Shown here piece by piece: positions 1 to 54,719 of a stretch of 54,719 bases of DNA (position 1 is the stretch's first letter; each line of letters opens with the position of its first letter). The stretch is from NCBI GenBank assembly GCA_947630285.1, contig CANRHD010000015.1, forward strand, positions 1 to 54,719, in the 5' to 3' direction. Both the position numbers and the translations under genes were made by a program. This DNA comes from an uncultured Clostridia bacterium. GTDB taxonomy: Bacteria > Bacillota > Clostridia > Oscillospirales > Acutalibacteraceae. Below the pieces are notes generated by a model. It did not search any database. It had not been told where the DNA came from and was given only the letters and a program-made list of their open reading frames with translations.

Positions 1-12
1 TATGTTTTTCAT
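1..12 (-). CDS. 5' end of a leftward gene cut by the window edge
   Basis: Only the first four codons (M-K-N-I) are present; the gene runs off the left edge. It is called because a full AAGGAGG ribosome-binding site lies on the minus strand at 19-25, six bases before the ATG at 10-12. Nothing can be said about the product. The 13-267 spacer behind it holds no other gene that I can support. Confidence 0.6.
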
Positions 13-187
13 CTTTTACCTCCTTATAAATCCCAAAAATATCACCCTCCCCTTTGCATTTATACAAAAAATATATTATGTATAATAAAAATAGGATAAT
101 TTTGGTAATTTCCGGGACTGTAAACGCAATTTTTGACCGTATGCAGAAAAAATTAAATGACCGCCGAAAAACAGGCGCAAAAACTAC

Positions 188-206
188 GCCGTACCGAAAA
201 AACGGC
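188..206 (-). terminator. Possible terminator of the hydroxyacid dehydrogenase gene
   Basis: A short GCCGT/ACGGC stem lies about 60 bases past the stop codon of the minus-strand gene. On the minus strand it is followed after a few bases by five T. The stem has only five pairs, so this is a tentative call. Confidence 0.35.
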
Positions 207-267
207 ACAGCGCATAAGTTTAAGAATTTATGAAATAATTTGTAAATTCGGCGGCGGAAAATCAAAA

Positions 268-1230
268 TTAATTATTGACAACATTTTGAGGTTTTCCGTC
301 AAAAAAGGCTTTGAAATTCTCCTGCAAAACAGTCATAAGCCGCTGACGGGTTTCAAAGCCTGCCCATGCTATGTGAGGGGTTATAAGGCAGTTTTTTGCA
401 GAGAGCAGAGGGTTGCTTTCCTCGGGCGGCTCGCTTGAGAGAACATCTGCCGCCGCACCGGCGATTTTTCCGCTGTTGAGCGCCTGCGCCAGGGCATATT
501 CGTCAACCACGGCTCCCCGTGAGGTGTTTATCACAAACGCCGAGCTTTTGCATTTTGCCAGGAACTCGGCATTTAGCATTTTTTCCGTCTGAGCGGTCAG
601 AGGACAATGCAGGGTTATAAAATCCGAACGGCGTGCAAGCTCGTCAAGGCTTACCCATTCAAAATTCTTCCTGCCCGACTGATCCGTTTCGTGACCCGAC
701 ACGGCGATTATGTTCATTTTGTACGCCTCGGCTATGTCCGCAACGGCACGGCCGATTTTGCCGAAGCCCACTATGCCTATGGTTTTACCGTAAAGCTCGA
801 TGAGCGGCTGTTTCCAATAGCAAAAGTCCGGGCATCTGCTCCAGCCGCCGCTTTTAACATCTTGCGAGTGCATCGCCACGCCGCAGCAAAACTCCGAGAT
901 GAACGCAAACACAAGCTGAGCCACGGCCATGGTGGAGTAGGAGGGGATATTTGAAACGGGAATACCCCTTTGCTTTGCATATTCGCAGTCCACAACATTG
1001 TAGCCTGTGGAAAGCAGGGCGATAAACCGTACCTTTTTCATATTCTCTATAATTTCTTTCGGGAGCGGCGTTTTATTGGTGATTACTATATCGGCATATT
1101 CGGTTCTCTGCGCAATTTTATCATAAGGCGTTCTTTCGTAAATTTCAATCTCGCCGTACTGCGAAAGCCAATCCCATGACAAATCGCCGGGGTTTGTAGT
1201 AAATGCGTCAAGTATGACCGTTTTCAGCAT
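268..1230 (-). CDS. D-2-hydroxyacid dehydrogenase (glycerate dehydrogenase-like)
   Basis: A 320-residue NAD(P)-dependent oxidoreductase of the D-isomer-specific 2-hydroxyacid dehydrogenase family, expected to interconvert a 2-oxoacid and a D-2-hydroxyacid in the cytoplasm. The Rossmann motif GFGKIG is at residues 155-160. The family's catalytic Arg (in NTSRG, R238), Glu (E267) and His (in TPHIAWA, H286) are all present. Length is normal. The ATG start is preceded by a GGAGG site on the minus strand. It stands alone and is divergent from the operon starting at 1395. The closest named relatives are glycerate dehydrogenases (HprA-like), but the substrate cannot be read from the sequence; lactate or phosphoglycerate relatives are possible. 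Confidence 0.9.
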   Translation of the reverse strand: MLKTVILDAFTTNPGDLSWDWLSQYGEIEIYERTPYDKIAQRTEYADIVITNKTPLPKEIIENMKKVRFIALLSTGYNVVDCEYAKQRGIPVSNIPSYSTMAVAQLVFAFISEFCCGVAMHSQDVKSGGWSRCPDFCYWKQPLIELYGKTIGIVGFGKIGRAVADIAEAYKMNIIAVSGHETDQSGRKNFEWVSLDELARRSDFITLHCPLTAQTEKMLNAEFLAKCKSSAFVINTSRGAVVDEYALAQALNSGKIAGAAADVLSSEPPEESNPLLSAKNCLITPHIAWAGFETRQRLMTVLQENFKAFFDGKPQNVVNN

Positions 1231-1326
1231 AAATTTTCCTCCGTAAGTTTTATTATTTTACTATTGTAGCATAAATTTAATTAAAGTAATACAAAAAAAG
1301 AAATAATATTAAAACTTCTTTAATTC

Positions 1327-1355
1327 TTGACCTAACGGTGATTATGTTATAAAAT
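1327..1355 (+). promoter_or_regulatory. Sigma-A-type promoter of the metabolic operon
   Basis: TTGACC at 1327-1332, a 17-base spacer, then TAAAAT at 1350-1355, about 40 bases before the TTG start at 1395. It faces the operon that runs to 9063. Confidence 0.6.
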
Positions 1356-1394
1356 TAAAATGATTGTTTATGCGTAAAGCAGAGGTGACTGCGT

Positions 1395-2117
1395 TTGAAA
1401 ATGAAATCCCTTACAAGAAGTAAGCTGTTAAATCTCTGCGGATTATTGCTTATTGCCGTCGGCTTTGTGCTTTTGGCATTGACCATGCTTATGCAGGTTC
1501 AGCAGTTTGCGGTCAGGTATGCCAAGTTCCTGGAAATGCTTGACAGCCTGGATAATGCAATAGCCGCAATTCCGAATAAAGGGCTTATCGTTATAGCTAT
1601 TATGCTTTTGTACCTTGCAAAGTCTTTGCTGCCTATTCCGATTTCGGCGGTCTGCGTTGTGGCAGGTATGGCGTTCCAAACGGAATTTGCGGTTACGGTG
1701 AACATTGCAGGCTTTGTTTTGCTTTGTACCATTAAATTCTTTTGGGGCAAGCATTTGGGACGGGGATTTGTGTATAAATTCCTGTGCCGCTATGACAATG
1801 TGCGGAAAATACTTGAATCCGACACCGCCTCAAAGGACGGCCTGCTTGTGGGGCTAAGGCTTGTGCCGAGCTTCCCGATAAACACGGTAAGCCAGCTCTA
1901 CGGGGCGATGGGGTACGGGTATTATAAATATATATTTTTGTCGATACTCGGCTTTTTGCCGAAGATTATTTCATACAGTATGGTAGGCCGCCATGTCTTT
2001 GACCCGTTCTCATACGCCTTTATGGTGCCGCTTGTTATAATCTTTGTGCTTTCGGGTATAGCGATGATAGGCATAAATTTATTTGTGGATTTTGCTAACG
2101 GCAAGGGTAAAATTTAG
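1395..2117 (+). CDS. TVP38/TMEM64 (VTT domain) membrane protein
   Basis: A 240-residue polytopic membrane protein of the VTT (DedA/TVP38/TMEM64) superfamily. The family signature region is recognisable around residues 150-200, with a conserved VGLRLVPSFPINTVSQLYGA block followed by a glycine-rich turn and another membrane helix. Members are proposed to act in lipid scrambling or transport in the cytoplasmic membrane; the role here is unknown. The TTG start is chosen because AGAGGTGA lies six bases upstream; an ATG two codons later would be too far from this site. It is the first gene of a tight operon and galactokinase follows after 29 bases. Confidence 0.8.
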   Translation: MKMKSLTRSKLLNLCGLLLIAVGFVLLALTMLMQVQQFAVRYAKFLEMLDSLDNAIAAIPNKGLIVIAIMLLYLAKSLLPIPISAVCVVAGMAFQTEFAVTVNIAGFVLLCTIKFFWGKHLGRGFVYKFLCRYDNVRKILESDTASKDGLLVGLRLVPSFPINTVSQLYGAMGYGYYKYIFLSILGFLPKIISYSMVGRHVFDPFSYAFMVPLVIIFVLSGIAMIGINLFVDFANGKGKI

Positions 2118-2146
2118 CGATTATCAGCTTCAGGGAGGTTAATTTT

Positions 2147-3427
2147 ATGTGCACAACAGCGCAGCTTAGAGAGGATTTGAAAAACGGCAGGCTCGATGAA
2201 AGACTTAAAAGGGTATATGTTACACAGTCCGAGGTAAAATTGCAATATGACAGGTTTTGCTCGCTTGCGGACGATTTTGACGAGCTGTTTTCGGCCGATA
2301 AAGAGGTCAGGCTGTTTTCTGCGCCCGGCAGAACCGAGGTCGGCGGAAACCATACCGATCACAATCACGGCAGGGTGCTTGCCGCCGGTATAAACCTTGA
2401 CGCCATTGCGCTTGCCTGCAAAAATGACGAAAACATAATCCGTATCAAGTCAAAGGGCTACGCTATGGATATTGTTGAAATATCGGATTTGAGTGTTCAC
2501 AGCGAGGAGGAGGGCCATTCTCCGGCGCTTGTCAGGGGCGTTGTAAAGGGCTTTAAGAACTATGGCTACAGCGTAGGCGGCTTTGACGCAGTAACGGCTT
2601 CGAGGGTGCTTTCGGGTTCGGGGCTTTCTTCCTCTGCGGCATACGAGGTGCTTGTGGGCACAATGTTAAACTACCTGTATAACGACGGCAAGGTAGACGC
2701 CGTTACCATAGCGAAAATAGCGCAGTATGCGGAAAATGAATTTTTCGGCAAGCCCTGCGGCCTTATGGACCAGATGGCGAGCTCCGTGGGCGGCTTTATA
2801 ACCATTGATTTTAACGACCCGAAGCGACCCGAAATAGAAAAGGTTGAATTTGACTTTGCCTCGTGCGGACATTCGCTGTGCATAGTGGATACCAAGGGGA
2901 GCCATTCAAACCTCACCGACGAATATGCGGCGATACGCCTTGAAATGGAGAGCGTTGCCCATTATTTCGGCAAAAGCGTTTTAAGAGAGGTTGACGAAAA
3001 AGAGTTTAAGGAGAATATTCCGGCTCTGCGCAGTCAACTGGGCGACCGTGCGGTACTGCGTGCGATACACTTTTTCAGCGACAATTCAAGAGTTCTAAAG
3101 GAGGTTGAAGCCCTCAGGAACAACGACTTTGAAAAATTCAAGTCCTATGTTATCGAGAGCGGAGACTCTTCGTACAAATACAATCAGAATGTTTTTGCGC
3201 CGAAGCAGGCGGATATTCAGCCTGTTTCCGTTGCGCTTGCACTTTCCGAGGAGATTTTGAAGGGCGCAGGCGCATGGAGGGTTCACGGCGGCGGCTTTGC
3301 AGGCACTATCCAGGCGTTTGTACCCGACAGTCTGCTGGACGAGTACAAGACCGCCATGGAAGCGGTTTTCGGCGAAAATTCCTGCTATGTGCTTGCAATA
3401 AGACCCGTTGGCGGAGTTGAAATTTAA
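2147..3427 (+). CDS. galK: Galactokinase
   Basis: A 426-residue GHMP-superfamily sugar kinase that phosphorylates galactose with ATP to galactose-1-phosphate (Leloir pathway, cytoplasm). The galactokinase signature GRTEVGGNHTDHNHG is at about residues 61-75. The GHMP ATP-binding motif GSGLSSSAA is at about 157-165, and the C-terminal glycine-rich motif (RVHGGGFAGT) is present. An N-terminal extension of about 50 residues precedes the signature and makes the protein a little longer than E. coli GalK (about 380). A GGGAGG site precedes the ATG. GalE is encoded at 53317 and a phosphohexomutase at 7537; GalT is not in the window. An N-acetylgalactosamine or other sugar kinase is a less likely alternative. 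Confidence 0.9.
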   Translation: MCTTAQLREDLKNGRLDERLKRVYVTQSEVKLQYDRFCSLADDFDELFSADKEVRLFSAPGRTEVGGNHTDHNHGRVLAAGINLDAIALACKNDENIIRIKSKGYAMDIVEISDLSVHSEEEGHSPALVRGVVKGFKNYGYSVGGFDAVTASRVLSGSGLSSSAAYEVLVGTMLNYLYNDGKVDAVTIAKIAQYAENEFFGKPCGLMDQMASSVGGFITIDFNDPKRPEIEKVEFDFASCGHSLCIVDTKGSHSNLTDEYAAIRLEMESVAHYFGKSVLREVDEKEFKENIPALRSQLGDRAVLRAIHFFSDNSRVLKEVEALRNNDFEKFKSYVIESGDSSYKYNQNVFAPKQADIQPVSVALALSEEILKGAGAWRVHGGGFAGTIQAFVPDSLLDEYKTAMEAVFGENSCYVLAIRPVGGVEI

Positions 3428-3441
3428 CTTGAGGTAATACT

Positions 3442-4464
3442 ATGGATATTTTAGAGGTTATTGAGGAGCTTACAGCTTGTTCGGGAACTCCGGGTGCGGA
3501 GAATGACGCCGTAAAAACTGCGGAAAAATTTTTGAGCGCATACGGAAAAACCCACACAGACAGCCTCGGCAATCTGATTTGCGAAACGGCCGGAGAGCGA
3601 AGCGGAATTTTGCTTGACGCCCATATCGACAGGGTCGGGCTGATAGTAACCTCCATAACGCCGGAGGGGTTCCTGCATGTTGCCAAGTGCGGCGGAATTG
3701 ACGGCAGAACCCTTTTGGCACAGCAGGTGACGGTTCACGGCAGGAAAAAAATAAAGGGTGTTACGGTCAGCGTTCCTCCGCATCTTCAGCGCAGGGGCGC
3801 AGAGAGAACGGCGCCTGAAATTGACGATATACTTGTAGATACGGGAATGGATTACGAAAGCGCATCAAAGGCGGTTTCGCCCGGCGACAGGATAACGGTT
3901 GACGCAGAGCTTCTGCACCTTGCAGGCGGTAAAATTGCCTGCGCCGCTCTGGACGACCGCTGCGGTATGGCGGCAATTCTGTACGCCCTGGACTCGCTTA
4001 AAGGCAGGGGATATGACAGAAAAATCACCGTGGCGTTTTCCACCCGTGAGGAGGTCGGCGGAAGCGGAGCAAGGGTTGCTTCGTACAATGCGGACGCAGA
4101 GGAATGTATAGCGGTCGATGTAAGCTTTGCAAAGACCCCCGATTCCCGTCCCGAGGACTGCGGAGTACTCGGGGGTGGGCCTATGATAGGCTATGCGCCG
4201 TCGCTTGACAGGGAAATTTCGGAAAAATTAAAATCTCTCGCCGGCGAAAAAAGAATACCTTATCAGCTTGAAATTATGGGCGGCAGAACGGGGACTAATA
4301 CGGACGGCATCGGCATTTCGGGCAGGGGCTACAGGTGCGGATTAATTTCCGTTCCGCTTCGATATATGCACACGGGCGTTGAGGTTATTTCTCTGAACGA
4401 TGTCGAAAATACCGGCCGCCTTTTGGCGGAATACATTATAAACGGGGGTGTTCTCAATGCATAA
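3442..4464 (+). CDS. M42 family metallopeptidase (first copy)
   Basis: A 340-residue di-zinc aminopeptidase of family M42 (glutamyl aminopeptidase/deblocking aminopeptidase type, often annotated as endoglucanase M). Expected metal ligands and catalytic residues are visible: H and D in DAHIDRVG, D in ALDDRCG, the E pair in TREEVGG, D in AVDVSF and H in RYMHTG. These enzymes form cytoplasmic dodecamers that trim oligopeptides. It ends eight bases inside the next gene, a second M42 member, so the two are translationally coupled and may form a hetero-oligomer or cover different peptides (inference). Sequence identity between the two copies looks moderate, so this is an old duplication. Confidence 0.88.
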   Translation: MDILEVIEELTACSGTPGAENDAVKTAEKFLSAYGKTHTDSLGNLICETAGERSGILLDAHIDRVGLIVTSITPEGFLHVAKCGGIDGRTLLAQQVTVHGRKKIKGVTVSVPPHLQRRGAERTAPEIDDILVDTGMDYESASKAVSPGDRITVDAELLHLAGGKIACAALDDRCGMAAILYALDSLKGRGYDRKITVAFSTREEVGGSGARVASYNADAEECIAVDVSFAKTPDSRPEDCGVLGGGPMIGYAPSLDREISEKLKSLAGEKRIPYQLEIMGGRTGTNTDGIGISGRGYRCGLISVPLRYMHTGVEVISLNDVENTGRLLAEYIINGGVLNA

Positions 4465-5467
4465 AGAGTTATGCCTTTTAAACGGAACCTCGGGCAGAGA
4501 AAACGAGGTCAGGGATTATATTATCCGCCGTTTGCCGAGCGACTGTCTTTACAGCGTTGACAGCCTCGGAAATGTTATCGCCGAAAAAAAAGGGAGCAGA
4601 CGGCCCAAAAATAAAATTATGCTCTCCGCCCATATGGACGAGGTCGGTTTTATAATAACTTATATTACGGACGAGGGTTTTTTGAAATTTGCGCCCGTCG
4701 GCGGAATTGACGAGAGAGTGGTTTTCGGCAGGAGCGTAACTGTCGGCGAACGAAAGGTAAGCGGCGTTATAGCCTCCAAGGCGGTGCATCACCTTACGGC
4801 GGAAGAAATGAACAGGGCGCCGGGCTTTGACGAGATGTATATAGATATAGGCGCAGACGGCAAAAAACAGGCGGAGCATTATGTCAGCGTCGGCGACAGC
4901 GCTTATTTTAATTCACAGTACATCGAATACGGCGAGGGCTTCGTTAAGGCAAAGGCCCTTGACGACAGAATGGGCTGTGATATACTGCTTGATATTTTAA
5001 GCTCATACTCCGAGTATGATTACACGGCCTGCTTCGTCACGCAGGAGGAAATCGGCACAAGGGGCGCAACGGTTGCCGCATATAATGTTGAGCCGGATTA
5101 CGCCGTTGTAATCGAGGGCACGACGGCAAACGATATTTCAGGCACGCCGGACGGCAAAAAGGTGTGCAGTCTCGGCGGCGGTGCGGTCATTTCCTATATG
5201 GACGCAGGCACGGTTTACGATTTTGAGCTTTACAAAAGGGCGGTAAAAACCGCAGAGGACAGCGGCATTAAATGGCAGACTAAAACTGCGGTTGCCGGCG
5301 GTAACGATGCGGCGGCTATTCACAAATCCCGTTCGGGCGTTAAAACCGTTGCCGTTTCCGTCCCTACAAGATATATTCATTCGCCGTCATGCGTTGCGAA
5401 GCTTGAGGATATTCAAAGCGTGAAACAGCTTGCCGTTAAACTCATAGAGGAGCTTGCAGATGATTAA
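4457..5467 (+). CDS. M42 family metallopeptidase (second copy)
   Basis: A 336-residue M42 aminopeptidase with all core motifs: SAHMDEVG, KALDDRMG, TQEEIGTRGA, the acidic EGT/D segment and RYIHSP near the C-terminus. The start is taken at the ATG at 4457, six bases after a GGGGGTG site. A GTG nine bases upstream lies inside that site and is unlikely to be used. The gene overlaps the first M42 gene by eight bases and the GNAT gene behind it also overlaps, so the three are one translation unit. Cytoplasmic peptide turnover is the likely role; substrate preference cannot be read. Confidence 0.88.
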   Translation: MHKELCLLNGTSGRENEVRDYIIRRLPSDCLYSVDSLGNVIAEKKGSRRPKNKIMLSAHMDEVGFIITYITDEGFLKFAPVGGIDERVVFGRSVTVGERKVSGVIASKAVHHLTAEEMNRAPGFDEMYIDIGADGKKQAEHYVSVGDSAYFNSQYIEYGEGFVKAKALDDRMGCDILLDILSSYSEYDYTACFVTQEEIGTRGATVAAYNVEPDYAVVIEGTTANDISGTPDGKKVCSLGGGAVISYMDAGTVYDFELYKRAVKTAEDSGIKWQTKTAVAGGNDAAAIHKSRSGVKTVAVSVPTRYIHSPSCVAKLEDIQSVKQLAVKLIEELADD

Positions 5468-6269
5468 GCTCATTGAAAACCTTGACGGCAAAACAGCGCT
5501 CAGGCTTGCGGACTTTTTCGGCGAAAGCGTCGAAGGTATGTTCGTGCTTATGTCGATGCTCGATTATACGAGCGTTGACGGCGCATGGGTGCAGACCGAG
5601 GACGGCGAGGTAACCGCTCTGGCGGTTCAAAAGGAAATGAGCAAGGTTTTTCTCACGGCAAAGGAAAGCGCCGATTTCTATGAGCTGGGCGATTTCGTTT
5701 CAAGGCTCGGCGCAATGGTAATCCACTGCGAAAGCTCTGTAGCCGCAAAAATATCTATGACCTCGTTTTCAAAAATCAGCCTTATGGTTTTGAACAGGGA
5801 TATTAATTTGGGCAGAAATTCCGTCGAAATAAACGACGGTCTGCGCCCCGTGTTTGACCTGCTTACAAAATCAAGGCAGGATATAGTCAGGGGCGTAAAT
5901 CCGGTTAAGCAACGGGACTTTAAAAAAATTTCCGAACAGGCATATAAGCAATGGCTGTCGGTTACGGCAAGGGGCATTTTTAACGGCTTTACCGTTGTCA
6001 GGGCGGTCAGGGCAGGGGAAAACTCTATACTGTCTGCCGCCGTTGCGGACAGGCTCGGCAGTATCATCTATATAAGAGATGTGGCGACCGACAGGAGCTT
6101 CCGTAAAATGGGATATGCGACGGACTGCATTTCCGGTATATGCAGGGATTTTAAAAAAGACGGAGATACGGTTTTTCTCGCCTGCAACGACCTTGCGGCG
6201 GAAAATTTTTATAAAAAAATAGGCTTTGAAAGAAAAGCGTATATGGATTTGGGATTAATTGAGCTATGA
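5460..6269 (+). CDS. GNAT family N-acetyltransferase
   Basis: A 269-residue protein whose C-terminal ~90 residues form a GNAT acetyl-CoA-dependent acetyltransferase fold. An RDVATDRSFRKMGYAT segment matches the acetyl-CoA-binding motif A, and an NDLAAENFYKKIGF segment is typical of motif B. The first ~170 residues are not recognised and may be a degenerate first GNAT domain. The ATG at 5460 follows AGAGGAG by seven bases; an upstream TTG is poorly placed. The start overlaps the end of the M42 gene, and the stop overlaps the next start (ATGA). The acceptor substrate is unknown. Confidence 0.75.
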   Translation: MIKLIENLDGKTALRLADFFGESVEGMFVLMSMLDYTSVDGAWVQTEDGEVTALAVQKEMSKVFLTAKESADFYELGDFVSRLGAMVIHCESSVAAKISMTSFSKISLMVLNRDINLGRNSVEINDGLRPVFDLLTKSRQDIVRGVNPVKQRDFKKISEQAYKQWLSVTARGIFNGFTVVRAVRAGENSILSAAVADRLGSIIYIRDVATDRSFRKMGYATDCISGICRDFKKDGDTVFLACNDLAAENFYKKIGFERKAYMDLGLIEL

Positions 6270-7540
6270 GTACATATTTTAATTTTAGCGAAACAGTAAA
6301 AGATGCGAGCGAAGCGGCTCTTAAAAGGGCCGAAAAGCAGTTTGAAAAAATAGAAAAAATCGCCGAGCACAATCAGCAGAAGGTCTTGTCGGCGTTTATC
6401 GGGAACAGGGTTGACGAAACGGACTTCAACACGACCACAGGCTACGGCTACTCCGACAGAGGCAGGGAAAAGCTTGATGCGCTTGTTGCGGATATATTCT
6501 CCGCCGACAGCGCAATAATAAGAGCCGGCGCTCTCGCCTGCGGAACGCATACGCTTGCGGTGTGTCTGTACGGCATACTAAGGCCGGGCGACACCTTGCT
6601 TTGCGTAACCGGCACTCCCTACGATACCATACACTCGGTAATCGGCCTCGGCGGAAAAGGTAAGGGGCAGGGCTCTCTTGCCGACTTCGGCATAAAATAC
6701 AGGCAGGTGGATTTAACCGACGGCGACAGGCTCGACTATGCCAAAATTGAGGCGGAGGCTTCGGACAAAAGCGTAAGAATGGTCTATATTCAGCGCTCCA
6801 GGGGCTATGAGCTCAGACACAGCATAAGCATTGCGGAAATAGAAAAGGTTTGCGAGGCGGTACACGGCGCAAACCCGAATGCGGTTGTTATGGTAGACAA
6901 CTGCTACGGCGAGTTTACCGAGGAAAAGGAGCCCACCGATGTCGGGGCGGATATAGTCGCAGGCTCGCTCATTAAGAATATGGGCGGAGGAATAGCTCCC
7001 GGCGGCGGTTATATTGCCGGTAAAAAGGAGCTTGTCGAGCTTTGCTCGTACAGACTGACAACTCCCGGGCTCGGCTCTGAGCTCGGCGCAACGCTCGGCT
7101 TTAACAGAAGTCTTTTTATGGGCGTCTTTAACGCTCCGGGCGTTACAGGTCAGGCTCTTAAAACAGCGGTTTTTGCCGCGGCGCTTTTTGAGCGGCTCGG
7201 CTTTAAGGTCACCCCTGCAAGCGATGAGACAAGGCACGATATTATTCAGGCAATATGCCTTGAAAATTCCGAGAGGCTCATAGCGTTCTGTCAGGGTATG
7301 CAAAAGGGTGCGCCCGTGGATTCGTATGTGGCTCCCGAACCATGGGATATGCCCGGATATGACAGCAAGGTTATTATGTCGGCAGGGGCGTTTACTTCCG
7401 GCTCCTCCATAGAGCTTTCGGCGGACGCACCGCTTCGTGAGCCGTATGCGGTATGGATGCAGGGCGGCCTTAACTTCTTTTCGTCAAAAATCGGCGTAAT
7501 GCTTGCGGCAGATGAAATTGTCAGGAGGAATTTGCTTTGA
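6266..7540 (+). CDS. Methionine gamma-lyase family protein (aluminium-resistance/YnbB-like)
   Basis: A 424-residue PLP-dependent enzyme of the Cys/Met-metabolism fold, in the group often annotated as 'cystathionine beta-lyase family protein involved in aluminium resistance' (B. subtilis YnbB). The PLP lysine is most likely in the SLIKNMGGG segment near residue 237. The preceding MVDNCYGEF segment supplies the PLP-binding aspartate, and a glycine-rich GGGYIAG follows. Length matches the family. The true reaction of YnbB-like proteins is not settled. The start codon overlaps the GNAT stop and the stop codon overlaps the phosphohexomutase start, showing strict coupling. Confidence 0.85.
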   Translation: MSTYFNFSETVKDASEAALKRAEKQFEKIEKIAEHNQQKVLSAFIGNRVDETDFNTTTGYGYSDRGREKLDALVADIFSADSAIIRAGALACGTHTLAVCLYGILRPGDTLLCVTGTPYDTIHSVIGLGGKGKGQGSLADFGIKYRQVDLTDGDRLDYAKIEAEASDKSVRMVYIQRSRGYELRHSISIAEIEKVCEAVHGANPNAVVMVDNCYGEFTEEKEPTDVGADIVAGSLIKNMGGGIAPGGGYIAGKKELVELCSYRLTTPGLGSELGATLGFNRSLFMGVFNAPGVTGQALKTAVFAAALFERLGFKVTPASDETRHDIIQAICLENSERLIAFCQGMQKGAPVDSYVAPEPWDMPGYDSKVIMSAGAFTSGSSIELSADAPLREPYAVWMQGGLNFFSSKIGVMLAADEIVRRNLL

Positions 7541-9063
7541 AGCTTCTGAATTTAAAAAGCGGCACCGATGTCAGGGGCGTTGCGTCGAGCCGTAACGGTG
7601 AACGGGAAATCGAATTGACAGACGAAGCCGTTATGAGAATAACCGCCTCCTTTGTTATGTTTATGTGCGCAAAAACGGGTAAGGATAAAGACGAGCTTTC
7701 GGTTGCCGTCGGTCACGATTCAAGAGTGTCGGCGCAGAGAATAAAGAAAGCCGTTATTGATATACTGCTGTCCATGGGGGTGAGCGTAAAGGACTGCTCG
7801 CTCTGCTCCACTCCGGCAATGTTTATGACTACAAAGCTTGCAGGCTGTGATGCGGCGGTTCAGATAACGGCAAGCCACCACCCGTGGGACAGAAACGGTC
7901 TTAAATTTTTTACCGGCGACGGCGGACTTTCCGGCGATGAAATAACAAAAATACTTGAGGTTGCCGAAAAATACGAGGCCGTGGCGTACGATACTTCGAG
8001 AACCGCCGCAGAAATCGACTTTATGTCCGTCTACTGCGAGTATCTCAAAAATCTTATAAAAAAGGGCGTCAATTCCTACACGAATTACGAAAAGCCGCTT
8101 GAGGGCTTAAAGATAGCGGTGGACGCAGGCAACGGCGTCGGCGGATTTTTCGCAAAGGGCGTGCTTGAACCGCTTGGCGCAGATGTAAGCGCAAGCAGAT
8201 ACCTGGAGCCCGACGGAATGTTCCCCAATCACATACCAAACCCCGAAAACGAAGAGGCAATGAAATCCATATGCGAGGCTACGGTAAATTCGGGAGCAGA
8301 TCTCGGCGTAATTTTTGATACCGATGTTGACAGGGCGGCCTGTGTTAGCGCAGACGGAAAGGAAATCAACCGAAACAGACTTGTCGCCCTTGCGGCAAGC
8401 ATTGCGCTTGAAAATAACGAGGGCGGCACAATAGTTACCGATTCCGTCACCTCGGCAGGGCTTACGGAATTTATCAACGAAAAGCTCGGCGGAGTTCACA
8501 GGCGTTTTAAAAGGGGCTATAAAAATGTTATAGACGAGAGCATAAGGCTCTGCAAAGAGGGCGTTAATTCTCCGCTTGCGATAGAGACTTCGGGACACGC
8601 CGCATTCAGAGAAAACTATTTCCTTGACGACGGCGCATATCTTATTACAAAAATAATTATCAAAATGGCGGATCTGCGTGCGCAGGGAAAAACCCTTGAC
8701 AGCGTGATAAAGGATTTAAGGGAGCCTGCCGAGCAGACGGAACTGCGCTTTAAAATCAGGGAGGAAAACTTTAGGGAATACGGCGAAAAGGTAATAAAGC
8801 ACCTTGAGGGAGTGGCAAAGCTCAAGCCCGAATGGGAGCTTGCCGGGGACTCGTGCGAGGGCGTAAAGGTTTTGTTTAACGCCCCCGATAAAAACGGCTT
8901 TTTCCTTTTAAGGCTCAGCGTTCACGACCCCGTGATGCCTATGAATATCGAAAGCGCAGTGAGCGGCGGCGTGATGAAAATCGCCTTTGAGGCGTATGAG
9001 GAGCTTAAAATTTTCGGCGCTCTTGATATGGAGGCTTTTCACAGCTTAAAGAATTTTGAATAA
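7537..9063 (+). CDS. Phosphomannomutase/phosphoglucomutase
   Basis: A 508-residue alpha-D-phosphohexomutase that moves phosphate between C6 and C1 of a hexose. The catalytic phosphoserine loop TASHHP is at about residues 110-115. The magnesium loop DTDVDR is at about 262-267, the sugar-binding loop ETSGH lies near residue 349, and a C-terminal phosphate-binding region is present. The TTG start follows AGGAGG by eight bases and overlaps the upstream TGA (TTGA). Linked to galactokinase in the operon, it could feed glucose-1-phosphate or mannose-1-phosphate into nucleotide-sugar synthesis. Specificity between mannose, glucose and glucosamine forms cannot be read from these motifs. Last gene of the operon. 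Confidence 0.88.
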   Translation: MKLLNLKSGTDVRGVASSRNGEREIELTDEAVMRITASFVMFMCAKTGKDKDELSVAVGHDSRVSAQRIKKAVIDILLSMGVSVKDCSLCSTPAMFMTTKLAGCDAAVQITASHHPWDRNGLKFFTGDGGLSGDEITKILEVAEKYEAVAYDTSRTAAEIDFMSVYCEYLKNLIKKGVNSYTNYEKPLEGLKIAVDAGNGVGGFFAKGVLEPLGADVSASRYLEPDGMFPNHIPNPENEEAMKSICEATVNSGADLGVIFDTDVDRAACVSADGKEINRNRLVALAASIALENNEGGTIVTDSVTSAGLTEFINEKLGGVHRRFKRGYKNVIDESIRLCKEGVNSPLAIETSGHAAFRENYFLDDGAYLITKIIIKMADLRAQGKTLDSVIKDLREPAEQTELRFKIREENFREYGEKVIKHLEGVAKLKPEWELAGDSCEGVKVLFNAPDKNGFFLLRLSVHDPVMPMNIESAVSGGVMKIAFEAYEELKIFGALDMEAFHSLKNFE

Positions 9064-9067
9064 GCTA

Positions 9068-9095
9068 TTGACAAAGCCGAATATTTATTTAAAAT
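9068..9095 (+). promoter_or_regulatory. Promoter of the acyl carrier protein/proS unit
   Basis: Perfect TTGACA at 9068-9073 just after the mutase stop codon, a 16-base spacer, then TAAAAT at 9090-9095, 41 bases before the ATG at 9137. Confidence 0.65.
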
Positions 9096-9136
9096 GTAAT
9101 GTAATCAATAAATTAAATTCATATAAGGAGTTTATT

Positions 9137-9361
9137 ATGATTTTTGAAAAAGTCAGAGACATTATTTGCGAACAGTTTGAAATCGACGCCGACAGCATTA
9201 CGCCCGAAACGGTGATAAGGGAGGACCTTGACGCAGACAGCCTTGATTTGATTGACCTTGTTATGACATTTGAGGACGAGTTTAAAATCGAGGTTCCCGA
9301 CGAGGCAATTTCGGAAATCAAAACTGTGGCGGATATAGTTAAATATATTGAGGAAAACTAA
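9137..9361 (+). CDS. Acyl carrier protein
   Basis: A 74-residue acidic acyl carrier protein. The 4'-phosphopantetheine attachment serine sits in the DADSLDLIDL motif near residue 36; the four-helix carrier length is normal. The ATG at 9137 has AAGGAG six bases upstream; an in-frame start 81 bases earlier lies before the promoter and is rejected. It has its own promoter and is followed after 32 bases by prolyl-tRNA synthetase, not by fatty acid synthesis genes. It may therefore be an accessory carrier rather than the housekeeping AcpP (inference). Confidence 0.9.
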   Translation: MIFEKVRDIICEQFEIDADSITPETVIREDLDADSLDLIDLVMTFEDEFKIEVPDEAISEIKTVADIVKYIEEN

Positions 9362-9393
9362 ACGCATAAGCGGAAGGATAAGGATTTAAAGCA

Positions 9394-10830
9394 ATGGCAG
9401 AACAGAAGAAAATGGTTGAGGAAATAACCTCGATGGACGAGGATTTCGCAAAGTGGTACACCGATGTTGTCAAAAAGGCCGAGCTTTGCGAATATACAAG
9501 CATAAAGGGCTGTATCGTACTAAGGCCCTACGGCTATGCAATCTGGGAAAACATACAGAAGATTATGGACGGTATGTTTAAGGCTTCGGGTCATGAAAAT
9601 GTGTGTATGCCCATGTTCATACCCGAGAGTCTTTTGGAAAAGGAAAAGGACCATGTTGCAGGCTTTGCCCCCGAGGTTGCATGGGTAACTCACGGAGGCA
9701 GTGAAAAGCTTGAAGAACGCCTTTGCGTAAGACCCACTTCGGAAACGCTTTTCTGCGAGCATTATAAGAGCGTGGTACAGTCGTACCGTGATTTGCCCAA
9801 GCTTTACAACCAGTGGGTTTCGGTTGTGCGCTGGGAAAAGACTACAAGACCTTTCCTCAGAACAAGGGAATTTTGGTGGCAGGAGGGTCATACCATACAC
9901 GCCACGGCACAAGAAGCGCAGGAAGAAACAATCAAAATGCTGAACATTTATGCGGACTTCTGCGAAAATGTGCTTGCAATCCCCGTTGTTAAGGGAGTTA
10001 AGACGGAAAAGGAAAGGTTTGCCGGTGCGGAAAACACCTATACCATAGAGGCCCTTATGCACGACGGAAAAGCCCTCCAGTCCGGCACATCTCACTATTT
10101 CGGGGACGGCTTTGCCAGGGCTTTCCAAATACAGTTTACCGATAAGGATAACAAGCTGAAATATCCTTTCCAGACCTCGTGGGGTTCGTCTACAAGACTT
10201 ATCGGGGCTATTATTATGGCTCACGGCGACAACAACGGGCTTGTGCTTCCGCCGAAGATTGCGCCCATACAGACGGTCGTTGTCCCCATAGCGTACCATA
10301 AGCCCGGCGTGCTTGAAAAGGCGGACGAAATTACCGAAAGGCTTTCAAAGATTTGCAGAGTAAAGTGCGACAAAACGGACAATACGCCCGGTTGGAAATT
10401 TGCCGAGTATGAAATGAAAGGCGTGCCGCTCCGTCTGGAGATAGGCCCCAAGGATATAGAGAAAAATCAATGCGTCATAGTACGCCGTGACAACAGGGAA
10501 AAGATTTTTGTAAGCCTTGACGAGCTTGAGGCAAAGATTCCCGAATTGCTCAACGCCGTTCACGACGCCCTTTACGCCAACGCTCTTGAGAGAAGAGAAA
10601 AAATGACCTATACCGCTCACAGCTTTGAGGAGCTGAAGGATATTGCGGACAATAAGCCCGGCTTTATCAAGGCGATGTGGTGCGGCGACAGAGCTTGCGA
10701 GGACAGGCTCAAGGAGGAGGCCGGCGTTACCTCCCGCTGTATCCCCTTTGAGCAGAGCGAAATTTCCGACAAATGCGTTTGCTGCGGCAAGCCTGCGAAA
10801 AAAATGCTTTACTGGGGCAAGGCTTATTAA
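9394..10830 (+). CDS. proS: Prolyl-tRNA synthetase, archaeal/eukaryotic (type 3) form
   Basis: A 478-residue class II aminoacyl-tRNA synthetase that charges tRNA-Pro with proline. Class II motif 2 ([21 protein letters not shown]), the RPTSE proline-binding loop near residue 113 and motif 3 ([10 protein letters not shown]) are present. The C-terminal zinc-binding domain with paired cysteines (CVCC...) and terminal ...WGKAY is typical of the shorter type 3 enzyme found in archaea, eukaryotes and many Firmicutes. The bacterial-type editing insertion is absent. It is followed by a strong terminator. Confidence 0.95.
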
Positions 10831-10832
10831 TA

Positions 10833-10862
10833 TTGACAACGGCTTCACTCTCTGAATAAAAT
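10833..10862 (+). promoter_or_regulatory. Promoter inside the proS terminator, driving the peptide cluster
   Basis: TTGACA at 10833-10838, an 18-base spacer and TAAAAT at 10857-10862. The predicted start, near 10869, falls in the right arm of the proS terminator. A transcript starting there would lack the left arm and leave the GGAGAGTGA ribosome site free. Confidence 0.5.
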
Positions 10863-10883
10863 AATTCGGAGAGTGATTTTTTT
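10847..10883 (+). terminator. Rho-independent terminator of proS
   Basis: A 12-pair stem, CACTCTCTGAAT against ATTCGGAGAGTG with one G-U pair, loop AAAATA, followed by A and seven T. It lies 16 bases after the proS stop. Confidence 0.85.
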
Positions 10884-11025
10884 GAAAAAATATATTGCTC
10901 CCGACTTTGTTTTACGGAGCATTGACTGCGGTGAAGCAGTAACCCTCTCGTCAGAATGGCACACCGTTTTGTACGACGGGGAGGTTTATGCGGCGTTCAG
11001 GGAAGCAGAACCGAAGAACGGGTAA
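10882..11025 (+). CDS. Small ORF, candidate precursor peptide
   Basis: A 47-codon ORF starting at TTG, eight bases after GGAGAG. It begins MKKYIAPDF, followed by a stretch with one cysteine (SIDCGEAVTLSSEW), and ends in charged residues. The Y-x-x-P-x-(F/L) element in the N-terminal part resembles leader elements bound by PqqD-type recognition domains (established for lasso peptide leaders); its use here is inference. The next genes are HprK-like kinase, PqqD-like protein, S24/S26 peptidase and ABC exporter, a setting that suits a modified peptide. Caution: the ribosome site and start codon lie in the tail of the proS terminator, so expression depends on the overlapping promoter. I do not recognise a family. 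Confidence 0.5.
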   Translation: MKKYIAPDFVLRSIDCGEAVTLSSEWHTVLYDGEVYAAFREAEPKNG

Positions 11026-11098
11026 ATTATAAAAATATTATCTATACAAAGCGGCAAAAAAATGTTAAAATAATATATAAATGTTTCGGAGGGGCAAA

Positions 11099-11809
11099 AT
11101 GGAGCTTTTTGACATAGCGGGTCTGAAAGTTAATATGGACTGCAAAGAGGGCTTGGTTTACGAGCGCTCAAGAGCTTATCTTGCCGATGACCAGAACGCC
11201 CGTGCGGATTTTTTTGTCGGGGTACCCGAACAGACGCTTAGAGAACGGCACGAAAAGCTTCCGCACCTGAGCTTGGACGAATGTGATTATATATACTGCG
11301 GCGAGATGTTTTACTATAAACTGCTTGACTATAACGGTATGCTTCTGCACGCTTCGGCGGTGGAAAAGGACGGGTATGCCTATCTTTTTTCTGCCAAGAG
11401 CGGAGTCGGCAAGTCCACGCATACGGCTCTGTGGCAAAAGGTTTTTGACGGCGTCAGAATAATAAACGACGACAAGCCGGCTATCAGAAAAATTGACGGC
11501 GTCCTTTGCGCCTGCGGCACTCCGTTCAGCGGCAAGGACGATAAAAGCATAAATGTCTGCGTTCCGCTTCGGGCAGTAGTTTTTCTTGAAAGGGCGCAGG
11601 AAAACAGCATAAAAAGAATTGAACCCAAAGAGGCTATACCGCTGTTTATGTCGCAGACCCTGAGGCCGTCTCGCAGGGAACAGATGTTTAAGCTTTTGGA
11701 TATGCTCGATACCGTGCTGAAAGAAATACCTGTTTTTAAACTTAAATGCAATATGTCGGACGATGCTGCCAATACTGCATATAAGGGAGTAAACGATAAT
11801 TTAAAGTAA
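11099..11809 (+). CDS. HprK-like (HPr kinase homologue) peptide-cluster kinase
   Basis: A 236-residue protein related to the C-terminal kinase domain of HPr kinase/phosphorylase. The P-loop AKSGVGKSTH is at about residues 100-109, inside the typical HASAV...LFSAKSGVGKST context, followed by INDDKPAIR (metal-binding acidic residues) and GTPFSGKD. It lacks the N-terminal HprK domain, so it is unlikely to be the catabolite-control kinase. Close relatives occur in lasso and other RiPP clusters, where some phosphorylate the precursor peptide (established for the Paenibacillus type). The ATG at 11099 follows GGAGGGG; an ATG six codons upstream has no site. Confidence 0.75.
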   Translation: MELFDIAGLKVNMDCKEGLVYERSRAYLADDQNARADFFVGVPEQTLRERHEKLPHLSLDECDYIYCGEMFYYKLLDYNGMLLHASAVEKDGYAYLFSAKSGVGKSTHTALWQKVFDGVRIINDDKPAIRKIDGVLCACGTPFSGKDDKSINVCVPLRAVVFLERAQENSIKRIEPKEAIPLFMSQTLRPSRREQMFKLLDMLDTVLKEIPVFKLKCNMSDDAANTAYKGVNDNLK

Positions 11810-11828
11810 AAGTCATCGGAGGTAAATT

Positions 11829-12095
11829 ATGAAAATCAAAGAGGGTTATACGCTAAGGGAAATAGCCGGCAGCAGCGTTGTTGTTCCGCTTGGCGACACG
11901 CAGGTAAGCTTTAAGGGAATTATGACCTTAAACGGCGTGGGCGCTTTCGTATGGAAAATCCTTGAAAACGGAGCGGACAGGGAAGAAATTATAGAAAAAG
12001 TTTTGGCGGAATACGATGTCGATGAGGAAACCGCCTCTGCCGATATTGACAGATACCTTATGAAACTTCGTGCCGAGAAAATAATTGAGGACTGA
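11829..12095 (+). CDS. PqqD family protein (RiPP recognition element)
   Basis: An 88-residue PqqD-fold protein: a short beta region, then TLNGVGAFVWKILENG, the hallmark of the family (normally LN-x2-G-x2-IW), and a helical tail with DVDEETASADIDRYL. PqqD-like domains bind leader peptides of ribosomally made, modified peptides and present them to tailoring enzymes. A CGGAGG site lies upstream. It is placed between the kinase and the peptidase genes with short gaps. No radical SAM enzyme, macrolactam synthetase or transglutaminase-like protease is nearby, so the usual partner is missing. Confidence 0.85.
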   Translation: MKIKEGYTLREIAGSSVVVPLGDTQVSFKGIMTLNGVGAFVWKILENGADREEIIEKVLAEYDVDEETASADIDRYLMKLRAEKIIED

Positions 12096-12100
12096 TTTTC

Positions 12101-12544
12101 GTGGGAAACGGATACAGGCTTGAGGATCTGTTGCCCGTAATTGAGGAAAAGCTCAAATCGGGCGGCTTGTTTGAAATAAATATAAACGGAACGAGTATGC
12201 TCCCTTTACTCGTTGAGAAAAGGGATACGGTAATACTCGGGCCTTTTGACGGCAGGATAAAAAAATACGATATTCCTTTATACAGGCGTAAAAACGGCGC
12301 CTTTGTACTGCACAGGGCGGTTAAGGTTTATGAAAATACCTTTTGCGCCTGCGGCGACAATCAATGGGTCGTTGAAAAGGATATTGAATACGGGCAGATT
12401 ATAGGCGTAGTCAGGGCAGTTGTAAGAAAGGGCAAAAAAATCCCCGTAAGCTCTTTCGGATACGGGCTTTACTGCCGGCTGTGGGAGCTTCTCAGACCGG
12501 TGAGGAAGTATATAGTTAAAATCAGAGGGAAACTGAAAAGATGA
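12101..12544 (+). CDS. S24/S26-type signal peptidase-like protein
   Basis: A 147-residue protein with the signal-peptidase/LexA beta fold. The serine motif NGTSMLPLL is at about residues 29-37 and the second box contains LHRAV near residue 70. At that place bacterial SPase I carries lysine; here a histidine is found, as in ER-type/SipW-like enzymes (Ser-His catalysis). A further CACGDNQ...VE motif matches the GDN box. There is no clear N-terminal membrane anchor; the last third is basic and weakly hydrophobic. Start is GTG at 12101. The stop overlaps the ABC transporter start. It may cut a leader peptide or bind it; function unproven. Confidence 0.65.
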   Translation: MGNGYRLEDLLPVIEEKLKSGGLFEININGTSMLPLLVEKRDTVILGPFDGRIKKYDIPLYRRKNGAFVLHRAVKVYENTFCACGDNQWVVEKDIEYGQIIGVVRAVVRKGKKIPVSSFGYGLYCRLWELLRPVRKYIVKIRGKLKR

Positions 12545-14208
12545 ACAATTCGTCCGCTCTAAAATGGATAGGGGCAAATTCAAAAAAAGAAATACCGGGT
12601 CTGGTGTCGCTTGTACTGTGCGACGCCCTGTACTCGGCTTGCTCCGTTTCAATGGCGGTGTTCGCAAAGCTTATTATCGACTCGGCGCAGAGGGGCGCAA
12701 GGCAGGAGCTTATAAAATACGCCGCCGTGCTTTTGGGCGTCATTGTTTTTCAGATAGTACTGCGGCTCTCTTCAAAGGCTGTTGAGGTGAGAATTTCGGG
12801 CAGGCTTGAAATGAGATACAAAACAAGCCTTTTTTCAAATATACTTGAAAAGGATTTCCTTAAAATAAGCCGTTATCACAGCGGCGAGCTTATGACAAGG
12901 CTCACAAGCGATGTCGGCGTTATAAGCCAGGCCGTCGTCTCTATAGCTCCGAGCGTCGTCTCGATTTTGACAAGGCTTATCTGCGCCTTTGCGGTGCTGT
13001 TTTTCCTTGACAGGAACTTTGCAATGCTATTCCTTGCAGCAGGAATTTTGCTGTTTGTCTTTACAAGAATTTTCCGAGGCTCAATGAAAAAGCTTCACAG
13101 GGAGGTTCAGGAAACCGACGGCAGGGTTCGCTCCTTTATGCAGGAGACGGTCGAGAGCATACTTGTGGTTAAGATTTTCGGCGTAAGCAAAAAAATGCAG
13201 AAGGAGTCCGAAAACTTACAGCTTGAAAATTACAGGGCAAAAATCAAAAAGAACCGCTGGTCGATATTCGCAAATCTCGGCTTTTCCGCCGCATTTTCGT
13301 TCGGCTATCTGTTTGCGCTTGTCTGGAGCGCCGTAAGGCTTTGCCTTGGCGGCATAACCTTCGGCACGCTCACGGCGGTTATGCAGCTTGTCAATCAGGT
13401 TCAGACGCCGTTTACTTCGCTCTCCGCCGTTGTGCCGCAGTACTATTCGATGCTCGCCTCAGCCGAGAGGATTATCGAGATAGAAAATATTGCTTGCAGT
13501 AATGCGAAAAACAGCCCCGATATTGATATTAAAAAGCTTTACGACGGGCTTGAGAGCATAAGCTTCAGCGGCGTTTCGTTCGGCTACGGCAACGACGCCG
13601 TTATCGAGAGCGGCAGTTTTGAAATAGAAAAAAACGACTTCATAGTAATTTCGGGTATTTCCGGCATAGGCAAAAGCACCCTGTTTAAGCTCCTTGTGGG
13701 AGTTATTCCGCCGGATTCGGGCAAAATATGCCTGAAATCGTGCGGCGGCGAATACCCCGTAGACAAATACACAAGGCCGATGTTCGCCTATGTTCCGCAG
13801 GGTAATATGCTCTTCAGCGGAACGATAAGGGACAATATAAGGTTTGTAAACGAAAAGGCTACGGACGAGGAAATTATGCAGGCGGCAAAGATAAGCTGTG
13901 CCGATGAATTTATAAACGGACTGCCCGATAAGCTCGACACCGTTTTGCTTGAGGGCGGACAGGGCCTGTCCGAGGGGCAGATACAAAGGCTTGCAATCGC
14001 ACGGGCAATACTTACATATGCGCCCGTACTTCTGCTTGACGAGGCTACATCGGCTCTCGACGAGGCAACGGAAAAGAAGCTGCTTGACAACATAAAGGCG
14101 CTTAAACAAAAGACCTGCATAATTATTTCCCATAAAACGGCGGCATACGAAATATGCAATAAGGAACTTAAAATAGAGAATAAAAATATTAAAATCAGAA
14201 ATCTGTAG
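12541..14208 (+). CDS. ABC exporter, fused permease and ATPase
   Basis: A 555-residue ABC half-transporter. The N-terminal ~310 residues form a six-helix exporter membrane domain; the C-terminal ATPase has Walker A GISGIGKST at about 372-380, signature LSEGQ near 478 and Walker B VLLLDEATSALD near 495. No C39 peptidase domain is present, so any leader must be removed by another protein, perhaps the upstream S24/S26-like gene. ATG overlaps the upstream stop. As last gene of the cluster it most likely exports the product of the putative peptide system. A lipid or drug exporter remains possible. Confidence 0.8.
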   Translation: MNNSSALKWIGANSKKEIPGLVSLVLCDALYSACSVSMAVFAKLIIDSAQRGARQELIKYAAVLLGVIVFQIVLRLSSKAVEVRISGRLEMRYKTSLFSNILEKDFLKISRYHSGELMTRLTSDVGVISQAVVSIAPSVVSILTRLICAFAVLFFLDRNFAMLFLAAGILLFVFTRIFRGSMKKLHREVQETDGRVRSFMQETVESILVVKIFGVSKKMQKESENLQLENYRAKIKKNRWSIFANLGFSAAFSFGYLFALVWSAVRLCLGGITFGTLTAVMQLVNQVQTPFTSLSAVVPQYYSMLASAERIIEIENIACSNAKNSPDIDIKKLYDGLESISFSGVSFGYGNDAVIESGSFEIEKNDFIVISGISGIGKSTLFKLLVGVIPPDSGKICLKSCGGEYPVDKYTRPMFAYVPQGNMLFSGTIRDNIRFVNEKATDEEIMQAAKISCADEFINGLPDKLDTVLLEGGQGLSEGQIQRLAIARAILTYAPVLLLDEATSALDEATEKKLLDNIKALKQKTCIIISHKTAAYEICNKELKIENKNIKIRNL

Positions 14209-14225
14209 AAAATAAAAAATTTTAG

Positions 14226-14254
14226 TTGTATATTTAAAATATATCTGCTATAAT
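14226..14254 (+). promoter_or_regulatory. Promoter of the BY-kinase gene
   Basis: TTGTAT at 14226-14231, 17-base spacer, perfect TATAAT at 14249-14254, 45 bases before the ATG at 14300. Confidence 0.6.
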
Positions 14255-14299
14255 ATTCGCTGATACATTGACTTGTTCACACTTTAAGAGGAGGAAAGC

Positions 14300-15811
14300 A
14301 TGGATTACAATACCGATTCCAAAAATGAATACAGCGAGGGCCTCAGTTTAGATACGGTCCTGATGTATGTTAAAAAACTTATTGATAAATGGTGGCTTAT
14401 CGCAATCGTTTCGGTCGTCTGTGCGCTTGTCGGCTTTATAGTAGCCAAGGCAACTTATGTTGAAAAATATTCTTCGCAGATAATGTTTATAGCAAGTAAT
14501 AAATCGCAGGCGATAACCGTTGCCGGTCAAACTTCTTCCGACCTTAGCGCCTCTGTTTCGCTTGCGGAGAGCTTTAAATATGTTTTCACAACCACCGAGC
14601 TTTCAAAGGCGGTTGCGGACTCCTGCGGATATAAAATCACACCACAAGATGTCAAAAGGTTTGTTTCCGTCAATTCTGTCGAGGAAACCGCAATTATTTA
14701 CCTTACCGTCACCACTACCGACCCGAAGGTGTCCTACGCCATTGCCAATGCGTATATTGATAACTATTCAAGCGCTATTGAAAAGGCGTTCCCGAACACC
14801 TCGCTCACCGTTATAGACCCTCCGCTTGAGGCAACTTCGCCCAACGAGAACAGAAGTATGCTTATCTATACGGCTTTGGGGCTTTTAATAGGCTTAATCG
14901 CCTCGTGTATGGTAATAATCGCCGTGGTTATATTCAAGGATACCATTAAAAATTCCGAGGATGTTACCAACAAGCTGGGTATGAAGCTTCTCGGCGTAAT
15001 CGGCAGGGTCGGCAAGAGATCCAAAAAGGACGAGGCGCGGCAGGGAATACTCATTACGGATAAGCGTTCGGGCTTCTCGTTTATCGAATCCCACAAGCTT
15101 ATCAGAACAAAAATAGAACACATGGCTTCGAGGAACGATTACAAGGTAATCATTGTTTCAAGTACCATGGAAAACGAAGGCAAAACGACCAGCGCCACAA
15201 ACATCGCTCTTTCACTTGCCCAGAACGGAAAAACCGTTTTGCTTATAGACGCCGACCTGAGAAAGCCCTCTGTTGCAAAAATACTCGGCTTCGCCGCCAC
15301 CGACGACGAGGGTATTTGCGGTATAATTTCGGGCAAGAAAACCCTCAAGGAGTCAATTAAGTATTCCGAAAAATATCAGCTTTTCGTGCTTGTTTCAAAC
15401 AAGGCCGTCGAGAACTCCTCGGAAGTGCTTTCTTCTTCAAAGATGGAGGAGATCATCGAAGATGCAAGGAAAGAATTTGACTATGTCATCATTGACACCG
15501 CTCCCTGCGGCCTGCTTGCCGACGCCTCCATACTTGCGGCGTATTCGGACACAATAGTCCTTATAGTTAAGCAGGATTTTGCTTCCGCAAGAAGAATAAA
15601 GAGAGCTGTTGAAAACTTTGAAAACTCCGGCACGGAAATTATCGGCTGTATCTTTAACGACGCCGAAACAGGTATGTCCAGACCGTCAATAGGCAAAAAG
15701 AAATACGGCCATTACGGAAATTACGAATACGGTTACGGCTACGGCTACGGTTACGGTTACGGAGGCGACAGCGGCTCCGGCAAGAAGCACAGAAGAAGCA
15801 AAAGCAAATAA
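14300..15811 (+). CDS. Polysaccharide chain-length regulator fused to BY-type tyrosine kinase (Wzc-like)
   Basis: A 503-residue protein with a Wzz/chain-length domain (membrane helices near residues 32-52 and 195-217 framing an extracellular loop) and a C-terminal bacterial tyrosine kinase. Walker A is in ENEGKTTSATN, Walker A' in LLIDADLRKP and Walker B in DYVIIDTAP. The tail is tyrosine-rich (YGHYGNYEYGYGYGYG), the expected autophosphorylation cluster. Firmicutes usually split these functions into two proteins (CapA/CapB); here they are fused as in Gram-negative Wzc. It normally controls export and length of surface polysaccharide, but no polysaccharide genes adjoin it. It is monocistronic, with its own promoter and terminator. 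Confidence 0.85.
   Translation: MDYNTDSKNEYSEGLSLDTVLMYVKKLIDKWWLIAIVSVVCALVGFIVAKATYVEKYSSQIMFIASNKSQAITVAGQTSSDLSASVSLAESFKYVFTTTELSKAVADSCGYKITPQDVKRFVSVNSVEETAIIYLTVTTTDPKVSYAIANAYIDNYSSAIEKAFPNTSLTVIDPPLEATSPNENRSMLIYTALGLLIGLIASCMVIIAVVIFKDTIKNSEDVTNKLGMKLLGVIGRVGKRSKKDEARQGILITDKRSGFSFIESHKLIRTKIEHMASRNDYKVIIVSSTMENEGKTTSATNIALSLAQNGKTVLLIDADLRKPSVAKILGFAATDDEGICGIISGKKTLKESIKYSEKYQLFVLVSNKAVENSSEVLSSSKMEEIIEDARKEFDYVIIDTAPCGLLADASILAAYSDTIVLIVKQDFASARRIKRAVENFENSGTEIIGCIFNDAETGMSRPSIGKKKYGHYGNYEYGYGYGYGYGYGGDSGSGKKHRRSKSK
15727..15768 (+). repeat. Short tandem GGYTAC repeat coding for Gly-Tyr
   Basis: About six GGTTAC/GGCTAC hexamers in a row encode a GY repeat in the tyrosine tail of the BY-kinase. 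Such a run could change length by slippage, altering the number of phosphorylatable tyrosines without shifting frame. Confidence 0.7.
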
Positions 15812-15826
15812 AACAGGAAAAATCAC

Positions 15827-15862
15827 AACCCTCCGTCGGTGAAAACGGAGGGTTATTTTTTT
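15827..15862 (+). terminator. Rho-independent terminator of the BY-kinase gene
   Basis: Ten-pair stem AACCCTCCGT/ACGGAGGGTT, eight-base loop, then A and seven T; 16 bases after the stop codon. Confidence 0.92.
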
Positions 15863-15961
15863 GCCGTGAAAGTTACCTTTGAATAATTTTGCTCAATTAG
15901 AAAAATATGTAAAAAACTATACAAAGTATTTAAAATTTTACGCTTTTTTGATTAAATATTA

Positions 15962-15990
15962 TTGACTATCACCCCGATTTATTATAAAAT
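15962..15990 (+). promoter_or_regulatory. Promoter of the type IV pilus operon
   Basis: TTGACT at 15962-15967, 17-base spacer, TAAAAT at 15985-15990. It leaves a leader of about 115 bases before the first gene; I see no known riboswitch in that leader. No terminator is visible from here to 31398, so it may drive about 15 kb. Confidence 0.55.
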
Positions 15991-16110
15991 AAGTTGTAAG
16001 TATATGCGTGAACATATCGCTGTTTCGGATATGGTATTTTTAATGGAAATTCTGTTAAAAAATATATCGCTTTTTTTCTTAATCTGAATTTGTTTTGGAG
16101 GGTCTTCCGT

Positions 16111-16629
16111 ATGGGTATGGCTGATATGGACATAAAGGATTTGTTTAAAAAATTCAAATCCGGAAGCGGTAAGAAAGATGCAAGAAAAGGCAACTCTATT
16201 ACAGGCTTTTTTGACAAAAACCCGAAGATGAAAATTATTTTGCCGGCTCTCGGCATCTTAATTGCGGTTGTGGTCGCCGTTCTGATTATCCTTTCGGGCA
16301 CGGGCGCCGAAACGGAGCTTGAAGAGGGCGCTACGGTCGCCGGTCAGGCGGTTGCGGTGTTGCCGGAGATAGAGCGGACGCAGGGCGAAACGGCCGCAGA
16401 CAATGTTGACCCCTTTGCGGAAGATGTCATAGCAAATGCCAAGATAACCGGTATGATTTATAATTCGGACGGATATTGGACGGCGGTAGTTCAAACGCCA
16501 TACGCCTCTTACACTCTTCAGGTAGGCGATTATGTGGGAAGCTCCAAGTGGCTTGTAGAGTCAATTACAGACTCAACGGTTACGGTTTCTCTCGGCGAAA
16601 AGACAAGAACATTAGAAATGAAAAAATAA
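16111..16629 (+). CDS. PilP-like pilus assembly protein
   Basis: A 172-residue protein with a basic cytoplasmic N-terminus, one membrane helix at about residues 44-62 and an external C-terminal part. The last ~70 residues (DPFAEDVIANAKITGMIY...YTLQVGDYV...TVSLGEKTRTLEMKK) follow the PilP/GspC homology-region pattern: a small beta domain that in Gram-negative pili links PilN/PilO to the secretin. The ATG at 16111 has TGGAGGG eight bases upstream; the longer TTG-started frame is rejected. First gene of the pilus operon, directly before the secretin-N-like protein, as pilP precedes pilQ elsewhere. Gram-negative PilP is a lipoprotein; this one is a membrane-anchored variant. Confidence 0.65.
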   Translation: MGMADMDIKDLFKKFKSGSGKKDARKGNSITGFFDKNPKMKIILPALGILIAVVVAVLIILSGTGAETELEEGATVAGQAVAVLPEIERTQGETAADNVDPFAEDVIANAKITGMIYNSDGYWTAVVQTPYASYTLQVGDYVGSSKWLVESITDSTVTVSLGEKTRTLEMKK

Positions 16630-16678
16630 GTAACTTTTTCTCAATATAAAATCCAAGTCTACTTAGGGGGAGTACAAT

Positions 16679-18427
16679 ATGTACGGTTCAAAAAAGAGTT
16701 TAAAAGCATTTTTAGTTGCTTTGCTGGCGGTTGTTTTGCTTGCCAACGCAGTGATGCCCGTTACGGTTATGGGCTCAAGTAACGACACAAGCACCGATTA
16801 TCAGTACTATGTTATTAAATCGGGCGACAGTCTTACCGGCGTTGCAAAGAAATACAATGTTTCCGCAAGCGACATAATGCTTGCAAATAAGCTGTCGAAT
16901 GCCGACAAGCTTTATGCCGGCAGGGTAATTAAAATACCGCTCAGCTCCGCTACGGAGGAGAGGTCATGGTTCTCGACAAGGCTCACGCTCAACCTCAACG
17001 AGGCCGATGTCAGGGACGCCCTCACGGCTATTGCAAGGAACGCCGGTTACACCGTAATTTTTGACGGCCAGCCCAGTCAGAAGGTCACGGTAAACCTTGA
17101 AAATGTATCACCCCTTAAAGCAGTTGACTATGTTACAAGACTTGCCGATCTCTCATATCTCAAGGACGGCAACACCATTATGGTAGGCACGGCGGCCGAC
17201 CTCAACAGTACTTTCGTTGACAAGGTCGTTATGACTAAGTTTAAATTCAAGTACATTACGGTTGACACTCTTAAAACTCAGGCAGGGTCGCTCGGGCTTG
17301 AAAATGTGCAGTATGTCGATACTCCCCAAGACAGCAGTACGGTTTATATAAGCGCTTACCCCAAGGAGCTTGCCAAAATTAAAGAGCTTATTGATATACT
17401 TGATGTAAGCAGTAACATCACGGCGGGCGCTACGCTCATAACATCGAATTTCACCTCTATTCAGCTTGAAAATATCGACGCAACCGAGTTCAGCGGACTG
17501 CTTGCAAACCTCGGTATGGACGCCGGCATAGTACTTGCCTCAAGACCCTATACGCTCTATACATATGTTACGGGTGCGGCCTTGGCGGATATAAAGGCAA
17601 TTAAGAGCATTGTAGACAAACCCCTTACCGGCAAGAACCTTACAAGCTCAAAGCAGGAGGTAGTTGAAAACACCACCGCTCCCGGCGAGCCGACGACCTC
17701 CGCACAGCAGAATAACAATAACAACAGCGGAAATTCCGGCAGTACCTCCACACCGTCAACGCCCGGCAGCACTACGACGCAGGAAAATACAATCCTCAGG
17801 GAAATTGCCCTTGAGTACATAGACAGAGCGGCGGCGGTTGAGATTCTCGGAAGCTTCCCCTATGATGTAACGGTTTACGGACCCGAAAAGATGACAAAGA
17901 AAATTTGGCTTATGGGTACGGAATCGGAAGTAAACAAGGCAGAGGGCAAAATCAAAGAATTTGATACCGAAAGCTACGCCAACAGCCTGAGACTTGAAAA
18001 CCAGTTCTTCATCTATGACCTTAAGAACTGCACGGCTCAGGAAATGTTAGACAGGCTTGCAAATATTGATGTCGGAGATGTAACATTCAAGACAAACGCT
18101 TATCCGACGGTTTCCAAGGCGCTTATTGTATGCTGTGAATATTCAAGGCAGGAACAGATTAAGGCCTTGCTTGACGCACTTGATGCGGCAACCACCTCCG
18201 AAATAGAGTACAGGGCGGTTGAAAGCACCGTAAACGCTTCAATCGGCAGGTCGAGAATTGAGGCTCTGCGTATAACGCATCCCGAAATCCCTGCGACGGC
18301 GGAGTTCCAGTTCGTAAGCGTAACCTCTAAGACCGGAGATACGACGACCTGTACGACATATGTAAAGGCGACGCCCGAAATGGTTGACTACATCAAGGCT
18401 CTGCTTGCCGAAATGGACGCAGCTTAA
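16679..18427 (+). CDS. LysM plus secretin-N-domain (PilQ-like) protein without secretin barrel
   Basis: A 582-residue exported protein. It has a signal peptide (residues 1-31), a LysM peptidoglycan-binding domain (about 42-88: YYVIKSGDSL...VIKIP) and an STN/N0-like domain (about 98-176: NLNEADVRDALTAIARNAGYTVIFD). Several ring-building secretin-N repeats follow, recognisable by final blocks such as KIKELIDILDV, DIKAIKSIVDKP, KAEGKIKEFD and QIKALLDALDA. A Ser/Thr/Asn-rich linker interrupts them at about 330-365. The C-terminal ~50 residues are not a secretin barrel, and none is found elsewhere. It would give a PilQ-like stack of rings fixed to peptidoglycan. Its neighbours are PilP-like and PilT. 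Confidence 0.8.
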   Translation: MYGSKKSLKAFLVALLAVVLLANAVMPVTVMGSSNDTSTDYQYYVIKSGDSLTGVAKKYNVSASDIMLANKLSNADKLYAGRVIKIPLSSATEERSWFSTRLTLNLNEADVRDALTAIARNAGYTVIFDGQPSQKVTVNLENVSPLKAVDYVTRLADLSYLKDGNTIMVGTAADLNSTFVDKVVMTKFKFKYITVDTLKTQAGSLGLENVQYVDTPQDSSTVYISAYPKELAKIKELIDILDVSSNITAGATLITSNFTSIQLENIDATEFSGLLANLGMDAGIVLASRPYTLYTYVTGAALADIKAIKSIVDKPLTGKNLTSSKQEVVENTTAPGEPTTSAQQNNNNNSGNSGSTSTPSTPGSTTTQENTILREIALEYIDRAAAVEILGSFPYDVTVYGPEKMTKKIWLMGTESEVNKAEGKIKEFDTESYANSLRLENQFFIYDLKNCTAQEMLDRLANIDVGDVTFKTNAYPTVSKALIVCCEYSRQEQIKALLDALDAATTSEIEYRAVESTVNASIGRSRIEALRITHPEIPATAEFQFVSVTSKTGDTTTCTTYVKATPEMVDYIKALLAEMDAA

Positions 18428-18439
18428 TACTGAAATTAT

Positions 18440-18468
18440 CGGGTGCAGGCAAAAAAGCTTGCACCCTA
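18440..18468 (+). other. Hairpin between the PilQ-like gene and pilT
   Basis: GGGTGCAGGC pairs with GCTTGCACCC (one G-U pair) around a short A-rich loop, 13 bases past the stop. There is no T run after it, so it is more likely a processing or stabilising hairpin inside the operon mRNA than a terminator. Confidence 0.5.
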
Positions 18469-18541
18469 TAGTGGCTTATTGCGGTATAATCGGCCATTGA
18501 AACATTATCCCAATGCGGCATTTAAGGAGTTGTAGCACAAA

Positions 18542-19642
18542 TTGTTTTTTGAAGGAAAAGAAAGCCGTTTCCCTTGTACTTTGCACGACCTTTTGAGGAA
18601 AACGGTTGAAATCGGAGGATCGGACCTGCACCTTGTAGCAGGGGTGGAACCCTGCATCAGGGTAAACGGAAATCTTAAAAGGCAGGAAGATTATCCCAAG
18701 CTTTTACCTGAAGACATCGAAAATATGCTCTTATCGGTAATTTCTCCCGTGCAGAAAAAAAGATTTGAAGAGGACTGGGAGCTTGACCTTGCGGTTGCGG
18801 TTCCCGACTGCGCCAGGTTCAGGGGCAATGTCATTGTTCAGCGAGGCTCTTTGGCGGCGGTTTTCAGGGCTATTCCCTTTGAAATCCCCGACCTTGATAA
18901 GCTGGGGCTTCCCAGCGATATAAAAAGGCTTTGCAACCTCCCCAGAGGACTGGTCCTCGTAACGGGCCCCACGGGTTCCGGTAAGTCAACGACTCTCGCT
19001 TCCATGATAAAATATATCAACGAGCGGTACGAAACAAATGTAGTTACGGTCGAGGACCCCATAGAATTTTTACATACACATATTAAATCGACTATCAGGC
19101 AGAGGGAAATAGGCGCAGACACACATTCCTTTGCCAACGCCTTGAGAACGGTGCTTCGTCACGACCCGGACACTATTATGATAGGTGAAATGCGTGACCC
19201 CGAAAGTATCTCTATAGCGGTTACGGCGGCGGAAACGGGACACCTTGTGTTTTCAACGCTTCATACGCAGACGGCGCCCATGACCGTTTCCCGTATCATC
19301 GACTCTTTCCCGGAGGGGCAAAAGGGTCAGATAAGACAGCAGTTGGCAAACTCGTTAAAGGCGGTTATTTCGCAGCAGCTTATTCCCACCATTAACGGAA
19401 AGGGCAGGGTTGTTGCCGTAGAATATATGATAGATACTCCGTCGGTTAAAAACCTCATCAGAGAGGAAAAGGAGCATCAGCTTTACGCTTCCATGCAGAC
19501 GGGTCAGATGCAGGGCATGCAGACCATGGACCAGGCTCTCATAAGGCTTTACAGGGAGCAGAAAATTTCTAAGGACTCGGTTATTGAATTTTGCGTAGAT
19601 GAAAAGGAAGTAAGAAGACTGCTTGCAACGGGCGGATTTTAA
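18542..19642 (+). CDS. pilT: Type IV pilus retraction ATPase PilT
   Basis: A 366-residue hexameric secretion ATPase. Walker A GPTGSGKST is at about 142-150, followed by an Asp box (VTVEDPIEF), Walker B (DPDTIMIGEMRD) and His box (GHLVFSTLHTQTA). The C-terminal NLIREEK motif corresponds to the AIRNLIRE motif that marks retraction ATPases and is needed for retraction in studied PilT. It drives pilus depolymerisation at the inner face of the membrane. The TTG start is the only early start; AAGGAG lies 12 bases upstream, which is rather far. Presence of PilT implies twitching-type dynamic pili. Confidence 0.92.
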   Translation: MFFEGKESRFPCTLHDLLRKTVEIGGSDLHLVAGVEPCIRVNGNLKRQEDYPKLLPEDIENMLLSVISPVQKKRFEEDWELDLAVAVPDCARFRGNVIVQRGSLAAVFRAIPFEIPDLDKLGLPSDIKRLCNLPRGLVLVTGPTGSGKSTTLASMIKYINERYETNVVTVEDPIEFLHTHIKSTIRQREIGADTHSFANALRTVLRHDPDTIMIGEMRDPESISIAVTAAETGHLVFSTLHTQTAPMTVSRIIDSFPEGQKGQIRQQLANSLKAVISQQLIPTINGKGRVVAVEYMIDTPSVKNLIREEKEHQLYASMQTGQMQGMQTMDQALIRLYREQKISKDSVIEFCVDEKEVRRLLATGGF

Positions 19643-19678
19643 TTCGGATAGCTAATTAATCAGAAGGGGGCAAACGCT

Positions 19679-20884
19679 TTGGCATCCTTTGTATATGGCG
19701 GTATGAATAGGCAGGGACAGAATGTTCACGGTGAGGTTGTCGCTGAAAATTCATCGGAAGCTATGGATAAGCTTCGTGAGGCCGGAATTGTTGTCACAGA
19801 AATCAAGGAAAAAACCGTAAACGAAAGAAAAAAGGCGAGGGGCAAAAAGGTCGGCATCGAAGATGTTGCGATTTTTGCAAGGCAGATGGCCGCAATGATG
19901 TCGGCGGGCGTTCCCGTAACAAGGGCGCTTTCCACGCTGTCAAAGCAGACCTCGAACGCCACACTTTCCGCCGCAATTTCGGAAATCTGCGAAAATGTTG
20001 AAAGCGGTATGCCTTTGTCCGACGCTTTTGCGCAGTACCCGAAGATTTTTAACAATTTGTTTGTTGCCATGATTGCTACGGGCGAGGTCGGCGGTATTCT
20101 TGAACAGTCGCTTTCGAGCCTTGCCAATCAGCTTCAGAAGCAAAAGGCGCTTAACGACAACATAAAATCCGCCGTTTCATATCCCAAAAACATAGGAATG
20201 TTTGCCATTGTCCTTTTGATTGCAATGCTTGTGTTCATGGTTCCGACCTTCCAGGGTATGATCCCCGACGGAACGGAGTTAAACGCCATCACACAGTTTA
20301 TTTTCAATGTTTCCACAAGCCTGAGGACGGAGTGGTATTTCTGGATACTCGCCATAGCCGCAATCGGCACGGTTCTGTTCTTCATCTTGAAAAGCAAGCC
20401 CGTACATATCTTTTGGGAAAACCACAAGCTGTCGGCCCCTATAGTCGGCGAATTAAACACAAAACAGGTTATAGCGCGTTTTTGCCGTACACTTGCAACG
20501 CTTCTTGCAGGCGGTGTTACGGCGGTTGAGGCTTTGCAGAGCGCCGGCCCCACATCGGGAAGCGATTTGATTGCAAAGGCCGTTGAGAACGCTATTGAAG
20601 ATATTGAGGAAGGTAAGGCGGTAGCAGACTCTCTTGACAAAAGCGGTTTGTTCCCTCCCATGGTAATCGGTATGATAGCCATAGGCGAAGAGGCCGGTTC
20701 ACTTCCCGAAATGCTTGATAAGGTTGCGGAGTTTTACGAGGAAGATGTTGAAACCCTTTCAAGAAACTTAAAGGCTATGATAGAACCTATTGCGCTTATA
20801 GGAATAGGCGGCATAGTCGGCGCAATGATTATAGCTCTTTACTTACCGATATTCCAGGCTTCGACATCAGTTGAAGGCTATTAA
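19679..20884 (+). CDS. pilC: Type IV pilus platform protein PilC
   Basis: A 401-residue inner-membrane platform protein of the GspF/PilC family: two T2SSF domains (about 65-190 and 265-390), each a helical bundle followed by membrane helices (about 170-190, 215-240 and 370-395). The family motifs FARQMAAMMSAGVPVTRAL and FCRTLATLLAGGVTAVEAL are in the first and second halves. It receives force from the PilB and PilT ATPases. TTG start with GAAGGGGG upstream. Between pilT and pilM as in many clostridial loci. Confidence 0.93.
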   Translation: MASFVYGGMNRQGQNVHGEVVAENSSEAMDKLREAGIVVTEIKEKTVNERKKARGKKVGIEDVAIFARQMAAMMSAGVPVTRALSTLSKQTSNATLSAAISEICENVESGMPLSDAFAQYPKIFNNLFVAMIATGEVGGILEQSLSSLANQLQKQKALNDNIKSAVSYPKNIGMFAIVLLIAMLVFMVPTFQGMIPDGTELNAITQFIFNVSTSLRTEWYFWILAIAAIGTVLFFILKSKPVHIFWENHKLSAPIVGELNTKQVIARFCRTLATLLAGGVTAVEALQSAGPTSGSDLIAKAVENAIEDIEEGKAVADSLDKSGLFPPMVIGMIAIGEEAGSLPEMLDKVAEFYEEDVETLSRNLKAMIEPIALIGIGGIVGAMIIALYLPIFQASTSVEGY

Positions 20885-20897
20885 TGGGGGACGAAAT

Positions 20898-21878
20898 ATG
20901 GCTAAAATTAAAAGTGTGATCGGCTTTGAGGTCGATTCAAAGGAGATAAGGGCAACCGAAGTCAGCCGTAACAACGGCGTTTACGAAATAGTTGCCTGCG
21001 GAAATATTCCTCTCCCGGAGGATACGATAGAGGAAGGCTTTATCAGGGACCAGGAGGCTTTCAGCATTGCGCTTACGGAGCTTATTCAAAGCGGCGGCTT
21101 CAGGTCGTCGGATATAGTAGTCGGCATCAACAACGAGAATGTTATCATGAGATATGCGACTTTCCCGAAGGTTGAGGACGACAAATTGAGGAATATGGTC
21201 CTTTTGCAGGCTCAGGAGTTTATACCCATTCCCGTTCAGGAAATGGAAATAGACTATGTTATAGCAGGCCACGGCGTCAACGACGAGGGGCAGGAGACGG
21301 TTAATGTGCTTCTTGTTGCGGCAAGGCGGAATATGATAGAGCAGTATATAAATGTGCTTTCTGCCTCCAGGCTTCAGGTGGTAGATGTGGACGCAACGCT
21401 GTTGTCATATTGCAGGGCGCTCCGGTCCGGGGTTGTGGGCGAAGAAAAATACGCCGTTTTGAATATGAACGACGATTTGCTCAATTTCCTTGTTATTCAG
21501 GGCGACGAGGTTTCAATGGTTCGTTCGATCAATATCCCCGACAGAGTGGTTGACAATGTGAAAAGGCTTTACGGCAGCGAGCCGGGCTATGAATTTGAGA
21601 AAGAGGATACAGAAGCTATCGGTTCAATGCTCGGAGGCGAAACCTCCTCCTCGGTCGGTTACTATGCCATGCAGATGGGAATAGCTCCTATCGAACATAT
21701 ATATTTCCTGACTACGGCGCCAAATTCCGAGGAGCTGTTAAAGGAAATAAGCGATATGGTCAGCCTGCCCGTAACCATTCCCGATTTTTACACAACAAGC
21801 AATTTCGGGCTTGAACAAAAGGTTGTAAATAAATTTACGGGCTGCATAGGCCTTGCAATTCAGGCATTGGAGGGATAA
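20898..21878 (+). CDS. pilM: PilM-like actin-fold pilus assembly protein
   Basis: A 326-residue cytoplasmic protein of the PilM family (FtsA/actin-like fold). The N-terminal phosphate-1 region reads VIGFEVDSKEIRATEV, and the segments VVGINNENVIMRYATFPKV and MVLLQAQEFIPIPVQEMEIDY are typical of PilM. PilM binds ATP and the N-terminal tail of PilN (established in Thermus/Neisseria). The ATG at 20898 follows GGGGGA; the longer frame from the end of pilC is rejected. Directly followed by the PilN-like gene. Confidence 0.88.
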   Translation: MAKIKSVIGFEVDSKEIRATEVSRNNGVYEIVACGNIPLPEDTIEEGFIRDQEAFSIALTELIQSGGFRSSDIVVGINNENVIMRYATFPKVEDDKLRNMVLLQAQEFIPIPVQEMEIDYVIAGHGVNDEGQETVNVLLVAARRNMIEQYINVLSASRLQVVDVDATLLSYCRALRSGVVGEEKYAVLNMNDDLLNFLVIQGDEVSMVRSINIPDRVVDNVKRLYGSEPGYEFEKEDTEAIGSMLGGETSSSVGYYAMQMGIAPIEHIYFLTTAPNSEELLKEISDMVSLPVTIPDFYTTSNFGLEQKVVNKFTGCIGLAIQALEG

Positions 21879-21881
21879 TAA

Positions 21882-22622
21882 GTGTTCAAAGTTAGTTTGT
21901 TACCCGACAGCTATAGGCGTCATCTTGAGGGTAAAAAGAAAATTGACCTTATTTCAAAGGTTGCTCTCGTTGTCCTTGTTTGCCTGTTTATAGTTTACGG
22001 CGGCGTAATGATAAAGCAGCAGATTCTTAAATCCAGGCTTTCGTCAATCGAGTCGAAAAATCATGAGCTTGAGAATGAATTTCCGGCTTTGCAGGAATAT
22101 CAGCTTATATATGACGACCTTGTTTCGGCTCAAAAGATGATAGAGAGCATTTTGCCCAAGGATTCGGAGGCGGTTGACTTTATTACCACCGTTTCAAATG
22201 TAACTCCCGACTATGTTCAGATTACGCAGATAGACCTTGAGGACTGGTTCAGCAAGGGCATTTGCACGCTCACCTGCACGGTTCAGGATTATCAGGATTA
22301 CAAGGATTATGTCGAACTGTTTAAAACCGAGGAAATGCAGAAAACCGTTAAACGGGTCGAAACAACCGGCATCACAAGAACCGTAAACGCAGAGGGCGAT
22401 GAAAAATCGGTTACCTTTACATTGGCATTAAGCCTGTCCAATGCGCTTGAAGTCTCCACCGTTGCGCCCAAATACGAAACGGTTACGGACGATAAGGGCG
22501 AGGCCGTTACAAACGATTCCGGCGAGGTTCAGACCACCGATGTCGCAAACACGACAACGGCCGCCGCACAGTCGCAGGACGGCTCCGAAACGACGGCAAC
22601 AACAGCGGCAGAGGAGGGTTAA
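21882..22622 (+). CDS. pilN: PilN-like pilus assembly protein
   Basis: A 246-residue bitopic membrane protein. The N-terminal FKVSLLPDSYR matches the conserved 'INLLP' PilM-binding motif of PilN. One membrane helix at about 25-46 and a coiled coil (about 50-90) follow, then a ferredoxin-like domain. The C-terminal ~50 residues are Thr/Ala/Glu-rich and low in complexity. GTG start three bases after the pilM stop. It forms the alignment complex with PilO and PilM. Confidence 0.82.
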   Translation: MFKVSLLPDSYRRHLEGKKKIDLISKVALVVLVCLFIVYGGVMIKQQILKSRLSSIESKNHELENEFPALQEYQLIYDDLVSAQKMIESILPKDSEAVDFITTVSNVTPDYVQITQIDLEDWFSKGICTLTCTVQDYQDYKDYVELFKTEEMQKTVKRVETTGITRTVNAEGDEKSVTFTLALSLSNALEVSTVAPKYETVTDDKGEAVTNDSGEVQTTDVANTTTAAAQSQDGSETTATTAAEEG

Positions 22623-22625
22623 GCT

Positions 22626-23222
22626 ATGGCGATAAGCGATGTTATCAATAAAAAGAAAAAAACAAGCGAAGCCGAGGGCGGAAAATCCGAGAAGAAAAAT
22701 ATTTTTGAAGATGTCAGATTAGTAATTGCCATACTTGTCGTTTTAATCCTTGCCCTTATAGGACTTATAGTTTACGGCAGCAGTCAGATAAAAGAGACTC
22801 AAAAGCAAATAAGCGAAATAAAGGTAGAGTATTCAAACAACCAAAAGGCGATAAATCAGCTCCTTGCATTGAAAAAGCAGAGCGCAATTTACAAAGCCCG
22901 TAAGGACGAATACGATGAAATGATAAAATCCGAACCTCTCGACCAGATGAAGATTATGATAGATATTGAGAACAGGGTCGAAAAATACAACTGTTCTCTC
23001 GCCTCTGTGGAATTTGACGAGACGGTGGATACCGGGCTTGTCAAGCAGGTAAACGCCTATATTACCATTACGGGCGGATTTAACGATATTATGCGCTTCT
23101 GTCGGGACACGGTGAACGAAAAGCAGATAAAACGAATAGACAAAATCAACATTACAAAAGAGAGCGAAGACAGCAATACCATGAAAGCCGAAATAACCGT
23201 TGTGGAGTTTTCAAGGGGTTAA
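22626..23222 (+). CDS. pilO: PilO-like pilus assembly protein
   Basis: A 198-residue bitopic protein: short charged N-terminus, membrane helix at about 31-50, coiled coil at about 55-100, then a small alpha/beta domain (ASVEFDETVDTG...YITITGGFNDIMRFCRDTV) that fits the PilO ferredoxin-like fold. Sequence similarity to known PilO is low, so the call rests on size, topology and its place behind pilN. It heterodimerises with PilN in known systems. Confidence 0.72.
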   Translation: MAISDVINKKKKTSEAEGGKSEKKNIFEDVRLVIAILVVLILALIGLIVYGSSQIKETQKQISEIKVEYSNNQKAINQLLALKKQSAIYKARKDEYDEMIKSEPLDQMKIMIDIENRVEKYNCSLASVEFDETVDTGLVKQVNAYITITGGFNDIMRFCRDTVNEKQIKRIDKINITKESEDSNTMKAEITVVEFSRG

Positions 23223-23260
23223 TCGGCACAACTACTTATCATTACGGGGGAGAGTCATAA

Positions 23261-24952
23261 ATGGCCAACAGCATTACACCTATTCCGGGCAGTCTCGGAG
23301 CAAGGCTTATTGAGGCGGGAATTATTACAACGGAGCAGCTTGCGGAAGCTCTTGAAATACAAAAGACAAGCAAAAACCTTATAGGTACAATACTTACTCA
23401 ATTAGGCTATTGCACTGAGGACGATATTGCAAGAATGCTTGCAAAGAAAACCGGATATAAATATGTTTCAATCAATGAAATCGGTGTAAATGTTTCGGTT
23501 GCAAACCTTATAACTCCCGAAATGGCTCTTAGGAATAATATCCTTCCGCTTTACCAGGAGGGTAAAACGGTATATGTTGCGATGAAAAATCCCAACGATA
23601 TTATTACCATAGACAACCTGCACCTTATGACGAACCTTGAGATTTGCCCCGTAGTTGTCCCCGATATGGAGCTTGCGGCCGCTATCGAGAATTTTGCGAA
23701 TATGAACTCCACGCTTGATAATTTTGACGAGGACGACGACTCGGCAAGCGACAGCGATGTTTCGGAGGAGTATTCCATTGACGATAAGCCTGCCGTTCAG
23801 CTTGTAAATCAGGTTATAAATAACGCTATTAAGGCAGGGGCTTCGGATATTCATATCGAACCGCTTGAAAAATATTTAAGGGTTCGTTTCAGAATTGACG
23901 GCGTTTTGCAGGAAATAATGCAAAATTCCATTAAGCTTTTCCCTTCGGTCGTTTCGAGGGTTAAGGTTTTGGGCGGTATGGATATTGCCGAAAAGCGTGT
24001 TCCACAGGACGGACGCGCAACCGTCAGGTTTGAGGACAGAACGCTCGATATACGAATTGCCACTATGCCCACCGTTTTCGGTGAAAAAATAGTTCTTCGA
24101 CTGCTTGAAAGATCGCAGGGCGTCGTTCAGCTTAAGGACCTGCACTTTTCTCCCAGGCAGTTTGACAGGTTCAGCAACGCCATACATATGCCCTATGGCT
24201 TCCTGCTCGTTACAGGCCCCACGGGTTCAGGTAAATCCACAACGCTTTATGCTACGCTTGACGAGATAAGCTCCGACGACAAGAATACAATTACCCTTGA
24301 GGACCCCGTAGAGCGCAGAATGTCGGGAATAAACCAGGTGCAGATGAACAACCGTGCAGGCATGACCTTTGCTGCGGCGCTGCGTTCGGTTTTGCGTTCC
24401 GACCCCGATATAGTAATGGTCGGTGAAATCCGTGACGCCGAAACCGCCAAGATAGCTATTGAGGCGTCTCTTACAGGACATATGGTACTTTCCACTTTGC
24501 ATACAAACGACGCTCCCAGCGCCGTTACCCGTCTTGACGAAATGGGCGTACAGCCTTTCCTTACGGCTTCGTCGCTGGTAGGCGTTCTCGCACAGAGGCT
24601 TGTGCGTAAGCTCTGCCCTAAGTGCAAGGAGGAGTACGAAATAAGCCGTGAGGATATTAAAAAAATCATTCCGGATTTTGACAGTTACGGATACGACGGC
24701 GACAGCTTTAAATTGTATAAGGCCAACGGCTGTATCACCTGCAACAACACAGGTTATAAAGGACGAGAGGCCGTATTTGAATTTCTTACCGTTACCGAGG
24801 AAATGAAACGCCTTATTCTTGACAGGGCAACGGTTTCCGAGGTTAAAGCCTTGGCGTGCAGTCAGGGCATGCACACCCTTAAGGACGAGGGAATTTTCAA
24901 AGTTATGGAGGGCAGAACCTCGCTTGAAGAACTGATGAGAGTTATAGTTTAA
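23261..24952 (+). CDS. pilB: Type IV pilus extension ATPase PilB
   Basis: A 563-residue GspE/PilB ATPase. The N-terminal MshEN/GspE-N domain occupies residues 1-150 (LGARLIEAGIITTEQLAEAL, IGTILTQLGYC). It is followed by an acidic linker and the ATPase core with Walker A GPTGSGKST at about 319-327, Asp box ITLEDPVE, Walker B DPDIVMVGEIRD and His box GHMVLSTLHTNDA. A four-cysteine zinc site (CPKC...CITC, about 452-494) is present. The MshEN domain binds cyclic di-GMP in several relatives; whether it does here is inference. It powers pilus extension. It is followed by the minor pilin genes. Confidence 0.94.
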   Translation: MANSITPIPGSLGARLIEAGIITTEQLAEALEIQKTSKNLIGTILTQLGYCTEDDIARMLAKKTGYKYVSINEIGVNVSVANLITPEMALRNNILPLYQEGKTVYVAMKNPNDIITIDNLHLMTNLEICPVVVPDMELAAAIENFANMNSTLDNFDEDDDSASDSDVSEEYSIDDKPAVQLVNQVINNAIKAGASDIHIEPLEKYLRVRFRIDGVLQEIMQNSIKLFPSVVSRVKVLGGMDIAEKRVPQDGRATVRFEDRTLDIRIATMPTVFGEKIVLRLLERSQGVVQLKDLHFSPRQFDRFSNAIHMPYGFLLVTGPTGSGKSTTLYATLDEISSDDKNTITLEDPVERRMSGINQVQMNNRAGMTFAAALRSVLRSDPDIVMVGEIRDAETAKIAIEASLTGHMVLSTLHTNDAPSAVTRLDEMGVQPFLTASSLVGVLAQRLVRKLCPKCKEEYEISREDIKKIIPDFDSYGYDGDSFKLYKANGCITCNNTGYKGREAVFEFLTVTEEMKRLILDRATVSEVKALACSQGMHTLKDEGIFKVMEGRTSLEELMRVIV

Positions 24953-24991
24953 TTACTGCCCCTTTTAAATTAACGAGAAAGGTGATTTGTT

Positions 24992-26737
24992 ATGAAGACG
25001 AAGTTAAAAGAAAACAACGGATTTGCTATTGTTTCCGTGCTTTTCTTGCTTGTTGTGCTTTCTATGATGGCTACGGCTATGTTCCTGTATAGTATAACGA
25101 GCCTCAGATCCGTTCGCTATCTTTCGGACAGGAAAAAGGCCGAATATCTTGCACAGGCAGGCGTAGAGTCCGCTTCATACGCCTTTCAGCTTGCCGTTAA
25201 AAGTCAGGAAACTGCCGCCAAGGACCTTATAGTACAGACGGTGAACGAGGGCGACATAATTAATTCCAATAAGGTCTATATGGTCTACAAGGACGGCGCA
25301 TATAGTTATGTTGAAGATGTAAGCTCATATAAAGACGATGAAATAATCGGCTATTATGAGGTTGAAATAGAAAGCAAACCCATGAAAATCGTTCAAAAGG
25401 CAATTAAGAACGACAAGACCGCCGGTAGCTTGAGCTCCCCCTCCGGTACGGAAGCTTCGTTTAAGCAGTACCTTGTAGAGATAAGCGAGGGTCAGCGTGT
25501 GTTTACCGCCACGGGTCACGCTTATAAAAATAACGCAACAGCCAGAAAAAAGGCTTATATTTCCGAACCTTCGCAGGGCTTGGGAAGATTTTATGACGCC
25601 GAAACGGGCATTATAGACGCAAGCCTCAGCGGCGGCAGCAAAACCCTTACCTATACCGACGCAAACGGCAATACCGAGACACAATCCGTACCCGTTGCGA
25701 CAAACTCGGCTTATTCCGTACTCGGCGAATACAAAACGGCGTCTCAGTTTACCATTAATTACTCGCTTTTTGAGAATGTGCCTATTCTTAATAAGTTCTT
25801 AGCAACTGCCGGCAGTATTCCTATTCCTGTTCCGGGCGGCAGCCGTACAATCCCGATACTTATGGGCTTTACCTCGGGAAATATGATACTTAACAGCCCC
25901 AAATCGGGCGAGATTAAATTTAAAGAAAATCAGGATAATATGGTGGCGCTTATAGGCGAAACCAACCTGTTCGTAAACTCAAATGTAGATGTAACCCCCT
26001 CAATGTCAAAGTTTAACACGCTTTTCCTCAGGGGTAACAACATAGTTATAGGCGGCGACATTGAAATGTATGTTTACGGCTTCCAAAAGCTGAAGCTGTT
26101 TCAGGGCCTGTCTAATCTTGTTACGGCGTTTGGCCAAAGGTATGCTTTGGGAAGCGTTGTTATCGGAACTCCCAATCCCGAAACCTCTACAAATACCGAC
26201 CCGGTAAACAACAACAATATTTACCGTGCCAAGGTCTTTAAACTCAACGAAAGCACGGGCGTTTACGAAAAGGAAAAGGAAGTAAACGGCTACGGGAAAT
26301 GCGGCAAGGTGTTCTTCGGCGGCGATGTTTTCGTCAATGTTGAGATACCAAATGTCGGCACCTACAGGTACAAGGTATTTTCCTCGGGCGACACCTATTA
26401 TTTCGATGATGATTTGCCTGCATACGAGGGCGGACCTGTAGGCTACGGCATAGATTTGTTCAAGTATTTTGTAGACAATGCGGTTGCCTCCGGCAAATAC
26501 ACGGAAAATGTCAACGAAAGGCTCGGTCAGATTATGGCTCTCTACTATTCGGGTACGGGCAAAGCGCCGACAAGCTATGTAACGGGTGTAGAAAACTCGG
26601 AGGGAAAACCCACAGGCGTTATAACATATAATGCAATGAGAAAGATTGATATGGATAAATTCGGTCAGGACACATACGCTTCGCTTATTCCGCCCGACGC
26701 AACGGACGCAACCTCGCTGAAGTGGATTTTGGCTTGA
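24992..26737 (+). CDS. PilX-like minor pilin, large
   Basis: A 581-residue pilin-like protein. A short positive leader ends in NNG; cleavage would expose F11 at the start of a hydrophobic helix (FAIVSVLFLLVVLSMMATAMF), followed by the amphipathic segment KKAEYLAQAGVESASYAFQLA typical of PilX/GspK-type minor pilins. Position +5 is serine, not glutamate, as seen in initiating tip pilins of the GspK/PilX kind. The large C-terminal domain, about 500 residues, is not recognised and is rich in Gly, Asn, Thr. It probably sits at the pilus tip with the two following gene products. Confidence 0.7.
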   Translation: MKTKLKENNGFAIVSVLFLLVVLSMMATAMFLYSITSLRSVRYLSDRKKAEYLAQAGVESASYAFQLAVKSQETAAKDLIVQTVNEGDIINSNKVYMVYKDGAYSYVEDVSSYKDDEIIGYYEVEIESKPMKIVQKAIKNDKTAGSLSSPSGTEASFKQYLVEISEGQRVFTATGHAYKNNATARKKAYISEPSQGLGRFYDAETGIIDASLSGGSKTLTYTDANGNTETQSVPVATNSAYSVLGEYKTASQFTINYSLFENVPILNKFLATAGSIPIPVPGGSRTIPILMGFTSGNMILNSPKSGEIKFKENQDNMVALIGETNLFVNSNVDVTPSMSKFNTLFLRGNNIVIGGDIEMYVYGFQKLKLFQGLSNLVTAFGQRYALGSVVIGTPNPETSTNTDPVNNNNIYRAKVFKLNESTGVYEKEKEVNGYGKCGKVFFGGDVFVNVEIPNVGTYRYKVFSSGDTYYFDDDLPAYEGGPVGYGIDLFKYFVDNAVASGKYTENVNERLGQIMALYYSGTGKAPTSYVTGVENSEGKPTGVITYNAMRKIDMDKFGQDTYASLIPPDATDATSLKWILA

Positions 26738-26771
26738 CGCACGGAAAAACATTGAAAAAGGAGGAAACTTT

Positions 26772-29700
26772 ATGAAACGCAGTAAAGGCATTTTGAGCTC
26801 GGTCAAGGGCATGACGCTTAGCGAAATTTTGGTCGCTATGGCCTTAATTGTACTTATCATTATGGTATTTACGCCGGCATTTTTGAGCTATTATCAAAAC
26901 ATACGCACAGCCGGGCAGGTAACGCAGAAAACTTATGAAAGAGCCAGCCTTATGGAACGCCTTGTTGCAAATAAAGGCGACGGTAATGCCAAGGGCTATG
27001 AAACCGAGGTTACCGGAATCCCCCTTAAGCTTTCCTCCGCATCAGGTTCGGCTATGGTTGACTTCTCCACAGCCGATTACGGCGATATAAAGGGCCGTGT
27101 AATTTTGGAAAGCCCCAACAGACAGGACTCCTATGCGACTTTCTACACCGAGAGCGCAAGCAATACCATGATTTGTTTCCCGTCTGTTCTTACCGACGAC
27201 TTCCTTACAAAGGATATAGTCGTTGCGCCCAAGGGTTTTAAATTTGACGACAAGGCATTTAATAAGGAAAATAAATCCGGCTTTCACTTTGAGGTTTACA
27301 ATACAGATTCCTCGGGCAGTCAGGTAAAGGTTGATACCAAATACTATGATATTGCCCCGAAAGACGACGGTAACGGCGCAAAGGTTGCGGTGTTTACCTT
27401 TAAGGGCGCAAACAATACAATCAGCTTTGAAAACTCGCCCCTTTATATTAAATATTGCGACGATAACGGCGCAAAGTACGACGTAAAGGTCGAAATAGGC
27501 GCTCCCGAAATAATAATGGTCGGCGAAAAGAACTCGGACGGCAAGTATTATTACTATGTAACCAAGGGCGTTGACACCGAAACAGGCGAAATGGAAATAC
27601 TCGCAAAGCAGATGAAAGGCCAGAACGGCGAGGAGAACTATGCGCTTAAATCCGCCATGAACGATGTCGAGTGGGTCGAAAAAGGCAGAGGCGACAACGG
27701 CTCGGGCGGAGTAAACGATTACGGCTATTATATAATGGGCGGCGACGCAGGCCAGGTAAGAAGGTTTTGGAGAAACGAGACTACGGGAAACTATTACTGG
27801 GGCGGCGACAACCTTATAAACTATGACCGCTACGCCTATGTTAATAATAAGGGTGCGGCGCAGTCCGGCGCAAAGGAAACGCTTACACCCACGCTCACAA
27901 CACAGGCTATGTTTAAGTCAATATTCCGTTCGAGTCAGGATATTGTAGAGGCAAACGGAAGAAAGATAAACGAATTGTTCAAGTCCGAAAAGATATCTTT
28001 GTTCAATTATCAGGCTTTGACCTCCAACTATTACACCGCCAATGTAAATAACGGCGACGAGTATTACACCACGCTTTCCGGAGCGGTAAAAATAAAAAAC
28101 TGGGCGGGCAACAAATACGAGTACTACGGCCCTTCGTCAAAATCAAACAAAGATGAATCCGTAAACAACATAGCGTGGCTCACGGGCGGAAACGCCAAGG
28201 CGTCTAAGCTTAACAGAGAGGGCTATATAGAGGCAACGGGCTATGAGTATAAGGACGACCCGTCGCTTATTACCATTACCTCGGTCGGCGCTATTCAGAT
28301 AAACACATCTAACCCGAATTATTACCAATCACAGGATAAGACTGTGTTCAATAACGATGTCTATCCCACAAAGTCTTACACGCTTTACTGCGGATATATT
28401 CCCGCCGTTATAGACGCTTGGGCATGGAAAACCGCAAATATCGGCGGCTGGAAAGCATGGGTGCATGTAGGAACTTACGGAGTAGGCTTCAGCAGCGTAT
28501 ATGATTCCTGGGTGCCCACGGGCAAATTCGGCGGTATATATACAACCACCACTACGCTCCCGAAAGATAATTTCGGCAGCACAAGCTATAGGGACCTTTT
28601 AAGATACTGCGACGAAAAATCCGGGGATAAGGACAGCTTATATCCTTTCCCGAGCAAAAGCAGTACAACCTACTATTACAAGGCAGGTCAGACAACAAAC
28701 GGAGTGCTTGCCACGGGTATAGCGCTTCCTGCACAGGGTAACGACTACTATGTTACGGGCGGCAAGGAAGTCGATATTACAATGGGTTATCTTTCGCACC
28801 CGTTCGCAATTTCGCTTGACGACCCCGAAATCCCGATAATTAAGGGCTTAACGGGTTCCGACTATTTCTTTGAAAAGTTTAACGGCATAAGCGGTAAGTT
28901 TGACCACAGCTTCTTCTCGGGCGGACTAAGGGACAATGTTACAATGCTCGATGTTAAGAGCTTCCACGACGACCTCACGGGCAACAATGTTTCCCTTGCG
29001 GTAGGCTATACGCTTAGCTATATGTTCGCAGACTATGACTATTGTACCCGTATAAATCAGGTATATAACACAGGTATCGTATATATCCGCGCCACGGGCG
29101 ACGGTACGGAAAATGACGACGCAGGTAACCTCGCTTCCGGCAAGGGCTGGTCGCTTAAAAAGGAAACCAATGTGTTCCACCAGTTCTACGGCACGGATCA
29201 GTACACCGGCGAGGACGGAAAGAACGCTATTAACGGCTGGAATACAAAATACCACAGAAATTACTTCAACATTTCGTCCGATTCAAATAAAGCTCCGCAG
29301 TCCGGCTATTCGCCGAATGTTACGGAGGGAAACGCTCAGTACGGTACAAACAGCCACCCGTTGGCGCAGACCGAATGTACCACCTGTAACTGGGGTACTA
29401 CGGGCGACGGCAAACCGCAGGCAATGTGGGGAACTGCCAACGGAACGCTTATGAGCTGGTTCTACGATCAGGAAAATGTTAAGAACTCAAAAATAACCTC
29501 CGTTAAGAAAGAGTTTGAAAACTACACCTGGTACAAGAAAATAGGCTCAAGCAAGGGCAATGAATTTTACGACAACACCACCGTAAGCGCAGGAAAGGCT
29601 GATAAATTCGGCTTCATCTCGACCCTTACAAGGATTAACGATGTCTGCTGTGCCGACGATGTTTGGGTAGCGGTCGGCAACCAGTCAACCGACAAGGATA

Positions 29701-30161
29701 TTTCGCCTACCAATGTTTGCGCCCCCGGCGGTACGCTCGATAACGGAGCAACTTGGAAGCCCTACAGCGGCTACGGCGAGCATGCGTCCTATGTCAATGT
29801 TAAGTATTGCGTTGACCGGACTAACAGCGTATATTACTGGAAAGCCGTTAAGATTGCCGACAGCGACAATGTAAATATCGTTCAGGTTTCGTACAATCAG
29901 GGCGTTTGGTACGCTTTCGGTTATATTGATACAAACAGAAACGGCCAAAACGACGCAGACGAAAACGCCGTTATCTACTGGTCAAAGAACCCGACCGATT
30001 CTTGGAACTTCTGCAAAACAAAAACAAACGCAAAATCAGACGAGTATATCCAAAACGAAAAAGGCGATGTAACGACAGCCGCTTTGGTATTCGACGAAGA
30101 TACGGGCGAGTTTGATACGGTTGAGGTCGGCGGAATTAACTCTGCCGCAAGCCAGGGATAA
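26772..30161 (+). CDS. Giant type IV pilin-like protein (candidate tip adhesin)
   Basis: A 1129-residue protein with a true class III prepilin leader. Cleavage after G13 leaves MTLSEILVAMALIVLIIMVF with glutamate at +5, a pilin helix. The rest, over 1000 residues, would be outside the cell: aromatic and Gly/Asn/Tyr-rich, with WVAVGNQ... and VWYAFGYID... segments near the C-terminus that resemble BNR/sialidase-like propeller strands. A calcium loop DTNRNGQNDADE at about 1053-1064 has the EF-hand spacing (D1, N3, N5, G6, D9, E12). Usual pilins are 120-200 residues. A tip adhesin or carbohydrate-binding function is inferred. GGAGG precedes the ATG. Confidence 0.72.
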   Translation: MKRSKGILSSVKGMTLSEILVAMALIVLIIMVFTPAFLSYYQNIRTAGQVTQKTYERASLMERLVANKGDGNAKGYETEVTGIPLKLSSASGSAMVDFSTADYGDIKGRVILESPNRQDSYATFYTESASNTMICFPSVLTDDFLTKDIVVAPKGFKFDDKAFNKENKSGFHFEVYNTDSSGSQVKVDTKYYDIAPKDDGNGAKVAVFTFKGANNTISFENSPLYIKYCDDNGAKYDVKVEIGAPEIIMVGEKNSDGKYYYYVTKGVDTETGEMEILAKQMKGQNGEENYALKSAMNDVEWVEKGRGDNGSGGVNDYGYYIMGGDAGQVRRFWRNETTGNYYWGGDNLINYDRYAYVNNKGAAQSGAKETLTPTLTTQAMFKSIFRSSQDIVEANGRKINELFKSEKISLFNYQALTSNYYTANVNNGDEYYTTLSGAVKIKNWAGNKYEYYGPSSKSNKDESVNNIAWLTGGNAKASKLNREGYIEATGYEYKDDPSLITITSVGAIQINTSNPNYYQSQDKTVFNNDVYPTKSYTLYCGYIPAVIDAWAWKTANIGGWKAWVHVGTYGVGFSSVYDSWVPTGKFGGIYTTTTTLPKDNFGSTSYRDLLRYCDEKSGDKDSLYPFPSKSSTTYYYKAGQTTNGVLATGIALPAQGNDYYVTGGKEVDITMGYLSHPFAISLDDPEIPIIKGLTGSDYFFEKFNGISGKFDHSFFSGGLRDNVTMLDVKSFHDDLTGNNVSLAVGYTLSYMFADYDYCTRINQVYNTGIVYIRATGDGTENDDAGNLASGKGWSLKKETNVFHQFYGTDQYTGEDGKNAINGWNTKYHRNYFNISSDSNKAPQSGYSPNVTEGNAQYGTNSHPLAQTECTTCNWGTTGDGKPQAMWGTANGTLMSWFYDQENVKNSKITSVKKEFENYTWYKKIGSSKGNEFYDNTTVSAGKADKFGFISTLTRINDVCCADDVWVAVGNQSTDKDISPTNVCAPGGTLDNGATWKPYSGYGEHASYVNVKYCVDRTNSVYYWKAVKIADSDNVNIVQVSYNQGVWYAFGYIDTNRNGQNDADENAVIYWSKNPTDSWNFCKTKTNAKSDEYIQNEKGDVTTAALVFDEDTGEFDTVEVGGINSAASQG

Positions 30162-30201
30162 AATTTCCGCAGTGCTCATTTTGTGAATGGAGGGCAAGGT
30201 A

Positions 30202-31353
30202 ATGTTTAAGATATTCGGTAAAATGAAAAGCGATAAACGGGGCTTTACTTTGGTTGAGCTTATGATTGTCCTTGCCCTTATGGGACTTGTAGGTGTGCTT
30301 ATCGGCCAGCTCATGGGCTCAATTTGGAAAAAGTACCGAATGGTTGAAGAGCGTTATATAGTTCAAACCGAGGTTCAGGCGATAATGGGCGCATTTCAGG
30401 CGGACGCAAGCACGGGTTCGCTTGCCACGGCGACAAATGTCGATTTGTTCTATGCCGACCCCGAGCTTGTAAAGACTAACAAGAGCTTTGCCGCCTGCCC
30501 CGAGCTCGGCACTTTCCAGGAAAATGACGACGGCTCGCTGTTTTTCCCGAGCAGGGCGGAGGATACTACCGAAAAAATCTATACCTACCTTTTTGTTTAC
30601 AATGATTATTTCTATGTTTTAAACGGCGGAACCGATACCGCATACAGGTTTAAGTTTACCGATGAAGCTAAGGTCAACATAAATTACGAGGTTTCGGTTG
30701 ACGCCTTTGAAAAAGACGAAAACAATGTAGAAAAGGAAACAAGCACCGAGCCGCACAATTATTTGCCCAGGGGCGTAACGATTACCGTTAAAAACGCTCC
30801 CGACGCCGGCTTCAATTATGCTCTGCACACATCGTTTTCGCTTAAAAATACCGAGGATACCAACTCGGAGCTTAATATGAACAACAAAACAACATATGCC
30901 CTTACAAACAGCTATGTTGCCGGATATACAAAGGGAGAGCTTCCGAATTTCCCCAATGTTACGGACACAACGGGCGGCAAGGGGGTTTATGTCGGCGAAA
31001 GCGGCAGTACCTATCCCTACTTGCAGGAAGCGGCAAGCATAATCAAGTACATTTCGCTTTATAACTATAACTTCGGCTCACCCACGGGCAGTTCCGGGGA
31101 AATGAATGTCGGCACGGATTGCAGTATCAGCTTCCTTATGGCCGGCAACAGGATCGGCGAGGGCGTTAAATCCACGCTCCGTTCGTTCAGGGACGGCGTA
31201 CTCAGGGACAACAGTCTGGGCGAAATGATAATTGAAAAGTATTACAGTTGGTCCCCTGCCATAATCGAAAAGACGAACGAAAGCCCTGCGCTGAAAAAAG
31301 CGTTGACCTATGCGGTTGAGGGCACGGCGTACCTTATAGAGATGGCAAAATAA
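30202..31353 (+). CDS. PilW-like prepilin with N-terminal methylation motif
   Basis: A 383-residue prepilin: leader ending KRG, cleavage before F15, glutamate at +5 (FTLVELMIVLALMGLVG), then a pilin helix and an external domain of about 330 residues of unknown fold. ATG at 30202 is chosen because GGAGGG ends seven bases before it; the ATG at 30187 lies upstream of that site. Size and order (after PilX-like and the giant protein) fit a PilW/GspJ-type minor pilin. Last gene before the operon terminator. Confidence 0.75.
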   Translation: MFKIFGKMKSDKRGFTLVELMIVLALMGLVGVLIGQLMGSIWKKYRMVEERYIVQTEVQAIMGAFQADASTGSLATATNVDLFYADPELVKTNKSFAACPELGTFQENDDGSLFFPSRAEDTTEKIYTYLFVYNDYFYVLNGGTDTAYRFKFTDEAKVNINYEVSVDAFEKDENNVEKETSTEPHNYLPRGVTITVKNAPDAGFNYALHTSFSLKNTEDTNSELNMNNKTTYALTNSYVAGYTKGELPNFPNVTDTTGGKGVYVGESGSTYPYLQEAASIIKYISLYNYNFGSPTGSSGEMNVGTDCSISFLMAGNRIGEGVKSTLRSFRDGVLRDNSLGEMIIEKYYSWSPAIIEKTNESPALKKALTYAVEGTAYLIEMAK

Positions 31354-31397
31354 TATTGACAGTTTGTTTTTTTCATAATTTAATCCTTTCTGAAGGG

Positions 31398-31437
31398 CAG
31401 CGCCTTGTCGGTAATCGGCAGGGCGTTGTTCTTTTTT
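31398..31437 (+). terminator. Terminator of the pilus operon
   Basis: Seven-pair stem CAGCGCC/GGCGTTG with one G-U pair, 17-base loop, then TTC and six T; 45 bases past the stop codon at 31353. Confidence 0.8.
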
Positions 31438-31485
31438 GCAATATAAAAACGGGCTTTTAAATCAGTGCAAATCCCCTGTAAATGC

Positions 31486-31514
31486 TTGACAAATGTTTAA
31501 CATATGAATATAAT
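31486..31514 (+). promoter_or_regulatory. Consensus promoter of the first small pilin gene
   Basis: Perfect TTGACA (31486-31491), 17-base spacer, perfect TATAAT (31509-31514). The leader to the ATG is about 68 bases. Confidence 0.85.
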
Positions 31515-31588
31515 AGTACTGTTAAGATGTACGGAAAATTCACACTTTTTAAACGAAATCGGAACGCATTTCGGTTGGGGGAAATTAT

Positions 31589-32005
31589 ATGAGAAAATTA
31601 AAGGAAAAAAACGGCTTTACTCTTGTTGAATTGATGATAGTTGTGGTTATTCTCGGCATACTTGTAGCCATAGCCGTGCCGATATATAACGCCTGTGCAT
31701 CAAGCGCCAGAAAAAATGCCTGCCGCAATAATATGAAAGTTATTCAAAAGGCGGCAACGCAGTATCTCATTAATAACGAAGATGACGGAATTTACAGCAT
31801 ATTTACCGCAAATGCCGGCGGCGGCACAACAAGCTCTGTGGTAATTAAGTCTGCCGAGGAGGCAAAAGAGGCGTTTTCAAGGGGATTTTTAATTTTCTTT
31901 GAGGGCGGAGAAGTGCCCGTGGACGAAAATGAATCCTATACCGTTTCAATAAATGAAGACAAAAACAGCATAAGCGTCAAATGCAGTAACGAGGACCATA
32001 ATTGA
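31589..32005 (+). CDS. Small type IV pilin (PilA-like), copy 1
   Basis: A 138-residue type IVa pilin. The leader MRKLKEKNG is cut before F10; glutamate is at +5, followed by the conserved VELMIVVVILGILVAIAVP helix. Two cysteines lie near residues 35-45 and one near the C-terminus, offering a disulphide loop. The head domain is otherwise unlike copy 2 (32211) although the first 30 residues are nearly identical. GGGGGAA precedes the ATG. Own promoter and probably monocistronic. Major or accessory pilin. Confidence 0.9.
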   Translation: MRKLKEKNGFTLVELMIVVVILGILVAIAVPIYNACASSARKNACRNNMKVIQKAATQYLINNEDDGIYSIFTANAGGGTTSSVVIKSAEEAKEAFSRGFLIFFEGGEVPVDENESYTVSINEDKNSISVKCSNEDHN

Positions 32006-32075
32006 TAAATATTTAGAAAATTAAACGGTTTTTTAGAAAAATTTAAAAATTTTTTACATTTTTTAATAAAAGTAC

Positions 32076-32104
32076 TTTACAAAAAGAAATATGTAGTATA
32101 TAAT
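32076..32104 (+). promoter_or_regulatory. Strong promoter of the second small pilin gene
   Basis: TTTACA at 32076-32081, 17-base spacer, perfect TATAAT at 32099-32104; the transcript leader is about 100 bases and holds two hairpins. Confidence 0.75.
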
Positions 32105-32110
32105 GGGTAC

Positions 32111-32177
32111 ATAAGAGTTACGGAATGTTCCCGAAGCTCTTATCCATTCTAAGGTGTTTTGGGATTTTTCAAAACAC
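32111..32177 (+). other. Two hairpins in the pilin mRNA leader
   Basis: ATAAGAG (32111-32117) pairs with CTCTTAT (32137-32143) at or near the 5' end of the transcript, and GTGTTTTG (32154-32161) pairs with CAAAACAC (32170-32177). The second ends 33 bases before the ATG and leaves the GGGAG site free. A 5' stem of this sort commonly protects abundant mRNAs; a regulatory role is possible. Confidence 0.55.
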
Positions 32178-32210
32178 ACAAAAAATTTTTTAAAAAGGGA
32201 GATTTTTACT

Positions 32211-32618
32211 ATGAGAAAACTTATGAGTAAAAAAGGTTTCACACTCGTTGAATTGATGATCGTTGTTGTTATCCTTGGTATCCTTGTTGCAGTAGCAGTG
32301 CCGATCTTCAACTCAGTAACAAAGAATGCAAGAAAGAAATCTTGCCAGGCTAACATGAGAGTTATCAAAGGTAACTTAGAGCAGTATCAGACAACCGGCG
32401 GCGATGACGGTGGAGAGGTTGTATTTGCTGAAGGCACAACAGACATGCAAAGTTCTAAGCCCGCAGCACTTATGAAGCTCTTTGATGGCGGCAAATTCCC
32501 CACCTGCCCGACAGAAGATGCAGCATATACAGTACAGGTTATTAATACAAGTGGAGTTATTTCCTTTAATGTTGCATGTACCAGCACAGAGGCTGCTGAC
32601 CACAACCCGGCGGCATAA
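32211..32618 (+). CDS. Major type IV pilin (PilA-like), copy 2
   Basis: A 135-residue type IVa pilin: leader MRKLMSKKG, cleavage before F10, glutamate at +5 and the helix VELMIVVVILGILVAVAVP. The head has cysteines near residues 44, 103 and 124. Codon choice differs from neighbours (many GCA/GCT, GTT, CTT, AAC), typical of a very highly expressed gene, and it has a strong promoter, a structured leader and a strong terminator. This is the best candidate for the major pilus subunit. The ATG at 32211 follows AAAGGGAG; a longer frame starting at 32154 lies within the leader hairpin. Confidence 0.92.
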   Translation: MRKLMSKKGFTLVELMIVVVILGILVAVAVPIFNSVTKNARKKSCQANMRVIKGNLEQYQTTGGDDGGEVVFAEGTTDMQSSKPAALMKLFDGGKFPTCPTEDAAYTVQVINTSGVISFNVACTSTEAADHNPAA

Positions 32619-32638
32619 CCAATATGTGAGTTAATTTA

Positions 32639-32668
32639 GAACAGAGGTTTCGGCCTCTGTTCTTTTTT
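32639..32668 (+). terminator. Terminator of the major pilin gene
   Basis: Nine-pair perfect stem GAACAGAGG/CCTCTGTTC, six-base loop, six T; 20 bases after the stop. Confidence 0.95.
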
Positions 32669-32692
32669 ACTGCGAAAAGGCCGCTTTACAGC

Positions 32693-32721
32693 TTGAAAAC
32701 ACAGTCAAAATATAGTATAAT
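32693..32721 (+). promoter_or_regulatory. Promoter of the yfhO-pilD unit
   Basis: TTGAAA at 32693-32698, 17-base spacer, perfect TATAAT at 32716-32721; 42 bases before the TTG start at 32764. Confidence 0.75.
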
Positions 32722-32763
32722 AATAAGCAAATAATTTCGCTATGGATTGAAAGGGGTATTTAA

Positions 32764-35613
32764 TTGAAAACTCTTACCGACAGAAAAAAAACTGCCGTCA
32801 ATACTCTGCTTGCGGCTTTGCTTGCGGCGGCGGCTTTTATTATATTGTGTGCGTTAAACAATATCTCTCCTTTCGGGACAAATACTGTACTTAGAAATGA
32901 CGGACTCCACCAATATGCGCCGTTTTTACTCAATTATTGCGAAAGGATAAAGGACGGTGCGTCCGTTTTGTTTTCCTGGCAGTCGGGCGGCGGCACAAAT
33001 ATGTTTACGCTTATCTGCTATTATCTTTTAAGCCCCTTTAATTTTATAGGACTTTTCTTTAACAGCTCTGATATAGACATCGCAATGTGGTTTATCATTT
33101 TGGCTAAGACGGTATGTATGGCGGTAAGCTCATGCTATTATTTTCAAAAAAAGACCTCCGATTACGATTTTATTGCGATAGCGTTCTCTTTGGTTTATAC
33201 TTTCGGCGGCTTTTATATAGCTTATTACTACAACACCATGTGGCTCGACGCCCTGATAATGCTTCCGCTTATTGCGCTCGGCATTGAAAACATCGTAAAC
33301 GGCAAAAAGGCGACGCTTTATTTCATCTCCCTTGCGTACGCTATATTCGTAAATTTCTACCTTGGCTATATGATTTGCATATTTGCCGTGCTTTACTTCT
33401 TCTATCTCATCTTCTCAAAGGACATTTCAAGGAACGCCTCCGAAAAGGCCGAGGACGAAGCGCCCATTATGAAAGTTATGCTTAAATTCGGCGTGTCGTC
33501 TTTGTTCGCCGGGCTTATATGCTTCGTTGTAATATTGCCAGTGATTTTTGCAATAGGCAACACCTTGGGTAAAACCTCAACTTTCGGCGACGGGTCGTTT
33601 TTTAACTTCTTGGATTTCTTAAGCGCCCACCTTACGGGCGTTGTTCCCCCTGCTATGACAATTACGGAAAAAACGCTCCCGTATGCTATGGGCAGTATGC
33701 TCACGCTTTTAACGGTTCCGGCGTTTTTCTTCCTTAAAAATGTAAAGCCCAATAAAAAGGTCGCGACGGCGGCGGTACTCGCCATATTCTATTTTTCGTT
33801 CTGCATACCCAAAATGAACGCATTTTGGCACGGCTTTGCAGAACCGAGCGGACTGCCGTACAGATTTGTATTTTTATATCTGTTCTTTATAATTACGCTT
33901 GCGTATGAGGTGGTAAGGAACCTTAAAAGCCTGCCCGTTTGGTCGTTTGGCGTCTCGGCGGCGCTTGTTGCGGCGGCGTTGGTTTACACAAGGTTTTCGT
34001 CTTTCAAAGACCACTTTACTAAAAATACGGTAATTATCAGCGCCGTTGCGGTTGTTGTCTATTTTGTTATCCTTTTGCTTTTAAAATACGAAAAGCTTAA
34101 TAAAAGATTTTTACAAACTGCGCTTTGCGTGCTGATTGCCGTTGAAATCGTATCGGGAAACAGATTATCGCTTATTTCAAGCAAAAGCTTTGATAATTAT
34201 TTCAAAAACGCCTCCGAAAAAGAAGAGGCGGCGGAGTATGTAGGGGAACAGGATAAAAACGCAAGGCTTGAGGTCTTGGAAAGCAATAACTATGGTTTTA
34301 GCAACAACCCTGTAATGTACGGGTATAACGGCTTATCATCTTTCTCGTCCCTTGCGGATTCTCTGTATTCTTTTACGCAAAATATGATGGGAAATGTAGG
34401 CAACAACTTTAATCAATTTACTTATAGCCCCCAAACGCCCGTTTATAATTCGGTTTTCTCCCTCGATTATGTGCTTGATTTGAACAAGTTCGTAAATGCG
34501 GAAAATCCGTTTTATGAAAAAGTAAAGGATATTGGCGAGGGCACGCTTTACAAGGTGAAATACACCCTGCCCATGGGCTACTGCGTAAGCAAAAATATAG
34601 AAAATTGGGATCCGGCGGATTATAGGACATTAGCAGTTCATTCACAGTTGTGGAAAAGCATAACGGGTCAGGACGATTTAATTGTACCCTTGAAAGAAGA
34701 AAACATAGAATACACAAACTGCACCGCTGCAGATAAAAATGCGATAAACCAATATATACAGGACCATGTTACCGAAAATGCGGTTGACGAGCATGAACAT
34801 GAGCACGATGAAAATATTGCGGCGGCAGGCGACTCGGCCGGCGGTGAAAATAACGATTCTTACGACTTTACAAAAAATAACTTGGCGGAAATTCTTTCAC
34901 AAATCGGCGGATTGTATGCTTTCAAAGCCACGGCGGATAATTTCTCGGTTTCGTTTGACTATAAAGCGCAGGAAGACGGGGAAGTTTATGCGCTTGCAAG
35001 CAGCGGCTCAATGCAAACGCTTACCGTTATCAGGCAGAACGGCGAAAAGTATGCTTTTGATGTTTCCAAAAAGCATTTAAACGATATAGGTTATTTTACA
35101 AAGGGTGAAACATATACTCTTGTAGTCTCAAACCCCGACAGGGATTTTGAAGAATATGACAACAGCCTTACGCTTACCGATTCTATCCAAATGTCGGTGG
35201 GTTCGGTGAACGAAGCGAAATTTTCCGAGGCTTACAACAAAATACTCGATAACGGCGCTTTGCAGATAAAGGAGTTTGAGGACTCGCATATTTACGGCAC
35301 GGTAAATGCAAAATCGGACTGCGTTATGATGCTTCCCATGCCGTATGACGAGGGCTGGACGGTTTTCGTTGACGGCGAAGCGGTTGAGCTTACCGAGCAT
35401 ACAAGCCATATTATGATGTTTGAGCTTTCGGCAGGCGAGCACGAGATAGAGCTGTCATATTTCCCTCTCGGACTTAAAGAGGGTATATTTGTTTCTGCGG
35501 CGGCGGCGCTGGGATTATTAATGGTTTTGCTTTTAGGCAAGGTTCATAAAATGAAAATGGAGCTTGCACAGGAAGAGCAGACAAAAGATTCTGACGAAAA
35601 GGGCAAGGAATAA
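32764..35613 (+). CDS. YfhO family membrane protein
   Basis: A 949-residue polytopic protein of the YfhO family (GT-C-like glycosyltransferase fold; B. subtilis and Listeria members glycosylate teichoic acids). The N-terminal signature RNDGLHQYAPFL with the loop acidic residue, then about 12 membrane helices to residue 470, a large external domain (about 480-910) and a final membrane helix (about 905-930) fit the family. An unusual His/Glu-rich insert HEHEHDE sits near residue 677. TTG start after AAAGGGG. It is co-transcribed with the prepilin peptidase, so glycosylation of pilins or wall polymers is a plausible but unproven role. Confidence 0.82.
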   Translation: MKTLTDRKKTAVNTLLAALLAAAAFIILCALNNISPFGTNTVLRNDGLHQYAPFLLNYCERIKDGASVLFSWQSGGGTNMFTLICYYLLSPFNFIGLFFNSSDIDIAMWFIILAKTVCMAVSSCYYFQKKTSDYDFIAIAFSLVYTFGGFYIAYYYNTMWLDALIMLPLIALGIENIVNGKKATLYFISLAYAIFVNFYLGYMICIFAVLYFFYLIFSKDISRNASEKAEDEAPIMKVMLKFGVSSLFAGLICFVVILPVIFAIGNTLGKTSTFGDGSFFNFLDFLSAHLTGVVPPAMTITEKTLPYAMGSMLTLLTVPAFFFLKNVKPNKKVATAAVLAIFYFSFCIPKMNAFWHGFAEPSGLPYRFVFLYLFFIITLAYEVVRNLKSLPVWSFGVSAALVAAALVYTRFSSFKDHFTKNTVIISAVAVVVYFVILLLLKYEKLNKRFLQTALCVLIAVEIVSGNRLSLISSKSFDNYFKNASEKEEAAEYVGEQDKNARLEVLESNNYGFSNNPVMYGYNGLSSFSSLADSLYSFTQNMMGNVGNNFNQFTYSPQTPVYNSVFSLDYVLDLNKFVNAENPFYEKVKDIGEGTLYKVKYTLPMGYCVSKNIENWDPADYRTLAVHSQLWKSITGQDDLIVPLKEENIEYTNCTAADKNAINQYIQDHVTENAVDEHEHEHDENIAAAGDSAGGENNDSYDFTKNNLAEILSQIGGLYAFKATADNFSVSFDYKAQEDGEVYALASSGSMQTLTVIRQNGEKYAFDVSKKHLNDIGYFTKGETYTLVVSNPDRDFEEYDNSLTLTDSIQMSVGSVNEAKFSEAYNKILDNGALQIKEFEDSHIYGTVNAKSDCVMMLPMPYDEGWTVFVDGEAVELTEHTSHIMMFELSAGEHEIELSYFPLGLKEGIFVSAAAALGLLMVLLLGKVHKMKMELAQEEQTKDSDEKGKE

Positions 35614-35616
35614 GCT

Positions 35617-36429
35617 ATGGCGGATTACGAGGTTTTTTTGCTTGCGATGCGTATTTACATATCGGTTTTAATATTTATTTTCGGCATCTGCATCGGAAGC
35701 TTTTTAAATGTGCTGGTTTACAGAATACCTCTGGGTATTGATTTTAAAAAAGGTTCGTCGTTTTGCCCAAGCTGTAAGCACGAGCTTAAATGGTACGATC
35801 TTTTTCCCCTTTTCAGTTGGCTGTTTTTAAGGGGTAAATGCCGTTACTGCAAGGCGAAAATCTCTCCCATTTATCCCATAGGCGAAAGCATTACGGGCAT
35901 TATGTTCGTATTGTCATATGTCATCGGCACAGGCTGTGAACTAAAGCTTGCCCTGCTCGGTTATTTTATGATATGCTCGGCTCTGTTTGTAATATTTTGC
36001 ATTGACTTTAAGCATATGTTTATTCCCGATTCTATGTGGATAACCATATTGCTCGGCGGCATTGTAATTTATATCGACTCGCTTATTTCAAACGGCTGGG
36101 ACAAAAAGGAGCTTATCGGCAGGATCGTAGGCTCGCTCATAGTAAGCGTTTTGTTTTATCTTATAGCCTACATTAAGCCCGACGCAATGGGCGGAGGGGA
36201 TATTAAGCTTATGTTTGCCGCAGGCTTTGCCCTCGGCGCAATTAAGGTGATGTTTGCGCTGCTTGTCGGCGGCTTGTCGGGTACAATATATCTTTTGGTT
36301 ACAAATTCCCTTAAAAAGGAGAATATGAAAAAGCAGGTGCCTTTCGGGCCTCACCTTGCGGTGGGAATTTTTACGGCGCTGATGTTCGGCGATTTGATTA
36401 TTAATTGGTACATAAAATTGTTTTTATAA
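35617..36429 (+). CDS. pilD: Prepilin peptidase
   Basis: A 270-residue bifunctional leader peptidase/methyltransferase of family A24. N-terminal GSFLNVLVYRIP and a four-cysteine zinc region (CPSC...CRYC) match the methylase half. The two catalytic aspartates lie in IDFKHMFIPD (near residue 130) and GGGDIK (near residue 194). Eight membrane helices are expected. It removes the leader of the five prepilins encoded upstream and methylates the new N-terminus. Three bases after the yfhO stop. Confidence 0.94.
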   Translation: MADYEVFLLAMRIYISVLIFIFGICIGSFLNVLVYRIPLGIDFKKGSSFCPSCKHELKWYDLFPLFSWLFLRGKCRYCKAKISPIYPIGESITGIMFVLSYVIGTGCELKLALLGYFMICSALFVIFCIDFKHMFIPDSMWITILLGGIVIYIDSLISNGWDKKELIGRIVGSLIVSVLFYLIAYIKPDAMGGGDIKLMFAAGFALGAIKVMFALLVGGLSGTIYLLVTNSLKKENMKKQVPFGPHLAVGIFTALMFGDLIINWYIKLFL

Positions 36430-36446
36430 CAACAGCTTACGGCTGT
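36430..36446 (+). other. Small hairpin after pilD
   Basis: AACAGC/GCTGTT with a five-base loop directly after the pilD stop codon, without a T run; probably an mRNA 3' structure just upstream of the true terminator. Confidence 0.4.
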
Positions 36447-36454
36447 TAAACTAT

Positions 36455-36503
36455 GGCAGAATAGGGTGGTAAAAAGCAATAAGCCTTTATTCTGCCTTTT
36501 TTT
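36455..36503 (+). terminator. Terminator after pilD
   Basis: GGCAGAATA pairs with TATTCTGCC around a 24-base loop and is followed by seven T. The next ribosome site starts in the T run, so the following gene either needs readthrough or has an unrecognised promoter. Confidence 0.75.
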
Positions 36504-36512
36504 GAGGTGATT

Positions 36513-37673
36513 ATGAGCGAAAACAATAAAAACGGCAAAGGTATAATGTGTCCTTACCGCAAGAAGTGCGGAGGCTGTCAGCTTCTCAATTTGAATTATG
36601 AGGAGCAGTTGAGCCATAAGATGAAAACCGAAATAAGGCTTTTGGGGAGGTTCGGCAGGGTAAGCGAAATTATAGGTATGCAAAACCCCTATAATTACCG
36701 CAATAAATCACAGTACGCCTTTGCAAGCGTAAAGGGCAAAACGGTTGCCGGGGTCTACCAGTCGTCAAGCCACAGGGTGGTGGATATTGAAAGCTGTCTT
36801 ATTACCGATAACCGTGCCGATGAAATCTGCCAAAGCGTAAAAAAACTGCTCAAAAGCTTTAAACTCAAACCGTTTGACGAAGCCTCGCAGGATGGATTTT
36901 TGCGCCATTTGCTTGTTAAAACGGGCTTTAAGAGCGGAGAAATTATGGTGGTTTTGGTAACCGCAAAGGCGGAATTTCCGAAAAAGCGCTCGTTTATCAA
37001 CGCATTAATAAAACTGCACCCCGAGATTACAACCGTTGTGCAGAATGTCAACGACAAGTTTACGAGCATGGTTCTGGGCGATAAGAGCAAAATACTGTAC
37101 GGCGGCGGTAAAATCACCGAGGAGCTTTGCTCGTTTAAATTCAGAATTTCGCCCAGGGCATTTTATCAGATAAACCCCGTTCAGACGGAGATTTTGTATA
37201 ATACGGCAATGGAGTTTGCCGATTTTAAGGGCAACGAGGCAATAATCGACGCCTACTGCGGCACGGGTACTATAGGAATTATCGCAAGCGGCCGAGTTAA
37301 GAGCGTTATCGGCGTTGAAATAAACGGGGACGCAATTAAGGACGCAAAGGAAAACGCCCGTTTAAATTCCGTAAGCAATATCGAGTTTTACAGAAGCGAC
37401 GCCGGTGAGCTTATGAAAGCTCTCGCCTCCCGTGGGCAGAGGATTGACACGGTAATTATGGACCCTGCGAGAGCCGGGGCGGATATGCCGTTTTTGACCT
37501 CGCTTGTAAAGCTTTCGCCCAAGAAAGTAATTTATATCTCCTGCAACCCCGAAACGCTCGCAAGAGACTTGACATATCTCACGAAAAACGGATACAGGGC
37601 AAGAAAAATTCAGCCCGTCGATATGTTTCCACATACAAGCCATGTCGAGACGGTAGTGTTGCTTTCCAAATAA
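36513..37673 (+). CDS. 23S rRNA (uracil-C5)-methyltransferase, RumA/TrmA family
   Basis: A 386-residue SAM-dependent RNA m5U methyltransferase. The N-terminal cysteine cluster CPYRKKCGGC with a later ESC is the iron-sulphur site of RumA-type enzymes. The SAM-binding DAYCGTGTIGI, the MDPARAG motif and the catalytic cysteine in SCNPETLARDL near residue 343 are intact. There is no TRAM domain, so it is the shorter RlmCD/RumA subtype. The ATG at 36513 follows TGAGGTGA; a GTG two codons earlier lies in that site. Confidence 0.88.
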   Translation: MSENNKNGKGIMCPYRKKCGGCQLLNLNYEEQLSHKMKTEIRLLGRFGRVSEIIGMQNPYNYRNKSQYAFASVKGKTVAGVYQSSSHRVVDIESCLITDNRADEICQSVKKLLKSFKLKPFDEASQDGFLRHLLVKTGFKSGEIMVVLVTAKAEFPKKRSFINALIKLHPEITTVVQNVNDKFTSMVLGDKSKILYGGGKITEELCSFKFRISPRAFYQINPVQTEILYNTAMEFADFKGNEAIIDAYCGTGTIGIIASGRVKSVIGVEINGDAIKDAKENARLNSVSNIEFYRSDAGELMKALASRGQRIDTVIMDPARAGADMPFLTSLVKLSPKKVIYISCNPETLARDLTYLTKNGYRARKIQPVDMFPHTSHVETVVLLSK

Positions 37674-37683
37674 ACTCCTTTTC

Positions 37684-38472
37684 CTACCGCTTTCTGAAAA
37701 CATCTAACATATGTGACGAGGCGCCGACCATATCTTTTCGCTCGCAAATGCAAAGATGATATTTCATATACATCTCAAACGCCTTATCGTCCATGCCGTC
37801 CACCGCATCGGCGATAAACCGTGTCAGCATATCGGTGCCGACATAATGCAGTCTTTCGGTATCAAAACGGCTCATCAGGGCGTCTATATCTTCACGGCGG
37901 TAAAGGGCAAATATCTCCTTAGGGGTAGAGGATAGCTTAAAGGTATTAAAATCAATCAAGGCGTCATATGCGCCGTCGTTAAAGCCGCCTCGCAGAAAAC
38001 CGAAGTGATATACAGTCATATCATTGTTGCAGTACGCCGCAAATATTATACCGCCCGTTTTGGTTACACGGATTGCTTCGCTGAGTGCGGCAAGCTTATC
38101 TTCATCGCTGTAAAGATGGTACATAGGCCCCAAAAGCAGAGTGATGTCATATTGTCCGCAGGCAATGTCTTTAAGATTTACGGCGTCGCCCTGACAAACG
38201 GAGATATTTTCCGTAGGCTTGGTGTTCGCCCTGAAGACCTCAATATTACATTCCATAAGCTCCACGGCGTCTACGGCGTAGCCGTTCTGTGCGAAATAGT
38301 GCGAATATCTGCCGGTACCTGCGCCGATTTCCAAAATGCGCATACCCGGTTTCAGATATTTTTCAACATAATGAACCGTAGTCAGGAACTCAACCGTTCC
38401 GTGCCTTGAGGTCAAACGGGCGTCCTCGTTGTGTGTGGTGTAATAGTTTTTCAGAATTTCCGTTCTTTCCAT
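37684..38472 (-). CDS. Class I SAM-dependent methyltransferase
   Basis: A 262-residue methyltransferase. Motif I is ILEIGAGTGRYSHYFA (about 47-62), followed by VDAVELM (motif post-I, acidic residue), and a motif IV region QYDITLLLGPMYHL. It looks like a small-molecule or protein methyltransferase of the UbiE/Tam-like group; the substrate is unknown. The ATG has GGAGG upstream on the minus strand. It lies downstream of the 35-codon gene at 38566-38673 but is separated from it by a terminator. Converges with the RumA gene, with only 10 bases between. Confidence 0.85.
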   Translation of the reverse strand: MERTEILKNYYTTHNEDARLTSRHGTVEFLTTVHYVEKYLKPGMRILEIGAGTGRYSHYFAQNGYAVDAVELMECNIEVFRANTKPTENISVCQGDAVNLKDIACGQYDITLLLGPMYHLYSDEDKLAALSEAIRVTKTGGIIFAAYCNNDMTVYHFGFLRGGFNDGAYDALIDFNTFKLSSTPKEIFALYRREDIDALMSRFDTERLHYVGTDMLTRFIADAVDGMDDKAFEMYMKYHLCICERKDMVGASSHMLDVFRKR

Positions 38473-38487
38473 GCTTCTGCCTCCAAA

Positions 38488-38535
38488 AAATAAAAAATCG
38501 GCGCAAATCGAAAAAAATTTCGACTTGCACCGCCA
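38488..38535 (-). terminator. Terminator of the 35-codon gene
   Basis: On the minus strand, GGCGGTGCAAGTCGAAA folds back on TTTCGATTTGCGCC with two mismatches and an A/T loop, followed by a T-rich run interrupted once by A. It ends 31 bases past the small gene's stop. Confidence 0.75.
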
Positions 38536-38565
38536 TTATCCGAATACTTATAACCCGACAACAGA

Positions 38566-38673
38566 TTATACAGAATTTTGGGTACGGCAATACAAGCCCG
38601 ACAAGGCCCAATAACGGGGATCATCATCGTGCATAACAGCCGGTAATATAAAGGCGAAGCTTTTGACTGCCAT
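38566..38673 (-). CDS. 35-residue peptide gene with its own promoter and terminator
   Basis: A short ORF beginning MAVKSFAFILPAVM, continuing with three aspartates (HDDDPRYWALSG) and ending LYCRTQNSV. It has AGGAG seven bases before the ATG, a perfect consensus promoter and its own terminator, so it is a self-contained small transcript of about 200 bases. I do not recognise a family. It could be a secreted or signalling peptide, a RiPP precursor for the adjacent methyltransferase, a membrane-active peptide, or an RNA gene in which the ORF is incidental. The signal for a real transcription unit is strong; that for the peptide is fair. Confidence 0.6.
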   Translation of the reverse strand: MAVKSFAFILPAVMHDDDPRYWALSGLYCRTQNSV

Positions 38674-38702
38674 TGCCGTACTCCTTTCGTAAATTTTAGT
38701 GC

Positions 38703-38731
38703 ATTATAGCACAGGCACGAAATTATGTCAA
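38703..38731 (-). promoter_or_regulatory. Perfect consensus promoter of the 35-codon gene
   Basis: On the minus strand TTGACA (38731-38726), exactly 17 bases, TATAAT (38708-38703). This is one of only two perfect matches noticed in the window, the other being at 31486. Confidence 0.9.
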
Positions 38732-38832
38732 CATTCAAACGGGCAAATTTACGCTCTGTTTTTGCAGAGCAAATTTTTATATATACATTTTGTTAAAAAT
38801 ATGTTATCATTAGAAACATATTAAGGGATATA

Positions 38833-38955
38833 ATGACGCAAAGCGGTTTTAAGCCGCTTAACACCGAGTGGTGGCATTTTACCCTTAAAAATGAACTATA
38901 TCCCGACACATATTTTAATTTCCCGGTAAGCGAAAGCTCCGTGGAAAATAAGTGA
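38833..38955 (+). pseudogene. Remnant of a D-Ala-D-Ala dipeptidase (VanX/DdpX) gene, C-terminal part
   Basis: A 40-codon open stretch reads MTQSGFKPLNTEWWHFTLKN and then YPDTYFNFPV. This is the conserved C-terminal end of zinc D-alanyl-D-alanine dipeptidases and contains their ExxWH element (catalytic Glu and zinc His). The upstream part with the SxHxxGxAxD zinc site is absent; an in-frame stop lies at 38794-38796 and there is no ribosome site before the ATG. It is therefore a decayed fragment. The rest of the 38732-39085 spacer holds no other recognisable gene. Confidence 0.75.
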
Positions 38956-39085
38956 TGTTTACCGCATAGGGAATTTGAAATATTATCGGAAATTATGAGC
39001 GCACCGACGGGTAATTGCGGTTGCTCAAAATACTTTAGTTAATTTCCGACTAAAGAAACAAAAACACAATTTGGGGGATAAATCA

Positions 39086-40480
39086 GTGGAAAAAAGCAAG
39101 AGAAATTCTTTTTCCGGCTCTATCGGCTTCGTGCTTGCGGCGGCCGGAAGCGCCGTCGGTCTCGGTAACATATGGAGGTTTCCGTACCTTGCCGCCAAGG
39201 ACGGGGGAGGAATGTTCCTCTTTGTGTATATAATTCTCGCCCTTACCTTTGGCTTTACGCTGTTGATTACCGAGGTATCAATAGGCAGAAAAACAAAGCA
39301 AAGCCCTTTGACCGCATACGGCGTGCTTAATAAAAAATGGAAATTTCTCGGTGTTATTGCCTGCACGGTACCTGCGATTATTTTGCCGTATTACTGTGCA
39401 ATAGGCGGCTGGGTAACAAAATATTTGTGGGTTTATATTTCGGGCAACGGCTCTTCTGCGGCCTCGGACGGATACTTTACGGATTTTATTTCCTCCGGAG
39501 CACAGCCCGTTACGGCAATGATAATTTTCCTTGCGGCGGTTGCGTTTATTGTGTTCAGGGGAGTAAATAAGGGCATAGAGGCCCTTTCAAAAATACTTAT
39601 GCCCTTGTTGCTTTTGCTTGTTGTGGGCATTTCTGTTTTTTCCCTGACAATCAGCCATACCGATGAAAGCGGAGTTACCAGAACCGGGCTTGAGGGCCTG
39701 AGCGTCTATGTAATACCGAATTTTGAGGGAATGACCGTACACGGCTTTTTGAATGTTCTGATCGACGCTATGGGTCAGCTGTTCTTCAGCCTGAGCGTGG
39801 CCATGGGCATTATGATAACTTACGGTTCTTATGTTTCGGACGGCGCAAACCTGAAAAAATCCATAAATCAAATTGAAATTTTTGATACTGCGGTCGCATT
39901 TCTCGCAGGTGTAATGATAATCCCGGCCGTTTTCACCTTTGCCGGAAGCGAGGGCATGGCGGCGTCCGGTCCGGGCCTTATGTTTGTAACGCTCCCCAAG
40001 GTTTTCAGCAAAATGGGCGTTATAGGGAACATTATGGGCGGCCTGTTTTTCGCCATGGTGCTTTTTGCGGCTCTTACAAGCGCAGTTTCGATAATGGAAG
40101 CGGTAGTGTCGAGCTTTATAGACAAATTTAAGCTTTCAAGGAACAAGGCCACAGTCATAGTAACGCTTATAGCGCTTGCGGTCGGTCTTGCCGTATGCTT
40201 CGGCTACAATGTTCTGTACTTTGAGCTTCCCCTGCCAAACGGCGCAACGGCGCAGATACTCGATGTTATGGACTATGTAAGCAATAATCTCCTTATGCCC
40301 TTGGTAGCGATAGGCACCTGCATTCTTATCGGCTGGGTAATAAAACCGCAGACGGTTATAGACGAGGTGGAAAAGACGGGCGTAAAAATGGGCAGGAAGC
40401 GTCTTTATATCGTTATGATAAAATTTATCGCCCCGGTTTTGCTTGCGGTGCTGTTTATTAAATCCCTTGGAGTTTTTTGA
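39086..40480 (+). CDS. Neurotransmitter:sodium symporter family transporter
   Basis: A 464-residue sodium-coupled amino acid transporter (SNF/NSS family, LeuT/MhsT-like). The N-terminal signature GFVLAAAGSAVGLGNIWRFPY in helix 1 holds sodium and substrate sites. About 11-12 membrane helices are visible. The GTG at 39086 is chosen because GGGGGA lies seven bases upstream and the family normally starts about 10-15 residues before the signature; a TTG at 39071 lies at the edge of the ribosome site. Bacterial members take up hydrophobic or aromatic amino acids; the exact substrate is unknown. Confidence 0.92.
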   Translation: MEKSKRNSFSGSIGFVLAAAGSAVGLGNIWRFPYLAAKDGGGMFLFVYIILALTFGFTLLITEVSIGRKTKQSPLTAYGVLNKKWKFLGVIACTVPAIILPYYCAIGGWVTKYLWVYISGNGSSAASDGYFTDFISSGAQPVTAMIIFLAAVAFIVFRGVNKGIEALSKILMPLLLLLVVGISVFSLTISHTDESGVTRTGLEGLSVYVIPNFEGMTVHGFLNVLIDAMGQLFFSLSVAMGIMITYGSYVSDGANLKKSINQIEIFDTAVAFLAGVMIIPAVFTFAGSEGMAASGPGLMFVTLPKVFSKMGVIGNIMGGLFFAMVLFAALTSAVSIMEAVVSSFIDKFKLSRNKATVIVTLIALAVGLAVCFGYNVLYFELPLPNGATAQILDVMDYVSNNLLMPLVAIGTCILIGWVIKPQTVIDEVEKTGVKMGRKRLYIVMIKFIAPVLLAVLFIKSLGVF

Positions 40481-40562
40481 TTGCTTTATGAAAACGGGAT
40501 TTTGTGTTGTTGAATATTCCGACTTAAAGTCGGTTATCAAATTTTAATATCGGAGGAACGGT

Positions 40563-40958
40563 ATGGAAAACAAAAAAATCAACGGCTTTTTAAAAACTGC
40601 CTCAATGCTTTTGCTTTTAGAGGGAGCGTTCGACATGATTTTAAGCGTAATCGCATTGGTAAACACCGGCAAAACGGACGGCGTGGCGGCTTCCGTCTGG
40701 ATGGCCGGCGGAGTTCAAACCGCCTGTTCGCTGTTATACATAGTTGTTGCGATTGCGGCGCTTGCACACAAAAACTTAACCGCATGCAGGAGCTTGGTGC
40801 TTTTCGCCCTGATTTTCAACGAGGTTGTCAATATTATCGTTTTTAAAGGCAGCATAAGCTATATGTCGGTTTTGCTTTCGCTTGTTATACCGCTTTTGTT
40901 TGTTTTTGCCTGCTACAAGCAAGGCGTTACGGACAAAGACGAGACTCAGCAAAATTAA
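40563..40958 (+). CDS. Four-helix small membrane protein, function unknown
   Basis: A 131-residue protein with four predicted membrane helices (about 12-32, 44-68, 78-95 and 100-120) and a charged C-terminal tail (TDKDETQQN). A CGGAGG site precedes the ATG. No family recognised. It stands alone between the symporter and a hairpin terminator. Confidence 0.7.
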   Translation: MENKKINGFLKTASMLLLLEGAFDMILSVIALVNTGKTDGVAASVWMAGGVQTACSLLYIVVAIAALAHKNLTACRSLVLFALIFNEVVNIIVFKGSISYMSVLLSLVIPLLFVFACYKQGVTDKDETQQN

Positions 40959-40982
40959 AGGCTCTTTTACAAAATGCAAAAT

Positions 40983-41026
40983 AAGCCGATTTCCCCTTAC
41001 TCGGGAAACCGGCTTATGCGGTTTTA
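40983..41026 (+). terminator. Terminator after the small membrane protein gene
   Basis: AAGCCG-TTTCCC pairs with GGGAAA-CGGCTT with one internal mismatch and a six-base loop; a weak T run (GCGGTTTT) follows. Confidence 0.65.
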
Positions 41027-41065
41027 ATGCCAAAGGCAAATTTACAGTCAAAGGATTTGCAAACT

Positions 41066-41755
41066 GTGAAAAAAGGACTTACAAACAATCAGCTTAAAGT
41101 AATCGCCCTTATAGCGATGACCATAGACCATATAGGCGTTGTGCTGTTCCCCGACAATGCGGTTTTCAGAATTGTCGGCAGGCTTGCGTTCCCGATTTTT
41201 GCCTATATGATTGCCGAGGGCTGTAAATACACAAGAAACAGAAAACGGTACCTGTCCGTCATAGCGTGCGAGGCATTGGTTTGCCAGCTCGTTTACATAG
41301 CGGCAGAGGGTTCTCTGTATATGAACATATTTGTAACCCTGGCGTTAAGTATTTCGTTGATTTACCTGTGCGAAAGGGCGGTAAAAGAGAGAAAAGTATC
41401 TTATTATGCGGCGGCCGCAGCGGCAGTTGCAGCAAGTTATTTTATCTGCGAGACAGCGCCGAATATTCTCGGCAATACCGATTTTATGATTGATTACGGC
41501 TTTGTCGGCGTACTGACGCCCGTGGTTATCTATTTTACAAGGGACGAAAAGCGGCAGAGGCTTGCATCGGCGTTTATAATGTGCGTGCTTTTGAGTCTTT
41601 CGTCGGGAAACATTCAGTATTTTTGCGTGTTTTCCGTTGTGCTGTTGGCGCTTTATAACGGCCAAAGGGGAAAGCGGAACATAAAATATCTGTTTTATGT
41701 TTACTATCCTCTGCATTTGGCGGCAATATATCTGATTTCATTAATAATACAGTGA
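41066..41755 (+). CDS. TraX family membrane protein
   Basis: A 229-residue polytopic protein of the TraX family. The N-terminal segment LTNNQLKVIALIAMTIDHIGVVLF...RIVGRLAFPIFAYMIAEG is the hallmark. F-plasmid TraX acetylates the pilin N-terminus; chromosomal Firmicute members are of unknown substrate and may be acyltransferases in the membrane. Given the pilus locus nearby a pilin-modifying role is conceivable but unsupported. The GTG at 41066 has AAAGGA upstream. An ATG at 41027 sits at the end of the preceding terminator and is rejected. Confidence 0.75.
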   Translation: MKKGLTNNQLKVIALIAMTIDHIGVVLFPDNAVFRIVGRLAFPIFAYMIAEGCKYTRNRKRYLSVIACEALVCQLVYIAAEGSLYMNIFVTLALSISLIYLCERAVKERKVSYYAAAAAAVAASYFICETAPNILGNTDFMIDYGFVGVLTPVVIYFTRDEKRQRLASAFIMCVLLSLSSGNIQYFCVFSVVLLALYNGQRGKRNIKYLFYVYYPLHLAAIYLISLIIQ

Positions 41756-41763
41756 GGTAAAAA

Positions 41764-42063
41764 ATGTTAAGACATACGGTAATGTGGAAATTTAAGAGCG
41801 CACAGGGAAAAACAAAGGACGAGTGCATAGAAACCGCAAAACAGAGCCTTGAAGCTTTGAACGGAAAAATACCTGCGCTTAAGTCAATCCGTTTTATAAA
41901 AAACGAGGTTGCCTGCGACAGGAATTTTGACGCAATGCTGATAGTTGAAACGCAGGACGAAAAAACGCCTGAGGAGTACAAAACGCACCCCGAGCATAAA
42001 AAGGTTGCCGCATTTATAAAAGAATGTACCGAAAACCGCGGAGCCGTAGATTATTATTTTTAA
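41764..42063 (+). CDS. Dabb family (stress-responsive alpha/beta barrel) protein
   Basis: A 99-residue single-domain dimeric alpha/beta barrel protein: LRHTVMWKFK at the N-terminus, a helix with the lysine-rich KDECIETAKQSLEAL, IRFIKNE, then YKTHPEHKKVAAFIKE, which is the conserved 'Y..HP.H..v..f' block. Role unknown in most bacteria; related domains act in polyketide cyclisation or stress. Close behind TraX (eight bases), so co-transcribed. Confidence 0.85.
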   Translation: MLRHTVMWKFKSAQGKTKDECIETAKQSLEALNGKIPALKSIRFIKNEVACDRNFDAMLIVETQDEKTPEEYKTHPEHKKVAAFIKECTENRGAVDYYF

Positions 42064-42145
42064 AATATCCGTAAATATTTTAAAAGTTTTCGGCATTTGA
42101 CAGCAAAAATTAAAAGTTTTTGTCCGTCTTTTTTCAAAAAGAAGA

Positions 42146-42230
42146 TTCCCCTGCCAGGGGAAATGTCTGCGAAGCAGACAAAAGGGTAAGGGTCGAGGGG
42201 CAAAGCCCCCGGCGCAGTCCGCAGACTGCG
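42146..42230. repeat. Array of four short hairpins, possible dispersed element or structured RNA
   Basis: Four inverted repeats follow each other: TTCCCCT/AGGGGAA (42146-42162), TGTCTGC/GCAGACA (42164-42180), GGGGC/GCCCC (42197-42209) and CGCAGTC/GACTGCG (42213-42230). Loops are three or four bases. GC is higher than in the flanks. It lies in the 42064-42327 spacer, which has no gene. Such GC-rich palindromic strings are typical of dispersed intergenic repeats, but only one copy is in this window. Confidence 0.6.
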
Positions 42231-42259
42231 AAAAACCTGCAATGACTGCTTTTTTCGCA

Positions 42260-42299
42260 AACGAACGGCTCTCCTAAAGCAGGGAGAGCCGTTCGTTTT
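42260..42299. terminator. Strong hairpin, likely bidirectional terminator
   Basis: A perfect 15-pair stem AACGAACGGCTCTCC/GGAGAGCCGTTCGTT with an eight-base loop and four T on the + side. It lies between the convergent Dabb and lipoprotein genes. On the minus strand the T run is weak. Confidence 0.8.
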
Positions 42300-42327
42300 G
42301 TCCTGTTTTTTCTTTTATGCCTTTTAA

Positions 42328-42636
42328 TTATCTTGCGGCGTCCGAAACAGCGTCGCCTGCGCCTGTAACTATGTCGTTTACAGCATCGCCTGCACCCGTA
42401 ACCGCATCGCCGATACCGTCGCCGATGTCCTCCGCCGCATCGCCTATACCGTCGCCCACTTCGCCTGCCGCATTGTTTTCGTTATTCATTGCGGAGTCCG
42501 TAGTGACAGTACTTGTGCTGTTGTTGTCGCTTGTGCTTGTGTCGCCGAGCGTGTCGTTATTCTTGTTGCCGCAGGCGACAAAAATCAAAGCGCAAAGAAC
42601 AAGCAATACTGAAAGAACAATTATTCCCTTTTTCAT
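42328..42636 (-). CDS. Small lipoprotein with Gly-Asp-Ala repeats
   Basis: A 102-residue lipoprotein: signal peptide with lipobox FVACG (C22 lipidated), then a Asn/Ser/Thr-rich stretch and a C-terminal half built of repeats GDGIGDAAEDIGDGIGDAV, TGAGDAV..., each about 7-11 residues, which should form amphipathic helices. No family recognised beyond 'repeat lipoprotein'. It follows ypeB by about 50 bases on the same strand, with its own AAGGAG site, and is bounded by the 42260 hairpin. Confidence 0.78.
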   Translation of the reverse strand: MKKGIIVLSVLLVLCALIFVACGNKNNDTLGDTSTSDNNSTSTVTTDSAMNNENNAAGEVGDGIGDAAEDIGDGIGDAVTGAGDAVNDIVTGAGDAVSDAAR

Positions 42637-42688
42637 AAAAAAGTCTCCTTAAATTTAAATTTGTTTTCGTATTAGTTATTATTGACGG

Positions 42689-44032
42689 TTATTTCGTTAA
42701 TATTCCGTTATCGGAATAAAGTAAAATTAAAATATCGTTTTCCTGACCCGTTTCGGTGTCTACATATACCAAAAATTCCTGCCCCTCGGAGTTTTTGCAG
42801 TGGAATTCATAACAGAGCGTTTCCGTTGCGTACTCCGTCGGAATTACCGCAAGCCGTGAGGAAATTACGCTCAACAGCGGACTCAGGCTCTTTTGCGCCT
42901 TTTCCTTTGAAACGGCAGGCTCTTTTAAATCCCTCTGCGTGTGGTTCATTATATATCCTCTGGCGTCAAAAGAAATTATATTGCCGTTTTCGAGGTTTAC
43001 GCTCACCTTTATTAAATCGGCATAATAGAGTATTTCACCCCTGAAATACGCAAAGTTTACGGTACATATGCCGTCGTTTGTATAATAATAGCTGTCCTTC
43101 ATATTGCTGTATCCCTTTGAAGTGAGAAACTGCGAGGCACGCTCAATAGCGTCCTGTTCGCTGACGGAGGCCTCACCTGCAAAGTCGGAACCGAGCATAT
43201 ATACAATAAATCCGCCGTTTTTGGTTACCGCAACGGTCGAGCTGCCGCTTGTAAAAATATACGAGGGAATGTCGCCCTCCTGCTCGGCGGAATATTTTAC
43301 TTCGTTTTCCTTTACCGATAAAAATTCGGCGGCCTTTTTCTTGGCCTCTTCTTTTGTAAACGAACGCTTGTTTTCCAAAAGCTTGGGCGTTTGCTGAAGA
43401 ATGTGATCGGAAAACGGCCCGTCGTAGACAAGCGTGGGGTAGTCGCCGGCCGCCTGCCCTATATTGTCCATGGCGGCGGAGAGCGATTGAATTTCCCTGT
43501 CGCCCTTTTCAAGCGTGTATTCGGACTCGGAGAAGGACAGCTCGCCGCTCTCAATGCTTTCGTTTATCTTCAGCAATTCATCGGACAGCTTTTTTGAATA
43601 GTCTATAAGATTTTGTATCTGCCTGCGCTCCTTTTCGGAAATGCTTCCGCCGGAGGACAGCTTTTTGTTGAGCGACGCAACAAAAGAACCCACCTGCGAA
43701 AGAAAACGGCTTGTGTTATCGAGCCTTGTATCGGATAACGGGAGCGCAACAAGGGCGGTTTTTGCGCCGGCGGCGTCCCGTATCAGGTCGCCCGATATAT
43801 CCCCCAAAAGCGAGGAAGTGCCTGCGTGCATACCCTTTGTAAGCGCCGTGTTTATTGACGAAATATATTCCTCAAGCTCTATGAGCGAGCGCTGGCTTGA
43901 CGCCGTTACCTGCCTTGACAGACGATCTGCCTTTACCGCCGATATGACAAGGCCTATAAACATTGCAAGGAATATGAAAAAAATATACAAAAATATCCTG
44001 ATTTTACTGCGATTTAGCTTAATCTTTTCCAA
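42689..44032 (-). CDS. ypeB: Germination protein YpeB
   Basis: A 447-residue protein: one N-terminal membrane helix (about 10-30), a helical region, and two or more C-terminal PepSY-type domains (EAKKKAAEFLSVKENEVKY, EQDAIERASQFLTSKGYSNM, SKEKAQKSLSPLLSVISSRL), the YpeB layout. In Bacillus, YpeB sits in the spore inner membrane and stabilises the cortex-lytic enzyme SleB. No sleB is next to it here. TTG at 44032 is chosen because GAGGTGG lies about five bases upstream; a longer frame from 44080 has no ribosome site. The presence suggests a spore-forming ancestry or ability. Confidence 0.82.
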   Translation of the reverse strand: MEKIKLNRSKIRIFLYIFFIFLAMFIGLVISAVKADRLSRQVTASSQRSLIELEEYISSINTALTKGMHAGTSSLLGDISGDLIRDAAGAKTALVALPLSDTRLDNTSRFLSQVGSFVASLNKKLSSGGSISEKERRQIQNLIDYSKKLSDELLKINESIESGELSFSESEYTLEKGDREIQSLSAAMDNIGQAAGDYPTLVYDGPFSDHILQQTPKLLENKRSFTKEEAKKKAAEFLSVKENEVKYSAEQEGDIPSYIFTSGSSTVAVTKNGGFIVYMLGSDFAGEASVSEQDAIERASQFLTSKGYSNMKDSYYYTNDGICTVNFAYFRGEILYYADLIKVSVNLENGNIISFDARGYIMNHTQRDLKEPAVSKEKAQKSLSPLLSVISSRLAVIPTEYATETLCYEFHCKNSEGQEFLVYVDTETGQENDILILLYSDNGILTK

Positions 44033-44099
44033 TATTTCCACCTCGAAAATATATTTTGTAAATTTTTTATAAATATACATTAAATTGTGCCTTATTTGT

Positions 44100-44128
44100 T
44101 TGCCAAAAGTAATGTTTTGGTGTATAAT
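44100..44128 (+). promoter_or_regulatory. Promoter of the cysteine desulfurase-thiI operon
   Basis: TTGCCA at 44100-44105, 17-base spacer, perfect TATAAT at 44123-44128, 37 bases before the ATG at 44166. Confidence 0.75.
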
Positions 44129-44165
44129 AACCTAATACAGTATATAAATTGGGGGCAAATGCTTA

Positions 44166-45296
44166 ATGCAGGTTTATCTTGATAACAGCGCTACTACAAA
44201 GCCCTGCGAAGCCGCCGTAAAAAGTGCGCTTGCGGTTATGAATGAGGAATACGGAAATCCGTCCTCTCTGCATATGAAGGGCTTTAACGCCTCTGTACTG
44301 CTTGAAAACTCTCGCAGAACCATTGCCGAGAGCCTTTCCTGCGAGCCGTCGTGCGTATATTTTACTCCCTGCGGCACGGTTTCAAACAACACCGCAATTT
44401 TCGGTGCGGTAAATCTTATGAAGCGCAGGGGAAACAAAATAGTCACCACGGCGTTTGAGCATCCGAGCGTTGCAAGATGTATGGATAAGCTTTCGCAGGA
44501 GGGTTTTGAGGTCGTAAGACTTTCGCCTGATTTAAACGGCGAAATATCCCCGGATAAATTTGAAAAGGAAATTGACGGGAACACTATACTTGTAAGCCTT
44601 ATGGCCGTAAATAACGAGATAGGCAGCATTTTGCCTTTCGATAAAATAAAAGCGATAATAAAAAGGAAAAAATCGCCGGCGCTTTTGCATGTTGACGCCG
44701 TTCAGGGCTATATGAAAATTAACATTAAGCCCGAAAAGTGCGGAATAGATCTGCTCAGCGTCAGCGCTCACAAGGTACACGCCCTTAAAGGCTGCGGCGC
44801 TCTGTATATCGACAGGGCAGTAAGAATAAAGCCGTATATTCTCGGCGGAGGGCAGGAGGGCAATATCTGCTCGGGTACGCAGGCGATGCCGAATATTGCG
44901 GCGTTTTCCGCCGCCGTAAGCGAGCTTGGCGGAATAGGACAGCGCCTTGAAAAGATTAAAGAATTAAACGGATACACAAGGCGTGAGCTTTTAAAAATAC
45001 CAGGTGTTTCAATTAATTCTCCCGAAAGCGCCCTTGCCTATATTCTAAACATTTCTCTAAAGGGCATTCCCTCGCAGGTTTCGGTAAATTATTTTTCGCA
45101 AAACGGCGTTTTCGTTTCGGCAGGCTCTGCCTGTTCAAAGGGACACAGGAGCGATACCCTGACCTCCATGGGTCTGCCCGTCGAAAGAATAGACAGCGCA
45201 GTAAGAATAAGCTTTAGCTGTCAAAACACAAAAGAGGAAACGGATTTCTTTTTAAAGCTTGTAAATACGGCTTTTTCGGAGCTTTCAAAAAAGTAA
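44166..45296 (+). CDS. Cysteine desulfurase (NifS/IscS family, probable ThiI partner)
   Basis: A 376-residue PLP enzyme that removes sulphur from cysteine as a persulfide. The PLP lysine is in SAHKVHALKG (near residue 201) and the active-site cysteine in SAGSACSKGH (near residue 322). Eleven bases separate it from thiI, the same pair as nifZ-thiI in Bacillus subtilis, where the desulfurase serves tRNA 4-thiouridine and thiamin synthesis rather than Fe-S clusters. A role in Fe-S assembly cannot be excluded. Confidence 0.92.
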   Translation: MQVYLDNSATTKPCEAAVKSALAVMNEEYGNPSSLHMKGFNASVLLENSRRTIAESLSCEPSCVYFTPCGTVSNNTAIFGAVNLMKRRGNKIVTTAFEHPSVARCMDKLSQEGFEVVRLSPDLNGEISPDKFEKEIDGNTILVSLMAVNNEIGSILPFDKIKAIIKRKKSPALLHVDAVQGYMKINIKPEKCGIDLLSVSAHKVHALKGCGALYIDRAVRIKPYILGGGQEGNICSGTQAMPNIAAFSAAVSELGGIGQRLEKIKELNGYTRRELLKIPGVSINSPESALAYILNISLKGIPSQVSVNYFSQNGVFVSAGSACSKGHRSDTLTSMGLPVERIDSAVRISFSCQNTKEETDFFLKLVNTAFSELSKK

Positions 45297-45306
45297 GGAA
45301 AACAAT

Positions 45307-46476
45307 ATGAAAGAAATTATACTTATAAAAAACGGCGAACTTGCCCTCAAGGGACTTAACCGCTCATCGTTTGAGTCTGTGCTTGTAAAGAATATAAGGC
45401 GCAGATTCAGATACCTCGGCAGGGTGGAAATAAAATGTATGCAGTCTACCATGACCATTGAGCCGATGAGCGAAGACTTTGATATGCAAGAGGCGATAGA
45501 CATATTAAAAAGGGTGTTCGGCATCGCCGCATTTCAGCGTGCGGCGGCGGTGGAAAAGGATATGGATATAATCCTCAAAACCGCTCCCGAATACTTGAGA
45601 GAACAGCTTGAACTGGCGGAAACATTTAAGGTGGAGGCCAAGAGAAGCGACAAAAAATTCCCCCTGACCTCTCCCGAAATCAGCAGGGCCGTGGGCGAAG
45701 CGGTTTTGAAAAAATTTCATCATCTCAAGGTCGATGTTCACAATCCCGACCTGACCGTAACCGTTGAGATAAGGGACAGAAATGCGTTTATCAGGGGCAA
45801 CCAGATAAAGGGCGCAGGCGGTATGCCCGTAGGGACGGGCGGCAAGGCTTGCCTTTTGATCTCCGGCGGAATTGACAGCCCCGTTGCCGCTTGGATGATG
45901 TCAAAAAGGGGCGTTGTGCTTGACGCCGTGCATTTTGCGTCCCCTCCGTACACCTCGCCTCAGTCCGAGCAAAAGGTTCACGACCTGTTAAGGCAGGTTT
46001 CAAAATACAGCGGCGACATTGCGCTTTATACCGTAGGCTTCACAAAAATTCAGGAGCTTATCAGGGACAACTGCGAGGAAGAGTATTTTACCCTTGTTAT
46101 GCGCAGGTTTATGATGAGAATTGCAAATAAAATTGCTGAAAAATCCGATTGCTCCGCCCTTGTGACGGGTGAGAGCCTCGGTCAGGTCGCAAGCCAGACA
46201 ATGCCTGCGCTGGCATGCACCGACTCGGTATCCGATATACCTGTTTTAAGACCGCTTGTCGCCATGGATAAAGAGGAGATAATCGGCGTTTCGAGAAAGA
46301 TAGGAACTTTCGATATATCAATAAGGCCGTTTGAGGACTGCTGTACCGTGTTTACGCCGAGGCACCCGAGAACGAACCCGAAAAAGGAACAGCTTGACGA
46401 GGCGGAGCGCTCGCTCGATATTGAAGCGCTTGTAAACGAAGCTGTTGAAAATGTAAAATTTGAATTGATAAGATGA
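45307..46476 (+). CDS. thiI: tRNA 4-thiouridine synthetase ThiI
   Basis: A 389-residue protein: N-terminal ferredoxin-like and THUMP domains (residues 1-165), then a PP-loop adenylating domain with SGGIDSPVAAWM at about 186-197. The rhodanese domain of the E. coli enzyme is missing, as is usual in Gram-positives, where the adjacent desulfurase supplies sulphur directly. It uses ATP and persulfide sulphur to make s4U8 in tRNA. It is followed by cinA-C with four bases between. Confidence 0.94.
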   Translation: MKEIILIKNGELALKGLNRSSFESVLVKNIRRRFRYLGRVEIKCMQSTMTIEPMSEDFDMQEAIDILKRVFGIAAFQRAAAVEKDMDIILKTAPEYLREQLELAETFKVEAKRSDKKFPLTSPEISRAVGEAVLKKFHHLKVDVHNPDLTVTVEIRDRNAFIRGNQIKGAGGMPVGTGGKACLLISGGIDSPVAAWMMSKRGVVLDAVHFASPPYTSPQSEQKVHDLLRQVSKYSGDIALYTVGFTKIQELIRDNCEEEYFTLVMRRFMMRIANKIAEKSDCSALVTGESLGQVASQTMPALACTDSVSDIPVLRPLVAMDKEEIIGVSRKIGTFDISIRPFEDCCTVFTPRHPRTNPKKEQLDEAERSLDIEALVNEAVENVKFELIR

Positions 46477-46480
46477 TTTT

Positions 46481-46957
46481 ATGAAAGACGAAGAAAAAAC
46501 GGTAAAACTATTAAGGGAAAAAGGCTTGACGCTTGCAACCGCCGAATCCTGCACGGGTGGATTAATCGCAAAGAGAATAACCGATGTTTCAGGCTCGTCG
46601 GCAGTATTTGAGTGCGGAATTGTAAGCTATTCAAACAGAATTAAACGGGAAATACTCGGCGTGAGGGAAAAAACGCTTGAGGAACACGGCGCAGTCAGCG
46701 AGGAATGTGCAAAGGAAATGGTACAGGGCGTTCTTAAATTGAGCGGCGCAGACCTCGCCGTAGCGGTTACGGGCATTGCCGGACCGAAATCCGATAACAC
46801 CGATAAGCCCGTGGGGCTTGTATATATTGCATTTTCCGACGGTAAAAATACTTTGGTCAGGGAGTATAGGAACAATTTTTCTGTCGATGTGAGGAACAGT
46901 AACAGAAATAAAACGGCCGATGAGGCGTTTAAAATTATTTTGGAGAGTTTGCTATGA
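46481..46957 (+). CDS. CinA C-terminal domain protein (nicotinamide-nucleotide amidase type)
   Basis: A 158-residue stand-alone CinA amidase domain (PncC-like). Conserved blocks LATAESCTGGLIAKRITDVSGSS, FECGIVSYSN, HGAVSEECAKEM, AVAVTGIAGP and KPVGLVYIA are intact, so it should deamidate NMN to NaMN. The stop overlaps the first sortase start (ATGA). The same kind of domain, degenerate, appears in the SpoIID-domain protein at 50962. Confidence 0.9.
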   Translation: MKDEEKTVKLLREKGLTLATAESCTGGLIAKRITDVSGSSAVFECGIVSYSNRIKREILGVREKTLEEHGAVSEECAKEMVQGVLKLSGADLAVAVTGIAGPKSDNTDKPVGLVYIAFSDGKNTLVREYRNNFSVDVRNSNRNKTADEAFKIILESLL

Positions 46958-48180
46958 GCGATAAGTTTAACAAATCAGACGATATTTTTTCATCAGATGA
47001 AGAAATGACAGAAATTGAAAACCTTTATCAGAGCTTAAGAAAAGACGACGACGAGCCGTCAGGCTCCGAGGACGCAGGCGCACAGGCAAACGGCGCTTCG
47101 GGCTCTCCGAAAGATGCGGCGCCCGAACAAAAGCCAAAGTACGCAAGGAGCGCCGCTCCCGAACAGGAAAACGGCGCAGGCTCCAAATATGCAAGGATAG
47201 CGGAGCCGTCGCCCATGCCGCAGGAGGAAAAAGCGCAGGAGGACGGCAGTCCGAAAAAGAAAAGGGGCGCAGGCGTAATAATCAGCAGAATAGTGCTTGC
47301 GGTTTCCGTGATAGTTTTTGCAGTCTCCGCCGGAGTACTTCTGAAAAATTATGTTGAATTAAGGAAAAACAGCCTCGAGGCACAGAGCCTTGCCCTTTTG
47401 GTTACACAGCCCGAGCAGGACACCGACGCTGTCGGCGCCGACGGCATACTTGAAAAATACAGGGAAGCCTACAATAAAAACAACGACCTTGTAGGCTGGA
47501 TCAAGGTGCCTAACACAAAAATCGACCACCCGGTAGTTCAGGCCTCCGACAACGACTTTTATCTGAGAAGGAATTTTTCAAAGCAATATGAACGCAGGGG
47601 CTCAATATTTATGGACTATGAGTGCGACCCCAAAAATTATTGCACAAATACCATACTTTACGGCCATAATTATCTTGACTCCACCATGTTTTCCGACTTG
47701 GAAAAATACAAGGACCTGGAGTTCTATAAATCTGCGCCGGTAATTGAATTTAATTCAATTTACCGCAACCAGAAATGGAAGGTGTTCGGCGTTTACCTTT
47801 CAAATGCCGACGAAAAGGACGATAACGGCTATGCGCTTTATTATATCTATCCGTTTATGTCCGGCAAAAATTTCGACGATTACATCAAAACGGTAAGGGA
47901 AAGATCTATAATCAATATGCCCGTTGATGTCAACAGTACGGATAAAATACTCACCCTTTCCACCTGCACAAGGGATATGGATATTAAGGGCCACGGCCAG
48001 ACAAACGCCAGGTGCGTTATATCCGCAAGGCTTGTGCGTGAGGGCGAGAGGGAAGATGTAAATGTTGCCGCCGCCACATACAACGAAAACCCGAGGTATC
48101 CTCAGATTTGGTACACGGCGCACAACAAAACTAACCCCTATGTTGACGCAAGCCGTTGGTATCCCGAGGGAATTGGTTAA
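46954..48180 (+). CDS. Class B sortase, copy 1
   Basis: A 408-residue sortase: long polar cytoplasmic N-terminus (1-105), one membrane helix at about 108-130, then a class B sortase domain from about 165. The catalytic His is near 238 (YGHNY), the Cys near 338 (TLSTCT), and an Arg follows in the ARCVISARL strand. Sortases cleave a C-terminal sorting motif and attach proteins to peptidoglycan or build pili; no LPxTG- or NPxTN-type substrate was noticed in the window. The start overlaps the cinA stop. Codons around the His box are almost identical to copy 2. Confidence 0.88.
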   Translation: MSDKFNKSDDIFSSDEEMTEIENLYQSLRKDDDEPSGSEDAGAQANGASGSPKDAAPEQKPKYARSAAPEQENGAGSKYARIAEPSPMPQEEKAQEDGSPKKKRGAGVIISRIVLAVSVIVFAVSAGVLLKNYVELRKNSLEAQSLALLVTQPEQDTDAVGADGILEKYREAYNKNNDLVGWIKVPNTKIDHPVVQASDNDFYLRRNFSKQYERRGSIFMDYECDPKNYCTNTILYGHNYLDSTMFSDLEKYKDLEFYKSAPVIEFNSIYRNQKWKVFGVYLSNADEKDDNGYALYYIYPFMSGKNFDDYIKTVRERSIINMPVDVNSTDKILTLSTCTRDMDIKGHGQTNARCVISARLVREGEREDVNVAAATYNENPRYPQIWYTAHNKTNPYVDASRWYPEGIG

Positions 48181-48182
48181 TA

Positions 48183-49193
48183 ATGAATGAAAGCAAAAAA
48201 TACAACAGAACACAAGCATATATGGCAGGCAAAAAATATGCAAAATCGGCAGTTACCGACGCAGAACCGAAAAAAGCGGCCGCAGTCGCTTTGAAATGTT
48301 TAAAAGTAACCGCCGTGCTTGCCGTTGTGCTTGTTTTGACTGTGGTATTTAAAGGCAATTTCAAAAAAAATCAAAAAGAGGACGACAAGCTTGAACAGCT
48401 CAGGGCGCAGGCGGCCGGCGAGACTACTACCGAGGCCGTGGGCGCAGACGGTATCCTTTTAAAGTACAAAAAGGCTTATGAAAAAAACAACGACCTTGTC
48501 GGCTGGATAACCGTTCCCAACACCTCTATCGACCACCCCGTTGTTCAGGCAAAGGATAACGAGTATTATTTGAGAAAAAGCTTTTATAAAATTTATGACA
48601 GGCGCGGCACTATTTTTATGGATTACGAGTGCAACCCCAAAGAGCTTGATAAGAACACCATAATTTACGGCCATAATTATCTTGACTCCACCATGTTTTC
48701 CGATTTGGAAAAATACAAGGATCTGGATTTTTACAAGAGCGCACCGGTTATTGATTTTAACACGATATACAAAAGCTATAAATGGAAGGTCTTTGCGGTG
48801 TATCTTATAAATGTAGAGCCGCAGGACGATAACGGATATTCGCTTTATTATATATATCCTTTTATGACGGAGGATACTTTGGAAGAGTATTTACAGGTTA
48901 TAAAGGAGAGGTCGATAATAAACACTTCGGTTGATGTGAAAAAGACGGACAAGATACTCACCCTGTCCACCTGCACAAGGGATATGGACCTGCCCGGTCA
49001 CGGCGAAACAAACGCCAGATGCGTTGTGCTTGCAAGGCTTGTCAGGGACGGCGAAAGCCCCGAGGTGGACACAAGTACCGCCACACTCAACGAAAATCCG
49101 AAATATCCCGATATATGGTATAAGGCGAACGATAAAACAAATCCTTATTCCGATGATGTAGACAGCTGGGAACCTATAGGAGTTGAACAGTAA
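48183..49193 (+). CDS. Class B sortase, copy 2
   Basis: A 336-residue sortase with a short cytoplasmic tail, membrane helix at about 38-57, and the sortase domain with His near 164 (YGHNY), Cys near 264 (TLSTCT) and Arg in ARCVVLARL. A 27-base upstream GTG in frame would overlap copy 1; the ATG at 48183 is preferred. Closely related to copy 1 over the whole external domain (GADGIL..KYK/EAY..NNDLVGWI), so the two come from a recent duplication. The stop overlaps the next start by one base. Confidence 0.88.
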   Translation: MNESKKYNRTQAYMAGKKYAKSAVTDAEPKKAAAVALKCLKVTAVLAVVLVLTVVFKGNFKKNQKEDDKLEQLRAQAAGETTTEAVGADGILLKYKKAYEKNNDLVGWITVPNTSIDHPVVQAKDNEYYLRKSFYKIYDRRGTIFMDYECNPKELDKNTIIYGHNYLDSTMFSDLEKYKDLDFYKSAPVIDFNTIYKSYKWKVFAVYLINVEPQDDNGYSLYYIYPFMTEDTLEEYLQVIKERSIINTSVDVKKTDKILTLSTCTRDMDLPGHGETNARCVVLARLVRDGESPEVDTSTATLNENPKYPDIWYKANDKTNPYSDDVDSWEPIGVEQ

Positions 49194-50929
49194 TGAGAAA
49201 AAAGAAAATAAAATCCAAAACAACGGACGAGGTAATTGTGTTTTCAACTCAGACAAACGAAGAAAACAACGGCGCCGAAGAAACCGATTCGGAAGCTCCC
49301 GAGGAGCAGGAGTCGCACGCCGTTTCACCGCAGTATGAGCAGATTGAAGCCGAGCCCGAAGAAGAGGAAGCTTTTTCGGACGACGGCATTGACGGGGAAA
49401 ACGGTAAAAAGTCAAAAAAAGCTCCGCTGTTCGGGCTTTTCGGCAGACGGAAAAGGGAAAAAGGCTTTGACGGGGCCGAAGAAGACGGCGAAATCGGCGA
49501 AGATGACGGTTATGAGGACTCCGAGGGCGTTATAATTGATATTGACGGCGAGCGTGCGGAGAATTATAATTACGAAGACGGTGGGGAAGAAGCAGAAACG
49601 GAAACGGCGGAAGAACCCGAAGCTTTGCCTGAAAAGGACGGGGAAAACAGCGCAGACAACGGGCAGGAACAAAACACGGTAAAGGCCGTAAGGACGCCCG
49701 TTGAGTACGCCAAGGCGTCGGACGATCTCCCCGTTGCCGAAAAGTCGGAAGATGTATATGCCGACATTGTTAAGAGCATTGACGAAACCGTCCATGAGGA
49801 AAGAACCTCAAGGCGTGCAAAGTACGAGAGGGAACAGAGCTTTGTAGATGTTCAAAATCCTTTCCAAAGGGACAGGGAAACGCCCGTCCCCGGCGAGGAA
49901 AATCTTTCATACGAAGATGTTGAACGCAAGCAGTTAAAAACATTTGATGAAATATTCGCTTCCGCAAAGGCAAAAATCCTGCCCTCAAAGGGCGAAAAGA
50001 AAACGGAAGCCATAAGGAAAATAGTCGCCGATGTTGCGGTCATTGTCCTCATTTGCTGCGGCGTGGCGTTCGGAATTTTGTACTCCCAAAGCAGAAAGGC
50101 GGAAAAACAACAGCTTGGGTTATCAAGCCGGATTGTAGATGTAACCGGCACCGAGGAGGAGGCACAGCTCTGGGAGGAGTTCAGGGCAAAATACCCGAAT
50201 ATAAAAACGCCCGAGGGCATGATGGCAAAGTACGCCTATCTTTATGCGATAAACCAACAGCTTGTCGGCTGGGTAAGCGTTCCCAATTCGGGCATTGATG
50301 TTCAGGTGGTTCAGTCCTCAAACAACAAGGATTATCTTAAAAAGGATTTTTACGGAAATTACAGCAGATACGGCTGTCCGTTTATGGATTACAGGAACGA
50401 TCCGAGATACCTTAATCAGAACACCATAATTTACGGACACCATATGAGCGACGGCTTAATATTTGCGGAATTGAGCAAGTACAAGGAGCTTGACGGCTTC
50501 CTTGAATCGCCCGTTATCCGTTTCGATACGCTTTATAAAACACAGTATTTTAAAATTTATGCCGCATTTATAACGAATACCCGTGAGGAGGACGATAACG
50601 GCTATGTGTTCAACTATACGGTGACTTCCTTTGCAAGCACGCAGAATTTTGACGATTATATAGCCGCTCTCGATGAGAGGAAGCTCTATACAACGGGCGT
50701 TGACATTAATTCGGGCGACAAGCTTTTAACGCTTTCAACCTGTACTTATGAATTTAACGACGCAAGGCTTGTAATAGTCGCAAGAATGCTTCGTACAGGC
50801 GAAACCGTTGATATAGACACGACCTATGCGGCGACAAACGGAAATCCGCACTATCCGCAGGTTTGGTACGATAAGAACGGAAAGAGCAATCCCTTTGAAG
50901 GAGCCGTCAGATGGTATCCCGAGGGTTAA
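49193..50929 (+). CDS. Class B sortase, copy 3, with long acidic cytoplasmic domain
   Basis: A 578-residue protein. The first ~275 residues are acidic, low-complexity and cytoplasmic (many E, D, G; no fold recognised), with a membrane helix at about 280-298. The C-terminal class B sortase domain has His near 413 (YGHHM), Cys near 515 (TLSTCT) and Arg in DARLVIVAR. It differs from copies 1 and 2 in lacking the RDMD tail after the cysteine (YEFND instead). The cytoplasmic domain is not part of standard sortases and could tether the enzyme to an intracellular partner. Confidence 0.85.
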   Translation: MRKKKIKSKTTDEVIVFSTQTNEENNGAEETDSEAPEEQESHAVSPQYEQIEAEPEEEEAFSDDGIDGENGKKSKKAPLFGLFGRRKREKGFDGAEEDGEIGEDDGYEDSEGVIIDIDGERAENYNYEDGGEEAETETAEEPEALPEKDGENSADNGQEQNTVKAVRTPVEYAKASDDLPVAEKSEDVYADIVKSIDETVHEERTSRRAKYEREQSFVDVQNPFQRDRETPVPGEENLSYEDVERKQLKTFDEIFASAKAKILPSKGEKKTEAIRKIVADVAVIVLICCGVAFGILYSQSRKAEKQQLGLSSRIVDVTGTEEEAQLWEEFRAKYPNIKTPEGMMAKYAYLYAINQQLVGWVSVPNSGIDVQVVQSSNNKDYLKKDFYGNYSRYGCPFMDYRNDPRYLNQNTIIYGHHMSDGLIFAELSKYKELDGFLESPVIRFDTLYKTQYFKIYAAFITNTREEDDNGYVFNYTVTSFASTQNFDDYIAALDERKLYTTGVDINSGDKLLTLSTCTYEFNDARLVIVARMLRTGETVDIDTTYAATNGNPHYPQVWYDKNGKSNPFEGAVRWYPEG

Positions 50930-50961
50930 AAATATAATTTATACAAGGTGGTAAAAGAGAT

Positions 50962-53289
50962 ATGGAAATGAAGTTGTTTTCATTGACCAGAAGCAATGAA
51001 AATGTACCGGTAAAGCTCCAGATTAAGGTTATCGGGAGCCTGAGCAGTTTTTCCGACAACGATCTTACATTTGATGAATATAAATCCCTTAAAGAGATGT
51101 TCGGCGCTTTGGCGAAGTCTCTCAAGGAAACAGAATTTATCGTAATTGCCGTTGCCGGAAATATTTACAACAGTACAAAGCTTAAAATAATGAACGCCCT
51201 TTCTCTGAAGTCGGAGGAGGACGCAACCATTTCCGAAAGACTAAGGGGTATGGGTATAGACGACGAGCTTATTGCAAAAAATGCCGCTATGCCCTGCGGC
51301 GCTACGGTTTTCCAATCCGCCGACGGTATATACTCCGGCTTTGCGGTTAAAAAGGGCAATCAGACCATTGCGATGATACCCCTTGACGAACCCAGAACGG
51401 ACTCCGTTCTCAAAAGGGGGTTAATTCCCTATCTTACCAACGGCGGCAGGCTCAACCGCATTTACGAGGAGCCTAAGAACACGGAGGCCGCAGAAAAATA
51501 TGAGCCCGAACAGCCTGTTGAGATCAACAGAGAAATAGTTGTAAAAACTATCGGGATACTCCGTGAAAACGATGTAAAAATTGCGATAAACGGCAATACA
51601 AATTCCGTTATTTTAAAGGAATTCGGCGAGGGCGTAGAGGGCTTTGACGAATACTTTGACTTTACCCCTCATATAGAGGACAAGGGCGATTACAGCGTAA
51701 CCGACTATGCGGCACAGCTTGCAAAGGCGGCAAGGGAGATGTCGGACGCAACGCTGGGCGCATGCGTTTCCGATATTTACACATCGGACGAATGTGACTA
51801 TATCTGCATCGCCGTTGCAACGGATAAATCCGCCCTTGTAAGAAAGATTTACAAGGACAGCGACGAAACGGACGAGATGTTTATGCGTATAGCCGCCGAG
51901 GAGCTGTTTTCGTTAATATCCGAAAAGGCCGCCGGCAACAGCGCCGTGGGCATTGAGGTTGCAGAGGAAGGGGAGCCGGAGGAGAAGAAGCTTGAACCGA
52001 AAACTAAAAAGATTATAATTTCGGTTATAGCTATAATCCTTGTGCTTGCGATAGTTACCGGTATATTGTTCTTTGTTAAAAAGAAAAAGGACGAGCAGGC
52101 GACAACTACCACGCTCACGACAACTACCACGACAACCACTACCACACAGGCTCCCGTAGTTATTGAAACAAAGCCGCTTTCGGAAATGATGATTGCGCAG
52201 TTCCTTGAAAACGCCGATAAAGAAAACGCATCGGACAAAAAGGCCACTCCCGGGCCCGTTCCGCTTCAGATTACCGTAAATGACGAACAGCTTGACGCCA
52301 AACAGGTAATAGCGAGAATTGTCGAGGCGGAAATGGGCAAGGATTACAACCCGGAGGCAATAAAAGCGCAGGCGGTTCTCACATATACTTACCTCAGATA
52401 TATGCAGTCGGGCTGGAAAATCAGCGGAGTTAAAATGGCGGATAAGGCAAGCGACGAGGTGACCAAGGCTGTCAACGAGGTGTTCGGACAATATATAACC
52501 GTTGACGGAAATCTCGCCTTTACGCCGTATTTCAATATGTCGGCAGGTAAGTCCGCTTCAAGCGAGACGGTGTTCTCGGCAAAAACAAATTATCTTGTAA
52601 GCGCCGACTGCTCTTCGGATAAGCTTGAAAAGGATTACAAGAGAACGGTTGAGGTCAAGGCGCCGGAGATTAGGGCGGCTATCAATGCTTATGACCCCGA
52701 AATTAAGCTTGAAGAGGACGATACAAAGCTTATCTCCGTAAAATCACATGACAAATGCATTGACAACAACACGGGCTATGTATCGAAAATGACCGTAGGC
52801 GATAAAGAGATAAGCGGATATGAGTTTATTTACGGCGTGCTGAAGAAAGAAGATGTCAATTCCGTATGCTTCAGCGTAGAATATGATGCGGAAAGCGGAA
52901 GCTTTAAGTTTACCTTATACGGCAAGGGCTTCGGCGTAGGCATGAGCCAGCAGGCGGCCAATTACGACGCCGGAAAGGGCAAAAAGTACGACGCTATATT
53001 AAAGGCTTACTTTAAAGGCATTAAAATAGAAAAGGATACTGCGAACGGAACGGCAGGGACTACTACAACAACAAAAAAGGCAACGGCCAATTCCGCAGGC
53101 AGAACAACAAGCAGGAAATCCACGGGCACTAAAAAGCGTGTGACCACTACGACTAAGAGGACAACTACCAAGGCTGCCCGTCCTGCAAACGCAACCGTAA
53201 CGCAGAAGGCTACGCAGACCGCCGCCGCAAACACTCAGCCGGCAAATTCTCCGCAGACGGAAAACGAAAATACTGCGGCAGAGGAATAA
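50962..53289 (+). CDS. Transmembrane SpoIID-domain protein with CinA-like cytoplasmic half
   Basis: A 775-residue protein in five parts. (1) Residues 1-165 resemble the CinA N-terminal (MoaB-like) domain: AMPCGATVF...DGIYSGFAV and IAMIPLDEP...IPYL match the 'GA..l.N..G.a.Gf' and 'LPG.P...PyL' blocks. (2) Residues 190-320 resemble the CinA amidase domain but have lost the AESCTGG loop. (3) A membrane helix lies at about 351-372. (4) A Thr-rich linker covers 380-396. (5) A SpoIID/LytB-type domain spans 430-690, ending GKGFGVGMSQQAA, and a Thr/Ala-rich tail follows. SpoIID proteins cut or bind denuded glycan strands. It follows three sortase genes. GalE follows after 27 bases. Confidence 0.75.
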   Translation: MEMKLFSLTRSNENVPVKLQIKVIGSLSSFSDNDLTFDEYKSLKEMFGALAKSLKETEFIVIAVAGNIYNSTKLKIMNALSLKSEEDATISERLRGMGIDDELIAKNAAMPCGATVFQSADGIYSGFAVKKGNQTIAMIPLDEPRTDSVLKRGLIPYLTNGGRLNRIYEEPKNTEAAEKYEPEQPVEINREIVVKTIGILRENDVKIAINGNTNSVILKEFGEGVEGFDEYFDFTPHIEDKGDYSVTDYAAQLAKAAREMSDATLGACVSDIYTSDECDYICIAVATDKSALVRKIYKDSDETDEMFMRIAAEELFSLISEKAAGNSAVGIEVAEEGEPEEKKLEPKTKKIIISVIAIILVLAIVTGILFFVKKKKDEQATTTTLTTTTTTTTTTQAPVVIETKPLSEMMIAQFLENADKENASDKKATPGPVPLQITVNDEQLDAKQVIARIVEAEMGKDYNPEAIKAQAVLTYTYLRYMQSGWKISGVKMADKASDEVTKAVNEVFGQYITVDGNLAFTPYFNMSAGKSASSETVFSAKTNYLVSADCSSDKLEKDYKRTVEVKAPEIRAAINAYDPEIKLEEDDTKLISVKSHDKCIDNNTGYVSKMTVGDKEISGYEFIYGVLKKEDVNSVCFSVEYDAESGSFKFTLYGKGFGVGMSQQAANYDAGKGKKYDAILKAYFKGIKIEKDTANGTAGTTTTTKKATANSAGRTTSRKSTGTKKRVTTTTKRTTTKAARPANATVTQKATQTAAANTQPANSPQTENENTAAEE

Positions 53290-53316
53290 ATATATAAAAG
53301 AAAGGGATAATGCCTT

Positions 53317-54336
53317 ATGACAATTCTTGTAACCGGAGGCGCAGGCTTCATAGGTTCGCATACCTGTGTAGAATTACTCAACGCAGGCTACTCGGTAGTG
53401 GTGGTTGACAACTACTACAACTCAAACCCGAAGGCTCTTGAAAGGGTAAAGGAGCTTACAGGTAAGGATTTTAAAACACATGAGTGCGATATTCGTGATA
53501 CCGAGGGCATGGATAAGATATTCAAAGAGAACAAGATTGACGCCGTTATACATTTTGCAGGGCTCAAAGCCGTTCCGGAATCCTGCCGTAAACCCATTGA
53601 GTATTACGACAACAATGTGGGCGGAACGCTGAAGCTTTGTGATGTTATGAGGAATAACGGCTGTAAAAACATAGTTTTCAGCTCATCGGCAACCGTTTAC
53701 GGAATGAACAATGTTTCGCCGCTCAAGGAAACCATGAAAACAGGCGGAACGACAAACCCGTACGGAACTACAAAGTATATGATAGAGATAATACTTGAGG
53801 ATATTTGTAAATCCGACCCGGAATGGAACGCCACTCTGTTAAGATATTTTAATCCTATCGGCGCACATAAGAGCGGAAGAATAGGCGAAAATCCCAACGG
53901 AATACCGAACAATCTTATGCCCTATATAACGCAGGTCGCAATAGGAAAAATGCCTTACCTCAATGTTTGCGGAAACGATTACAACACTCCCGACGGCACG
54001 TGCATAAGGGATTATATCCATGTTGTTGACTTGGCGGACGGCCATGTTAAGGCGGTTGACAATATTCTTCAGGGTCATAAGGGCGTTCAGGTGTTTAATT
54101 TGGGAACAGGCGAAGGCTACAGCGTACTTGATGTTGTCAAGGCATTTAGCAAGGCTTACGGCAAGGACTTGCCTTATAAAATCGCACCTCGCCGCCCCGG
54201 CGATATAGATATTTGCTATTCCGACTCCTCAAAGGCGAAAGAGGTTCTCGGCTGGGAGGCAAAGAGGGGCATAGAAGAAATGTGCGAGGACTCATGGCGC
54301 TGGCAGTCCCAAAACCCCAACGGATATGACGATTAA
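53317..54336 (+). CDS. galE: UDP-glucose 4-epimerase
   Basis: A 339-residue short-chain dehydrogenase-like epimerase that interconverts UDP-galactose and UDP-glucose. NAD motif GGAGFIGSH at about 6-14, SSSATVYG with catalytic Ser/Thr, and the YGTTK pair (Y149, K153) are present; the PIGAHKSGRIGENP segment is typical of true GalE. Length is standard. Own GAAAGGGA site. It links to galactokinase (2147) in function but not in operon. Confidence 0.95.
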   Translation: MTILVTGGAGFIGSHTCVELLNAGYSVVVVDNYYNSNPKALERVKELTGKDFKTHECDIRDTEGMDKIFKENKIDAVIHFAGLKAVPESCRKPIEYYDNNVGGTLKLCDVMRNNGCKNIVFSSSATVYGMNNVSPLKETMKTGGTTNPYGTTKYMIEIILEDICKSDPEWNATLLRYFNPIGAHKSGRIGENPNGIPNNLMPYITQVAIGKMPYLNVCGNDYNTPDGTCIRDYIHVVDLADGHVKAVDNILQGHKGVQVFNLGTGEGYSVLDVVKAFSKAYGKDLPYKIAPRRPGDIDICYSDSSKAKEVLGWEAKRGIEEMCEDSWRWQSQNPNGYDD

Positions 54337-54363
54337 TGCAAATATTACAAACTAAAAAATCAG

Positions 54364-54395
54364 CGGAGCGGTCAAGACTGCTCCGTTTGTTTTTT
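54364..54395 (+). terminator. Terminator of galE
   Basis: CGGAGC/GCTCCG with an inner GTC/GAC pair, followed by TTTG and six T; 27 bases past the stop. Confidence 0.9.
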
Positions 54396-54458
54396 GATAA
54401 ATTTTATTGTGGCAATTAAAAGTTAAAAGTCCTTGCCGCTTTTATATCTCAATGCGAG

Positions 54459-54491
54459 AAAAAACCTCCGGTCATAAACCGGAGGTTTTAA
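54459..54491. terminator. Bidirectional terminator at the galE/right-edge boundary
   Basis: Ten-pair perfect stem AACCTCCGGT/ACCGGAGGTT with loop CATAA; six T follow on the minus strand and four on the plus strand. On the minus strand it lies about 115 bases past the stop of the right-edge gene. Confidence 0.85.
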
Positions 54492-54606
54492 TATTGTTTT
54501 AATTTTAATTATTGCTATGTTTAATTTTACTTTTGCTTAGTTTTCAAATCACCCTTTGTATGTTAGTTTGTTTTATCTGTTGTTTTGTATATGTTTACTT
54601 ATTAAA

Positions 54607-54719
54607 TCAGATACCGTCGATAAGTCTCTGAACCTGATCTTCGGGCATTGTCTTAACGGACTGACCTGCGAAGTTATCTTCAGCAGCGTAGTCTTCGTCT
54701 GTTGCAAGAACTACGGTGT
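54607..54719 (-). CDS. 3' end of a leftward gene, C-terminal 36 residues
   Basis: Open frame entering from the right edge on the minus strand and ending in TGA at 54609-54607. The end reads ...ATDEDYAAEDNFAGQSVKTM, then PEDQVQRLIDGI. Codons are of the optimal type (GCT, GAA, CTT, ACA, GTT), like the major pilin, which hints at an abundant protein. The product is not recognisable from this part. It is followed by the 54459 terminator on the same strand. Confidence 0.7.
   Translation of the reverse strand, partial: TVVLATDEDYAAEDNFAGQSVKTMPEDQVQRLIDGI

Follow-up and report, generated by a model that had tools for sequence, protein, structure and literature searches.

Judged from sequence, a variant of the PilQ/PilP module that lacks the secretin barrel is real and conserved in Bacillota. 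In the window, by which we mean the whole 54,719-nucleotide stretch of uncultured Clostridia DNA analysed here, this variant consists of a 582-residue protein encoded within a type IVa pilus operon and a PilP-like protein encoded directly upstream. From the profile matches and gene neighborhoods described below, we consider it nearly certain that the 582-residue protein is homologous to the N-terminal module of PilQ and acts as the partner of the PilP-like protein. In the passages cited, reviews describe piliated Gram-positive species as lacking PilP and PilQ (PMC4471445, PMC6916266), a broad survey reports that the secretin is absent in monoderms (PMC6668835), and both the passage of Firmicutes pili through the wall and the existence of a channel protein are called unclear (PMC5007114), with PilO speculated on for passage through thick peptidoglycan (PMC6916266). 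The gene family provides a testable candidate, in several lineages, for how pili cross a thick wall. It also shows that the PilP-N0 half of the PilPQ machine can occur in the absence of an outer membrane, and searches keyed to the barrel (PF00263) miss this barrel-less family.

Domain layout of the 582-residue protein and its kinship with secretins

The open reading frame at 16679-18427 (+) has an ATG start, encodes 582 amino acids, and is divided as follows.

16679..18427, + strand: LysM-N0-N1..N5 protein, a predicted secreted, barrel-less homologue of the PilQ/GspD N-module
16679..16774, + strand: signal peptide, residues ~1-32; hydrophobic windows from residues 4-16, by eye without a lipobox
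16808..16939, + strand: LysM, residues 44-87; PF01476, E 4.2e-14
16973..17215, + strand: N0/STN domain, residues 99-179; PF07660, E 3.8e-8; aligns with the PilQ N0 structure 4ar0
17225..17407, + strand: N1-like repeat N1, residues 183-243; PF03958 at residues 218-244, and hhalign
17447..17623, + strand: N1-like repeat N2, residues 257-315; hhalign with N1, N3 and N4, 94-99%
17624..17788, + strand: T/S/N/P-rich low-complexity linker, residues 316-370; alignments A1, A3 and A4
17789..17971, + strand: N1-like repeat N3, residues 371-431; hhalign
17999..18190, + strand: N1-like repeat N4, residues 441-504; hhalign
18200..18424, + strand: N1-like repeat N5, residues 508-582; hhalign, weaker but above shuffles; end of the protein, without a barrel

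The original prediction, made from the letters of this stretch, had named a signal peptide, a LysM, an STN/N0 domain and several N1-like repeats, and all of these were found, the repeats numbering five. LysM (52.7 bits, cut-off 20.9) and STN (33.4 bits, cut-off 28.4) scored above their Pfam cut-offs, while Secretin_N reached 27.7 bits, slightly below its cut-off of 28.2, and exceeded it in relatives of the protein (for example, 72.7 and 70.1 bits). The Secretin family PF00263 was absent from the nine Pfam families matched at E up to 10, a setting at which HMMER filters drop most matches above ~0.1. In an alignment of 20 members from the window genus, LysM and STN were each matched in 20/20 and Secretin_N in 19/20 (E <= 0.1). 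The signal peptide is the sole hydrophobic stretch, and hydropathy detected no transmembrane helix in the mature part (19-residue mean hydropathy > 1.6). The window genus has the linker that separates N2 from N3, and the aligned members of other families do not.

Profile-profile comparison of the repeats (hhalign) yielded probabilities of 98-99% for pairs among N1, N2 and N3, 86-96% for N4 against N1-N3, and 23-89% for N5 against N1-N4. All ten pairs among N1-N5 outscored their column-shuffled controls (results from 19 of 20 shuffles per pair in the case of N5). As expected for a domain with a different fold, N0 was unrelated to N1-N5 (0.2-2.1%), three of the five scores being slightly above the shuffles. 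All 20 genus members have a full-length open frame with no inner stops and share many invariant residues, and we rejected the possibility of a decayed pseudogene on account of these full-length frames. The open frames, together with conservation over 15 family codes, also exclude a chance open reading frame.

The N-domains were then compared with PDB sequences using profile A4, which consists of 19 rows from which LysM was left out. This profile matched 19 PDB sequences at E <= 1, and 18 of these are PilQ, GspD or HofQ; the remaining one is a chance match (E 0.38). The PilQ chains presumably come from organisms such as N. meningitidis, P. aeruginosa and V. cholerae. The best PilQ match was the N0 structure 4ar0 (E 6.2e-9), and several N-domains aligned together with GspD (query 161-366 to chain 107-338). 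A genus profile that retained LysM matched mainly LysM proteins, with the PilQ N0 structure 4ar0 at 2.3e-5. At the full-family level, the 582-residue protein fell below the NCBIfam cut-offs for both PilQ (TIGR02515; 28 of 284.35 bits) and GspD (TIGR02517; 42 of 351.35 bits). On these profile results, the protein is homologous to the secretin N-module but does not have the barrel that defines the family, and hence is no secretin. The prediction that its repeats are ring-building motifs holds at the sequence level, through their homology to PilQ/GspD N-domains and scores above the shuffled controls.

Compared with PilQ, the type IVa secretin, the protein shares the N0/STN domain, N1-type repeats, a PilP partner, a pil operon setting and an N-terminal module predicted to bind peptidoglycan. 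This module is LysM here and AMIN in diderm PilQ, where it is thought to bind peptidoglycan (PMC7545093). It differs from PilQ in having five N1-like repeats, no secretin barrel and no detected outer membrane, and the gene order of the window operon differs from that of PilQ operons.

The PilP-like partner and the pilus operon

The pilus genes of the window lie on the same strand and are arranged as follows.

16090..16629, + strand: PilP-like protein; transmembrane helix ~residues 44-77, linker, PilP/GspC-HR-type domain ~residues 106-178
18542..19642, + strand: PilT-type retraction ATPase; PF00437, E 8.6e-51; named by size and operon order
19679..20884, + strand: PilC platform protein; PF00482, E 4.6e-63
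20871..21878, + strand: PilM; PF11104, E 8.1e-23
21882..22622, + strand: PilN-like, one hydrophobic helix; by position and hydropathy, with no informative Pfam match
22626..23222, + strand: PilO; PF04350, E 4.6e-7
23261..24952, + strand: PilB extension ATPase with MshEN; PF00437, E 2.7e-137; PF05157, E 2.2e-13
24992..32618, + strand: pilin-like genes, five in number, listed singly in the next four lines
24992-26737, + strand: PilX_N-type pilin-like gene; PF14341, E 0.0013, below cut-off
26772-30161, + strand: large pilin-like gene; weak N-methyl match, PF07963, E 0.065
30187-31353, + strand: minor pilin-like gene
31589-32005 and 32154-32618, + strand: pilins
35617..36429, + strand: PilD prepilin peptidase; PF06750, E 1.1e-32; PF01478, E 1.9e-15

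The pilus operon setting named by the original prediction is a full type IVa set, running from the PilP-like protein and the N-domain protein (N-protein) directly downstream of it through PilT, PilC, PilM, PilN-like, PilO, PilB and pilin-like proteins to PilD. The PilT assignment also draws on an AIRNLIRE-like stretch, which we take to be a PilT motif. PF07963 matched among the pilin-like genes with E-values of 1.4e-7, 8.6e-9 and 2.3e-8. The combination that marks a monoderm type IVa pilus is present, with PilB, PilC, PilM, PilO, PilD and pilins found and a secretin absent. The order pilP-like, N-protein, pilT, pilC, pilM, pilN, pilB is kept in 21/21 named loci; L027 and L034 break off within pilB, and tblastn detected pilO in 15 of the 21. 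These loci are assigned to uncultured Clostridia, Clostridiaceae, Clostridiales, Eubacteriales, Oscillospiraceae, Ruminococcaceae and Ruminococcus, and one to Candidatus Fimenecus (Bacillota, Clostridia).

Judged against its relatives, the PilP-like protein probably has its true start at an ATG a few codons downstream of the start of its open reading frame. Its match to Pfam PilP (PF04351; E 0.0066) is below the cut-off, at 16.8 of 25.6 bits. Alignment A5, which does not include two of the 21 named loci (L030 and L044) and was built from 30 of the 37 other available open reading frames, was used as a profile against PDB sequences. PilP or GspC made up five of its nine matches, including the best four: PilP 2ivw (E 3.7e-5) and 4av2_M (E 7.1e-5), and GspC 2lnv (0.001), 6hcg_e (0.049) and 3oss_C (0.29). 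At E <= 0.1, Pfam PilP matched 12 of the 30 relatives and T2SSC (PF11356) matched nine, and no member with a listed score, of which there are few, reached the PilP or T2SSC gathering score. The PilP-like protein resembles PilP and GspC in its membrane anchor, linker, small C-terminal domain and profile matches, and differs from them in that its listed scores are below the Pfam cut-offs and in that it is fused to the N-protein in two lineages.

The PilP-like gene adjoins the N-protein gene in 21/21 named loci; in the 17 assessable loci of the class it is adjacent in 15 and fused in two, and in 12 barrel-less loci of other classes it is adjacent in nine and fused in three. The fused forms, in which both parts make up a single open reading frame, occur in f31/g77 (L107 and L108) and in f152/g289 (L139, L140 and L142), and by eye none has a signal peptide between the PilP-like and N-domain parts. 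The L108 fusion is truncated by the contig end; that of L107 stops ~90 bases before its contig end, and a tail piece lies on another contig (L116). We regard these fusions, found in two lineages, as strong evidence that the PilP-like and N-domain proteins act together.

Envelope markers and spread of the family

The original prediction also held that the cell has a single membrane and would have been undone by a secretin barrel in the C-terminal part or elsewhere in the genome. Such a barrel was looked for and not found: the home genome (99.24% complete) yielded no PF00263 match, with 6 of 14 controls positive, and no Omp85 match, again with positive controls. Three sortase matches were obtained in this genome, all within the window. 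Across the class, PF00263 did not exceed its cut-off in any of 391 genomes, and sub-cut-off matches occurred in 11. Nine loci, from nine of these 11 genomes, were rejected as membrane permeases of one type in which a 'VPVLGDIPVIG'-like loop mimics the secretin motif; the other two genomes, G091 (L094) and G219, were left out of this locus reading. In other classes, a secretin exceeded the cut-off in 0/12 barrel-less genomes compared to 5/5 PilQ-bearing genomes, and one of the 12 had a sub-cut-off PF00263 match. Omp85 was matched in 0/19 other family-matching genomes of the genus or class, including G237, whose family match was discounted. In the searches made, Bacillota with the barrel-less PilQ/PilP variant show no outer-membrane markers.

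Class, family, phylum and the f/g labels used here are kinship codes of the genome set. Within the window genus, the protein was found in 20/36 genomes, its own included. PilC of the window type (>= 60% identity) was found in 22/36, among them all 20 protein-positive genomes; in the two PilC-positive genomes without an N-protein, the contigs end inside pilT beside the expected place, and the 14 genomes without window-type PilC also have no N-protein. Matches in one further genus genome (G005) were read from sequence as LysM repeats of a lysozyme-like protein and were not counted.

At the level of the class, profile A3 matched 19/391 genomes, the window's own included, compared to a PilM_2 match in 248/391 (191 over the cut-off), PilM_2 being a family that also matches other actin-like proteins. 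One candidate, G237 (L109), is a short contig-end fragment, possibly a chimera, and was not counted as a family member, which leaves 17 of the 18 non-own genomes, all of them read. A search with the STN family alone matched six of the 391 genomes, three over the cut-off; of these, the strong matches of G303 were taken as likely contamination (78% complete, 6% contamination), and G159 (L058) was dropped, with 0/18 window proteins matched near its weak STN match. PilT directly follows the N-protein in 14 of the 17 class loci counted; in G102 and G175 it follows an N-protein tail piece on another contig, and in G180 the place of pilT is out of sight. Outside the genus, G052 (L059) encodes a diverged N-protein of 457 amino acids, with no Pfam match at 0.001, beside a PilP-like gene near a contig end.

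In the wider phylum, profile A4 matched 65/279 genomes, and loci were read in 18 of the 64 other than our own. Twelve of these loci are barrel-less and six end in a secretin-type barrel, PF00263 being over its cut-off in the 5/5 barrel-bearing loci searched and the sixth (L155) having been recognized by eye. Barrel-less relatives are thus spread over further families and classes of the phylum. The LysM of the original prediction stands for the window protein and throughout the 20 genus members, and does not extend to many relatives. Members with a LysM belong to the window family, f36, f82, f130 and part of f63; none was detected in f31, another part of f63 and 11/12 barrel-less proteins of other classes. 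A LysM profile built from the family detected no separate LysM open reading frame of at least 80 amino acids in L100-L116 or L138-L155. The number of N-domains also varies among relatives, as in L106, a LysM-N0-N1 form of 255 amino acids.

Possible functions in the wall and origin of the barrel-less form

With a probability of roughly two in three, we favor the reading in which the 582-residue protein forms a collar, docked on the PilP-like protein, by which the pilus is guided or held within peptidoglycan. Lacking the membrane barrel, this PilQ-type N-module would be secreted across a single membrane, and its N0 domain would dock on the upstream-encoded PilP-like membrane protein and so be linked to PilM-PilN-PilO; the diderm secretin is reported to be bound at its N0 domain by the globular domain of PilP (PMC4471445). 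The five N1-like repeats may stack into an oligomeric collar, which LysM, where present, would fix in peptidoglycan. The pilus, built by PilB/PilC and retracted by PilT, would pass through this collar, which would hold open a passage across the wall and provide the motor with a wall anchor. Pilus width and wall pores have both been put near 6 nm, and the hydrolase LytF is argued to assist the S. sanguinis pilus in getting through the wall (PMC13192262). If the conduit reading is true, type IV pili would have an entire class of collars that cross the wall. Several observations weigh on the other side. Some monoderm pili, among them those of S. sanguinis, are described as made without PilP or PilQ (PMC6916266, PMC4832360), so a collar would not be generally needed; the presence of the family in few class genomes (19/391) counts against the collar; and the variable number of N-domains fits a conduit of fixed length poorly. 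The lack of LysM in many relatives means that the core function does not depend on wall binding, and the sub-cut-off Pfam scores listed for the PilP-like proteins also count against this reading.

The main rival, which we consider a good deal less probable than the collar and still a serious candidate, is a wall anchor with no conduit: the PilMNOP base would be tethered to peptidoglycan, and the wall would bear the retraction force as on a TsaP-like scaffold. It accords with the N-terminal LysM in 20/20 genus members and with pilT being the next pil gene after the N-protein in 21/21 loci, and the ring of the 582-residue protein is itself a predicted structure. However, many relatives keep the N-repeats without LysM, and the conserved core consists of ring-building repeats homologous to GspD N-domains rather than of the wall-binding part. 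TsaP (for example, of Myxococcus) likewise binds the wall at the pilus base (PMC7545093, PMC13319060), whereas in the 582-residue protein a single chain carries both LysM and the N-domains. The PilO-LysM of Litorilinea (Chloroflexota) is reported as a pilus alignment protein that likewise has an extra LysM; it is a different protein, from a system where PilP, PilQ and PilM are stated to be absent (PMC13319060).

A further reading, which we consider unlikely, takes the protein for a remnant of PilQ from a diderm ancestor, one that stabilizes PilP/PilN/PilO and has no role in wall crossing. In its favor, a single branch lies between the barrel-bearing and the barrel-less forms in the tree described below; PilQ is reported from Negativicutes and Halanaerobiales, and a diderm ancestor is considered possible (PMC5007114); and the stability of PilN-PilO in diderms requires PilP (PMC6916266). 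The full-length frames and many invariant residues of the genus members speak against a leftover, and the several LysM and fusion changes on the tree suggest active use. A diderm cell in which another protein supplies the outer-membrane pore is strongly disfavored and very improbable: although N-domains elsewhere belong to outer-membrane secretins, searches of the home genome gave no PF00263 or Omp85 match and three sortase matches, and Omp85 was matched in none of the 19 other matching genomes searched. Equally improbable is a sporulation-type ring protein recruited to the pil operon, since, although SpoIIIAG/GerM kin are ring-building-motif proteins of Gram-positives, the PDB search gave only secretins and one chance match, SpoIIIAG/GerMN not being among the 19 matches of A4, and both an N0 domain and a PilP-like partner are present.

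The collar was originally proposed as an undescribed Gram-positive counterpart of PilQ, a proposal that stands in part. The 2011 account of Imam et al. noted that the pil operons of some Gram-positives include homologues of PilQ, whose role it did not settle, and named Desulfotomaculum reducens, Pelotomaculum thermopropionicum and Halothermothrix orenii; that such operons can encode a PilQ homologue was thus known (PMC3244431). Compared by description, the passages cited from that account make no mention of a missing barrel, LysM or PilP (PMC3244431). In open-licence literature, with few subscription papers covered, we found no account of a barrel-less or LysM-bearing monoderm PilQ, of its PilP-like partner or of their fusions, and to the extent of that coverage the claim of novelty survives.

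The origin of the barrel-less form was approached with a tree of N0-N1 (39 rows, 161 columns) that comprises six barrel-bearing PilQs, a small sample all from the same phylum, and 33 barrel-less proteins. One branch (100/100) separates the two groups, which suggests a single origin of the barrel-less form. Tentatively, and with rather less than even confidence, we propose that monoderm Bacillota with the operon may have kept a barrel-less PilQ lineage and PilP after loss of the outer membrane and turned it into a wall conduit, with LysM or PilP fusion added lineage by lineage. A loss of the barrel together with the outer membrane would give the family a bearing on the diderm-ancestor debate, and under the conduit reading it would be a molecular trace of the diderm-to-monoderm transition. 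LysM underwent at least five changes on the tree, two of them forced by the starred branches, and the PilP-N fusion has at least two origins, of which the starred branches alone force one. Two of the proteins, L059 and L151, form long branches.

Variant N-proteins and PilP-like proteins in related loci

Among relatives of the barrel-less N-module protein (N-protein) and its PilP-like neighbor, several unusual forms were observed. In locus L106 of genome G202, the PilP-like protein (9056-9481) starts with a lipobox-like ISGC, a likeness to the PilP lipoproteins of diderms, and its gene adjoins that of a short N-protein of LysM-N0-N1 form (255 aa). The N-protein of L149 (6343-7806; G626) has fewer N repeats and carries, close to its end, an InlB B-repeat-like domain (PF18998), perhaps another wall-facing add-on. 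In L057 (G157:C17), an in-frame TAA lies inside the N-protein gene and the neighboring genes read through; this stop codon could reflect phase variation, decay or an assembly error.

Sub-threshold matches to the Secretin barrel family (PF00263) in L090-L093 and L095-L099 were rejected as secretins, as they belong to permeases that contain a VPVLGDIPVIG-like loop, a trap that yields false positives in Clostridia secretin searches.

The interval between pilC and pilM

Reading by eye placed a sigma-factor-like ORF between pilC and pilM in L056 (3209-3913). The pilC-pilM gap measures ~700-800 bases in eight other barrel-less loci (L110, L111, L138, L140, L141, L142, L143 and L145). These gaps, of similar size and in the same position, may contain this ORF as well; if so, it would be a dedicated pilus sigma factor.

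Further genes of the window

Features of the window
11081-14208: kinase-like protein, small ORF, short peptidase-like protein and ABC exporter, consecutive (read by eye)
26772-30161: pilin-like protein, 1129 aa; N-methylation match only weak (E 0.065)
32764-35613: YfhO-type membrane protein (PF09586), between the pilins and pilD
46954-50929: three consecutive sortase genes (PF04203 matches)

The 1129-aa pilin-like protein, which has a tblastn match in 19 of the 21 named loci with conserved pilus gene order, is perhaps a tip adhesin. YfhO-like proteins are linked with sugar modification, and the YfhO-type protein perhaps plays a role in pilin glycosylation. A PF04203 search of the home genome returned no match beyond the three sortase genes. 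Separately, the gene row at 11081-14208 resembles a modified-peptide export cassette.
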